A stretch of DNA of 64,000 bases from Aphrophora alni (Eukaryota; Arthropoda; Insecta; Hemiptera; Aphrophoridae), in NCBI GenBank assembly GCA_963513935.1, contig OY740777.1, forward strand, positions 13,441,092-13,505,091, given 5' to 3'. Position 1 is the stretch's first letter; each line of letters begins with the position of its first letter. Of this stretch, positions 1 through 64,000 are shown piece after piece. A model generated the notes under the pieces. That model saw nothing but the letters and a program-made list of their open reading frames with translations. It did not search any database and was not told the origin of the DNA. The translations under genes were made by a program, and so were the position numbers.

Positions 1-590
1 GAGTAGTTTTGTCATACAAAGGGAGTAGTTTTATCATACAAAGTGAGTAGTTTTATCATTCAAAGTGAGTAGTTTTATCATTCAAAGGTGAGTAGTTTTA
101 TCATTCAAAGGTGAGTAGTTTTGTCATACAAAGGTGAGTAGTTTTATCATTCAAAGGTGAGTAGTTTTGTCATACAAAGGGAGTAGTTTTATCATACAAA
201 GTGAGTAGTTTTATCATTCAAAGGTGAGTAGTTTTATCACACAAAGTGAGAAGTTTTATCATACAAAGTGAGAACTTTTGTCATTCAAAGTGAGAAGTAT
301 TATCATTCAAAGGTGAGTAGTTTTATCATACAAAGTGAGTAGTATTATCATACAATGTGAGTAGTTTTATCATTCAAAGGTGAGTAGTTATATCATACAA
401 AGTGAGTAGTATTATCATACAATGTGAGTAGTTTTATCATTCAAAGGTGAGTAGTTATATCATACAAAGTGAGTAGTATTATGATACAAAGTGAGTAGTT
501 TTATCATTCAAAGGTGAGTAGTTTTATCATTCAATGTGAGAAGTTTTATCATTCAAAGGTGAGTAGTTTTATCATACAAGTGAATAGTAC
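1..590. repeat. 22-23-bp tandem minisatellite
   Basis: About 26 direct copies of a 22-23-bp unit reading GTGAGTAGTTTTATCATTCAAA(G), with variants at the trinucleotide after CAT and in the G count between units. The array is already running at base 1, so it extends beyond the window. Where units join as AAAG|GTGAGT they happen to match the consensus 5' splice site. It ends around 575-590 in unique AT-rich sequence. No coding potential is visible. Confidence 0.95.
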
Positions 591-1715
591 GTAGGCTATA
601 CATATAAAATGTATACGTACATAATTTATGTACGTTAACACAAATAGGCTACTTAATTAATTTAAGCAGATTTTATTCTTTGAATTTTAATAAAAAGTCA
701 GTTTTGGATCTGAGTGAAAATTAAAAATATTACAATTTATTTTAAAACTGTTTTATTCCAGATATTTTCGGAATATATCTAACCTAAAATTTCATAGTAT
801 ATCAACATAAGTAAATAAAATAGAAATATGTAATATGAAGGATAAAATTTGGAAATACTTCAGCTTTTAGAATTTTAATAAATAAAAAAACTCTTTTGAA
901 CCGAAATTAAAAACATTATAAGCTATACTGATGTTTATTTTCAATTACATACTTTTGAATTCAAAATTATACAGAGTGAACCAGAAACCATATAACTTAC
1001 AGCAAATCAGCAGATCAAAGTGTATGTAAACGAAAAAGGAATATGTCATGTTGAACAACAGTGTCATTACATCTAAACATTATCCGTACAACCTGTGAAC
1101 ACATTTCACTTCTGCAGCTGGATGATTACGTAACTTGTTACTGCGTTTCTTTTGCAATTTTACTCCATTCCTTTGTGAGTCTTTATTTGTGACGGTGTAT
1201 TATAGCAGAGGAAATAAAAGTTGCAAAAACATTGCACAAACTTTCTCACACACACGCACAATTAAAATACCGATCAGGTTTATAAAATAAAAATTAACAT
1301 TTTCTCAAATTGGTTCTAACGATTTTAATGAAATTGTTTAAAATATACATCTAGAGGAAACAAACACGCCAATACCAGATTCCATTTCACCAAGTGGTAA
1401 TAGGAAAAATTATCTCTGTCGTACAAGTTTTGAAAATTTGACAAAAAAAAACTGATAAAATTTAAACTACGTTTGATTGAAATCCAATCGAATGTTACAA
1501 ACCGTATTAAATTTAAATTATTGTAAATTTTTAAAACAAAACCATGGTGGTTAGTTTCCTTTTCGGTATTTTTCACGATTTCTGGTTCACGCTCAGTATT
1601 TAGTGATTGTTACTTATTTTAAATAAATTTATATTTAGACAGTAACATTCCATGTTAGTGATTGATGGTGTATAAATTTATTAACACTTTCTAAACTAAA
1701 AACAATTAATTCCAC

Positions 1716-1777
<62 letters not shown>

Positions 1778-2279
1778 AATCGTAGAACTAAGTAGTCTAT
1801 ATTAATTACTTTAATTGTTTAGAAATTTTGAAAGTGTTTACTTTTGTTTATTCTCTTTAAAACTTTAAATAAAAATATCTCCCACAAATATATCCGCGAA
1901 TTGTCCAGATATTCATACAAGTATTAAATAATAAGGTTACAAAATCCTATACAAAGTTATCCTAATACTTAAAAGTTTCAATTTCTAGTAACAGAATAAA
2001 AATTCGTTAACGATTTTTTCAAACTGTACATTTTGGAATACCTTACCAATTCGATATTTTCAAAAGCGGATGTAAATATTATGATCAAGTTTTACTCAAG
2101 TGTAACCCTTAAATACTTAAATTAAACGTGTTACTTGTCATCTCCCCTGAAATACCAGTTCTGCAGCGTTATCGGTAAAAAAGAAACCTTTGATGCTGTC
2201 ATAGAATTTGTAATGTAAAAAGGAAAATTACAGTTTAAAATAATGCTGTTTAAAATATAGGATATGTTGAAGGAATATA
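591..2279. other. AT-rich non-coding DNA
   Basis: No supported gene. The 83-codon minus-strand ORF at 1325-1576 has low-complexity, AT-driven composition and no recognisable domain. The phrase GCACAAACTTTCTCACACAC near 1235 recurs near 21785, and its reverse complement recurs near 12615, 16470 and 27675, so this stretch contains at least one fragment of a dispersed repeat. Confidence 0.6.
1721..1778. repeat. (TA)n microsatellite followed by a T-run
   Basis: About 21 uninterrupted TA dinucleotides followed by about 16 T residues. This is a simple repeat expected to vary in length between individuals. Confidence 0.95.
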
Positions 2280-2686
2280 CAGTGTGTCACAAAAGTCACG
2301 GACGAATTCAATAACTTGAAACCCAAAAGAGATATTTTATGTGTGCTTTCTGGTGATAAAAACTAATGTTTGGCAAATGAGACATTCTTACCTATCTCCC
2401 GAGAAATGGGGGGGGGGGTTGAGGGGCAACTCATTAATCTTAAATGGAAATTGAATTATCTCTCATGTTAAACAGTTTATTTAGTAAAATACAACTGCGC
2501 AAACTAGAGGTCGATATCTAGTTCGTATCTAAAATGACGGCAGTTCAAAAACTACATTTTTGGGGGACAGCTAAAAATGTCTCATTTGCTAAAAGGTAGT
2601 TTTTTATCACCGTAAGGGACATATAAAATATCTTTTTTTTCGGTTTTCAAGTTATTGAACCGGTTCGGGACTTATTGGACACTTTG
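2280..2686. mobile_element. foldback MITE with TA flanks
   Basis: Inverted arms of about 120 bp (2280-2400 and 2563-2686) share blocks such as the run around CAATAACTTGAAACC on the left and its complement GGTTTTCAAGTTATTG on the right. The tips read CAGTGTGTCAC and TTGGACACTTTG, and both sides are flanked by TA, the target duplication of Tc1/mariner-type insertions. The centre contains a G9 run. There is no transposase ORF, so it is non-autonomous. Confidence 0.75.
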
Positions 2687-2789
2687 TATAATTGTATTAA
2701 GATACTTAATAATATAGGCCTCTAATAAATTATAAAACCGAACAATAATTTTGATTTGTATTCACAAAAAGAAAGCAATATGCAGCCTT

Positions 2790-3333
2790 TTCTGTAAAAC
2801 GTGGACTGGCTATTAATTTTCGGATTTAATAAATAAAAACATGTCAAATATCATATAGTTTAATTCCGCTTCATTATCGGTCGACAATTTTATTCTTTAA
2901 AAAAAGCAGTAGGCCTAACTCCAGAAATAGATAAGATATTGAGTTCAGTGGTATAAGGATAAGCGTTTTGTATGTTACGTTTTACAAGTGTACCAAACAC
3001 AAAGACTTGATTTTTTATAATTTTCAAAATGGCAGCCGTTTAAAGATTTTAATGTTTAGTCTTATATCCAAAACCGTTAATTAAAAAAAAAAAATGTTAA
3101 TGCAAGATTTTTTGAAAATGTAAAAACAAACAAAGTTTTTAATTTTGGTACGCCTGTAAAACGTAACACAAAATATTTTATCTATTTCTAGAGTTAAAAT
3201 GTATTTTTTTTAAATAAAACAATGGCGGATAGACGGAAAATAAACTGGCAAATTTGACCATATGTTATTTTACTTTTTGTTCGTTATCTTTTATAGAATC
3301 CAAAAATGAATAGCCACTTTTTTCGGGACACTG
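2790..3333. mobile_element. foldback element, family A copy 1
   Basis: A long imperfect inverted repeat. The left arm carries GTGGACTGGCTATT, CAGAAATAGATAAGATATT and TGTATGTTACGTTTTACAAG, and the right arm carries their complements, ending GAATAGCCACTTTTTTCGGG then ACACTG. The centre holds CAAAATGGCAGCCGTTT. The left tip is decayed. It is related to the copies at 10928-11515 and 14121-14630 and to the half copy at 12225-12460. No coding capacity is seen. Confidence 0.75.
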
Positions 3334-6184
3334 TTTACTCAATTTTGTTCAGCACAAAGTCCCGTCCATTGAAAATACTTTAATTGCTTTAAATAGTATA
3401 TAACAAGATTGTCAAAACCTTAAAATGTTTACAAATGAATACAATTATGTATTTAAAATCTGAAATGTCTAAAATTTGATTATGTGCATGCGTACTTTTA
3501 TATTTTATTTTTAACATAACGTCCAAAATTTTTACAGAAACAAAATATTAGAAAACATGTATAAAAACGTTTGTTACAAATATTTAAATTAGAAACAGGT
3601 TTAGTAACTATTAAACAAAATGTGTCTTGTATAAACTTTAAACACAATTTTGTCTGTTTCATCATTCAGCCTTATTTGAAAACAAAACATTATTCAGATG
3701 TAGGACTATTATTTTTTTTAATGTTGATAATTTTTATAGTTTAAAATTATTTGCAAAATTAATTTCCCCTGGTATAAGTTAGTAGTAGTCTATTAACTGT
3801 AATACTATTTTTGTATAAATATTTTATATAATTGATTTACATTTACTTGACTTTATTAATTTCATACAGTTAAAGTTATGTACATTTTAGCTATATTGTG
3901 AACGAGATAGAACATATTACTAAAGTATAGAATGATACATATTATCTTTTCTTAGATGTAAAATAAACGATGTATTACATTCCCACTTTAAAAACATTTT
4001 TGAAACAAACTATTATGTGTTCTCCATCATAAAGTTAACAACACATAAAAATATGTCATTAAATTTATGATTTCGAAAAAAGTGATTTTAAAAATCTTAC
4101 AATGTTTTGAAACCCAATCTTTTCGGTTCTTTGTATAACTCCTAAATAAATATCCTTAGGTACAAATACTAATAAATAACCAGAAAAATGTTGAAACGTC
4201 AAATAAAACATAACGGAAAGAATTTTTTGTTTAAACTAACCAAAGTCAGTATACAAAATAAACAAAATATCTTTTCAAACACAATAGAAGCCTATACAAA
4301 ATCAGTCAAACAATATCTCTCATAAATGTATCTACAGTAATCGTTAAATATAATGTATAATATATAAAAATCAGCAATATAGAGTGAATTTTTAACTTAT
4401 CATTAAATATTTTCCTTCCAAAGATTTTATTTACTAATTTATGTTTTAATATTTTTGTATCACAAATATGATTAGTACTTGAAATTGACACTCAGTAAAA
4501 CATTTAGGTATATAAACATAATTAGAATTAGGATTTAACAGGACCTAAACCTTAATAAAAAACTAATGAATCGTTAAAAGGATTTAAAAATCTATTAAAA
4601 TGATCTAATGTGTCTAACAATTTAAATTAAAATAACAACTTTTAAATAAATGGGAAACAAATGTACCTATAAAGTTTCTAGAATACTAGACCTTTTCACA
4701 TAAAAGTTTCTATGTAATGATAAATATTTATCAATAAATGATTATAGAAATAAAAACATAAATAAAAGAAGAACATAATTTACTATGATATTAATAATTA
4801 ATTTTCATTTTTCTTGTAGTTATTTTTTTGTTTATTTGCAATATATTTTTCATTTAAGTTTTTGCATTATTTTATTTAATCAGTTTAAATATTTGAGTAA
4901 CAATTGATTCTAGACCATGCAGTTAAAATAGTAGATTCAAACTATTGACACCACAAAGTGTAGTTTTTGGAAAGTAAGTTTTGTTTGGTTCTACATTTTT
5001 CAACACTCTTCCAACTTAAGTAAAATAAGAATGACCTTTAAGAAATTTAAAATTAAAATATAGTTTTTTAGTTTCATCAGAAGTGTTAGACGAAATTTCG
5101 TTGGTAATTTTTTGGGTTTTTGTTTTGATTTACTTTTTTCACTTATTTTTACCTCGAGTTAATGCACATCTGTGCTCTATATTATATATTAAGTTATATA
5201 TAAATATATTGTTTCCCATAGACAGGTCCTCCCACCTTTCTCTAAAGATTTTAGTCCTTTCCCAAGTATGTTTAGTGTCTTGATAGAAGTGGTACATTAA
5301 TTTATGTTATTACATAGAATATACATTTATATAAAAATTTAATATGTTATATAACGTCTGATAAATAAATTCACTATAAAAAAATGTATTAGAAACAGTT
5401 ATAAATATTAATACCTTTTTAATAAACTACACCCTATAGGGTAACTTCCACATTGCAAAAGCAAGTGCTTTTCACAAAAGACATTTCTTTAATATGATTT
5501 TCAAGTTATAATTAGGGGGGCCTATGTATAGAAATTTATCTAATGTCCGGAAATTGTCTACTGGGAAAAATAAATAACAAATACAAGCTCTTTAAAGCCT
5601 AGTATTAGTTTTAAATTGATTAAAGTCAACATTTCAAAATTCAACTACATGGAATATAAATTTGTATCGTAAAAAAGTTGCCTAATTTAAAACCAAATAA
5701 AAATATAAAAACTTCATAGAAATTGTTTCCAAAATTGTAACTTTGTGATTAATTTCAAAAAAATTATTGACTAAACAAAAGTAACACGTATTTAAAGGAA
5801 ATCGTGTAAGCCGTTCGATTTTATGAGCCATAAATGTTTATAGGTTCTATGCCTAACTTTCTGATAGCTCTAAAGTAAAACGATAATAAATCAATATATT
5901 ATCTGTTACATATATATTTATTAATAACAATAAATTTTATTCACTTACCTGACTAGATTTAATTGCTTTTTACTTTACATAAACAACACACAGTGGAAAC
6001 CGTTCTAAGTGAAATTTTAATAGAAGAAGAAAAAGAAAAACCAACACAGAATCGTATAATAAAAAATAAAAAAAACACTAAACCAAACACAGATATAATA
6101 TAATATCACAAGACGATTATAAATATAATAATACGCTTAGAATCTAGTTTGTGTGTTTGGTTTGATAAAAGTTTAGGATAATGA
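3334..6184. other. AT-rich non-coding DNA
   Basis: Nearly 3 kb of AT-rich sequence with no supportable gene, tandem array or long inverted repeat. ORFs at 4306-4491 (minus) and 5083-5283 (plus) are short, hydrophobic by composition and without recognisable domains. Confidence 0.55.
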
Positions 6185-6189
6185 AGAGA

Positions 6190-6290
6190 TTTTGCCGCTA
6201 TGCCCCATGTTGCCTACGTCATGAGGTGTGGGGTGGGGGGCCCCGTTGCCATGGCGATGGATGGACCAATCCCTAGTCATCGTCGACACA
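6190..6290. promoter_or_regulatory. GC-rich island with CRE-, X-box- and CCAAT-like motifs
   Basis: A short GC-rich block in strongly AT-rich DNA. In order it holds a half-CRE (TACGTCA, near 6215), a G-run, GTTGCCATGGCGAT at 6245-6258 (close to the RFX X-box consensus GTTGCCATGGCAAC), and a CCAAT box (GGACCAATCC, about 6274). Such clustering is typical of TATA-less promoters. No adjacent exon can be identified on either strand, so a promoter role is inference. Confidence 0.35.
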
Positions 6291-8055
6291 GTAAAAAGAA
6301 AGAAAAAAACTGGTACAATACAAAAACAAATGAATTACAAGCAAACCTTGCTTGGCATTATTAGCTTTTTTAGTTTGTGTATTATATAAGTAAGCAAATA
6401 TATTAACTTTGTATTAAAATGTATTTGTTTTGGATATCGATACTTAATGAATTCTTCTGTTGATTTCAATGAATGACCTGATTCTTTATGAACATTTTGT
6501 AGTACTTTAGTAGCTATAACTGAGTAGGATATTAATGGTTTAAATAATGTTTGTTATAGTGATATTAATGATTTATCACTCTTAAAATAAATAGCTATTT
6601 TAAAGGTAATAATTTTTTGTAACATAAAACCTACTTTACAAGCATGTAAACTGTGGGAATTAAAATATTGTTGCGTAAATTTATGCATAAACATATTCAC
6701 ACGTAATTTATTTTATCTGAATCAAAATTAAATACATATATAGGTCTATAAAATTTAATATAGGTCTACAATCGCTATCATTAATGACGAATATAGATTT
6801 AGTTATATTTTTAAATAAAATGAGCAACGAAAAATTAAATTAAAATAAACATTTAAATAAAAATATACTTGTCTTAATAATAGATTATAAATTTAATTAT
6901 ATTTCTTAATTGAAACAAACTTTGCATAAGAAGTTTCATATGATATTTTGTAATGTCAACTTAAATCTATTAAAAAAAATTGTGTAAATCGTTACATACG
7001 ATTTAGAGAAACGTGTTTCATTTACAGAAATTTTATTTTCTACTTTTTGATCATTATTTTCTGGCGTAATTGAATTAAACAATGGCTTTGGAATTGTAGG
7101 TTTTCAATTGTTGAATAAAATTTTATAAAATCGTAAGAAATGTTTAAAAAAATGTTTTTGTTTCGACGTTAAACAAATTGCCTGGCCTATAACCAAATTT
7201 GAAATTCGTAGTTTGACTACACTGATCTATATTTCAAAATAAATGTTTCAATTATTTCTGGAAGGTCGAAACCTGTAGCCTATATATTGAATTATACCCT
7301 AGAGAAGACAATTTTAATATTAGAAAACTTTTGTCTGGATTATAGTATAAACATAGTAAAACTATTTTTTTATTTATAAAAAATATTTTCTACTCTAGCT
7401 GTCGTAAGTTTAGTTCGATAGTATAAATTTAGATTACTTACTTGATTGTACAAGTTTGTTAACCAAAAATAATAAACAAATCTGGAGGATGTATTTATGT
7501 GAGATTTCAATTTAAGGCTCAAAATGTAGGCTGTTTGATTTCTGATAATGACAGAATAAAATACTGTTATACAAAAGATCAAACAAATCGCTATAGTAGA
7601 AAAAAATTTAAATTATTGTAACATTGCACTAATGTTCTGACACACTAATCTACAAAACCAAGTACTAAAAAAACTACAGTATTGTCACACAAAACATCAG
7701 TTCAATAGTTGTTAATCAAAAAATGAAAATTAACGATGCATGACGAATTAAATTTAGGCTATATAATTTTTTCCGTCATACTGCTTCAAAAACAGCTGTT
7801 TTCAATACATGTATTGAGATGCTAAAGTTGTTCTTTTTAGTCCTAGTTTCTAAAAACATCAACTGACATCGAGGTCATCAGCTGTTACTTTGTTTATACG
7901 AATTAATTAACGATTGTAAAGCATCTATAAAAACAACTGATACTCTCGATTTTAAATAACCGTTAAAACAGCTGTTAACATCGTTTTAAAGGTAAATAGG
8001 TTATAACAATTTGGTTTTTTTGAAATTGTTTTTATTATGTTTGCAGTATAACGAA
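6291..8055. other. AT-rich non-coding DNA
   Basis: AT-rich sequence with no recognised gene or tandem repeat. The 70-codon minus-strand ORF at 7370-7582 shows no domain and is not called. Confidence 0.55.
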
Positions 8056-8165
8056 AAAATATAGTTCATCACTTGGACCAAAAGAAGCTTTTCGATCCTC
8101 ACTCATTTAAAGTTGAGCTTCTATTGAAAAGCTTCACTTTTGGTCCTAGTGATGAAATATACTAT
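8056..8165. repeat. 110-bp imperfect hairpin
   Basis: Inverted repeat with arms of about 45 bp. The left arm contains TTCATCACTTGGACCAAAAG and the right arm CTTTTGGTCCTAGTGATGAA. Both carry an AAGCTTTTC/GAAAAGCTT core, and the loop is about 15 bp. It could be a very small MITE, but no target duplication is evident. Confidence 0.75.
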
Positions 8166-8263
8166 TAATTGTGTATATTTAAAGAAAAACTAAGTATACT
8201 TCGTTTGTGCGATAAACTCTAACTATTCACAAATCGCAAGGTAGGCCTATTTGATGAAATATA

Positions 8264-9064
8264 CAGGGTGTTCAAAAATGTGGGGGAAAATGTTCGTATT
8301 GATTCCTTGGGTCAAAATAAGCAAAAAGGTTTATATAGACATAGCCTATGCCCTATCTCGTGTAAGCGTCTGTCCGTCTATAGCCTATGTGTTTTTTACA
8401 AAATAATTTATAACTCCTTAACTGTTTGAGTTACAGTGTTGAGATTGTGCACAAATGTTCATCTTATTTGCCACTATCTTTGTGAAAAATATGAATAAAA
8501 AAATCTTTAAGCGTTTCAAAATGGCGGCTATTTAAAAATTTATGATTTTGTGATTTTATGATATTTCTTAGAAAAATTATGATTTTGTGATTTTTTGATA
8601 TTTGATACAGTTTTAACATTGCTTAAATGGAGAAAACTGTAGGTATAGAAAGGAAGAAATTAATTTCTCTGTTATTCTTCGTCCAAAATAATCTTAATAA
8701 GATATCGTTGGAATCTCCATAAAACTTACTACATTTTATGTACCTTGCATTTTTTTGTAAAATAAAAGGTTTTCGTGAAATTTGCCGTCAAATATTTAAA
8801 ATAGCCGCCATTTTGAAACGGTTAAAGATTTTTTAAATTCATATGTTGCACAAAGATAGCGGCCAATAAGATGAACAATTGTGTAAAATCTCAACACTGT
8901 AACTCAAACCGCTAAGGAGTTATGAATTATTTTGTAAAAAACATATACAGACAAACAGACGTTAAACGAAACGAGATAGGACATATGTCTATATAAACTT
9001 TGTTGCTTATTTTGACCCAAGGAATCACTACGTAAATTATTGCCTCACATTTTCGAACACCCTG
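8264..9064. mobile_element. 801-bp foldback MITE with TA duplication
   Basis: Nearly the whole element is two inverted arms. The tips are CAGGGTGTTC and GAACACCCTG, each flanked by TA. Arms share TTGGGTCAAAATAAGC, TCTCAACACTGTAACTCAAA and the central CAAAATGGCGGCTATTT or its complement. There is no ORF of note. The structure is typical of a non-autonomous Tc1/mariner-like foldback. Confidence 0.85.
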
Positions 9065-9589
9065 TAGATTAGTCTAAATGACGGCAGTCGAGTTTGATTT
9101 TCGAATTTTGAAAATGTTTCGTGAAAAGTACATTTCGTTCATGGTTTCGGCTCATTATATCTTCATATTTAGACAAAAATTAGCAAGGCATATCCTATAG
9201 TAGGTTCATTAGGCCAACATATTTTGAATTTTTTACAGATAACTCTTGAATCGGCATTTTTGGAGAGATGGTGAACAATTTGTAGTCTATTGTTTGGGCT
9301 CCTAAGACGTTATATTTCAACAAAAAATAATCATATTCACAGATTTTGAGAAAATAATAAATATGGGTTGTGTTCTTTTGTCAGATAAAGCTAAAGTACT
9401 GGAAGAATGTTCATCAAATTAACAGTAAATTCGATTTTTTTTCTTAATGATATGGACTACGCACGTGTATTTAGCACAAAGTAAAAATTTCTTTTCTTTC
9501 AAAGCTACACTTTGAATTTCATAATTCTAGGTCCAAAGGCTAGACATTGATGAGCCATCAGGACATGCTTTTCTATATAACAATGTACT
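9065..9589. other. AT-rich DNA with dispersed-repeat fragment
   Basis: Contains a fragment related to repeat family D (see 13270-13800): the phrase GGCATTTTTGGAGAGATGG near 9252 resembles pieces near 19665 and 62105. Nothing coding is recognised. Confidence 0.45.
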
Positions 9590-9687
9590 TGGTTATGTTA
9601 GGATTGGTTCGGTTAGGTTAGGTTAGATTCGGTTCGGTTAGGTTTGGTTCGGTTCGGTTAGGTTAGGTTAGGTTAGGTTAGGTTAGA
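9590..9687. repeat. interstitial telomere-like (TTAGG)n patch
   Basis: About 100 bp of GGTTA units with interspersed GGTTC variants, ending in a clean run of about six TTAGG. TTAGG is the canonical insect telomere repeat. The patch is flanked on both sides by ordinary AT-rich DNA. Confidence 0.85.
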
Positions 9688-10927
9688 TAAACAAACACAT
9701 AAGTTCTGTATAACTTCTTCAGACAATTTTTTAATGATTTACTTCTTAAACTCATTTTTTTTTTATAGAAATAATTATGTGAGGTGTCGAAGTGATGTCG
9801 ACATATCCGCTTTAAAGTTACCTGAATGAAAAATGGAATGATGTCTGTCGTCTGTCAACTATATAGTACTCTACAGACTACACTTATGGACGAATTTTAA
9901 TCAAACATGTATGTGGGTGTATTTTGGGAAAATCTTGATATATTTTTTTTTTAAATCTACTATGGAGCTGTTTTAAAAAAAAGTTATTTTTCAAAATCGA
10001 CGCTACGATTTTGTTAAAATTTTAGTAACGTGATGATTAATTTTAAACCTGTGTAAAATTACAAGTAAACAAATATTACGGTTCTTGTTCAAAATCAATA
10101 AATGTTCGATATTGATATTACGCGTTTAGGCTACGACACGTTTAGCCCAATTTAAAAAAATATATATTTTTTTTTTTTTAAGGTTATGTCCACGGTCAAT
10201 TTTTATTTTTTAACTTTCCAAACAACATTTTGTATTACTTTTATATAATTTTCGGGATGAAGCGATAATTCGCCCGATGTTTATACGCTGCTTATTTTTA
10301 TAATTACATCCTATTTGGTTCCCTGATCCTCCAATTCAAGATTGCTGTTCTACCAACAGGTTGTAACTGAACCAAGTTAGTACTGTACTTCTGTTTACGG
10401 CTGGTGTAAACATATTTGGACGAGAGAAGCAGGGCCGTAGAGCAGTTTAATTGTATAGTTATAGCTTCTATTACAATAGCATTAATACGGCTATTCTATT
10501 TTTAAAACCGTGTGGATGGGATCCAATTAGAACTACATTAAGTGTATATAACTCACTCGTTAGATTATTTATCGTTTTCTAACTATCGATAGGCTACAGT
10601 TTTCGATATATCGAAAAATTAACATTCAGGTGCAGCTTGTAGTGACAGTTTGTAGGTTTTTTGGTAAATATTGAAAAATAAATATTAATTGCCCTCAATA
10701 AAAACTCGATTTTATGTAGCACAGTTTGAAGAATAGAGTGTTGTAGTTTGTGTACGTCAAACAACTGAAGATGACCAGTTAGTCGTAGAAACGTCGTCGT
10801 GACAAATTAGTATTAATTTTTAAAAATGTACAATAAATTGACTGGTCGTCAATATATTGTACAGTGTACCAACTGTTTACCCTTTCAAGCTTTCAAATTT
10901 TGAATAGGCCTACTTGTTAGTGATATA
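9688..10927. other. AT-rich non-coding DNA
   Basis: No supportable gene or long repeat. A modestly GC-richer segment around 10310-10450 has no ORF or recognisable motif. Confidence 0.5.
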
Positions 10928-11515
10928 CAGGGTGTACCGAAAAGGTGGACTGGCTGTTCCTTTTCGGATTACATACATCAAAACAAAACAAAAATGTTAA
11001 AATTACATATAATTGAACTCAGCTTTGTTATTCGTTTTCCCGTCGTTTTGTTCTTTAACATAAAGCAGTATAACTCGAGAAATAGATAAGATATTGAGTT
11101 CAGATTTGCTATAAGTATTTTGTATGTTACGTTTTACAAGTGTACAATACACAAAGACTGTATTTTTATAATTTTCAAAATGGCGGACGTTTAAAATTTT
11201 TAACGTTGAATATCTACAAAACCGGTAAATTAAAAAAGTTATAAAGTTAAATTCATATTTAAATGGAATATAAATTTCAAAAGCCGTCATTTTGGTTATT
11301 AAAATCATTTTGATTGGTACACTTGTAAAACGTAACATACAAATCGCTTATACCGAAACTGAACTGAATATATGTTATTATCTATTTTTGGAGTTATAAG
11401 CCTAATAACTTTTTTGTAAAAAAAATAATAAAGGATAGTCGGATAATGGAACGGAATTCCACTATATGTTTTGTGTTCGTTTTGATGTGCATAATCAAGA
11501 AACGAATAGCCTGTC
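10928..11515. mobile_element. foldback element, family A copy 2
   Basis: The left tip CAGGGTGTACCGAAAAGGTG follows TA. Inverted arms carry AGAAATAGATAAGATATTGA, TATGTTACGTTTTACAAGTG and complements, and the centre has CAAAATGGCGGACGTTT. The right tip (GAATAGCCTGTCAATAG) has lost the canonical CACCCTG end. The ORFs at 11003-11338 and 11305-11517 (minus) are shadows of the repeat and are not called. Confidence 0.75.
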
Positions 11516-11521
11516 AATAGA

Positions 11522-12000
11522 GAGAGTGTTTAAAAAATAGATGTCCTAACTTTGGGAAATGATTCATGTCCGACTTTGAGAATTAAAGAAAAAAGTCCGA
11601 AAACTCTTCTTTATCCGTCTGTCGACCATTTTGTGTTTTTTCGAAAAATAATGATTACTTTAAAGATTATTAAAATTTTAAGTCAAAATTTGGTATACAC
11701 TTTTTTTTTTTATATTAGACTACATTTTACCAGTAAACGAAGAATCAAAATTGTATTTCTTGTATTTTCAACATGACAGCGGTTTCTAATATTTTGTAAC
11801 ATTAGGTTAAGCAATATTGAATATTAAAAATTTCTAACGGATGCCATTTCAAAAATATATATAATATAGTTTTAATTATTGGTATAACGGTAAAACATAG
11901 CATAAGAAATGTGCACACTAAATTCCGACTTGAAATCTTAATAATTTTTAAAGTTATAATTTTTTCGATTAAACATAAAATGGCTGACAACGTTTTAAAC
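11522..12000. mobile_element. degenerate foldback element, family B
   Basis: Inverted repeat around TTAAAATTTTAAGTCAAAAT on the left (about 11670) and GACTTGAAATCTTAATAATT on the right (about 11930). Weakly similar peptides appear on opposite strands for this reason. It starts with AGTGTTTAAAA-like sequence and a CGTCTGTCGACCATTTTGTG phrase shared in form with 29395-29830 and 26952-27420. Ends are not resolvable. Confidence 0.5.
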
Positions 12001-12224
12001 TATTAAGGAGATTATTAAAATTAGAAATATATGCGTAGATATTATTTTATTAGCTAAAAATTGTTAGAAAACAAAAATTTTGTTTGTTTACGTTTAATCT
12101 TGAGTGTTTTAGAGAATTACAATTTTCGAATTTGTGTCGATAACTCAAAATCCTTCATGATACTGTATTAATACGAAAACCGTGTAGTTTGTCATTAAAA
12201 AGGAAAACTTTTCTGTCTCTTATA

Positions 12225-12460
12225 GTTTTTATAAAGTTAACGGTTTTCAGGATACACGAAGTTTAAATAATAAACGGCAGCAATTTTGAAAATATACGAA
12301 ATAAATTCATTGTTTTTGTTACACATGTAAAACGTTACTTAAAAAAATGCTTCCACCAAATCTGAATTCAATATCCTGTCTATTCACAAAGTTATAGGAT
12401 AACTTTTCTTGTAAAAAACTAAATGGCGGATACACGGAAAACTACGTTTTGTGGAAATCA
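12225..12460. mobile_element. right half of a family A foldback
   Basis: Contains the family A right-arm series in the same order: an ATTTTGAAAAT core, ACATGTAAAACGTTAC, TGAATTCAATATCCTGTCTA, an AAGTTATAG segment and AATGGCGGATACACGGAAAA. The left arm is missing, so this is a truncated copy. Confidence 0.6.
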
Positions 12461-12794
12461 ATCAGTTTGAAGTTTATTCGAATAATTTCATCCTGTGTAA
12501 ATTCTTTTTCTCGAACGGTGTTTATGGTTAAAAAACAATACAGACAACTAACATATATAATGGGCAATATTTTTGGTTGTTTTTTTTATTTGGTTTTAAG
12601 GGTGGGTGAGTAAGAAAGTTTGTGCATTTTTAGCACTATTTATTTCTACAGAGATTAATTTAATATTTGAACCATTTCGTGATAACATTTCTCACATTGA
12701 TTATTTTTATTACTTCCCTAAGATTTAAAACAAAATTCATATTCAGATTTTATATTCAGTAGAACTACAAAACTAAATAAAAACCTGATGAATT
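12461..12794. other. AT-rich non-coding DNA
   Basis: Contains AAGAAAGTTTGTGCATTTTT near 12613, another instance of the dispersed AAAGTTTGTGCA repeat. No gene is seen. Confidence 0.5.
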
Positions 12795-13030
12795 TGTCTG
12801 GTTGAACAGAACTAAGATCCGTGTCTTAGCAATGAGCAGCGAGTTTGTCGGCCTTAAGAAGCCACGTCGTCGAAGGATATAAATAGACTGAGAGAAGTGA
12901 GATGGAAATAGCATCTGGAATCCATCGCACACACTTGTGGACACGACAGGCCTAAGCTAGTTTTATACTTTAATAAATACAGCCACTGGAGTTCTACAGT
13001 TGATTTGTTTTTCCTGTCTTTCTATATACA
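12795..13030 (+). repeat. possible solo LTR or Pol II promoter/terminator unit
   Basis: A compact, more GC-rich segment with a strong TATA box (TATAAATAG, 12878-12886), followed 90 bp later by AATAAA (12972-12977) and a GT-rich tail (GTTGATTTGTTTTTCCTG). This U3-R-U5-like order within about 235 bp, starting TG and ending CA, is what a solo LTR looks like. I could not find a flanking target duplication or a primer-binding site, so the boundaries are provisional. A short non-coding transcription unit is an alternative. Confidence 0.35.
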
Positions 13031-13269
13031 GTGTATTCGAAATTGTGTAGATAAAGTTGAGGAAGTGATTGTACATGAAAATAAACTGTGTAAAATATTG
13101 TAGTAACTTTCTGTTGAGTTATCTATAAAACCAAGAAAAATTATTCCTCAACAATTATTGTCACTTTGGTAGTTACCAATCGAAAAGTAAATTGGTAACG
13201 CTGTAAATTACCAACGATCCTAACGCTGTTTTTAAATTGTATTTATATATTTTAATTGGATCTAAACAT

Positions 13270-13800
13270 GCTTCCGTTATATCATAAACGTGTAGTTACT
13301 TATCTAGCATATAATGACACCTTCACATTTCACTAAAATTTAATGAAATCGGTAGAACCGCTTTTGAGAAATCACGTCTTTCGTAACAGCCCTTACAGTT
13401 ACTTTCTACACAAACCGGCATTTTTACGTTGTTCAACACGATTTGTTTCAGTTCTTTACGAAAATCGTAATTTTGTGTTTTTTTTCTACCTTCTACCTTC
13501 TTGAGTTTTTTTTGTCTTTGAAGCTACCTTCAAATTTTGAGATTTTTTTTTCAAACTTCTGTTTTTGATTATTTAAAATTCTGAATGAGCTGCCATAACA
13601 AAACATTTTTAATTATGATTTTCATTAAATTAATTCTAAAGTATGAACTTTTGCAAGTGGAACGTTCAAGGAAACAAAAATTGTTTTAATAAGTATCTAA
13701 ATTCGTTCCCTTAGTGCTACAATCTTCAATGTAAACAGGATTTGATTGAAATCGAGCTTTTATGGCGGCGGTCATCTCGTTTGTTTACTAATAACTCATA
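13270..13800. repeat. dispersed repeat family D fragment
   Basis: Contains ATGAAATCGGTAGAACCGCT, TTTTGAGAAATCACGT, CTTTGAAGCTACCTTCAAAT and TTATGGCGGCGGTCATC. Related phrases in similar order occur at 18060-18130, 19580-20240, 22220-22290 and 62010-62270. No transposase or tips are visible. It is probably an old, decayed transposon family. Confidence 0.5.
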
Positions 13801-14120
13801 AACCCGCATTTTTTTAAAAAGATAATCCTGGAGCAAAATGTGATATTGTGAAAATCATATTTTTTTAAATTTTGTGTTAGGTAGACTATGGGAAATACCG
13901 CCAAATAAAAAAACTGTAAAAAGTCTAGACATATGGCTAAAATATCTACCATATAGGCCTACTAAAATACTAAATTTATTCAAATCAGTTCAAACATTTG
14001 GTCTCTACAGCGATGAACATATTGGACTCAAAAGTCCGCAAAAAAGTCATTCTTTATCTATCAACATACTTTTTCCATATATGCGAGAATGTAAAATTTA
14101 AAAAAAAGTTCCTTTAAATA
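13801..14120. other. AT-rich non-coding DNA
   Basis: The 75-codon plus ORF at 13874-14101 shows no domain and its composition does not differ from surroundings. I see nothing else. Confidence 0.5.
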
Positions 14121-14630
14121 CAGGATGCCCTGAAAAGGTCGACTGGCTATTCATTTTCGAATTATATGCATCGAAATGAATACTAAATATCAAATAACAT
14201 AAAATCGAATTCAGTTTTATTATCCGTCTATCCGCCTATTTGTTCTTTTAGAAAAAAGCATTAAAACTCCAGAAATAAATGAGATGTTGAGTTCAGATTT
14301 AGTATAAGAATTTTGTATGTTACGTTTTACAAGTGTACTAAACACAAAGATTTTAATTTTATAATTAATTGTCAAAATGACGGCCGTTTGAAAACTTTAA
14401 CATTGAATTTCTCCAATATCGTTCATTTTAAACAGTTGTCATTGTGAAAATTATAAAAATAAAGTCTTTGTGTTTGGTACATAGATGAGTAATCTGAACT
14501 CAATCGAATTTTAAAGTTATAAAAGTACAAAACGAAGAGAAATTCGACTACACCTAAATGTTTTTGGCAATTTTTTTTTTTAGTTATTGTTGTAAGAAAT
14601 AGTCAGTTCACCTTTTTCCGGGACACCCTG
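14121..14630. mobile_element. foldback element, family A copy 3
   Basis: The left tip CAGGATGCCCTGAAAAGG follows TA, and the right tip reads CCTTTTTCCGGGACACCCTG followed by TG. The arms carry CCAGAAATAAATGAGATGTT and TATGTTACGTTTTACAAGTG, and the centre CAAAATGACGGCCGTTT. At 510 bp, it is the copy with the best-preserved pair of tips. Confidence 0.8.
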
Positions 14631-15354
14631 TGTATGTCATGCAGCCAAAATAGACTTCAAATATTTGATAATATATTTCACAACGAATAGGCCTACCCCA
14701 ATAAAACAAAAATATTTGTATTCATCTTTCCAAAAACGTCAGTCCCGTATTTACTTCTTTTTAACTTAGACCACAAGAAAATTATAGTTAACAATTAAAT
14801 TGTAAAATACTGCCTAAATCCCCCGTCGCTGTAGATTTTATCTAGGTATTCGTCTATTTACTTGAGAACAGTAATTTGCTATTAAATAAAGTTTAGATCA
14901 TTGGTTTAACAAAACTTCAAACTAACAATCTCTAAACGAAATTTAACTATTCGACCTGCTAAGAAAGTGTTCCATTGTTGATTTCCACTTTTTGAATACT
15001 CATAAATTGAAGTTTTTAGAGAAATAAAGATGAAAGTTGAAGGCTCATATTTTGGTATTTATATGTAGGCTTAAAAAAATTAACAAAATAAGATTATTTA
15101 TTTATTTTCTAATTAATTTTGTTTTATATCGTTTAATTTTTAAATATATTCACGATATTCTTAGTTTAACATTCCCCCCTCCCATTTTACTTAGGACAGA
15201 TGTACAGAGTGGGGTAAAACAAAGAGAATTTTAATAAAGAAAAATATTAATTATGTGCAGGAAAATCCCATATATTAATGCTCAAATTAAACTTTTCAAC
15301 ACTTTTCTTTTCTGTATATAATTAATTAATATAATATTATAATATAATTAATTT

Positions 15355-15430
15355 TAAGTAGCGAACATTTAAACTCTCGTGTTTATACCATTATAAAGCA
15401 TTGAAATCTCCAAATAGTCTCAGTTCATAA
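15355..15430 (+). repeat. diverged direct repeat, copy 1
   Basis: The segment with TATACCATTATAAAGCATTG and CAAATAGTCTCAG recurs about 540 bp downstream as TATACCACTGTAAAGCATTA and CGAACAGTCTCAG. Identity is roughly 75-80% by eye over 70 bp, so this is an old local duplication. Confidence 0.55.
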
Positions 15431-15892
15431 ATGTCAATAAATTGCAGTAAAGTATAGCCTATCTTATAAGCTTCCAAAGAGGAGCGATATCTATTGTTTA
15501 TATAACTCGTATTAATACAAATTGAACCATTAAAAAAATTTAATATGCATTACTGTTAATGTTAGAACATTTTTTTTATAATCACAGATATATTTTTCTA
15601 CTAAAAATGTTGTTTTAATATTTTCACTTTTAGCAACTTTATTTCATTGAAAATTTGTATGTGATATTTACTTATTTTTAATTTATTACATAAAAATGTG
15701 TAATATTAAACTATGTTTATTGGTTAATTGTTTAATTCTAAATAATGCCTGATAATAAAAATTTCAATATTAGGCTACCACTTAAAAACCGAAGCGGATT
15801 GAACTATACACATAAAAATCGTTTTATAAAATCACAATTTAAACAGTACAAGCGTTTTCTCCTCTTCGAGAACATAATTGTTAATTTTAAGG

Positions 15893-15955
15893 AGACAAAC
15901 ATTTTAACACTCGCTTTTATACCACTGTAAAGCATTAAAGTCACCGAACAGTCTC
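15893..15955 (+). repeat. diverged direct repeat, copy 2
   Basis: Partner of 15355-15430, same orientation, with matching order of CATTTTAACACTCG, TATACCAC and AACAGTCTCAG. Confidence 0.55.
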
Positions 15956-16639
15956 AGAAATCGCACAACACACTATCACAACTAGAAACTGAATGAAAAT
16001 CAAATACCTCTCTAAACAGACGTAAAAATCACACCCTTATAGTATTAAAACACCCCTAAATAAGAGACCCGCAGGAACAGCGTCTATTGGCTTTGTAGCT
16101 TAAGGACAGAAGGATTTAAGGAAAGATTTTTACCATCATAAAACTGAGGTTATATCGATATTAAAACGTCCCGCTGGGTTTAGTCTCGATTGTAGGTTTC
16201 GTTACACATTAAAATCAGCTGATGAATCGGACCCGTTTGGTTGTCTGTACAATTGTGCGATTGGTAATACAAAAAACGAAATAAAACTGAAAAAAAGAAA
16301 CCTATATGTTAAAACAATTAAAAAGAAGAATAAATATGACCTTACGTAGGCTGTGTGTACAATCCATCATTATCTAATAACTTTAAAACCGGACTGTACT
16401 TAATATTTAAGAAAGTTATATTATAGGTCGAATAGTTTTGTTTGGTTAGTAATTCTATTGTGAATGTGTGTATGATAAAGTTTGTGCAATGTTTTAGACT
16501 GTTTATTTATATAGGCTACACGTCTGTAAGTATCCTGTGTTATAGACAGTATTAAATTGTATCTAAATGTTAGTTGATTGTTTAAAAAGTTATTGTAAAC
16601 CGTTATCTATGCTACCACATGAAGATATATAACGATGTT

Positions 16640-16657
16640 AAAAGATCTAGATCTTTT
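16640..16657. repeat. 18-bp perfect palindrome
   Basis: AAAAGATCTAGATCTTTT is perfectly self-complementary. It is followed within 35 bp by two further GATC sites. It could be a symmetric protein-binding site or chance in AT-rich DNA. Confidence 0.6.
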
Positions 16658-16834
16658 GAAATGATCTGTTCTCTAATGATCTTTTAGAGTCCAAAAAGTG
16701 ATCGCTGTGGTTTCATCTTGGTAAGAAAATCATTATTAATTTCATTTTCATTTCGGAATAGATGATATCTTCAAAGAATACCCACAAGAGTCGTTTATAT
16801 ATTCTCAGTACAGTCCGTAACATGTAACATGGAC

Positions 16835-16985
16835 TTTCATAATGCGCGTTGGGTGAAGTTGCAGGCAGGAGGAGAAGTGATGTCATACTCACTACTACTG
16901 AGACATTGACCTAGCTCCAATCCGCCGTTAACGTTTGTCAGCGTTGCCGTCTCGTCTTTGTTTTGTTTACAAAAGGTTGGAGAAA
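16835..16985. promoter_or_regulatory. GC-richer island with CCAAT and CRE-like motifs
   Basis: A block of higher GC with GTGATGTCA, CTCCAATCCGCC (a CCAAT box) and GCGTTGCCGTCTC. It is bounded by AT-rich DNA. No exon can be tied to it on either strand. Promoter assignment is weak. Confidence 0.2.
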
Positions 16986-18701
16986 CTTTCTAAGCAGACA
17001 AATCGTTATACAAATTTCAAAATTGCATTTATTTAAAAAAAAATCTTTAGTTTTTATATTTTAGTCAGATTTAATAACAATTAAACTAAATAACCAGAAA
17101 AAAACATTATTTAAATTTCAAATTGCCGGCAAATTTTCAAAAGAACTTTTCTTTTCTTTTTTTTTTTTTCAGTAGTCTAGTAGTTTCGATTTTTATTAAA
17201 TTTAGTATTTAACCTCATATTTGTTAAATCAATAGCCCCTCCGTTCTTTAGTCCCGAGATTAACTTTCTTCCTAATGTTTTCACCTTCCATCACTACACA
17301 ACAAATTAATGTTTTGAAATCCACGTATAACTACAGTACAAAACTCACTGCAGGACTGAGCTCATTGTTTCCCCCACTACTCCAACCGGTGCAGTGATGA
17401 CTGAGCATCTCAATTACAGAGGTCAAGTAAGTCTTACGAACTGCACTCCACAACTTGCATGTACTCTGAGAGATGAAATTAAACCTTGTCTAGGGACTAT
17501 ATCAAGAGATTCGAACTTTTGGTACAACGTTTTGAAGGCATTGACAATATTGAAAAATTTTAGCGCTTTGGGTCGTTTTCAGTTCCTGTATTTTTAATAA
17601 ACACAAAATTATTTTTGTTCGTCTGATTTTACTTACATTTGTGAAAAATATTATAAAAATGTTTAAAACCCAACATGACATAGTTTTAATGAGTCGAAAA
17701 ATATTTTAGGTTATGTTGGGTTAGGTTAGGTTATGTTATTTTTGAGTTATATTATACAAGTACTCTTCCGCCGAAGTATATGGAAATTATAATCATATTT
17801 GGTAGCCTATATGTGCATATTATGTTGGTCATATGTTTGAAAAAAAAATCCAATCAAAATTTGAGTGTAGATAAAATAAGAAAAAACAACAACAAATACG
17901 CGATTTCATCAACATCGGATGTAACACTTTTGATTAAATTTCGTTCAAGGGTAGCTTCTAAGGATTCAAAGGAAACTTATTGTTTGTCATATCATGAAAA
18001 TTATCGTGTCTTTACCGTTACTTAACCAAAGAATATACCACGGAACTATTAGAATAGAAGTAATTTCTCAAAATCAGCTTTACCGATTTCGTTTAAATTT
18101 TAATGAAATGTAAAGATCAATAACGCAAACTTGTGGGTAAAAACGTAAATATAAAAATTGTATGGTTTAGGAATAATTGGCAAAAACTTACATTTGTTAC
18201 GACCTTCGTCATTAAAAGCTAGATCTTAGAGCGAGCGAAGCGAGTTTAGTCCTTTATTTAAAGATTATTTTACTTGAAAACTACCAAATTGAAAGTTTTG
18301 TGAAAATAGTTTTGGTTGGTTTTATTTGGCTATGTGGAAGTGTAACTGAGAAAGTTAGTGCTTTTACACAATTACTATAATATTAAAATATTGTGTAAGT
18401 ATTTTAATATGTTTTTTTAATGTGCAAGTTATTGAGCGGCACTCGAAAATGGGCTTTAAACACGTCACAGAAGAAAGATAAAAAAGCAAAGTCACACGAA
18501 GAATAGAAAGATTATCATATTATGTTAACCTTCATTTCTATTTCAAATGTATTTGGTTACAAAATACATTTAACTTAAATTTATTATTACATTCAGTTGC
18601 GACGAATACCCGATTTGTTTCCTAAACTCTTTACCAACAAAACTCTCCAAAGTGTCTCACATTTTCATTCCGTGCAAAATATAAAACGATAATTTATTTT
18701 T
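16986..18701. other. AT-rich non-coding DNA
   Basis: Holds the small telomere-like patch at 17706-17738 and a family D fragment around 18060-18130. ORFs at 17394-17597 and 17780-18025 (plus) lack recognisable domains. Confidence 0.5.
17706..17738. repeat. short (TTAGG)n-like patch
   Basis: Six degenerate TTAGG/TTATG/TTGGG units in a row in AT-rich DNA, the same unit as at 9590-9687. Confidence 0.6.
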
Positions 18702-18884
18702 TCAGTATCGATACTTAAACAATCGATTCACGCGGTGAACGTGATTAAGAGAAGGGCAAATAGGACTTAATAGAGTTTTGTTGATCAATTTGAACGCATC
18801 TGCAGCATGGCTGCGCGACTTTTTATTACGAATAAAAGCTAACTTGCCGCCGACAAATGGATTCTTCGCTTTTATTGCAGCCAT
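18702..18884 (-). CDS. unrecognised short ORF, possible first exon
   Basis: A 60-codon minus-strand ORF whose start context (AACAAGATGGCT) is a strong Kozak match and whose local GC is above its surroundings. The product is basic (many K and R) with no signal peptide or recognised domain. It could be a first coding exon or an isolated chance ORF. The AAGATGGC start also matches the YY1/Pho-type motif common in nearby repeats, which could explain the good context without any gene. Confidence 0.2.
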   Translation of the reverse strand: MAAIKAKNPFVGGKLAFIRNKKSRSHAADAFKLINKTLLSPICPSLNHVHRVNRLFKYRY

Positions 18885-18889
18885 CTTGT

Positions 18890-20689
18890 TTATTTGGCGA
18901 CTCTATTAACTTTATTTATTTATTTTTGCTGATTTTACAACGAGAGTTCAGATCAATGATTTTGCTTCTTTTTGCAGGTAGAAAAAATATAGCGGAGAAA
19001 ATAGATTTAACAGTAAATTTGTTTAATTTCCTTTTCAGCCGGTGAAATTTAAGAATAATGTATAACGTTTTTTTAACGTTGTATTACCTTTACATACACG
19101 TTAAAATTTAAAAAATTAACAAACACACACAAAAATATGTATATAATAATATAACAGCACCATGAAACCCTGGCTACCCGCAAATCAAATAAACGGCGGA
19201 AAAATCTTTGAGCTAAATTTGTCACGTACTCTAAAAAACCTCCATTCCCTTAAAAATGTATTTATATACTTTTAGGTGAGCAAAATAAACTATGCAAAAT
19301 GATTGTACAAAATTTTTCAGTCGCTGAACCCCAAAACCAAAAATAAACCGATCAAATCTAATCGTAACCAAAATTGTCAGTTCCATAATTTTTAAACAAA
19401 ACATGAAATAAACCTTTCAAAAAATATCTATGTTTTACAAAAAGGCATAAATTTGTTTCGCTTTGCCATAAAAGCGACCTTACGCGTTTTAAATAACGCC
19501 GCCCAAGATTCATTTCGCTTTTGCTAATTATTCTTTAAATTGCAAATTTTCCCACGGTATTAAAATTCTGTGTCAGTATCTTAAAGTTTAACTCAAATCT
19601 GTAGAGGCGTGTTTGAGAAATTACGTTCTTTTTAACGGCTGTATTTTCAGATAAGTCATGAACTGATAATTTTAGAGAGATGGCGACCAATAAGTTTTGT
19701 TTGCGTCATTAGAGACTAAACTTGAACACAATTTCATCAAAATCGTTAGAGTTAATTTTGAGAAAATAGTAAGGTATTTTGAGTTATGAATAAAATCCCC
19801 GAGATATGGCCAAAATATGCGCACATAACATATTTAATTAAAAACAGCCCACGTGTATAGGTTTTGTGTGTTTTTAATTTTTTAAATTTTAAATAGAAAA
19901 AAAACTTGCTTAGCTTTTATAAACTCAATATTCAAGAATTTATTGATTTTTTTTTCCCCAATTATTTCTGACTCTTCCTTTAATCTTTAAAGTCAATTTT
20001 GAAAAGAAATACCAACTGTATTTTTTAGCAATTTATAACATTTTTGTTGTTGTTTCTTCTTTTGTTTATTGGAAGATTTTGATCAAAAACCATTATTTAA
20101 ATCCATATAGAGTACCATTTAACAAAATTTTGTCAAAATAATTAAAGTCGATTTTTAAAAAATCGTACGTTTGTGTTTTTGTTTTATGACAGCCTTCTCC
20201 AAATTTTGATTTTTCAAAAAATGAAACTTCATGACATATGGACAAAACACAAAAATATTTGATTACAATAGTCTCCTCGTTTAGACTGCAATGAGTAAAC
20301 AGACGTCTTTCCAAAACGGCGTTCCAAATTTGTGTAGGTATTCCCAAAACGGATATTTCTGAAAAACTCGAAATTAATTTTTATATCTGTGAGAAAATAA
20401 AAATAATAAAATATGTTTTTAATTATTTAGCCTACACAGCAAAATACTAATACATTTTTGATTTACAAAACTAAACGTAAAATTTTGGGAAAACGTAAAC
20501 TTTCTATTGCAAACTTACCGAAATTCAAATCCATAAAAAACGTTTTAAAATATCCGAACATTCTGCATGTATAGTCTCTCCTTTGTGTTCTGTTTTGTTA
20601 GTTTTTGAAAAAACATGAAATCAATTTGAAGTTAAGTTAAACACAAAAGTATTTATAATAATATATATTATTTCTGACACTCATGGACT
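18890..20689. repeat. AT-rich DNA with family D repeat fragments
   Basis: Around 19600-19850 are TTTGAGAAATTACGT, AGAGAGATGGCGACCAATAA and ATTTCATCAAAATCG. Around 20150-20240 is TTTGTGTTTTTGTTTTATGA followed by a CTCCAAATTTTG phrase. All are shared with 13270-13800 and 62010-62270. The 84-codon minus ORF at 20093-20347 lies inside this repeat and is not called. No gene is found. Confidence 0.45.
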
Positions 20690-20800
20690 CACTTTATTGA
20701 GTACAGCTGGCAATCCCGAGGATGCCTAGCTGGATCTACACTTTTTTTTATGTAGTCTTTGTTAAATCCTTGTCTTTCATTTTTCTTATCCGGTCTCACA
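20690..20800 (-). repeat. dispersed repeat E, minus-oriented copy
   Basis: The reverse complement closely resembles 31272-31390. Both carry GAGACCGGATA, AAGATGAAAG-like sequence, GACTACAT followed by an A-run, ATCCAGCTAGG and TCGGGATTGCCA in the same order. Identity is about 75% by eye. The moderately GC-rich, codon-like composition suggests a decayed coding piece of a transposon, but frames are broken. Confidence 0.6.
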
Positions 20801-21930
20801 TGACGAATTCATGTTCTTTCCCTAACGTTTAGAGTATTCGGGGACAATATTTTATAGTGTTTTCTAATTTTGAACAAAATTATAAGACTTTTGTATTGCT
20901 TTTACTTTTTTGTAAGTATAGAACCAATCGTTTAGGAGTTATATGTATTTATAGAAAAATTGATGTGCGATGCATTTTCGGTAGGCGATTTTTCGTATTT
21001 CTCATTGTTAAATTAAGTTAATTAAATTTAATTAATATCAGCGATTGACGGACAGACAAGAAAGCGAGTTTATATTGCATTTTCATCAATTCTGAGCTGT
21101 GTTTAAATTATCTATCACTTCAGGAAGTTAGTTTAAAATCAATTGCAATATTTGTACCGAACAAACAAGAAAGGGAGTTAATAAAAACGTGTTAAAAAAG
21201 AAAACAGCAAAGATAGATGTAAACAATAATAGGACAAATTTCAAAAAGATGAGGTAACCCATCATCAATCTGATTTCAAGAGTGTCACAAATGACCACAA
21301 AAAATACAAGACAATGAGTCATGTTTGTGTTGTGTTGTGACAATGGAATAGCTGTAATGTAATCTGTAGACAATAAACAGGACAAGGTAATACCGTTATT
21401 ATAATTAAATCATTCTATAAAACCACTCTAAAGCTGCAGGACATTCTTTCATCCTTGAAACTAAGGATAACCCGAGGCTTATATCCTTTGTAACAAAGAT
21501 GTCTTCCCCACCATTGCGTTTCCAAGAAACTCTTCAATAGCTTAATAACGAATATTTTACAAAACGCCGCGTATTCTTGCTGCATCTAGTTGCCGGTAAG
21601 AAATAACTAAAAGAAGGACGCAAAAAAACACACAAGAATAGATTAAGGACTGGACCACTTTGTCCAATTACAGGCAATATGTTTCCCTTAATACTAAGTG
21701 TGTAATTAGGTTAAACGAGTTGGTTTTGTTCTGCGTTCAATTTTTTTTTAAAGTTTTATTTCGAGACGAATAAACGGTTCAAATAATCGCACAAACTTTC
21801 TCACACACCCATTCACAATAATTAGTAAACAAACAAATCTCTCCGTGGGCAAAAGTGTCAATTCGATAGTAAAAAAACAATAATCGACCAACTTAGATTG
21901 TGTAGAAAATATTTAAAATAATATTTATAT
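20801..21930. other. AT-rich non-coding DNA
   Basis: The 85-codon hydrophobic minus-strand ORF at 21128-21385 has no family match I can make. CACAAACTTTCTCACACACC near 21790 is another copy of the dispersed repeat seen near 1235. I see nothing else. Confidence 0.45.
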
Positions 21931-22045
21931 TTTTTGTTATTATACATTTTTAGTACATTTGCCATCATTTGTGTGTTTAAAATGTGTGTTTTGATTTTTA
22001 ACACACAAATGATGGCAAATATCCGAAAAATGTATAAGAACAAAA
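21931..22045. repeat. 115-bp imperfect hairpin
   Basis: Arms of about 47 bp: ACATTTGCCATCATTTGTGT on the left matches ACACAAATGATGGCAAAT on the right, extending to TTTTGTTATTATACATTTTT and its approximate complement. The loop is about 20 bp. The hairpin generates mirror-image peptides on the two strands (21858-22043 minus, 21934-22119 plus), neither of which is a gene. Confidence 0.8.
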
Positions 22046-22769
22046 TTGAACTTCCATCATTAACAAATACTGTAACTTCAAACAGAGAATATTTATATAT
22101 TTTATTAACTGATTTTTAATTTTTTTTATTTGCGTCTAAACTAGTCTTAAACACAAACGAAATTAAGTTTAAAGAAGGCGGCCAATTTTAGATTTTATAT
22201 ATTTTTTTTAATTATTACTTAATTAATTTTTATCAAAATTTGAATGAAATCGGCAGAAAAGATTTTGAGAAATTACGCGTAAAGACTGTCTTAATCATTG
22301 AGCTATCAATAGTTAATTTTGTACTAGTATTAAGTAGTGAAGTTGCTATTCTAATAATAAAAAAATGGTGTTTTATAAAGTCCAATAAGAATTTTTAGAA
22401 CGTTTTTGTTGTACAAGTTGGAAAACTTTTAGTCTATATTGTTATTGAATGTACTTTGATTTTCTCTTGGCAATACTATATAAAAGTGACAGAATTTTTC
22501 AAATCAGTTCCAAAAACACGTAATTAATTAAGTTTTATAACATCGTGGAAGTTAATCAGTCACCGAAAGCGCTGACGCATTACGGCAGCTCGATTCACTC
22601 AATATTCAGCCTTAAGTGTTATTATAGAGACACCGGTAAATACCCTCCAATTCCTGCCACGAAGATTTAAATCCAAACTAAACTCTTGCAATTTCATAGA
22701 GAAAAGGCAGCACCGCGATTCTGGAAGCATTTTAGGCGACTCTACAAGCACCAGTAAAAAGATTCCTGA
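22046..22769. other. AT-rich DNA grading into retrotransposon-derived sequence
   Basis: A family D phrase (GAAATCGGCAGAAAAGATTT, TTGAGAAATTACG) occurs near 22240-22275. From about 22550 GC rises and the composition becomes coding-like, probably the decayed upstream part of the retroelement continued at 22770. Confidence 0.4.
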
Positions 22770-23423
22770 ATGGGTATTATTATGAAATCAGACAACTCCG
22801 ATCAGTCGGTACCAAAACAATACGGTATCATACCCGGAGATCCTGTCCAAAACCTTTTTCATCGTCTTCCATATAGCAACCATAAACTTAAGAACCCCTT
22901 TCTGCCTAAACCTGCCTTCTTAGAATACGAACTCAAACAGTCAGCACTCCAAACCATCTATACGGAATTTGTAGAATCCACTTTCGGATCACCAATCCCA
23001 GACGGCGGAAAAAGTGGTGCCGAACACTACTTCCGCCTCCTTCAAGAACATCTGACTGTATGCACACCCATCAGTAACTACGACGAGGAAGTAGAAGCCG
23101 TCCACACCGCAGCCCTTCTTAGAAAACCTCTACATATGAACCCACATGCAACTCCCAAGTTGACTTCCAGAGGGCTATTGAATGTTGAGAAAATTAGAGA
23201 GCCTGGTGAACCACAATGGACTCTCAGTCACGTCAATATCAGGGTTAACGTAGAACTCAAACATAAATCTGCCTCGACTTGCAGTGGCCCAAGTAAGCTC
23301 AACAATCAACCGTCAACAAATGAAATAAACAACGCCTCCCCGAAACAGTTGAAGGTAAACAATGGGAGTGCCATCTCACCTTCGGTCCTATTGACCTCAA
23401 CGTCCCTCGTGGAGTCAAGGTAG
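22770..23423 (+). pseudogene. decayed RNase H-like domain of a non-LTR retrotransposon
   Basis: A 217-codon open frame, the longest non-repetitive one in the window, with GC and codon use clearly unlike the surroundings. Residues 62-114 resemble the RNase HI domain found after the reverse transcriptase in some non-LTR elements: a beta-strand IYTE at 63-66 where active enzymes have an aspartate, a glycine-rich turn (SPIPDGGKSGA, 74-84), a hydrophobic strand, and NYDEEVEAV (103-111) matching the helix with the second catalytic acid (E107 here). The first aspartate is replaced by E66, and the later catalytic D/H region is not recognisable: after about 120 the sequence is Ser/Asn/Pro-rich and probably frame-shifted. 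A short GPIDLNVPRG piece in another frame follows the apparent end (near 23385). Assignment rests on motif resemblance only. Confidence 0.5.
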
Positions 23424-24645
23424 CGGGTTGACTACTTTACCTACCATCTAGACCGTATTTGCACGCTACCACCTCTAAGGTCCAGTTATGAGAGAACTTA
23501 CGCTGGTCGCCTCAAAACCTGCTCATCCCTAAATGACTCTCCGCAGAACAAGAGACTCCAGTTCACTTAAGCCCATCTCAACTAATGACTCAACAGCCTA
23601 GGGTAGGTGTCGTAAGTATTTAAAACTAAAAATTTCATAAATTAATATTCATCCTGAAAACTAATACAAATATTTATACCCCGGTCAAACTGTACCTAAG
23701 GAGGACGTAACGTTTTGTAGTATTAAAACGTAATCAATGAAATCTCAATTTCCTACGTATTGGACTGGAATATTTATTAAACAAATCAATCATAAAAGCG
23801 TTTCTCAGTTTATTCCATGCAAATAAGTTTACAAAACACCGATGATTCATAATTTACATAGAATGGAAAACCAAAATGGCGGCGTAAGTAACAACATATC
23901 GTTATAATAATGGCTTCACAAACAAAACTCGCGAAACAATAAACACTATAAAAGTTAATAATCTATAAAATTGTTTACCAAAAACTTAGTTGATATTTGT
24001 TTTTCTCGTGGAGTCATTTTGTTGAGCTGTTATTCACAGCTGACTTGGTTTATGTTCAGATTGGAGACAATTAAGCACAACTTTGCTCCAGCGGAGTCAG
24101 TTTAACAAACTGCGAGCTTTGGATCTCATTTCGTAAAAGTTTATGCGCAAGGGTTATTTATGTAGCGGAAAATCGAGAGGTTTTATTATAAAGATTAAAA
24201 TATATTTACATTGAGACGTTTTGTAAATTGATGAGTTATCTTTATTTGTATTGCAAGAACGTTTTAGTGCGATTTTATGTTACTTTTTTTAATTATTTTT
24301 ATTATTCAACCATACACAGAGTGGTACAGAATGAAAAGGCAAAAATTGTTATTGTTGTTAATTATGGACATAGATTTTTTGAAATGTCCAATAAACATGA
24401 ATCCTAAAATCGTTTTCCGCGTCATGTTTTAATTGACCATTTTGAATTTTTCCGTTTCTTAAACAGTTACGACCAAACACATCATTAAATTGTTATGCAA
24501 TTTAAACAAAACATTTTTGCCGAATGATTTATGTATAAGGTTTTACCTGTCCAGTATACGAAGTATAGGGAAGATTGGTAAACGACCTTTGTTTTTTAAC
24601 TGTATTCACCTTTCATGATCTCAGGAAGACGAAAAAGTCATTTTT
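23424..24645. other. retroelement tail, then AT-rich non-coding DNA
   Basis: 23424-23600 stays GC-rich and coding-like with stops in every frame, so it is probably more of the same decayed retrotransposon. From 23640 the sequence is ordinary AT-rich DNA. CAAAATGGCGGCGTAAG at about 23873 is another instance of the YY1/Pho-like core discussed in the findings. Confidence 0.4.
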
Positions 24646-25370
24646 GACATGATGTTGTCGTCTTCGATGACGTTGTCGTTTCCGTCTTGGTTGTCTTTTT
24701 CGTCTTCGTTGTCATTGTCGTCCTTATTGTCGTTGTCGTCTTGGTTGTCGTTGTCGTTGTTTTTTTTTCGTCTTCATTGTCGTTGTTATCTCATTGTCGT
24801 CTTCGATATTGTTGTCGACTTCAATAACGTTGTCGTCTTGGTTGTCATTGTCGTCTTCGATTACGTTGTCGTCTTGGTTGTCATTGTCATCTTCATTACG
24901 TTATAGTCTTGGTTGTCATTGTCATCTTCGATTACGTTATCGTCTTGGTTGTCATTGTCATCTTCGATTACGTTATCGTCTTGGTTGTCATTGTCATCTT
25001 CGATTACGTAATCGTCTTGGTTGTCATTGTCATCTTCGATTACGTTATCGTCTTGGTTGTCATTGTCATCTTCGATTACGTTATCGTCTTGGTTGTCATT
25101 GTCATCTTCGATTACGTTATCGTTTTGGTTGTCATTGTCGTCTTCGATTACGTTATCGTCTTTGTTGTCATTGTCATCTTCGATTACGTTATCGTCTTGG
25201 TTGTCATTGTCATCTTCGATTACGTAATCGTCTTGGTTGTCATTGTCGTCTTCGATTACGTTGTCGTCTTGGTTGTCATTGTCATCTTCGATTACGTTAT
25301 CGTTTTGGTTGTCGTCATCGTTGTCTTTTTCGTCTTCATTGTCGTTGTCGTCTTCATTGTTGTTGAATAT
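24646..25370. repeat. 36-bp minisatellite built from GTCNTC triplets
   Basis: About 12 head-to-tail copies of a 36-bp unit (GTTATCGTCTTG / GTTGTCATTGTC / ATCTTCGATTAC), preceded by a more degenerate GTCGTCTTCGTTGTC tract. Because 36 is a multiple of three, several frames stay open on both strands. The minus strand would encode a 180-residue Asp/Asn-rich protein (24861-25403) with the 12-residue repeat DDNDNQDDNVIE. The minus frame has a start and stop but no non-repetitive domain, so I treat all ORFs here as consequences of the repeat. Confidence 0.9.
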
Positions 25371-26084
25371 TGTCGTACTAATTGTATCAGATAATTGTAC
25401 CAAGTTTCGTATTGTATCAGTATTATGTTTTATAAAGTTTAGTAGAATTCTATATCAAGTCCCGATATTTGTATATTTTCATGTCCTCTGTAACTGATAA
25501 TAATAGTATCACAAAATTGTATCACGTAATGGTCAGTATCAGTATTATATTGTATCTGGTACACAAAAATCCTACATCAACCCACAATATATAATTATAT
25601 ATTTATTTCTATTGTACTTGATAGGCTACTAATAGTATCGAATAAATTGTATCAAGTACAGAAGAATTCTATACCAATCCAAGTCTCTTTTTCATAACCA
25701 AAAGAAAAATCGCTCTCAAATAAATAGATGAAAATAATCGAAACTTTTATGATTTTCTGTTTCCTACAAATTTCATTAAATTTGCCGTTGCATATATGAG
25801 TCTAAAATTAAAAATAAGATCATAGGTAATTGCAAGGTGTAACAAAGAGCGTCCAGTGGTTGTAACCTAACCTCCCATTCACGTAAAACATAAAAGAGCG
25901 CTTTGTAACATCTATTTGACATTTATGAGTAAATTAAACATTCCAACTGTACCAACAAATGATTGCAAAAAAACAACAGTATAACTATATACGGTAGTAA
26001 GTTTACTCAACCGTGGATTTTAATTTAAAAATTAAAGCGAAGATTAGAAAAATAAATTTCCTGAACATTAAACAATATTTCTTA
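25371..26084. other. AT-rich non-coding DNA
   Basis: Contains several GTATCA/TTGTATCA repeats (25383-25660) such as AATTGTATCA and AAATTGTATCA, a loose dispersed motif. No gene is recognised. Confidence 0.45.
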
Positions 26085-26390
26085 ATCTGCGAGAGACGCG
26101 GTTCCGACCGACTTAAAACTTTTTATATTCTCTTCCCAACGTAATCCAATTTACCGAGGCTTTGTTCTGCACGTTTTTCATTTTCCACAAAGTTTATGTC
26201 CGGGATATTCCGTGCGCAGGACTCATGCAGGAAAGCTCAGGACAAAGCATTCTCCTTATCCCTCGTAAAGTCTTGTCATTTTCTTCGGGTCTAAAAAGAA
26301 GAAAAGAAAAACCTCGGGTGAAATATACAGAGATGATTTGCGCATGCGTCAACTCTACCGTCCCTCCTCTTTGTGATAAATGATCGCATA
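26085..26390 (+). promoter_or_regulatory. GC-richer island with NRF-1/EWG-like site
   Basis: GC-richer stretch ending in TTGCGCATGCGTCAA. The core TGCGCATGCG (26339-26348) is close to the NRF-1/Erect-wing consensus YGCGCAYGCGC. A 73-codon plus-strand ORF (26162-26383) spans the island. It has no recognised domain, and its start codon lacks a good context. It could be a promoter or a cryptic exon. I favour regulatory sequence but weakly. Confidence 0.25.
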
Positions 26391-26951
26391 GTTTCCTTTG
26401 TTATTTTCTTTATTTCTTATTTATTCCTCTATAAAGAAAGTTTATTTTATTAAAAAAGTTTAGCGGGATAAAAGCAGTGTAGACACAGTGTAACAGGAGG
26501 GACGTTTCTGAAGGATTAATGGTGAAACTTTTAGATGAAATTGTTTCAAACTCTGTTTAAACTTGGGGATTTTTGTTGAGGGGGGGGGAACTTCGTTCGT
26601 TAATTACTTTACTAACTTTGAAAGGGACGTGATATAAATTAGGAATATTACGATTTAAAAATTTCGTAGAGAGAATTCTACTAATATTCGTAAACATCTG
26701 TTGTAAAATGTAACAAACTTGATTTCAATATTCACAGAAATAGTAGTTGATTTTTCAACACCATAAAATGCGAGGATAATACAACACTTTAAATAATATG
26801 TTTCATTATGCGTCCAAAGATTAATTGTAGAGTGACACTTATATACATTAGTAAGGATGTGGTTTTGCGGGAGGTGTACCTGTGATAAATATTAGTTTGT
26901 TATTTTGTTAGCAAGTTATCATTTGATACTGTTTGTATAATAATTAGTATA
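26391..26951. other. AT-rich non-coding DNA
   Basis: Includes a G10 run near 26580. I see no gene or repeat structure. Confidence 0.5.
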
Positions 26952-27420
26952 CAGGGTGTTTACAACCACGTTCCAAAAATTCCTGACCTTGAATAGAATT
27001 TCGTAAAATAGTTCTCATGTAGATATGTTCTAAAATGATTAGTTTTCTGTCTGTCCACTATTTTGTGTTTTTTACACTACATTTTTTTTTGGAAAGTAGC
27101 CTAATTAGATATCGGGTCCAAATTTAATATACCCCTACATATTATGAATGTCATGTTTTATATATGTACCAAAAACCTGGTCATTATTTAGTTTGATTTC
27201 AAAATGGCGGCCGTTTAAAATATTTAACGTCAAATAACCAATATCAAGAACAATTAAATATACAAAATATTTACAAGAGTCCAACAATTTTGTTTTGTTT
27301 TTACGACAAACGAAATGAGTTTTGTAGATTTTTAGTAGTTCAAAAGGAGAACCGAGTTATCGTTAAAAAAACACCAAAAATTAACCTAAAAACCAAAATA
27401 CTTTGTAAATATTTCTAAAA
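26952..27420. mobile_element. truncated foldback element
   Basis: The left tip CAGGGTGTTTACAACCACG follows TA. Inside are GTTTTCTGTCTGTCCACTAT and the core CAAAATGGCGGCCGTTTAAA (about 27204). The matching right arm is not present, so the right boundary is approximate. It resembles the left arm of 32607-33390 in layout. Confidence 0.6.
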
Positions 27421-29394
27421 ATGTAATATTTAGATTTTGTTTAAATTTAAATCGTGTGCAAATTCATAATTAAGCAATATTATGGTTCAGGAATAATTGG
27501 CAAAAAACGAAAGTGAATTTCGACATTAGTAATTAAAATATTAATTATATACCAATTTAACTGTTTAGCCGCAAGTGAAAGCATGGCTTAGTCATTTTCC
27601 ATTTTTTCAATTTTGATTGACAAAAAACGAAATGAAATTGTCGAAGACGATTAGTTTTTATTTGGTTTTGGTATTAACTGAGAAAGTTTGTGCAATTTAG
27701 TATATCACGAATATTATTATTTAATTAGTTTTAAGGATGGGTTACCAAAAAGTTAGTACAATTTATTTTAAAGCGATCATTTCATAATTAAGATGTATTA
27801 ATTAAAAGTGGTCAAAATTTAACAATTATAATTAAACGTGCTTTTTTTATTTCCTACATTTACAATTCCTATTTAATAAAAAAATATCCACAACCTCAGT
27901 ATTAAATCATACCTGACATAATTTATTGCAACTAATTTATTTCAACTATCTTCAAAATAATATTCAAATATTCTGCTAACATCGCCCACAAAAACCCGTA
28001 AAACAAAATGACACAAATATTGTACAACTATTTCAACAAAACCCACTGACTAGCTAGAAACATAAATTATTCCAACAGGTGTATAAATTATCATACTAAT
28101 TGTCCCCTAATGATATCACATAGCACTGGACGCTTAATTGGTAGGAGACCACACACATCGTCAACAATTCGCTACTTCTACCGTATCCGACATTCCTATG
28201 ATATACTCTATACTGGCAGAGAATTCTTTCTTTTGTTTTTAATGCACCGATGTTGGGAATTTTTATTACCCTTTTCGCCAATAAAAATATTAATAATGCT
28301 TTTAATAAATTGATTGTTTTATTTATTGTATTTGTTCACGTGTCACTGGCTTTAATAAATTATATTTAATTTAGGTTAATGTATGGCATTCGATTGTACT
28401 TCGGAGGGCATGGTTATTTTACTGTTTCTTTTTTAATTTCTCAAATATAAGTAGTTTAGAAGAAGTGACTTGAGGCTCGAAAATTGATTGCATCTTTTTT
28501 TAAAATACATCTGAGTAAAAGAAATTAGGCTACTTTTGGAATGCAGTTTCTCGCTTGCAGTTGTTTTAAAACACAATCGAATGGACAAATGTTGATAAAC
28601 GTTTGTTGAATGCATGTTATGGTCATATATCGATAATTAGAGTTAAAACAATAACGACTTTCCTCCACAAATTTTAACTTTTTTGTTAAAGCTGCCCAAA
28701 CGAGGACGGGTTTTTTTTCGAATTCCTCAAAAGATGTTATTTTCTTTAATATAGCCTATGATTTGAGGCGTTGTTTTAAATCAACACATTCCACCGAAAT
28801 TTGATCTAGAGTGAATTTATTTCGAAACAGCCCATCTTTTAATGCGTTCGCAATGATTAGTTTTAATTATTTTATGTAGTATTTTCGAAAGATAATTAAC
28901 ACTTTCTGTCTTTAAGACTGTGTCGCAAAGTTTGTGTAGCGATTAGGCTACTTTGTAAGTGTTATGTGTAGAAATATGTATTATACGTTTTAGATATCTT
29001 TATGTCCCCGAAAAAAATTTTTTTTTTAATATGTGGCATCTTCCGTTCTACCAACTTACTGAAAATATTTTTACATCGTGCCAAAATTTGTAGTTCGAAG
29101 GAGTCTTAGTTGAGATTGTAAAAAAGAAATGCTGTTTACAAGTTTTAAAATAACAAAAATATATTTGTAATGAAACTTATAGGATAGCGTGATGTTATAG
29201 AAAATTAATACGACAGTGAGAAAGTCAAAATTTTTATAAGAGATACTCTAAATAAATGTACACATGTTTGATAAAATTTCAAGTCAAGACCTGTTATATC
29301 ATTTCCTTTTCAATCTAAAATGTTTACTATCTAAATATGTTCATGAAAAACCAGTGTTCAAATTGTTTCCACACACTCATATACAAAATAGTGT
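27421..29394. other. AT-rich non-coding DNA
   Basis: Contains GAGAAAGTTTGTGCAATTTA near 27675 (dispersed repeat). Overlapping ORFs at 28096-28313 on both strands are mutual shadows, and none has a domain. The minus ORF at 28433-28615 is likewise not supported. Confidence 0.45.
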
Positions 29395-29830
29395 TGGTTA
29401 TGTGGGTCTAAGTTAAGAAAAAAGTTAATATAAACGTATGTCTGGAAACGCTTCATTTCCCGTCTATCAGTCATTTTGTATTAAATATAAAAGTATATAT
29501 AATTATAGCTTTCAAGTCGAAATTTGTTTTACACTGTTTTTATACAACGGTTTAACACTATACCAAGTATCAAAACTTTAACTCATACATTTTCAAAATA
29601 ATGGTCGTTTACATTTTTTGTAAAGTTAATGGTATTAGTTCAATATTAAAAATTTCAAGCTGTCACAATTTCGACAATTTATAGGATACAGTTTTGATTC
29701 TCATATTGATAAAAATTCACCATGAAAAATGTGTATAACGAATTTCTACTCATCATTTTTTTTTCTTCTTTAATTTGATTCATATAACCACCACTTTTGG
29801 CACGACATTTTCTGGACACTCTTTATAATA
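29395..29830. mobile_element. degenerate foldback element, family B
   Basis: Starts near AGTGTTGGTTATGTGG and ends TTTTCTGGACACTCTTTATA. The centre has TTTTCAAAATAATGGTCG, a decayed version of the shared core. The CGTCTATCAGTCATTTTGTA phrase parallels that at about 11615. Arms are poorly preserved. Confidence 0.45.
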
Positions 29831-30339
29831 TAAAGAACCAATAAAAAACAAAACAAATTCTTTAAGATATTTACAAATATGTTCGGCAATCATCAATCAA
29901 AACAAGAAAAAAAACCATAGTCACCATCTTGAAAGATGAATATATCACAAACAAATCTCAAGTGAAAAGCGTGTATATAATCAAAGTTAGATTAATTTAA
30001 TTTCTCATGTGGAAAATACAAAAATGATTTGCAGGTTTTTAAAATTTATGTTTTACAATATCTCCCATTCGTCATTGTAGAGAGGTAAGGTTGGCAATTG
30101 TATATGCAGAATTGAAATCTGAAAATTCGTTCACGTTTAATGTGTTTAATTCGATCAAATGGAATAACTCACGAGATATGAAATAAAACCGTTCAGAATG
30201 GCAGCCATTTTGAAATTTTCAGTTCGATTTTTTTTGAATTTGTTTAATTTTGAGCATACTATAGTCACCGGAACCAAATTTCATGTTGCTATATTAATTT
30301 GTATTCCCGCTATCGTACTTACGTAGAGTACAAATAGTT
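29831..30339. other. AT-rich DNA with repeat fragment
   Basis: Contains AGAATGGCAGCCATTTTGAA at about 30196, the palindromic YY1/Pho-like core, with CACGAGATATGAAATAAAAC before it. It looks like the middle of another decayed foldback, but no tips can be found. Confidence 0.4.
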
Positions 30340-31120
30340 ATTTGTGCAACTAGTGAGCAAAGTGGCACATTTTTAAACGAGAGAAAAATGTTGACGCACG
30401 AGGCTTTCCGAGTGCGTCAATTTTATCGAGTTTAAAAAAGACAATTTGCTCACGAATTGCACATTATACTTTGTCTACAGTTGTTATTTTGTGATAAAAA
30501 CAGTTCATACTGGCGGTCGTACTTTTTCCTTGATTTGACAGGAAGGAGATTTAGTACGTTGTTAGCTTTTTCCGCTAATTTAGGCGGGGCATTTGACAGG
30601 TTTTCATCCTCTGAACTGTCCATATGTTAAAACTAACTACACAAAATATAGCAGTAGTGCTAAACAACACATCACCACCGAGTAGAAGTTCTCAAGTCAA
30701 AACTGAGGTTATTTTATGAATATTACAAATAACTTAGGTGTATTGTTGAGGAAACGGGATTGCCAACTTCAAAACTCGGCAAACGAAAAATACTCTCCGT
30801 GTACATACACTGTCAATCATCTTCATGAATAATTACTTCCTTTTTCGACTTTAAAACGTAGTTTTGTTGTTTATTTATGTTATTTTACATGTAAGAATTA
30901 ATCTAACCTACATACAGGACATTTCCTGTAATATATTATAAATCAATTCAAATAAACTTAACCTAAATTTCGTTTTGTTCGGTTGCCATTCGGAGTGAGC
31001 AAAGTAGTGTGCAAAGTAGTGGGCAAAGTGAAACTGTTGAGAAATCAGCTGTTTTGCAAACTAATTTAAATGAACAAAATGCCACTTTGTCAACAACTGT
31101 AGACAAATCAAATTATTGGT
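30340..31120. repeat. compound inverted repeat
   Basis: A 124-bp imperfect hairpin at 30340-30463 (TTTGTGCAACTAGTGAGCAA against TTGCTCACGAATTGCACATT, inner stem TTGACGCAC/GTGCGTCAA) is followed by TTTGTCTACAGTTGTT at 30470. The complement, AACAACTGTAGACAAA, lies at 31091, next to a series of GCAAAGTAGTG repeats that mirror the hairpin arm. The whole looks like an old foldback of about 780 bp. The 64-codon ORF at 31009-31203 is inside it and is not called. Confidence 0.6.
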
Positions 31121-31271
31121 TTTCTCAGTTCATGAAACGGAGATCCTTTTTTTGGATTTACCAAACTTACCCTTTGTATAGTGAGTGGGTAGTTAAAAAG
31201 TAGTAAAGGGTGTTACATAAAGACGCTTACACATCGAATACTCTAATAGCGTCAGGATCAAAAAGAAAAAA

Positions 31272-31390
31272 ATGTGGTCGAGAGACCGGATAGGAAAGAT
31301 GAAAGAGAGGGTTCTAACCCAAGACTACATGAAAAAAGGTGTAAATCCAGCTAGGTCCCTCGGGATTGCCAAACTCGTACTCACTGCAGT
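31272..31390 (+). repeat. dispersed repeat E, plus-oriented copy
   Basis: Partner of 20690-20800 in the opposite orientation. In one frame it reads RIGKMKERVLTQDYMKKGV, suggesting a fragment of a mobile-element protein. No stop-free context longer than about 35 codons surrounds it and I do not recognise the family. Confidence 0.55.
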
Positions 31391-32606
31391 GATCCCCTGT
31401 GATTTTTATGTTGGTCCTCTTTTATTTTATGACAGAAAATGAATTAACAGTTTTTCAAGAAAATGGCAAAACATCATGTTTGGATCCTAATGAGCTACAT
31501 TTAATCATTATCGTTAGTAGCGTTTTTGAATGTAGAAATCGTTCCTTACACATAAAGTTTAAAAATAATAATAATAAATGTCTGAAGATAAGAGCAAATA
31601 AACGAACAAAATCAAATTTCAACAAAATCAATCCACCCGTTAGGATTGTAGGATAAACACTTCAAAATGGATATTTTTACGACAAACTGAACATATTCAA
31701 AAGTACGTAATTTTCTGAATGTGTAAAAATAAATTTAAATAATGATTGACTTTTCATAAGGTTTTAAATGAAAAACACGGACTGACAGAAATTGTAGCCT
31801 ATACTTGTAAAATGATTATGAACAAGGAATATTTAAAGAAAGAGAAAGTCTAGAGTGCAAAGTAAAAAAGTACCTGATGAGAACCACCTCATCAGAAATT
31901 ATTCTATCAAAAAGCCGCTGTTTATGCATTCATGCAACGATGGAAGTGCCGGAGATTAAAACGAGACGTGAGGATGGAATATTAATGCCCCCTGCCCTAC
32001 CTTACCTTGTTTTATTGTTTCATCCCTAAAAGCAATTTAGAGTTCATCCCTTGTGACACATACTGCTCATCTATCAATTGAAAGCAATGACTAAATTTTG
32101 AGCGACTCGTAAATAAATTGGAAAATAAATCTTGTTTAATTATGAAAATTAATAAAATTTAGACAATTCAGCGGCAACTATCAAAATGTGAAACTATGGG
32201 TGATGTTTTTTAAGATATCAAAATCATCCCAATGTTTTACGATGAAATGTTGATAGAATATGATGGTTTACACTTAAATAAATGTTCGAAAATATTTCAG
32301 TATTGACCTAGGCCTATTACAATCAGCTAAAGTGCGGAAATGAAATGAAATAATACGGAATAACAAAAAACTTAATTAAAGAATAAAAATACAAACAAAA
32401 CCATTTGTACGACAAAGAAAAACCTAATTAGATTAAAATAATAAAACATTTAATTAATGTAAACAAAAAATCGTACAATTAAGTTCAAAACATTATTAAT
32501 TTTTTTTTTAACAACTTCCCCTGTAGAAAACACACGAGTATGTTTTTAGGCTAAGGGTATTTAATATGTCCTTAACCGAGAACGCTAGTTATCTATCATA
32601 CATACA
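31391..32606. other. AT-rich non-coding DNA
   Basis: The 85-codon plus ORF at 31399-31656 is low-complexity without a domain. A GC-richer spot near 31940-32030 has no identifiable gene. Confidence 0.45.
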
Positions 32607-33390
32607 TAGTGTTACAAAAAACCTTTCAGGACTTTAGGATATGATTCCTTATACAAAGAGGAAGGAAAAATTTCATATGAAGGTATGTCGTAAAACGTTT
32701 AGTTTTCCGTTTATCTGACTGTGTGTGTTTTTTACTTAATACGTTATATATCTTAGGAACCTCTGAAGATATCAACTTCAATCTTAGTACATGTACTACA
32801 TCTAATAAGACCCATTTTGGTATGGAATATCAATTTTATACTTTGTACCATTTCAAAATGGCGGCCATTTAAAAAAATTTAAATCTCAATATTTCAAAAT
32901 CCGTAAATATTACAAAATATTTACAAGGGACAAAAACGTTGATACATTTTATATCCTAAACAACGGTGCATACAATATTAAGATTTCATGATTATTTAGT
33001 TTTTGCAATTTTTCAAACTAGGAACATGAAATTTTGCCATTACTATCACAAAATTCGCATGAAGTCATTTACATAAAATTACTTTTATGTCGCTTGTACA
33101 TATTTTGTAAAATTTACAGATTTTGAGATATTGAAATTTTAAAATTTAAAATGATCGCCATTTTGAAATGATACAAAGTATAAAACTTGATATTCCATAC
33201 CAAAATGGTTCTTATTAGATGTAATATATGTACTAAGTTTGAAGTTGATGTCTTCTGAAGTAAAAAACACATACAGGCAGATAGACGGAAAACTAAACAT
33301 TTTACGACATACCTTCATATGAACTTTTTTCTTCCTTTTTGTATGAGATATCATATCTTAAAGCCCTGAAAGGTTTATTTTATCACACTG
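32607..33390. mobile_element. 784-bp foldback MITE
   Basis: Long inverted arms: TTTCATATGAAGGTATGTCG and CGACATACCTTCATATGAA, CATTTTGGTATGGAATATCA and TGATATTCCATACCAAAATG, AAACCTTTCAGGAC and GCCCTGAAAGGTTT. The right tip CACACTG is followed by TA. The centre has CAAAATGGCGGCCATTTAAA. The 71-codon minus ORF at 33139-33354 is the arm read backwards and is not a gene. Confidence 0.85.
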
Positions 33391-35397
33391 TATACTTGAT
33401 CCACAGACAGAAGCACTAGTTTCACTACTATGCAAAGAAATAATAATAAATAAAACAATAATTTCCAATTAGAACTATTCACCTTATGCATACATCCAAA
33501 CACACTCATACAGAATTGCTATTAAAACAACCACTACTCATCTTAGAACAATAATTTTTCCAGTTATCAGACGATTTTAAACTATGTTTCTATTGACAAT
33601 GAAGAAAAGAGAAAACCATTATTATTTTTTTTTAATTTAATTTTTAAAGATGTATGACGTACAGAGCAGCATTTCTCACTAGGAAATTCAGGCACGTGTC
33701 TTGGGCACAATACAATACAACGGTAACGCTCAACAATATTCGTATAGAGTCCCCTTAATTAATTTAGTTTATTTTATAGAAGATTTTTCTAATTTATAAA
33801 ATTTGGGAAATGGCGTTTCCGAGTTATCGGGAAAGCATTAATAATGGGTCACACCAGGGAAAATATATGTATGAAATGAGTGAGTTACTATATCCTTGAG
33901 CACTCACATTTCAATTGGACTTATGTACAGTCACTTTAATAATTAGAATATAAGTCCTCCATTATTATAATGATTCATTAAGGGCTGGTTTCAACTCCGT
34001 CTTTTATCAGCCATGTCGTTACAATTTCTTTTACAGAACCTGGTTGAGACATTATGTTTTTCAATTGATCAAGGATGTTTTTACAATGATATTGGACAAA
34101 AAAAGGATTAGCTGTGTAATTGACTTAAACATAAACCTGGAAACATTTTAATAGTCGTTTAGCTATCTTAAAAGGGAAGAAAAACGAATGTGCTTGATAT
34201 TTTTATAAATTATGGTTTCATTTGTCAGTTGTTAAATTTTGCAATTTTCTTGTTTTAATAAATTTTTTAATAATAAAAATATTAAAACGTAAAATGACTC
34301 TCTTAAAATGATATCAGTAACAAACGTTATCTTATTTTTTACACATTTATTTTTACATGGATGGAAACGAAAATATTATCAAAGTTCATCTCAAAAACAT
34401 TAAGATGGCAAAAATCCACAAACAATTACATACATCAGCACATAAAAATATAAAACAAAACACCTATTTCAATCTATTTTAACTACAATGAAGGATGTAA
34501 TTTTCCTTCTCGTATTTTTTGATCAGTTGATCCTTCCTTTTAAAAATTTTGTGAATATTAAAAGAGCCAATAATATAATTAAACCAACCCCTTCTGTCAA
34601 AAACTCACTCAATGCTTATCTATTAAACTACCTCAACTATTCATTATTTAACAAAAATCATTATACATAATTCAAATTATTGCCCGTCGTTGAAATTCAT
34701 CATGGCAGCCATTTTGTCTGTTTGATATGTACGAATAAACCGCGTCACATCAAATAACAAATATGATAACGTCAAGCCATCGTATGAAACATAAGCCATA
34801 CAGGATATTCAATTATTTTATTGCCGTAAATTGATATCCCAGAGCTGGATAGATAAATAACTGAATGACATTAATGCCTGGATAGAACAGAATACGTTGG
34901 ATAGATAAAACAAAAACAATATTATAGGCGGAAATTAATTTTCAGAGAGCCTTTTGCTTTAAATAAATTTGTTCCAATCTGAGGATGTTTTGAGGACAGA
35001 AACGGTAATATATTCTCGTCAAGCATTGACGTAGAAATTTCGTCATTATGATTTTTTGAGTTATATAATCACGGTCAAACACATAAACCAATCTAAATTT
35101 AATATTTTGAATAAAGTTCTTTGCTAGCCAAACTATATACGAATAAATTTTCTTTGTCATATTTTGTTGTTTTATTTAATAGGGGGCACTCGAAACGGTT
35201 GAAAGACATAAAAATTGGAATTCTGACCAGGAATAAGTGAATACTTAACCGAGCAAAAACACTTCCAATAAACTTTGAAAATTGAACGCTTTTTTAAAGG
35301 TACAAAAATATCAAATCAATAATTTTATGCTCTGCTCCAAGTGATTCCTTCTAAAATATTTATAACATGTATGTGACTTATATAAAAGCATCAATGA
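33391..35397. other. AT-rich non-coding DNA
   Basis: No gene or long repeat supported. A CATGGCAGCCATTTTGTC phrase at about 34701 is again the YY1/Pho-like core. Around 34840-34915 there are three loose CTGGATAGATAA-like repeats. Confidence 0.45.
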
Positions 35398-35652
35398 AAC
35401 AGTAGTCAGATCGTTTAACCTTCAAACAAAGAGCAATGATAAATTGTTTCTGTGAAGCATTTATGTGAAACAGTAGTCAGATCTTTTACGTATCAAACGA
35501 GGAGAGAGGCTTAATGTTGATAAATTGTTTCTGTGAAGCATTTATGTGAAACAGTAGTCAGATCTTTTACGTATCAAACGAGGAGAGAGGCTTAATGTTG
35601 ATAAATTGTTTCTGGGAAGCATTTATGTGAAACAGTAGTCAGATCTTTTACG
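35398..35652 (+). repeat. left remnant of the 81-bp satellite
   Basis: About three units, the first shortened to about 71 bp and diverged, then two at the 81-bp period (starts at 35471, 35552 and a partial at 35633). Orientation is the same as the main array at 46162-58213. It stops exactly at the edge of the giant palindrome. Confidence 0.9.
35647..35652. repeat. 6-bp target-site duplication, left copy
   Basis: TTTACG immediately before the palindrome's first base. The same six bases follow its last base. Removing the insert and one copy restores CAGATCTTTTACGTATC, exactly the satellite unit. Confidence 0.7.
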
Positions 35653-35683
35653 AGTAGAGTGCCCGTCGGTTGAGGACAAAAAT

Positions 35684-35701
35684 GGTGGGGGTACCCCCAC
35701 C
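35684..35701 (-). terminator. hairpin plus T-run at the left tip (minus strand)
   Basis: GGTGGGGGTACCCCCACC is an 18-bp perfect palindrome. Read on the minus strand it is followed one base later by TTTTT (35682-35678), the first T-run of four or more downstream of the outward-firing tRNA-like promoter at 36124-36195. Confidence 0.45.
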
Positions 35702-36056
35702 CCTCCCCCCTCCCCCCTTCGCCCCTCCCCCTTTGCCCCTCCCCCTCCCCCCTCCCCCTTTGCCTCTCCCCCTTTGCCCCTCCCCCTTTGCCCCTCCCCC
35801 TTTGCCCCTCCCCCACCCCTCCCCCTCCCCTCCCCCTTTGCCCCTCCCCCTTTGCCCCTCCCCCCTTTGCCCCTCCCCCCTTTGCCCCTCCCCCTTTGCC
35901 CCTCCCCTTTAGGCCCCTTCCCTTCCCCATTGGTCCCCCCACCCCTCCCCTTGCCCCTCCCCTTTAGGCCCCTTCCCTTCCCCCATTGGTCCCCCCACCC
36001 CTCCCCTTGCCCCTCCCCTTTAGGCCCCTTCCCTTCCCCCATTGGTCCCCCCACCT
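35702..36056. repeat. C-rich (minus strand G-rich) minisatellite, left arm
   Basis: A polypyrimidine tract of CCCCTCCCCCTTTG-type units, followed by about three longer units of roughly 60 bp containing CATTGGTCCCCCCACCCC. The minus strand has dozens of G3-G6 runs and should form G-quadruplexes. The Pro/Leu- and Gly/Lys-rich ORFs reading through it in several frames are products of the repeat and are not genes. Confidence 0.9.
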
Positions 36057-36110
36057 GTGACGTATTGTTGTCGAGACACACACACGACGTCATACACACA
36101 TGACGTCATA
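36057..36110. promoter_or_regulatory. CRE-like cluster, left arm
   Basis: Within about 55 bp: GTGACGTAT, CGACGTCAT and one perfect palindromic CRE, TGACGTCA (36101-36108). It sits between the tRNA-like promoter and the G-rich tract. ATF/CREB-type binding is predicted by motif only. Confidence 0.4.
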
Positions 36111-36123
36111 CACTTAACTTTTT

Positions 36124-36195
36124 TAATACCGGAGGGATTCGAACCTGTGAAGTTTGGATTTGAAGGCGGACACGCTACCGACTGAGCTATCGTGC
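36124..36195 (-). pseudogene. tRNA-like Pol III promoter, left arm
   Basis: On the minus strand TAGCTCAGTCGG (36189-36178) matches the A-box consensus TRGCNNAGYNGG at every position, and GGTTCGAATCC (36145-36135) is a perfect B box. Spacing of about 32 bp is normal. The acceptor, anticodon and T stems do not pair, so it is not a functional tRNA. It may be a decayed tRNA or a SINE head that keeps its internal promoter. It fires outward, toward the G-rich tract and element tip. Confidence 0.75.
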
Positions 36196-36198
36196 ATA

Positions 36199-36249
36199 GT
36201 ATTACAAGTCGGATAATTAACGCAGTATATAAGCCGCCATGTTGTAACC
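36199..36249. repeat. 51-bp direct repeat, copy 1
   Basis: AGTATTACAAGTCGGATAAT...GCCGCCATGTTGTAACCG, repeated with no visible change at 36479-36531. On the minus strand it leads directly into the tRNA-like promoter. It includes TTATATACTG and a GGCGGC motif. Confidence 0.8.
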
Positions 36250-36478
36250 GCAATAATGTGTTATATATATATAATGTGTTAAGATAGTTAACCTAACCTA
36301 TAAGTGTCCTACAGTTGCCCATCCATAGCCTATCAGCTGTTACAATAATGTGTCATTATATAATGTGTTAAGATAGTTAACCTAAAGTTTCCCACTTTTG
36401 CCCATCCACAGCCAATCAGCTGTTACAATAATGTGTTATATATTTATATAATGTGTTAAGATAGTTAACCTAACCCCA

Positions 36479-36531
36479 TAGTATTACAAGTCGGATAATT
36501 AACGCAGTATATAAGCCGCCATGTTGTAACC
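36479..36531. repeat. 51-bp direct repeat, copy 2
   Basis: Same sequence and orientation as 36199-36249, here bordering the hairpin region at 36565-36638. Equivalent copies exist in the right arm (about 45283-45335 and 45565-45615). Confidence 0.8.
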
Positions 36532-36564
36532 GAACGCCAGAACATTTCGTAGAAGTTCGGACAC

Positions 36565-36638
36565 GAACCCCTTACCGTAAGACTTACCGAGTTTTTCGCG
36601 ACCGCGAAAAACTCGCGTACGTCTTACGGTATGGGTTC
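36565..36638. repeat. 74-bp GC-rich hairpin, left arm
   Basis: GAACCC, ACCGTAAGAC and CGAGTTTTTCGCG on the left pair with CGCGAAAAACTCG, GTCTTACGGT and GGGTTC on the right, leaving only a few unpaired bases in the middle. It is an unusually GC-rich cruciform-capable site inside AT-rich satellite. The ORF spanning it (36499-36684, minus) has no recognised domain. Confidence 0.85.
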
Positions 36639-38614
36639 TGAGTCGTACCTCTAGGTTACTCTGACAACAAATAGTAGTGTCCAAATTGTAATGTGCTTGT
36701 GTTAACCTAACCTATAAGTTTCTGCCTACCACAGCCTATCAGCTGTTACAATAATGTGTTATATATATAATGTGTTATATATAATGTGTTAAGATAGTTA
36801 ACCTAAAGTTTCCTACTTTTACCCATCCACAGCCAATCAGCTGTTACAATAATGTGTTATATATTTATATAATGTGTTATATATGTATATAATGTGTTAA
36901 GATAGTTAATCCAACCTATGTATGAAAAGTTTTTACCTATGTTCACCACAGCCTACTTGTAACAGTTGGTACAATTAATGTGTTATATATTTATATAATG
37001 TGTTATATATGTATATAATGTGTTAAGATAGTTAACCTAACCTATAAGTTTCCTACTATTGCCTATGTTCACCACAGCCTACTTGTAACAGCTGGTACAA
37101 TAATGTGTTATATATTTATATAATGTGTTATATATGTATATAATGTGTTAAGATAGTTAATCCAACCTATGTATGAAAAGTTTTTACCTATGTTCACCAC
37201 AGCCTACTTGTAACAGTTGGTACAATCAATGTGTATTTATATAACGTGTTATATATTTATATAATGTGTTGAGATAGTTAACCTAACCTATAAGTTTCCT
37301 ACTTTTGCCTATGTTCACCACAGCCTACTTGAATCAGCTGGTACAATTAATGTGTTATATATTTATATAATGTGTTAAATATTTATATAATGTGTTATAT
37401 AGTTATATAATGTGTTAAGATAGTTAACCTAACCTAAAGTTTCCTACTTTTGCCTATGTTTACCACAAGTGTCCTACTTTTGAACATCCACAGCCAATCA
37501 GCTGTTACAATAATGTGTTATATATAATGTGTTATATATTTATATAATGTGTTATATAATGTGTTAAGATAGTTAACCTATTAGAGTTTCCTACTTTTTC
37601 CCACCACGGCCTAGGTACATTTAATGTGTATAATGTGTTAAACGTAGTTTCCTCCGTTGTCTACCAGGGTGTAGCACATGTGTTTAAGTATCGTGTTAAA
37701 ATATTGTTAACCTAGACTTAATTCCTACTTTTGCCTATTAACCTAACCTATAAGTGGCCTACTTTTACCCATCCACAGCCAATCAGCTGTTACAATAATG
37801 TGTTATATAATTATATAATGTGTTAAGATAGTTAACCTAAAGTTTCCTACCTTTGCTCATCCACAGCCAATCAGCGGTTCAATTAATGTGTTATATATAT
37901 ATATATATATATATATATAATGTGTTATATATTTATATAATGTGTTAAGATAGTTAACCTAAAGTGTCCTACTTTTACCCATCCACAGCCAATCAGCTGT
38001 TACAATAATGTGTTATATATATAATGTGTTATATATTTATATAATGTGTTAAGATAGTTAACCTATAAGTGTCCTACTTTTACCCATCCACAGCCTATAA
38101 GCTGTTACAATAATGTGTTATATAATTATATAATGTGTTAAGATAGTTAACCTAACCTATAAGTGTCCTACTTTTACCCATCCACAGCCAATCAGCTGGT
38201 ACAATTAATGTGTTATATATATATAATGTGTTATATATTTATATAATGTGTTATATAATGTGTTAAGATAGTTAACCTAACCTATAAGTTTCCTACTTTT
38301 ACCCATCCACAGCCAATCAGCTGTTACAATAATGTGTTATATATATATATAATGTGTTATATATTTATATAATGTGTTAAGATAGTTAACCTAACCTATA
38401 AGTGTCCTACTTTTACCCATCCACAGCCAATCAGCTGTTACAATAATGTGTTAAGATAGTTAACCTATAAGTGTCCTACTTTTATCCATCCACAGCCTAT
38501 CAGCTGTTACAATAATGTGTTATATAATTATATAATGTGTTAAGATAGTTAACCTAACCTATAAGTTTCCTACCTTTGCCTATCCACAGCCAATCAGCTG
38601 GTACAATTAATGTG

Positions 38615-38650
<36 letters not shown>

Positions 38651-39519
38651 TATATATTTATATAATGTGTTATATAATGTGTTAAGATAGTTAACCTAAC
38701 CTATAAGTTTCCTACTTTTACCCATCCACAGCCAATCAGCTGTTACAATAATGTGTTATATATATATATATAATGTGTTATATATTTATATAATGTGTTA
38801 CGATAGTTAACCTAACCTATAAGTGTCCTACTTTTACTCATCCACAGCCAATCAGCTGTTACAATAATGTGTTATACTGTATGTGTCCTACTTTTACCCA
38901 TCCACAGCCTATCAGCTGTTACAATAATGTGTTATATAATTATATAATGTGTTAAGATAGTTAACCTAACCTATAAGTTTCCTACTTTTGCCCATCCACA
39001 GCCAATCAGCTGGTACAATTATTGTGTTATATATTTTATATAATGTGTTAAGATATAATGTGTTAAGATAGTTAACCTAACCTATAAGTTTCCTACATTT
39101 GCCCATCCACAGCCTATCAGCTGGTACAATTAATGTGTTATATATAATGTGTTAAGATATAATGTGTTAAGATAGTTAACCTAACCTATAAGTTTCCTAC
39201 TTTTGCCCATCCACAGCCAATCAGCTGTTACAATAATGTGTTATATACATATATAATGTGTTATATATTTATATAATGTGTTATATAATGTGTTAAGATA
39301 GTTAACCTAACCTATTAGAGTTTCCTACTTTTGCCCACCACGGCCTAGGTACATTTAATGTGTATAATCTGTTAAACGTAGTTTCCTCCGTTGTCTACCA
39401 GGGTGTAGCACATGTTTTTATGTATCGTGTTAAAATATTGTTAACCTAGACTTAATTCCTACTTTTGCCTAAACCTATGCTTACCACAGTCCAAACGGGT
39501 GTTAGTCCGGCCACTATTT

Positions 39520-40135
39520 AACCGAACCGAAATTACCAACCGATTTACCAACCAAATCCAACCGATTTACCAACCGAAATATACTTTTACCAACCGATTT
39601 ACCAACCACAATATACTTTTACCAACCGATTTACCAACCAAAACCAACCGACATTGCAAAGAAATTTAAAAATCCCATTGCAATCCCCTACAAGGTAGAG
39701 TTAGCGGATGTTGAGTTGGCTACTCTACAGGAAAAAATGCCCGAAATACTATTGGAGCTGCAAACCCACGACTTCTTCTACCTTATGGATTTGGACATTA
39801 CACAAGATTTTGTGGGGATCTTTAACAAGCGAGAGATGTGTGAGCATTTACTACGTCATTAAAAATAAATAAATAAATGTTTTAAAATAATATTCTTTGT
39901 AATTTGTTACCTCCATTCCACCAAAACTCTTTTTAGTAGAGAGATAGATATTTGATGTGACCTTGGAATTGCAGCCGAAAACGACACGACCCCCCAACCC
40001 CCATTTTTCCTTTTTAAATATATAACGTCGTAACATTTGTTAGGAACCGATTTACCAAACCGTAGATAAAATTACCAAGATTTGGTTGGTAAATTGGTTG
40101 CAAAAAGTATATTTTGGTTGGTAAATCGGATGGTA
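39520..40135. mobile_element. nested inverted-repeat element, left arm
   Basis: Flanks are clusters of ACCAACCGATTTACCAACC on the left (39530-39650) and their complement GGTTGGTAAATCGG on the right (40062-40130), with ATATACTTTT spacers between repeats on both sides. The tandem-repeat-within-inverted-repeat design resembles foldback termini. The interior (39650-40060) holds the protein tail and a polyadenylation signal. Confidence 0.6.
39650..39862 (+). CDS. unrecognised C-terminal protein tail, left arm
   Basis: About 70 codons in frame to a TAA, followed at once by overlapping AATAAATAAATAAAT polyadenylation signals. Composition is clearly protein-like: a basic start (DIAKKFKNP), then an acidic, hydrophobic helix-prone part (EKMPEILLELQTHDFFYLMD) and a final MCEHLLRH. 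There is no initiator Met before the repeat-encoded region, so it is probably the last exon or 3' end of a captured gene. I do not recognise the family. Its exact copy lies in the right arm. Confidence 0.45.
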   Translation, partial: DIAKKFKNPIAIPYKVELADVELATLQEKMPEILLELQTHDFFYLMDLDITQDFVGIFNKREMCEHLLRH

Positions 40136-40866
40136 TTGGTTAGGTTAGGTTAGGTTAGGTCTGGTTAGGATAGGTTAGGTTAGGTTAAGTCTGGTTAGGA
40201 TAGGTTAGGATAGGTTAGGTTATGTTAGGTTAGGTTAGGATAGGATAGGTTAGGTTAGGTTAGGATAGGTTAGGTTAGGTTAGGATAGGTTGTGTTAGGT
40301 GAGGTTAGGTTAGGTTAGGATAGGTTAGGTTAGGTTAGGTTTTTAGGAGAATGGTTGTTAGGTTAAGTTAGGATAGGATAGGTTAGGTTAGGTTAGGTTA
40401 GGATAGGTTAGGTTAGGTTAGGTCTGGTTAGGATAGGTTAGGTTATGTTAGGTTAGGTTAGGATAGGATAGGTTAGGTTAGGTTAGGATAGGTTAGGTTA
40501 GGATAGGTTATGTTAGGTGAGGTTAGGTTAGGTTAGGATAGGTTAGGTTAGGTTAGGTCTGGTTAGGATGGGTTAGGATAGGTTAGGTTAGGTTAGGATA
40601 GATTAGGTTATGTTAGGTTAGGTTAGGATAGGTTAGGTTAGGTTAGGTTAGGATAGGTTAGGTTAGGTTAGGATAGGTTATGTTAGGTGAGGTTAGGTTA
40701 GATTAGGATAGGTTAGGTTAGGTTAGGTTAGGTTTTTAGGAGAATGGTTGTTAGGTTAGGTTAGGATAGGATAGGTTAGGTTAGGTTAGGTTAGGTTAGG
40801 TTAGGTTAGGATAGGTTATGTTAGGTTAGGTTAGGTTAGGTTAGGATAGGTTAGGTTAGGTTAGGT
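40136..40866. repeat. TTAGG telomere-repeat array, left arm
   Basis: About 730 bp of TTAGG on the plus strand, running toward the palindrome centre, mixed with the variants TTAGGATAGG, GGTCTGG and GTTATG. A GTTTTTAGGAGAATGGTTG spacer interrupts it near 40338 and 40733 and ends it near 40864. Confidence 0.95.
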
Positions 40867-40951
40867 TTTTAGGAGAATGGTTGCCACACGCCCGGGAGAT
40901 AGTAGGGGTGGGACGGAGGTTGGTAGGCGTGTGGCAACCATTCTCCTAAAA
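40867..40951. repeat. palindrome centre with 33-bp spacer
   Basis: GGTTGCCACACGCC (to 40892) pairs with GGCGTGTGGCAACC (from 40926). The unpaired spacer 40893-40925 is G-rich, with GGG, GGGG and GGG runs. Telomere arrays of opposite orientation lie on either side, giving a head-to-head (TTAGG)n-(CCTAA)n arrangement. Confidence 0.9.
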
Positions 40952-41682
40952 ACCTAACCTAACCTAACCTATCCTAACCTAACCTAACCTAACCTAACAT
41001 AACCTATCCTAACCTAACCTAACCTAACCTAACCTAACCTAACCTATCCTATCCTAACCTAACCTAACAACCATTCTCCTAAAAACCTAACCTAACCTAA
41101 CCTAACCTATCCTAATCTAACCTAACCTCACCTAACATAACCTATCCTAACCTAACCTAACCTATCCTAACCTAACCTAACCTAACCTATCCTAACCTAA
41201 CCTAACATAACCTAATCTATCCTAACCTAACCTAACCTATCCTAACCCATCCTAACCAGACCTAACCTAACCTAACCTATCCTAACCTAACCTAACCTCA
41301 CCTAACATAACCTATCCTAACCTAACCTATCCTAACCTAACCTAACCTATCCTATCCTAACCTAACCTAACATAACCTAACCTATCCTAACCAGACCTAA
41401 CCTAACCTAACCTATCCTAACCTAACCTAACCTAACCTATCCTATCCTAACTTAACCTAACAACCATTCTCCTAAAAACCTAACCTAACCTAACCTATCC
41501 TAACCTAACCTAACCTCACCTAACACAACCTATCCTAACCTAACCTAACCTATCCTAACCTAACCTAACCTATCCTATCCTAACCTAACCTAACATAACC
41601 TAACCTATCCTAACCTATCCTAACCAGACTTAACCTAACCTAACCTATCCTAACCAGACCTAACCTAACCTAACCTAACCAA
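40952..41682. repeat. CCTAA telomere-repeat array, right arm
   Basis: Mirror of 40136-40866, reading CCTAA away from the centre, with the same variant units and interspersed CAACCATTCTCCTAAAAAC spacers in the same order. Confidence 0.95.
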
Positions 41683-42298
41683 TACCATCCGATTTACCAA
41701 CCAAAATATACTTTTTGCAACCAATTTACCAACCAAATCTTGGTAATTTTATCTACGGTTTGGTAAATCGGTTCCTAACAAATGTTACGACGTTATATAT
41801 TTAAAAAGGAAAAATGGGGGTTGGGGGGTCGTGTCGTTTTCGGCTGCAATTCCAAGGTCACATCAAATATCTATCTCTCTACTAAAAAGAGTTTTGGTGG
41901 AATGGAGGTAACAAATTACAAAGAATATTATTTTAAAACATTTATTTATTTATTTTTAATGACGTAGTAAATGCTCACACATCTCTCGCTTGTTAAAGAT
42001 CCCCACAAAATCTTGTGTAATGTCCAAATCCATAAGGTAGAAGAAGTCGTGGGTTTGCAGCTCCAATAGTATTTCGGGCATTTTTTCCTGTAGAGTAGCC
42101 AACTCAACATCCGCTAACTCTACCTTGTAGGGGATTGCAATGGGATTTTTAAATTTCTTTGCAATGTCGGTTGGTTTTGGTTGGTAAATCGGTTGGTAAA
42201 AGTATATTGTGGTTGGTAAATCGGTTGGTAAAAGTATATTTCGGTTGGTAAATCGGTTGGATTTGGTTGGTAAATCGGTTGGTAATTTCGGTTCGGTT
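41683..42298. mobile_element. nested inverted-repeat element, right arm
   Basis: Reverse complement of 39520-40135, with the same inverted clusters of GGTTGGTAAATCGG and its complement. Confidence 0.6.
41956..42168 (-). CDS. unrecognised C-terminal protein tail, right arm
   Basis: Exact minus-strand counterpart of 39650-39862, same stop and polyadenylation signal. If transcribed, the two copies would be convergent, both reading toward the palindrome centre. Confidence 0.45.
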   Translation of the reverse strand, partial: DIAKKFKNPIAIPYKVELADVELATLQEKMPEILLELQTHDFFYLMDLDITQDFVGIFNKREMCEHLLRH

Positions 42299-42337
42299 AA
42301 ATAGTGGCCGGACTAACACCCGTTTGGACTGTGGTAA

Positions 42338-43167
42338 GCATAGGTTTAGGCAAAAGTAGGAATTAAGTCTAGGTTAACAATATTTTAACACGATACATAA
42401 AAACATGTGCTACACCCTGGTAGACAACGGAGGAAACTACGTTTAACAGATTATACACATTAAATGTACCTAGGCCGTGGTGGGCAAAAGTAGGAAACTC
42501 TAATAGGTTAGGTTAACTATCTTAACACATTATATAACACATTATATAAATATATAACACATTATATATGTATATAACACATTATTGTAACAGCTGATTG
42601 GCTGTGGATGGGCAAAAGTAGGAAACTTATAGGTTAGGTTAACTATCTTAACACATTATATCTTAACACATTATATATAACACATTAATTGTACCAGCTG
42701 ATAGGCTGTGGATGGGCAAATGTAGGAAACTTATAGGTTAGGTTAACTATCTTAACACATTATATCTTAACACATTATATAAAATATATAACACAATAAT
42801 TGTACCAGCTGATTGGCTGTGGATGGGCAAAAGTAGGAAACTTATAGGTTAGGTTAACTATCTTAACACATTATATAATTATATAACACATTATTGTAAC
42901 AGCTGATAGGCTGTGGATGGGTAAAAGTAGGACACATACAGTATAACACATTATTGTAACAGCTGATTGGCTGTGGATGAGTAAAAGTAGGACACTTATA
43001 GGTTAGGTTAACTATCGTAACACATTATATAAATATATAACACATTATATATATATATATAACACATTATTGTAACAGCTGATTGGCTGTGGATGGGTAA
43101 AAGTAGGAAACTTATAGGTTAGGTTAACTATCTTAACACATTATATAACACATTATATAAATATATA

Positions 43168-43201
<34 letters not shown>

Positions 43202-45564
43202 CACATTAATTGTACCAGCTGATTGGCTGTGGATAGGCAAAGGTAGGAAACTTATAGGTTAGGTTAACTATCTTAACACATTATATAATTATATAACACA
43301 TTATTGTAACAGCTGATAGGCTGTGGATGGATAAAAGTAGGACACTTATAGGTTAACTATCTTAACACATTATTGTAACAGCTGATTGGCTGTGGATGGG
43401 TAAAAGTAGGACACTTATAGGTTAGGTTAACTATCTTAACACATTATATAAATATATAACACATTATATATATATATAACACATTATTGTAACAGCTGAT
43501 TGGCTGTGGATGGGTAAAAGTAGGAAACTTATAGGTTAGGTTAACTATCTTAACACATTATATAACACATTATATAAATATATAACACATTATATATATA
43601 TAACACATTAATTGTACCAGCTGATTGGCTGTGGATGGGTAAAAGTAGGACACTTATAGGTTAGGTTAACTATCTTAACACATTATATAATTATATAACA
43701 CATTATTGTAACAGCTTATAGGCTGTGGATGGGTAAAAGTAGGACACTTATAGGTTAACTATCTTAACACATTATATAAATATATAACACATTATATATA
43801 TAACACATTATTGTAACAGCTGATTGGCTGTGGATGGGTAAAAGTAGGACACTTTAGGTTAACTATCTTAACACATTATATAAATATATAACACATTATA
43901 TATATATATATATATATATATAACACATTAATTGAACCGCTGATTGGCTGTGGATGAGCAAAGGTAGGAAACTTTAGGTTAACTATCTTAACACATTATA
44001 TAATTATATAACACATTATTGTAACAGCTGATTGGCTGTGGATGGGTAAAAGTAGGCCACTTATAGGTTAGGTTAATAGGCAAAAGTAGGAATTAAGTCT
44101 AGGTTAACAATATTTTAACACGATACTTAAACACATGTGCTACACCCTGGTAGACAACGGAGGAAACTACGTTTAACACATTATACACATTAAATGTACC
44201 TAGGCCGTGGTGGGAAAAAGTAGGAAACTCTAATAGGTTAACTATCTTAACACATTATATAACACATTATATAAATATATAACACATTATATATAACACA
44301 TTATTGTAACAGCTGATTGGCTGTGGATGTTCAAAAGTAGGACACTTGTGGTAAACATAGGCAAAAGTAGGAAACTTTAGGTTAGGTTAACTATCTTAAC
44401 ACATTATATAACTATATAACACATTATATAAATATTTAACACATTATATAAATATATAACACATTAATTGTACCAGCTGATTCAAGTAGGCTGTGGTGAA
44501 CATAGGCAAAAGTAGGAAACTTATAGGTTAGGTTAACTATCTCAACACATTATATAAATATATAACACGTTATATAAATACACATTGATTGTACCAACTG
44601 TTACAAGTAGGCTGTGGTGAACATAGGTAAAAACTTTTCATACATAGGTTGGATTAACTATCTTAACACATTATATACATATATAACACATTATATAAAT
44701 ATATAACACATTATTGTACCAGCTGTTACAAGTAGGCTGTGGTGAACATAGGCAATAGTAGGAAACTTATAGGTTAGGTTAACTATCTTAACACATTATA
44801 TACATATATAACACATTATATAAATATATAACACATTAATTGTACCAACTGTTACAAGTAGGCTGTGGTGAACATAGGTAAAAACTTTTCATACATAGGT
44901 TGGATTAACTATCTTAACACATTATATACATATATAACACATTATATAAATATATAACACATTATTGTAACAGCTGATTGGCTGTGGATGGGTAAAAGTA
45001 GGAAACTTTAGGTTAACTATCTTAACACATTATATATAACACATTATATATATAACACATTATTGTAACAGCTGATAGGCTGTGGTAGGCAGAAACTTAT
45101 AGGTTAGGTTAACACAAGCACATTACAATTTGGACACTACTATTTGTTGTCAGAGTAACCTAGAGGTACGACTCAGAACCCATACCGTAAGACGTACGCG
45201 AGTTTTTCGCGGTCGCGAAAAACTCGGTAAGTCTTACGGTAAGGGGTTCGTGTCCGAACTTCTACGAAATGTTCTGGCGTTCGGTTACAACATGGCGGCT
45301 TATATACTGCGTTAATTATCCGACTTGTAATACTATGGGGTTAGGTTAACTATCTTAACACATTATATAAATATATAACACATTATTGTAACAGCTGATT
45401 GGCTGTGGATGGGCAAAAGTGGGAAACTTTAGGTTAACTATCTTAACACATTATATAATGACACATTATTGTAACAGCTGATAGGCTATGGATGGGCAAC
45501 TGTAGGACACTTATAGGTTAGGTTAACTATCTTAACACATTATATATATATAACACATTATTGC
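42338..45564. repeat. CCAAT/AT-rich satellite, right arm
   Basis: Reverse complement of 36250-39480 (GCTGATTGGCTGTGGATGGG blocks here). Total length differs by 4 bp owing to two TA microsatellites. Units and the repeated longer insert occur in mirrored order. Confidence 0.9.
45176..45249. repeat. 74-bp GC-rich hairpin, right arm
   Basis: Mirror copy of 36565-36638 with the same CGAGTTTTTCGCG / CGCGAAAAACTCG stem. Confidence 0.85.
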
Positions 45565-45618
45565 GGTTACAACATGGCGGCTTATATACTGCGTTAATTA
45601 TCCGACTTGTAATACTAT

Positions 45619-45690
45619 GCACGATAGCTCAGTCGGTAGCGTGTCCGCCTTCAAATCCAAACTTCACAGGTTCGAATCCCTCCGGTATTA
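45619..45690 (+). pseudogene. tRNA-like Pol III promoter, right arm
   Basis: A box TAGCTCAGTCGG at 45625-45636 and B box GGTTCGAATCC at 45669-45679, both perfect consensus matches. Stems do not form a tRNA cloverleaf. It reads outward. From here to 46131 there is no plus-strand run of four T, so a Pol III transcript of about 520 nt through the G-rich tract is predicted. Confidence 0.75.
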
Positions 45691-45703
45691 AAAAAGTTAA
45701 GTG

Positions 45704-45757
45704 TATGACGTCATGTGTGTATGACGTCGTGTGTGTGTCTCGACAACAATACGTCAC
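45704..45757. promoter_or_regulatory. CRE-like cluster, right arm
   Basis: Mirror of 36057-36110: a perfect TGACGTCA at 45706-45713, then TGACGTCG and TACGTCAC. Confidence 0.4.
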
Positions 45758-46112
45758 AGGTGGGGGGACCAATGGGGGAAGGGAAGGGGCCTAAAGGGGA
45801 GGGGCAAGGGGAGGGGTGGGGGGACCAATGGGGGAAGGGAAGGGGCCTAAAGGGGAGGGGCAAGGGGAGGGGTGGGGGGACCAATGGGGAAGGGAAGGGG
45901 CCTAAAGGGGAGGGGCAAAGGGGGAGGGGCAAAGGGGGGAGGGGCAAAGGGGGGAGGGGCAAAGGGGGAGGGGCAAAGGGGGAGGGGAGGGGGAGGGGTG
46001 GGGGAGGGGCAAAGGGGGAGGGGCAAAGGGGGAGGGGCAAAGGGGGAGGGGCAAAGGGGGAGGGGGGAGGGGGAGGGGCAAAGGGGGAGGGGCGAAGGGG
46101 GGAGGGGGGAGG
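45758..46112 (+). repeat. G-rich minisatellite, right arm
   Basis: Plus strand reads GGGGAGGGGCAAAGGGGGAG-type units with many G3-G6 runs, preceded by roughly 60-bp units with GGGGGGACCAATGGGG. It is identical to the left arm by inspection except at the partner of 35765 (G at 46049). The apparent Gly-rich ORFs are repeat artefacts. Confidence 0.9.
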
Positions 46113-46130
46113 GGTGGGGGTACCCCCACC
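46113..46130 (+). terminator. hairpin plus T-run at the right tip
   Basis: GGTGGGGGTACCCCCACC (perfect 18-bp palindrome), then A and TTTTT at 46132-46136. This is the first T-run downstream of the Pol III boxes at 45625-45679, so it is a plausible Pol III stop. Confidence 0.45.
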
Positions 46131-46161
46131 ATTTTTGTCCTCAACCGACGGGCACTCTACT

Positions 46162-46167
46162 TTTACG
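46162..46167. repeat. 6-bp target-site duplication, right copy
   Basis: TTTACG directly after the palindrome's last base, partner of 35647-35652. The satellite phase resumes here without any shift. Confidence 0.7.
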
Positions 46168-49100
46168 TATCAAACGAGGAGAGAGGCTTAATGTTGATTA
46201 ATTGTTTCTGGGAAGCATTTATGTAAAACAGTAGTCAGATCTTTTACGTATCAAACGAGTAGAGAGGCTTAATGTTGATAAATTGTTTCTGGGAAGCATT
46301 TATGTGAAACAGTAGTCAGATCCTTTACGTATCAAACGAGGAGAGAGGCTTAATGTTGATAAATTGTTTCTGGGAAGCATTTATGTGAAACAGTAGTCAG
46401 ATCCTTTACGTATCAAACGAGGAGAGACGCTTAATGTTGATAAATTGTTTCTGGGAAGAATTTATGTGAAACAGTAGTCAGATCCTTTACGTATCAAACG
46501 AGGAGAGAGGCTTATTGTTGATCAATTGTTTCTGGGAAGCATTTATGTGAAACAGTAGTCAGATCCTTTACGTATCAAACGAGGAGAGAGGCTTAATGTT
46601 GATAAATTGTTTCTGGGAAGCATTTATGTGAAACAGTATTTAAATCTTTTACGTATCAAACGAGGAGAGAGGCTTAGTGTTGATAAATTGTTTCTGGGAA
46701 GCATTTATATGAAACAGTAGTCAGATCTTTTACGTATCAAACGAGGAGAGAGGCTTAATGTTGATAAATTGTTTCTGGGAAGCATTTATGTAAAACAGTA
46801 GTCAGATCTTTTACGTATCAAACGAGGAGAGAGGCTTAATGTTGATAAATTGTTTCTGGGAAGCATTTATGTGAAACAGTAGTCAGATCCTTTACGTATC
46901 AAACGAGGAGAGAGGCTTAATGTTGATAAATTGTTTCTGGGAAACATTTATGTGAAAAAGTAGTCAGATCCTTTACGTATCAAACGAGGAGAGAGGCTTA
47001 ATGTTGATAAATTGTTTCTGGGAAACATTTATGTGAAACAGTAATCAGATCTTTTACGTATCAAACGAGGAGAGAGGCTTAATGTTGATAAATTGTTTCT
47101 GGGAAACATTTATGTGAAACAGTAATCAGATCTTTTACGTATCAAACGAGGAGAGAGGCTTAATGTTGATAAATTGTTTCTGGGAAACATTTATGTGAAA
47201 CAGTAATCAGATCTTTTACGTATCAAACGAGGAGAGAGGCTTAATGTTGATAAATTGTTTCTGGGAAACATTTATGTGAAACAGTAGTCAGATCTTTTAC
47301 GTATCAAACGAGGAGAGAGGCTTAATGTTGATAAATTGTTTCTGGGAAGCATTTATGTGAAACAGTAGTCAGATCCTTTACGTATCAAACGAGTAGAGAG
47401 GCTTAATGTTGATCAATTGTTTCTAGGAAGCATTTATGTGAAACAGTAGTCAGATCGTTTACGTATCAAACGAGGAGAGAGGCTTAATGTTGATCAATTG
47501 TTTCTGGGAAGCATTTATATGAAACAGTAGTCAGATCCTTTACGTATCAAACGAGTAGAGAGGCTTAATGTTGATCAATTGTTTCTGGGAAGCATTTATG
47601 TGAAACAGTAGTCAGATCTTTTACGTATCAAACGAGTAGAGAGGCTTAATGTTGATAAATTGTTTCTGGGAAGCATTTATGTAAAACAGTAGTCAGATCG
47701 TTTACGTATCAAACGAGGAGAGAGGCTTAATGTTGATCAATTGTTTCTGGGAAGCATTTATGTGAAACAGTAGTCAGATCTTTTACGTATCAAACGAGGA
47801 GAGAGGCTTAATGTTGATTAATTGTTTCTGGGAAGCATTTATGTGAAACAGTAGTCAGATCCTTTACGTATCAAACGAGGAGAGAGGCTTAATGTTGATA
47901 AATTGTTTCTGGGAAGCATTTATGTAAAACAGTAGTAAGATCTTTTACGTATCAAACGAGTAGAGAGGCTTAATGTTGATAAATTGTTTCTGGGAAGCAT
48001 TTATGTGAAACAGTAGTCAGATCCTTTACGTATCAAACGAGGAGAGAGGCTTAATGTTGATAAATTGTTTCTGGGAAGCATTTATGTGAAACAGTAGTCA
48101 GATCCTTTACGTATCAAACGAGGAGAGACGCTTAATGTTGATAAATTGTTTCTGGGAAGCATTTATGTGAAACAGTAGTCAGATCCTTTACGTATCAAAC
48201 GAGGAGAGAGGCTTATTGTTGATCAATTGTTTCTGGGAAGCATTTATATGAAACAGTAGTCAGATCTTTTACGTATCAAACGAGGAGAGAGGCTTAATGT
48301 TGATAAATTGTTTCTGGGAAACATTTATGTGAAACAGTAATCAGATCTTTTACGTATCAAACGAGGAGAGAGGCTTAATGTTGATAAATTGTTTCTGGGA
48401 AACATTTATGTGAAACAGTAATCAGATCTTTTACGTATCAAACGAGGAGAGAGGCTTAATGTTGATAAATTGTTTCTGGGAAACATTTATGTGAAACAGT
48501 AATCAGATCTTTTACGTATCAAACGAGGAGAGAGGCTTAATGTTGATAAATTGTTTCTGGGAAACATTTATGTGAAACAGTAGTCAGATCTTTTACGTAT
48601 CAAACGAGGAGAGAGGCTTAATGTTGATAAATTGTTTCTGGGAAGCATTTATGTGAAACAGTAGTCAGATCCTTTACGTATCAAACGAGTAGAGAGGCTT
48701 AATGTTGATCAATTGTTTCTAGGAAGCATTTATGTGAAACAGTAGTCAGATCGTTTACGTATCAAACGAGGAGAGAGGCTTAATGTTGATCAATTGTTTC
48801 TGGGAAGCATTTATATGAAACAGTAGTCAGATCCTTTACGTATCAAACGAGTAGAGAGGCTTAATGTTGATCAATTGTTTCTGGGAAGCATTTATGTGAA
48901 ACAGTAGTCAGATCTTTTACGTATCAAACGAGTAGAGAGGCTTAATGTTAATAAATTGTTTCTGGGAAGCATTTATGTAAAACAGTAGTCAGATCGTTTA
49001 CGTATCAAACGAGGAGAGAGGCTTAATGTTGATCAATTGTTTCTGGGAAGCATTTATGTGAAACAGTAGTCAGATCTTTTACGTATCAAACGAGGAGAGA

Positions 49101-52100
49101 GGCTTAATGTTGATTAATTGTTTCTGGGAAGCATTTATGTGAAACAGTAGTCAGATCCTTTACGTATCAAACGAGGAGAGAGGCTTAATGTTGATAAATT
49201 GTTTCTGGGAAGCATTTATGTAAAACAGTAGTCAGATCTTTTACGTATCAAACGAGTAGAGAGGCTTAATGTTGATAAATTGTTTCTGGGAAGCATTTAT
49301 GTGAAACAGTAGTCAGATCCTTTACGTATCAAACGAGGAGAGAGGCTTAATGTTGATAAATTGTTTCTGGGAAGCATTTATGTGAAACAGTAGTCAGATC
49401 CTTTACGTATCAAACGAGGAGAGACGCTTAATGTTGATAAATTGTTTCTGGGAAGCATTTATGTGAAACAGTAGTCAGATCCTTTACGTATCAAACGAGG
49501 AGAGAGGCTTATTGTTGATCAATTGTTTCTGGGAAGCATTTATATGAAACAGTAGTCAGATCTTTTACGTATCAAACGAGGAGAGAGGCTTAATGTTGAT
49601 AAATTGTTTCTGGGAAGCATTTATATGAAAGAGTAGTCAGATCTTTTACGTATCAAACGAGGAGAGAGGCTTAATGTTGATAAATTGTTTCTGGGAAACA
49701 TTTATGTGAAACAGTAATCAGATCTTTTACGTATCAAACGAGGAGAGAGGCTTAATGTTGATAAATTGTTTCTGGGAGACATTTATGTGAAACAGTAATC
49801 AGATCTTTTACGTATCAAACGAGGAGAGAGGCTTAATGTTGATAAATTGTTTCTGGGAAACATTTATGTGAAACAGTAGTCAGATCTTTTACGTATCAAA
49901 CGAGGAGAGAGGCTTAATGTTGATAAATTGTTTCTGGGAAGCATTTATGTGAAACAGTAGTCAGATCCTTTACGTATCAAACGAGTAGAGAGGCTTAATG
50001 TTGATCAATTGTTTCTGGGAAGCATTTATGTGAAACAGTAGTCAGATCGTTTACGTATCAAACGAGGAGAGAGGCTTAATGTTGATCAATTGTTTCTGGG
50101 AAGCATTTATATGAAACAGTAGTCAGATCCTTTACGTATCAAACGAGTAGAGAGGCTTAATGTTGATCAATTGTTTCTGGGAAGCATTTATGTGAAACAG
50201 TAGTCAGATCTTTTACGTATCAAACGCGTAGAGAGGCTTAATGTTGATAAATTGTTTCTGGGAAGCATTTATGTAAAACAGTAGTCAGATCGTTTACGTA
50301 TCAAACGAGGAGAGAGGCTTAATGTTGATAAATTGTTTCTGGGAAACATTTATGTGAAACAGTAGCCAGATCGTTTACGTATCAAACGAGGAGAGAGGCT
50401 TAATGTTGATCACTTGTTTCTGGGAAGCATTTATATGAAACAGTAGTCAGATCTTTTACGTATCAAACGAGTAGAGAGGCTTAATGTTGATAAATTGTTT
50501 CTGGGAAGCATTTATGTAAAACAGTAGTCAGATCGTTTACGTATCAAACGAGGAGAGAGGCTTAATGTTGATCAATTGTTTCTGGGAAGCATTTATGTGA
50601 AACAGTAGTCAGATCGTTTACGTATCAAACGAGGAGAGAGGCTTAATGTTGATCAATTGTTTCTGGGAAGCATTTATATGAAACAGTAGTCAGATCCTTT
50701 ACGTATCAAACGAGGAGAGAGGCTTAGTGTTGATAAATTGTTTCTGGGAAGCATTTATATGAAACAGTAGTCAGATCTTTTACGTATCAAACAAGGAGAG
50801 AGGCTTAATGTTGATAAATTGTTTCTGGGAAGCATTTATGTAAAACAGTAGTCAGATCTTTTACGTATCAAACGAGGAGAGAGGCTTAATGTTGATAAAT
50901 TGTTTCTGGGAAGCATTTATGTGAAACAGTAGTCAGATCCTTTACGTATCAAACGAGGAGAGAGGCTTAATGTTGATAAATTGTTTCTGGGAAACATTTA
51001 TGTGAAAAAGTAGTCAGATCTTTTACGTATCAAACGAGGAGAGAGGCTTAATGTTGATAAATTGTTTCTGGGAAACATTTATGTGAAACAGTAATCAGAT
51101 CTTTTACGTATCAAACGAGGAGAGAGGCTTAATGTTGATAAATTGTTTCTGGCAAACATTTATGTGAAACAGTAATCAGATCTTTTACGTATCAAACGAG
51201 GAGAGAGGCTTAATGTTGATAAATTGTTTCTGGGAAACATTTATGTGAAACAGTAATCAGATCTTTTACGTATCAAACGAGGAGAGAGGCTTAATGTTGA
51301 TAAATTGTTTCTGGGAAACATTTATGTGAAACAGTAGTCAGATCTTTTACGTATCAAACGAGGAGAGAGGCTTAATGTTGATAAATTGTTTCTGGGAAGC
51401 ATTTATGTGAAACAGTAGTCAGATCCTTTACGTATCAAACGAGTAGAGAGGCTTAATGTTGATCAATTGTTTCTAGGAAGCATTTATGTGAAACAGTAGT
51501 CAGATCGTTTACGTATCAAACGAGGAGAGAGGCTTAATGTTGATCAATTGTTTCTGGGAAGCATTTATATGAAACAGTAGTCAGATCCTTTACGTATCAA
51601 ACGAGTAGAGAGGCTTAATGTTGATCAATTGTTTCTGGGAAGCATTTATGTGAAACAGTAGTCAGATCTTTTACGTATCAAACGAGTAGAGAGGCTTAAT
51701 GTTGATAAATTGTTTCTGGGAAGCATTTATGTAAAACAGTAGTCAGATCGTTTACGTATCAAACGAGGAGAGAGGCTTAATGTTGATCAATTGTTTCTGG
51801 GAAGCATTTATGTGAAACAGTAGTCAGATCTTTTACGTATCAAACGAGGAGAGAGGCTTAATGTTGATTAATTGTTTCTGGGAAGCATTTATGTGAAACA
51901 GTAGTCAGATCCTTTACGTATCAAACGAGGAGAGAGGCTTAATGTTGATAAATTGTTTCTGGGAAGCATTTATGTAAAACAGTAGTCAGATCTTTTACGT
52001 ATCAAACGAGTAGAGAGGCTTAATGTTGATAAATTGTTTCTGGGAAGCATTTATGTGAAACAGTAGTCAGATCCTTTACGTATCAAACGAGGAGAGAGGC

Positions 52101-55100
52101 TTAATGTTGATAAATTGTTTCTGGGAAGCATTTATGTGAAACAGTAGTCAGATCCTTTACGTATCAAACGAGGAGAGACGCTTAATGTTGATAAATTGTT
52201 TCTGGGAAGCATTTATGTGAAACAGTAGTCAGATCCTTTACGTATCAAACGAGGAGAGAGGCTTATTGTTGATCAATTGTTTCTGGGAAGCATTTATATG
52301 AAACAGTAGTCAGATCTTTTACGTATCAAACGAGGAGAGAGGCTTAATGTTGATAAATTGTTTCTGGGAAACATTTATGTGAAACAGTAATCAGATCTTT
52401 TACGTATCAAACGAGGAGAGAGGCTTAATGTTGATAAATTGTTTCTGGGAAACATTTATGTGAAACAGTAATCAGATCTTTTACGTATCAAACGAGGAGA
52501 GAGGCTTAATGTTGATAAATTGTTTCTGGGAAACATTTATGTGAAACAGTAGTCAGATCTTTTACGTATCAAACGAGTATCAAACGAGGAGAGAGGCTTA
52601 TTGTTGATCAATTGTTTCTGGGAAGCATTTATATGAAACAGTAGTCAGATCTTTTACGTATCAAACGAGGAGAGAGGCTTAATGTTGATAAATTGTTTCT
52701 GGGAAACATTTATGTGAAACAGTAATCAGATCTTTTACGTATCAAACGAGGAGAGAGGCTTAATGTTGATAAATTGTTTCTGGGAAACATTTATGTGAAA
52801 CAGTAGTCAGATCTTTTACGTATCAAACGAGTATCAAACGAGAAGAGAGGCTTAATGTTGATAAATTGTTTCTGGGAAGCATTTATGTGAAACAGTAGTC
52901 AGATCCTTTACGTATCAAACGAGTAGAGAGGCTTAATGTTGATCAATTGTTTCTGGGAAGCATTTATGTGAAACAGTAGTCAGATCGTTTACGTATCAAA
53001 CGAGGAGAGAGGCTTAATGTTGATCAATTGTTTCTGGGAAGCATTTATATGAAACAGTAGTCAGATCCTTTACGTATCAAACGAGTAGAGAGGCTTAATG
53101 TTGATCAATTGTTTCTGGGAAGCATTTATGTGAAACAGTAGTCGGATCTTTTACGTATCAAACGCGTAGAGAGGCTTAATGTTGATAAATTGTTTCTGGG
53201 AAGCATATATGTAAAACAGTAGTCAGATCGTTTACGTATCAAACGAGGAGAGAGGCTTAATGTTGATAAATTGTTTCTGGGAAACATTTATGTGAAACAG
53301 TAGCCAGATCGTTTACGTATCAAACGAGGAGAGAGGCTTAATGTTGATCAATTGTTTCTGGGAAGCATTTATATGAAACAGTAGTCAGATCTTTTACGTA
53401 TCAAACGAGTAGAGAGGCTTAATGTTGATAAATTGTTTCTGGGAAGCATTTATGTAAAACAGTAGTCAGATCGTTTACGTATCAAACGAGGAGAGAGGCT
53501 TAATGTTGATCAATTGTTTCTGGGAAGCATTTATGTGAAACAGTAGTCAGATCGTTTACGTATCAAACGAGGAGAGAGGCTTAATGTTGATCAATTGTTT
53601 CTGGGAAGCATTTATATGAAACAGTAGTCAGATCCTTTACGTATCAAACGAGTAGAGAGGCTTAATGTTGATCAATTGTTTCTGGGAAGCATTTATGTGA
53701 AACAGTAGTCAGATCTTTTACGTATCAAACGAGTAGAGAGGCTTAATGTTGATAAATTGTTTCTGGGAAGCATTTATGTAAAACAGTAGTCAGATCGTTT
53801 ACGTATCAAACGAGGAGAGAGGCTTAATGTTGATAAATTGTTTCTGGGAAGCATTTATATGAAACAGTAGTCAGAACTTTTACGTATCAAACGAGGAGAG
53901 AGGCTTTATGTTGATAAATTGTTTCTGGGAAGCATTTATGTAAAACAGTAGTCAGATCCTTTACGTATCAAACGAGTAGAGAGGCTTAATGTTGATCAAT
54001 TGTTTCTGGGAAGCATTTATATGAAACAGTAGTCAGATCCTTTACGTATCAAACGAGGAGAGAGGCTTATTGTTGATCAATTGTTTCTGGGAAGCATTTA
54101 TATGAAACAGTAGTCAGATCTTTTACGTATCAAACGAGGAGAGAGGCTTAATGTTGATAAATTGTTTCTGGGAAACATTTATGTGAAACAGTAATCAGAT
54201 CTTTTACGTATCAAACGAGTAGAGAGGCTTAATGTTGATAAATTGTTTCTGGGAAGCATTTATGTAAAACAGTAGTCAGATCGTTTACGTATCAAACGAG
54301 GAGAGAGGCTTAATGTTGATCAATTGTTTCTGGGAAGCATTTATGTGAAACAGTAGTCAGATCTTTTACGTATCAAACGAGGAGAGAGGCTTAATGTTGA
54401 TAAATTGTTTCTGGGAAGCATTTATGTAAAACAGTAGTCAGATCTTTTACGTATCAAACGAGGAGAGAGGCTTAATGTTGATAAATTGTTTCTGGGAAGC
54501 ATTTATGTGAAACAGTAGTCAGATCCTTTACGTATCAAACGAGGAGAGAGGCTTAATGTTGATAAATTGTTTCTGGGAAACATTTATGTGAAAAAGTAGT
54601 CAGATCTTTTACGTATCAAACGAGGAGAGAGGCTTAATGTTGATAAATTGTTTCTGGGAAACATTTATGTGAAACAGTAATCAGATCTTTTACGTATCAA
54701 ACGAGGAGAGAGGCTTAATGTTGATAAATTGTTTCTGGGAAACATTTATGTGAAACAGTAATCAGATCTTTTACGTATCAAACGAGGAGAGAGGCTTAAT
54801 GTTGATAAATTGTTTCTGGGAAACATTTATGTGAAACAGTAATCAGATCTTTTACGTATCAAACGAGGAGAGAGGCTTAATGTTGATAAATTGTTTCTGG
54901 GAAACATTTATGTGAAACAGTAGTCAGATCTTTTACGTATCAAACGAGGAGAGAGGCTTAATGTTGATAAATTGTTTCTGGGAAGCATTTATGTGAAACA
55001 GTAGTCAGATCCTTTACGTATCAAACGAGTAGAGAGGCTTAATGTTGATCAATTGTTTCTAGGAAGCATTTATGTGAAACAGTAGTCAGATCGTTTACGT

Positions 55101-58100
55101 ATCAAACGAGGAGAGAGGCTTAATGTTGATCAATTGTTTCTGGGAAGCATTTATATGAAACAGTAGTCAGATCCTTTACGTATCAAACGAGTAGAGAGGC
55201 TTAATGTTGATCAATTGTTTCTGGGAAGCATTTATGTGAAACAGTAGTCAGATCTTTTACGTATCAAACGAGTAGAGAGGCTTAATGTTGATAAATTGTT
55301 TCTGGGAAGCATTTATGTAAAACAGTAGTCAGATCGTTTACGTATCAAACGAGGAGAGAGGCTTAATGTTGATCAATTGTTTCTGGGAAGCATTTATGTG
55401 AAACAGTAGTCAGATCTTTTACGTATCAAACGAGGAGAGAGGCTTAATGTTGATTAATAGTTTCTGGGAAGCATTTATGTGAAACAGTAGTCAGATCCTT
55501 TACGTATCAAACGAGGAGAGAGGCTTAATGTTGATAAATTGTTTTTGGGAAGCATTTATGTAAAACAGTAGTCAGATCTTTTACGTATCAAACGAGTAGA
55601 GAGGCTTAATGTTGATAAATTGTTTCTGGGAAGCATTTATGTGAAACAGTAGTCAGATCCTTTACGTATCAAACGAGGAGAGAGGCTTAATGTTGATAAA
55701 TTGTTTCTGGGAAGCATTTATGTGAAACAGTAGTCAGATCCTTTACGTATCAAACGAGGAGAGACGCTTAATGTTGATAAATTGTTTCTGGGAAGCATTT
55801 ATGTGAAACAGTAGTCAGATCCTTTACGTATCAAACGAGGAGAGAGGCTTATTGTTGATCAATTGTTTCTGGGAAGCATTTATATGAAACAGTAGTCAGA
55901 TCTTTTACGTATCAAACGAGGAGAGAGGCTTAATGTTGATAAATTGTTTCTGGGAAGCATTTATATGAAAGAGTAGTCAGATCTTTTACGTATCAAACGA
56001 GGAGAGAGGCTTAATGTTGATAAATTGTTTCTGGGAAACATTTATGTGAAACAGTAATCAGATCTTTTACGTATCAAACGAGGAGAGAGGCTTAATGTTG
56101 ATAAATTGTTTCTGGGAAACATTTATGTGAAACAGTAATCAGATCTTTTACGTATCAAACGAGGAGAGAGGCTTAATGTTGATAAATTGTTTCTGGGAAA
56201 CATTTATGTGAAACAGTAGTCAGATCTTTTACGTATCAAACGAGGAGAGAGGCTTAATGTTGATAAATTGTTTCTGGGAAGCATTTATGTGAAACAGTAG
56301 TCAGATCCTTTACGTATCAAACGAGTAGAGAGGCTTAATGTTGATCAATTGTTTCTGGGAAGCATTTATGTGAAACAGTAGTCAGATCGTTTACGTATCA
56401 AACGAGGAGAGAGGCTTAATGTTGATCAATTGTTTCTGGGAAGCATTTATATGAAACAGTAGTCAGATACTTTACGTATCAAACGAGTAGAGAGGCTTAA
56501 TGTTGATCAATTGTTTCTGGGAAGCATTTATGTGAAACAGTAGTCAGATCTTTTACGTATCAAACGCGTAGAGAGGCTTAATGTTGATAAATTGTTTCTG
56601 GGAAGCATTTATGTAAAACAGTAGTCAGATCGTTTACGTATCAAACGAGGAGAGAGGCTTAATGTTGATAAATTGTTTCTGGGAAACATTTATGTGAAAC
56701 AGTAGCCAGATCGTTTACGTATCAAACGAGGAGAGAGGCTTAATGTTGATCAATTGTTTCTGGGAAGCATTTATATGAAACAGTAGTCAGATCTTTTACG
56801 TATCAAACGAGTAGAGAGGCTTAATGTTGATAAATTGTTTCTGGGAAGCATTTATGTAAAACAGTAGTCAGATCGTTTACGTATCAAACGAGGAGAGAGG
56901 CTTAATGTTGATCAATTGTTTCTGGGAAGCATTTATGTGAAACAGTAGTCAGATCGTTTACGTATCAAACGAGGAGAGAGGCTTAATGTTGATCAATTGT
57001 TTCTGGGAAGCATTTATATGAAACAGTAGTCAGATCCTTTACGTATCAAACGAGTAGAGAGGCTTAATGTTGATCAATTGTTTCTGGGAAGCATTTATGT
57101 GAAACAGTAGTCAGATCTTTTACGTATCAAACGAGTAGAGAAGCTTAATGTTGATAAATTGTTTCTGGGAAGCATTTATGTAAAACAGTAGTCAGATCGT
57201 TTACGTATCAAACGAGGAGAGAGGCTTAATGTTGATAAATTGTTTCTGGGAAGCATTTATATGAAACAGTAGTCAGAACTTTTACGTATCAAACGAGGAG
57301 AGAGGCTTAATGTTGATAAATTGTTTCTGGGAAGCATTTATGTAAAACAGTAGTCAGATCCTTTACGTATCAAACGAGTAGAGAGGCTTAATGTTGATCA
57401 ATTGTTTCTGGGAAGCATTTATATGAAACAGTAGTCAGATCCTTTACGTATCAAACGAGTAGAGAGGCTTAATGTTGATCAATTGTTTCTGGGAAGCATT
57501 TATGTGAAACAGTAGTCAGATCTTTTACGTATCAAACGAGTAGAGAGGCTTAATGTTGATAAATTGTTTCTGGGAAGCATTTATGTAAAACAGTAGTCAG
57601 ATCGTTTACGTATCAAACGAGGAGAGAGGCTTAATGTTGATCAATTGTTTCTGGGAAGCATTTATGTAAAACAGTAGTCAGATCTTTTACGTATCAAACG
57701 AGGTGAGAGGCTTAATGTTGATAAATTGTTTCTGGGAAGCATTTATGTGAAACAGTAGTCAGATCGTTTACGTATCAAACGAGGAGAGAGGCTTAATGTT
57801 GATCAATTGTTTCTGGGAAGCATTTATATGAAACAGTAGTCAGATCCTTTACGTATCAAACGAGTAGAGAGGCTTAATGTTGATCAATTGTTTCTGGGAA
57901 GCATTTATGTGAAACAGTAGTCAGATCTTTTACGTATCAAACGAGTAGAGAGGCTTAATGTTGATAAATTGTTTCTGGGAAGCATTTATGTAAAACAGTA
58001 GTCAGATCGTTTACGTATCAAACGAGGAGAGAGGCTTAATGTTGATCAATTGTTTCTGGGAAGCATTTATGTGAAACAGTAGTCAGATCCTTTACGTATC

Positions 58101-58213
58101 AAACGAGGAGAGACGCTTAATGTTGATAAATTGTTTCTGGGAAACATTTATGTGAAACAGTAGCCAGATCGTTTACGTATCAAACGAGGAGAGAGGCTTA
58201 ATGTTGATAAATT
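46162..58213 (+). repeat. 81-bp satellite array, about 149 units
   Basis: Unit: CAGTAGTCAGATCTTTTACG, TATCAAACGAGGAGAGAGGC, TTAATGTTGATAAATTGTTT, CTGGGAAGCATTTATGTGAA, A. Units differ at a handful of positions (GATCTTTT/CCTTT/CGTTT; GAGG/GAGT; GATAAATT/GATCAATT; GAAGC/GAAAC; ATGTGAAA/ATATGAAA/ATGTAAAA). Marker variants recur at exact multiples of 81 bp, showing higher-order repeats. Two 11-bp duplications (GTATCAAACGA) occur near 52574 and 52828. There are no long ORFs. The array ends at about 58213 in AT-rich DNA. Confidence 0.97.
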
Positions 58214-58600
58214 ATTGCTGTTTGAAATAAACACCTTCCAGGACTAGAATATAATCATGCACAGTAGGACAAGATATTCAAAAACTCGTTACTTTTCACC
58301 TAATTTAAAAAACATCAATGGATTTGTCATAAAAATTACAAAAATAAGTTGTTCTAGTAAATTGTTTTTGAAATGGTTAATTTTAGAGTTATTTCAATAT
58401 AAAAGATTTGAATGGCCGGCATTTTGAAACGAGTTGAGTTGCAGTAATGAAACTAACATAGGCCTACTAATTGAAACTAACAATAGCAAAAATCCTCACA
58501 AATTTAGTTCAATTCTGCAACGTTTTTTTTAACAATTTTTTTTGTAAAAACATATACTGATGGACAGACGGATGTATTAAGGTAGTTGGCTTCTATGTCA
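58214..58600. mobile_element. decayed foldback fragment
   Basis: Directly follows the satellite. It has AGGACAAGATATTCAAAAAC, ATTTGAATGGCCGGCATTTT followed by GAAACGAG (shared-core type) and TGGACAGACGG, a layout seen inside the foldbacks upstream. Ends are not identifiable. Confidence 0.35.
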
Positions 58601-60516
58601 TCAAGGACTAACACCCCTAAGTTTGGGAAGGAGAGTTCTGAAACACTCTCTATATATAAAGTATATTTCTTTAAGTAAATCTTCTAGTAGAATATTTGTG
58701 AAGATATATCCACTATCCAGGCGGTTTATATATCTTGCTAACAATGTTTATAGGTTATTTTAATTGTTTCCTCTTCCTTTTTCCTCTCTGGAAAACAAAA
58801 AACGTCCCTCGTACAAGGATTTGTCTACATTTATCACTCACAAGATATAATTTAATTTGTTTCTGTAAGACTAGGGAGTAAAGGACCCGAAACAAGAACT
58901 TATGGCAGCCGAATTGGAAGGCGGAGCTAAGGAAGAATAATGAAGACATTCCGTCCTGGTGGAAGACATAAAGTCAAGGGCGGTGGGATGGGGAGGGGGT
59001 TCATAAACATGTCATCCCAGCTCATTAGATACAGGCTCAGTAGTAGGCACAATGTATATGCCTTCTACATATAGCCCTACATTTGGAAATAAATAACAAA
59101 TCTTGAGAATTCTTTACGAAATTGAAACGTCCAATGAGAAAATATGTTTCTTCTTTTTCTTCCCAGGCTGTGGTCAAGGTTGAACATTTCATAACTTAAA
59201 TATAATATAAAATAATATCATTATCTGTTGGACTTTTACCGGTTTAAAATATTATACGGTATTAAAGTAGTTAATTTAGTAAACAGGTCGTATTTGAAAC
59301 GGTCTGTATTAGGCCGCCATTTTGTTAAACATCGATTCCCAGTCGCCATAACAATTAAGTCCATCGCATTAAAATTCAAGTCGCTATCTTAATTTCGTTC
59401 TTGCTTTATAGAAAACTGCCGGACGCCATGTTTAAATTAACTTTTTTGTTTCCTCCGTTCTTAAATATTTGAATAACGTGCACACACGTTATATAAACTT
59501 TCTGTTACACCTATAGAAAGTTAAGTACAAATTTACCAAAGCTTAAAATTTATGGAGAAGTTGCTACAAAACCATAAATCGTAAATATAAATTTCTTTAA
59601 AAATCTAGTATTTATTAAAAATAGTTTCTTAAGTTCCTAGTTTATAAACATCTCTCCAAAAATACCGGTTAGAGAGTTGTTGCTTAAAAGGATAAAAAAC
59701 CAGAAAAAATTTGAATATCTGATAATCGACTGAAACGATTTCGATAGAATTTTTATCAAAGCGTAAGTTTTATAACAGTCATCAATACGCTAAACAAAAA
59801 GGAAAAAGAAAAAAGAAAAAGTTGTTGAATAATTTGGACAAGGTAAAAGAAATCTGAAGGGGATTATTGTTCATATATTAAACGATTACTCTTAACCAAA
59901 ATTTAATCAAACTTGCTTTGATTTTGTAGTACTGGATCTTTCAAAAGTAAGTTAAAACTTTAATTGAGTATAGTTTATTTCTTTTTTAAAACTAGAACCA
60001 AATAAAGTACATACATTCCTTTCAAATTTAACAGGATTTAGGTAAAAAGAGTAAACACTCTAATTTTTACTTAGGATTATTATGACAGGTGTAAGCCGCC
60101 ATTTTCTTCCTGGAGAAGCAGTAGCCTAGTCTTTCCTCTTAACGCTACATTCACCATATTGAATGTTATTTAACAAAACTTCATTTAGAATTAAAAGATT
60201 CCATTTAAACTCTTACAATTGAAGGCCTTCCTGGCATCTTGGTGTCCCCATAGGACCCGGTGGTTTCAAACTTAGACTACTAACAACGTTTTTATAAGCA
60301 ACTTCACTGCACGGTCCCTCAAACCGTTGCAAGTACGAAACTTTCTTAACCAGGCTGATAAACTGTGCACATTCATAATGAGACTGAATCAATTCAATTT
60401 GATAAGGTAGTTATGGTGGAATAAAAAATTTAATTAATTAATTGCAAACTACTAGTCTACTAGTCTACCACCTACTAGATTCATGTGTTTGAAATTAGAC
60501 AACAATGAGAAAACTC
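58601..60516. other. AT-rich non-coding DNA with GC-richer patches
   Basis: GC-richer patches at 58880-59060 and 60225-60340 have no supportable ORF. The minus ORF at 58755-58949 has no domain. GGCCGCCATTTTGTT (about 59312) and AAGCCGCCATTTTCTT (about 60094) are further YY1/Pho-like cores. Confidence 0.4.
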
Positions 60517-60530
60517 GTTGCTATGGCAAC
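60517..60530. promoter_or_regulatory. RFX X-box-like site
   Basis: GTTGCTATGGCAAC is a 14-bp X-box matching the GTTGCCATGGCAAC consensus at 13 of 14 bases. RFX-family factors bind such sites upstream of ciliary and other genes. No transcription unit can be seen next to it. Confidence 0.45.
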
Positions 60531-63066
60531 AATAAATAGAAATGAAAATAACAGCTGATGTTTTAATAAATCCCAATTATATCTGGCATACAATAATGAG
60601 TTTTTCTATGGGATTAGACATTAAATAACGATACCAAAACTTTCTAAAGTTTTACTTTTCTTTCTTTAATTTTTTAAAGAATATTGGTTCTATAGTAAAT
60701 TTGTGTATTATAGGCAACTACCACGAAATTAAGTTTTTAGTTTTTAGCCTATAACTCGGTTATCTTTTGAGCTACGGAAAAAATAAAATAAAGTTTTGTT
60801 TGTCAATAAAAAATTAACTTTTTTGTAAAGTTAGTAGTTTTAGAGATATTTGACATTAAAATTTTTAAATGAGCTCCATTTCTGTGCATGTGATTCACGA
60901 AACTTCAGTTATTGGCTTAAGGAATCAAAGTATGTTGGCGAATATCTTAAAACACAACTTTCAATACAGAAGTAGGCTATACCTTCAAATGTTGAATGAA
61001 TTACACAAACCGTTTTTTTGTTGCTCACACTGTTTTAGTATAAAAATAGTAACACAAGCGAAGCCAGTAATATTAGTCTATAATTAAATATATCTTAGGA
61101 ACTTTGAATATTTTTATACCAAAATTATCTACTATGATCATTGCTAATTATTTGCACGAGCACTCCTAACCATTGATCCATCAAAATTTATTAACCATTA
61201 ACCAAACCCTACCCAACATATATTTTTTTTAAATTTTCCTCCTCCGCTCTCCCCATGGCAGGGATGACATTTTGGAAGCAACTATGGAAGAAATAAAACC
61301 GTTCAATTGGAAACATGATATAGGGTTAGGGATGAAGGCGGGGTGCGGGAGACAGTTAGTAAGGGGATGGAAGGTTCAATGAAGTCATTTGATATTTTAA
61401 GTCAAAAAGAGAAGGTCATTAGAAGAAGACTTCCCTTCTGCACCCTCGGAGGCATTCAAGTGTCGCCTGATACATTACTTGGGTTGTGAATACAAATAAA
61501 TTCAAAATGGAGAAATCTATCTGTAAATTATAAAACAATCGGAAATTTGGTTTATTTTGTTTTATTGTACTTAATAGTCGGTATAACGGTTTTTTCGTTT
61601 TTCCACTCGAAAAAGTATTTCTTAAAACCGAAATTTATTATTCAAAATACAATATTGTAATATAAAATAAAAACGACATTCAAAGTGATTAAAAGTTAAA
61701 TTATAACAAACCTGAGCAAAAATATTGCACAATATTTTCACACCACCCTTTAACAATCGTTTTTTTATATTACTTCAAATATATTTATATATTTAGTTAA
61801 GATCTAAACTTACCACAGTGCGTTCAGTGTCGCAGTTGAGTTATCCCAAATGCGTTATTTTCTGTAAAAAAAAAATCAAAATCAAAATTGAAACGTAAAT
61901 AAGTAAGATCAAGTTTAAATTAAGGTAAGAATTCTTTTTTTTTTTTATTAGTTAAGGATGATTTTATCTTATTTTAAATTTTGTACACTAGTTTGGGTCA
62001 TTAAGAGCTGAATAATTACCAAAATTTAAACGAAATCTATAAAGCCAATTTTCATAAAAACACCTTCATGAGTGATTTTTTGTTTTCACTAAAAACTGAA
62101 GAACCGGCATTTTTTGAAAGATGGCGTCAAATACGTTTTATTTGAATACTTAGAGGAAAAATTTATCAAAATCGATCAAGTCAATTTATAGAAAATTGTA
62201 ATTTTGTGTTTATTATTATGCCAGCACTCTCAAATTTTGAGCCATGGGACAAAATTTAAACAACATGTTGTGGCCAAAATAATTATGCCTGCAAACAATT
62301 TTTATTAAAATAGTCCAAACTTGTGGGCTGTAGAACACTGTCTGGACAATATAAGACAGAGAGAGATAATTCCAAAACCACTTTTTGGGGCTCAGACGAC
62401 ATCAAACAGAATAGTAGACCCATCTTGAAGTAGAGTTTTCTTGACCCATCATACAACCTTCTCTATACTACGTATATGTGATAAGTTAAATATTAATTCT
62501 TTCTTTTATAAATGAGAAATAATAAAAACATAAAGAGGATATGTATTTAGCTTATTATAGTTGTAAGCGGATTTTGTGTGTATAATGTAACTATTTATGA
62601 CATGTTTTCTATATCATTTTGTATAAACTCGTTGTTTTATTTCATTTTAAAAGTTTTAGTTTTTAAGTAATAATGATTTTTTTTAATTTTAATTTTATTC
62701 GCTTTCCAAAAGTCTCCAAAAACTTGAAAAACATCTTGAAATTAAATTCCATAACAAACATGTTAACTATGGACTTGCATTACTTACTTAATAAAATTGT
62801 TAGATTATGATAATGATTATGGCATATTAAACAGCAATAACTTTCCTAGAGTATCAGTTATTTAAATTACCCATAAAACAATAATTAATTATGCATTTAG
62901 AATTTAATATATTGCGAACATCCGAAAACGATTTGTGAAAAAATATCTCTACATGTCCTAAAGGTATAATGAATTCTTACAAAGTTTCCAATTTTAAAGA
63001 AATCTGTTGTTTATTAAGGTTAAAACTTTAGGTTATGAGAAGACCTTGAGGCCCAATTAAATAAGT
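60531..63066. other. AT-rich non-coding DNA with repeat fragments
   Basis: 61230-61490 is GC-richer but closed in all frames. 62010-62270 is a family D fragment (CATTTTTTGAAAGATGGCGT, AATTTTGTGTTTATTATTAT, CTCAAATTTTGAG). 60760-61080 has foldback-like phrases. The 72-codon ORF at 60869-61087 has no domain. Confidence 0.4.
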
Positions 63067-63313
63067 CTGTACCCAGTGTTGGTGTTTGGCTTGAAGATCT
63101 TAAGTTTGGCATCGCAGAAGACGGAACTGATACTCCTGGGCTGTGCAGGAGATTACCATGGTGGTGGAGGGTGTCGACATCTCTTCCAGGAGTTCAGAGA
63201 TATATCTTGGAGTCTACTTCGACAGAAATATGGATATGGATGGACAACATATCAGGCAACGTGTGAGGAAGACAAAGAAGGTGACACAAACAATGGAGAG
63301 GTTATGTACGTAA
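63067..63313 (+). pseudogene. frameshifted reverse-transcriptase fragment of a non-LTR retrotransposon
   Basis: The frame open from 63076 contains ASQKTELILL (residues 12-21), the lysine-containing motif near the end of the RT palm in jockey/R1-type elements. After about 63150 homology continues in the +1 frame, where VVEGVDISSRSS and YLGVYFDRNMDMDG match the RT thumb motif YLGV-x2-D, until a stop at 63313. So there is one frameshift and truncation at both ends. The remaining codons of the first frame after 63150 are meaningless. Confidence 0.75.
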
Positions 63314-64000
63314 AAATACAAAACCGTATGAGGAAATATAGCATGCTCAGTATTGTATTTCGTTTTTGAAGTGACTGTATAAAAGTACAGTCAATTCACT
63401 TCCGGAAATCGGTCTAAGATGTTTAACTTCTTTATGTTTATATAGACTGAACAGATCCCATTCCTGTTATCTATTAATAGAGTCCTCTAGATTCTAGAAG
63501 CAAGTTTAGCCCTACTTTCCGAAAAGATTATTTTAGCATTTCTAATCGAAGTTAATTTCACTACATACAACGTGCATTCACAAATATTGCAATTACTTTC
63601 TCACCTAAACGTATGAAAACTGTAAACTAGATGAGTTAAATTTTTAATTCCGATTTTCTTAACGGTTATTATTTAGTTTCTACGGATCTAAACACAATGA
63701 CGTCTTCGAAAAATTCCTGTTTGGGAATTATTATAAATAAAATGGTTTTAGGTGTAAAAACACAGGTTTACTTGAAGAAAAGTGTATTTCTTTCTAAGTT
63801 CCTCAAGATTGCAACACTCGTAATCGTTATAAATGAACTCTTGAGGGTAGCATTGAATGTACTTCAAATTGTTATGTAATTAAATTATTTATTGCAATTT
63901 TTTAGAAATTAAAAAAAAAGTTTTTTTAGTAAAAATTTGGATTCCCCCTCAATTAATATTAATAATACAAACAATAATGTGTTTATTGTTAATATTATAT
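63314..64000. other. AT-rich non-coding DNA
   Basis: The 60-codon plus ORF at 63697-63879 has no recognised domain. A perfect short inverted repeat (ACTGTA TAAAAG TACAGT) lies near 63373-63390. I see nothing else to the window end. Confidence 0.45.

Follow-up and report, generated by a model that had tools for sequence, protein, structure and literature searches.

Why does a near-perfect palindrome of about 10.5 kb lie in satellite DNA of Aphrophora alni, and what put it there? A sequence-only reading of the window (the whole stretch of DNA analysed, 64,000 nucleotides) had taken it for a single giant foldback transposable unit. Facing tips, 6-bp duplications and a common hinge at many loci bear this out, and the finding extends beyond that reading: the element ends like a Polinton/Maverick, and coding copies related to it are present in its own genome.

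Anatomy of the palindrome and its insertion site

The palindrome is real and spans 10,509 bp, with a left arm of 5,240 bp (35653..40892, forward strand) and a right arm of 5,236 bp (40926..46161, reverse strand; 99.9% identical to the left arm) separated by an asymmetric central spacer of 33 bp (40893..40925). One substitution (T at 35765, C at 46049) separates the two arms, along with two TA indels of 2 bp, each located in a TA run. At the centre, the hinge (40884..40934) consists of the 9-bp stem CCACACGCC, the spacer as a loop, and GGCGTGTGG. The left tip AGTAGAGTGCCCGTCGG (35653..35669, forward strand) is a Polinton-like end of 17 bp, and the same 17 bp form the right tip (46145..46161, reverse strand); this 17-base sequence occurred twice in the window at ≤3 mismatches, both times exactly, compared with an expected 0.01. 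Long, internally repetitive inverted repeats make up most of the element, which is the structure of a foldback transposon.

The element is bordered by a 6-bp target-site duplication, TTTACG, with its left copy at 35647..35652 and its right copy at 46162..46167 (both forward strand). An 81-bp satellite, also on the forward strand, is present as ~2.7 units on the left (35437..35652) and ~149 units on the right (46160..58220, the TRF range, which takes in the last 2 bases of the element), placing the element near the left edge of the array. When the flanks were rejoined with one TTTACG removed, three consecutive satellite units were obtained that matched the TRF unit at 81/81, 79/81 and 79/81 positions, as expected from the earlier claim that the satellite keeps its orientation and phase across the insertion. 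Taken alone, the window allows the duplication to be read either as 6 bp (symmetric tip AGTAGAG...CTCTACT) or as 7 bp (TTTTACG, asymmetric tips); other copies fix it at 6 bp, the length first proposed.

Inside the left arm, a C-rich tract with 14- and 56-bp repeats and 72% G+C (35707..36055, forward strand; mirrored at ~45759-46107) is followed by a tRNA-like stretch on the reverse strand (36116..36215), which matches the A-box pattern at 36179-36189 and the B-box pattern at 36136-36145. No Rfam tRNA match to this stretch was obtained at E≤1, and Rfam and ARAGORN detected no tRNA over the window. Subterminal tandem repeats then occupy 36251..39295 (forward strand), with 18 copies of CACAGCCAATCAGCTG (≤1 mismatch) per arm, all on one strand. 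A 70-codon open frame (39650..39859, forward strand; mirror 41959-42168) ends in a stop followed by AATAAA repeats, and a degenerate GGTTA (TTAGG-type) array (40138..40867, forward strand; mirror 40951-41680) runs into the hinge. The 70-codon frame had no Pfam match at E≤1 and matched PHROGs and PDB entries only weakly, with best E values of 0.34 and 1.7, respectively; its seven pattern matches in viral contigs included none confirmed as a relative, and its single-sequence fold prediction was poor (mean pLDDT 45). Among the frames listed, with scans covering the 118- and 70-codon frames, no polymerase, integrase, ATPase or capsid was recognised, so that the window element lacks the recognisable PolB, integrase and capsid genes of an autonomous Polinton/Maverick.

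Further copies and coding relatives across the genome

We surveyed the window's own 1.7-Gb assembly for further copies. The spacer was found at 84 places (≤3 mismatches), with 0 for the reversed-pattern control, and 69 of the 85 hinges read were palindromic for 95 nt on each side. Tips faced each other in pairs at 30 of 36 exact or one-mismatch places among the matches listed. The sequence-only reading had named tips that never recur with 6-bp duplications as the outcome that would count against it; duplications of this Polinton-type length were present in the window and in 19 of the 20 tip pairs examined elsewhere, one of the 19 being ambiguous as it lies within a CA repeat. The mid-points of seven of these 20 pairs were palindromic with the window's spacer at ≤4 mismatches. 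Five other palindromes had arms of 5.5–6.35 kb that were 99.50–99.93% identical within a copy. In the C11 palindrome (L049/L050) the tips were unlike each other and no duplication was present. Between palindromes, similarity of the outer arms fell to as little as 81.5%, so that the ends are of mixed history. The window palindrome is thus one copy of a multi-copy mobile element family.

For the near identity of the arms, recent formation and arm-to-arm conversion had both been offered. In a 0.5-kb arm segment, the difference was 0.07% between the arms of one copy compared with 1.1% between copies sharing the palindromic form, and the minor base was found on both arms in 67 copy-cells and differed between arms in eight, a value reached in 0 of 20,000 permutations. 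These comparisons favour conversion over recent formation and indicate that the arms are homogenised within each element, an effect that could be overstated through polishing of the reads from the two arms. The hinge is also where copies break: in 15 of the 16 one-armed copies the break lay within 16 nt of it. One such copy (L090), in which a single arm is followed by other DNA after GGCGT, was considered as an unfolded progenitor and rejected; the survey has 16 hinges of this non-palindromic kind, most of which have different partners, and L090 was therefore read as a product of breakage.

Over its outer 900 bp, the window element was 99.0–99.4% identical (over aligned bases, leaving out gaps) to the ends of two coding copies, C2 and C10, and at most 98.0% identical to those of the five other palindromes. 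C10 (23.7 kb) encodes a DNA polymerase B (PF03175, 4.6e-44) and C2 an rve integrase (3.3e-09), showing that the palindrome shares its ends with coding Polintons of the same genome. Two further coding copies have less similar tips: C16, with PF03175, rve (1.7e-10) and Pox_A32 (A32-type ATPase, 6.7e-07) matches, and C14 (12.7 kb), with a double-jelly-roll (DJR) capsid match (PF21738, 4.6e-33). The integrases of C2 and C16 were 80% identical, and the polymerases of C10 and C16 94%. A third tip group, unseen in palindromes, occurs on the copy with the capsid match and on one of the two polymerase copies. The coding copies carry inverted repeats of their own, ~2.09 kb (99.1%) in the 13.9-kb C2 copy and ~1.0 kb (98.1%) in C10. 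The inner part of the arm (~39643-40892, comprising the open frame, the GGTTA array and the hinge) was not found in the sampled coding pieces, apart from a short repeat. Since tips are common to the palindromes and to copies with Polinton/Maverick genes, we regard the palindromes as non-autonomous, foldback-shaped Polinton derivatives, and the window element is classed as such rather than as a Polinton proper because polymerase, integrase and capsid were recognised in coding copies and not in it.

Origin and maintenance of the palindromic form

Taken together, the results make it quite probable that the palindrome is a multi-copy non-autonomous element with Polinton/Maverick ends that is moved by helper Polintons, arose by one snap-back event and has had its arms kept alike. 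With no mobility gene of its own recognised, it would most likely be parasitic on the coding Polintons of the same genome, whose integrase may insert it, giving the 6-bp duplication, and whose protein-primed DNA polymerase may copy it starting at the tips. A single origin is probable, in which a single strand displaced from a Polinton-derived molecule would have folded back at the short hairpin CCACACGCC/GGCGTGTGG around its 33-nt loop and then copied its own arm. The arms have since probably been kept alike by folding of the single strand on itself, with mismatches between them repaired or copied over.

Alternatively, the palindrome could have arisen without snap-back, from a Polinton whose terminal inverted repeats were very long and which lost its whole core, the 33-bp spacer being a remnant. 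Deletion is a common route to non-autonomous elements, and the long inverted repeats of C2 and C10 provide a possible starting point. However, the two arms are equal, and both ends of the deletion must then have landed no more than 33 bp from their inner ends; the inner arm is missing from the sampled coding repeats, and the hinge is a clean stem-loop, so that we consider a deletion origin rather unlikely. It is far less probable still that the element belongs to another superfamily, as an ordinary Mutator- or P-type foldback transposon with a superficial likeness to Polintons: although its long, internally repetitive inverted repeats resemble those of Galileo and Tetris, the duplications are 6 bp, not the 7 bp of Galileo or the 8–10 bp of Tetris, and its ends are nearly identical to those of copies with an rve integrase or a type-B polymerase.

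An assembly or sequencing artefact from fold-back reads would account for near-identical arms that differ in just one substitution and two microsatellite steps, but such a read would neither continue the satellite in register nor leave a 6-bp duplication. The same hinge was moreover found at many loci, which, as far as these features were read, have flanks, lengths and duplications of their own, and copies differ from one another while the arms within a copy agree; an artefact is hardly credible. The snap-back element moved by helpers thus remains our preferred reading. Tentatively, it might be taken further, with the palindrome as a satellite-like or defective-interfering parasite of polintoviruses, an 11–13-kb self-complementary DNA that would replicate as a hairpin through the helper's protein-primed polymerase, one arm being re-made from the other in each cycle, and that would be integrated by the helper integrase and maybe carried in helper particles. 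Such elements would form a class of hairpin-replicating non-autonomous Polintons.

Relation to known elements and significance

Long perfect palindromes do not usually remain stable in chromosomes. Protein-primed replicons can give rise to deletion derivatives in palindromic or hairpin form, among them yeast pGKL1 derivatives and snap-back adenovirus molecules, and the present palindromes resemble them as gene-poor inverted duplications that probably depend on a helper and derive from one end of a linear replicon. Unlike them, the palindromes are inserted at many chromosomal sites and flanked there by target-site duplications. With Galileo and Tetris, beside which FB is a further foldback element, they share very long, internally tandem-repetitive inverted repeats with little or no coding; their relatives, in contrast, encode Polinton-type proteins rather than a P- or Mutator-type transposase. 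The AGTAG ends, 6-bp duplications and long inverted repeats are those of Polintons/Mavericks (self-synthesising DNA transposons, polintoviruses), from which the window element differs in having no recognised core genes and in being an inverted repeat over nearly its whole length around a 33-bp loop. Vertebrate Mavericks have (AGT)2//(ACT)2 ends with 6-bp duplications, and intact ones are described as carrying inverted repeats of 46–1,447 bp (PMC8097293); the AGTAGA of the window element is a near match, one base off the (AGT)2 of that report.

In public collections, the 17-base tip was absent from the viral contigs searched, as were one subterminal, one repeat and one satellite motif; a hinge motif had one match, in an unrelated-looking contig. 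Among genome contigs, an acidobacterial soil genome had the single match to the tip, which was taken as chance. No description of a palindromic or non-autonomous Polinton was found among the literature matches listed, which comprise titles and the starts of abstracts, lie outside most subscription papers and Repbase, and are not proof of absence.

Against the usual instability of palindromes, one palindromic form is found at dozens of loci with its arms kept alike, and broken copies cluster at the hinge, so that breakage of palindromes in a germ line can be measured. The family is also a natural test of Polinton replication, as protein-primed copying predicts snap-back products of such a shape. 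The window palindrome is an apparently gene-less passenger that has the ends of virus-like Polinton (Maverick) elements and probably borrows their replication and integration enzymes, suggesting that Polintons can have gene-less passengers.

Structure and insertion site of the palindrome

Between the two arms of the palindrome (35653–40892 and 40926–46161), which flank an asymmetric spacer of 33 bp, the only differences were a single substitution and two TA indels. The host site was an 81-bp satellite, and when the palindrome was taken out together with one TTTACG, three consecutive satellite units were obtained (81/81, 79/81 and 79/81). The palindrome is real in the assembly, and the geometry argument of the sequence-only reading stands: neither inversion nor folding of a read would let the satellite continue in phase. 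The 81-bp satellite at 52561–52910 contained two 92-base intervals, the first with an 11-base internal duplication, and a separate 22-bp tandem array occupied the left edge of the window (1–588). Diverged hairpin-like or inverted-repeat elements with different tips were present at 32602–33393 and 8258–9070 (arm identity of 76% and 84% respectively), and a 217-codon frame at 22770–23420 (+), perhaps part of a host gene, had no Pfam match at E≤1.

From the 17-bp tip (AGTAGAGTGCCCGTCGG) inwards, the arm consisted of a C-rich tract (35707–36055), a tRNA-like stretch (36116–36215, minus strand, pointing toward the tip), subterminal tandem repeats that span approximately 3 kb and in which CACAGCCAATCAGCTG occurs 18 times, on one strand only, a 70-codon open frame (39650–39859, +), a degenerate GGTTA array of TTAGG type (40138–40867) and the hinge, with CCACACGCC and GGCGTGTGG on either side of the spacer. 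Arrays of this TTAGG type suggest that the host is an arthropod. The tRNA-like stretch matched A-box and B-box patterns; no tRNA was found there by Rfam at E≤1 or by ARAGORN. Frames of at least 100 codons lay in the C-rich tract, where they were of low complexity, or were the 118-codon frame that encloses the 70-codon one; no mobility gene was recognised in the element, the scan of the 118-codon frame giving no significant match. The 70-codon frame had AATAAA repeats after its stop and was enclosed by a small inverted repeat (39540–39640 and 40079–40130). By tblastn it gave 49 arm matches in 28 copies (56 arms), of which 38 were nearly full length with zero stops and 11 were partial; 28 of the 38 lacked one residue present in the window frame.

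Copies, target-site duplications and hinges

In the window's own assembly (1.699 Gb, 388 contigs), where the window lies at G000:C13:13441092-13505091, a search for the tip with up to two mismatches gave 61 matches in forward and 70 in reverse orientation. As the reversed-pattern control also gave 34 and 15, a good part of the two-mismatch places may be due to chance. Among the tip matches listed, 30 of the 36 exact or one-mismatch places were in facing pairs approximately 10–25 kb apart, the window pair included. The 14 other pairs among these places and six two-mismatch pairs were examined for duplications, and 6-bp flanks matched in 19 of the 20 (10/10 in one batch of ten and 9/10 in the other). 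One of the 19 was a CA repeat site, where lengths of 2, 4, 6 and 8 all matched; the sole exception, a pair on contig C11, had unlike tips and lacked a duplication. The tips thus occur elsewhere with 6-bp duplications, so that one of the outcomes named by the sequence-only reading as refuting its foldback mobile unit was not seen, and facing tips and a hinge common to 80-odd copies support that unit as well.

The spacer was present at 84 places with up to three mismatches (control, 0). The hinges read were those of 82 of these places and of three with four mismatches; the set excludes the window, already established as palindromic, and L109 (C4:58595397), which was studied separately. With 95 nt compared on each side at >85% identity, 69 of the 85 were palindromic and 16 were not. 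In 15 of the latter, the match to the arm broke off no more than 16 nt away from the spacer (P about 8e-11 for a uniform expectation over 95 nt), in a survey blind to breaks within the spacer or past 95 nt. Two of the hinges, L155 and L156, probably represent a single event, because they share the same break and are only 2.3 kb apart. L109 is a 5.7-kb element with both tips and a 6-bp duplication, and one of its arms is mostly missing, as its spacer lies approximately 0.9 kb from one tip. The clustering of breaks by the spacer and the loss in L109 make the hinge look fragile, in line with the expectation for a long palindrome. Same-orientation spacer pairs on C4 (113968555 and 113973804, 5.2 kb apart) and C7 (81270871 and 81273175, 2.3 kb apart) are perhaps tandem or recombinant products.

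Coding copies and their ends

Reading of the 3-kb centres of all 20 pairs revealed that seven were palindromic with the same spacer at 0–4 mismatches (8/21 with the window). Six copies of 22.7–24.6 kb had frames of 506–514 codons, five of 12.7–14.0 kb had frames of 254–280 codons, and one was only 2.3 kb. L057 (G000:C14:13363538-13378654), 15.1 kb long and bounded by the same tips, contained a BIR/RING, apoptosis-inhibitor-like frame. The palindrome L019/L020 (G000:C5:90424424-90436182) is flanked by DNA resembling the subterminal repeats of a different copy and, given a second spacer approximately 10 kb from its left tip, is possibly nested.

Hallmark genes of Polintons/Mavericks are PolB, integrase, ATPase and the double-jelly-roll capsid (PMC8097293). 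Pfam searches with pieces of the C10 copy (23.7 kb) gave DNA_pol_B_2 (4.6e-44), a matrixin peptidase and tail-fibre-like stalks; the C16 copy (23.5 kb) gave DNA_pol_B_2 (3e-25), rve (1.7e-10) and Pox_A32 (6.7e-07); the C2 copy (13.9 kb) gave an rve integrase (3.3e-09), a sub-threshold chromodomain and a phospholipase A2-like domain; and the C14 copy (12.7 kb) gave the double-jelly-roll domain PF21738 (4.6e-33). Identity between C10 and C16 was 94% over 434 residues for the polymerase pieces and 91% for the matrixin frames, and that between the C2 and C16 integrases was 80%. The C2 copy may itself be deleted, because its 131-codon frame beside the integrase resembled a C10 frame of 377 codons at the beginning only (56%, 117 residues).

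Vertebrate Mavericks are described with 6-bp duplications and with ends of (AGT)2//(ACT)2, (AG)3//(CT)3 or (AC)3A//T(GT)3, the first of which is one base apart from the AGTAGA seen here (PMC8097293). Over the outer 900 bp, counting aligned bases and not gaps, the window element was 99.0–99.4% identical to the C2 and C10 coding ends and 87–98% identical to five other palindromes. With gaps counted (BLAST), identity was 90–95% over the outer 0.65–0.8 kb for three of the four coding ends; the match of the fourth (L104) was split, with an outermost piece at 78%. Tips continuing TTGAGGACAAAAATG and those continuing TTTGGCACAAAAATG were each present in both palindromic and coding copies. A third group (CATGGCGGCTG or similar past the first bases) was seen in non-palindromic copies alone, including C16 and the capsid-match C14. 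Palindrome ends thus track those of some coding copies, which is expected if both must be recognised by one set of enzymes or if ends are exchanged between them.

Arm homogenisation and origin

Of 28 copies taken up, 25 with both arms served for comparing an arm segment of 0.5 kb; L081 (spacer at an edge) and L075 and L090 (one arm absent) were dropped. The mean difference was 0.074% between the arms of a copy and 1.13% between copies. In this segment, four copies including the window were identical, as were two others to each other. In a few copies (e.g. L077 and L086) the arms differed more from each other than one did from another copy. When arms were polarised by the asymmetric spacer, same-side and cross-side differences between copies were equal (0.01129 each), so left-arm and right-arm lineages are absent. 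Across 33 variable columns, the minor base was common to both arms in 67 copy-cells and differed in eight, a degree of sharing that 20,000 re-pairings never reached. Over the whole arm, five other palindromes showed 99.50–99.93% identity within a copy. The sequence-only reading had offered recent formation or arm-to-arm conversion; repeated homogenisation, by gene conversion or hairpin copying, accounts for these comparisons, whereas it is not enough to suppose that the window palindrome formed recently. Read polishing could contribute.

As a rival origin, a Polinton with very long repeats may have lost its core. The inner arm was absent from the coding pieces compared. The hinge common to so many copies points to one founding fold-back for the family. 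A displaced strand that snapped back at a short stem would yield exact symmetry, an asymmetric loop and a duplicated end sequence. Protein-primed replicons are known to fail in this way, as in the hairpin derivatives of yeast linear plasmids. On chromosomes, fold-back priming at hairpins has been described (PMC10622511, PMC7467729). Taken together, the palindrome belongs to a real element that is palindromic and non-autonomous, is present in many copies and has the ends of Polintons, a reading supported by the C10 polymerase. Such palindromes probably depend on a helper and may replicate as hairpins.
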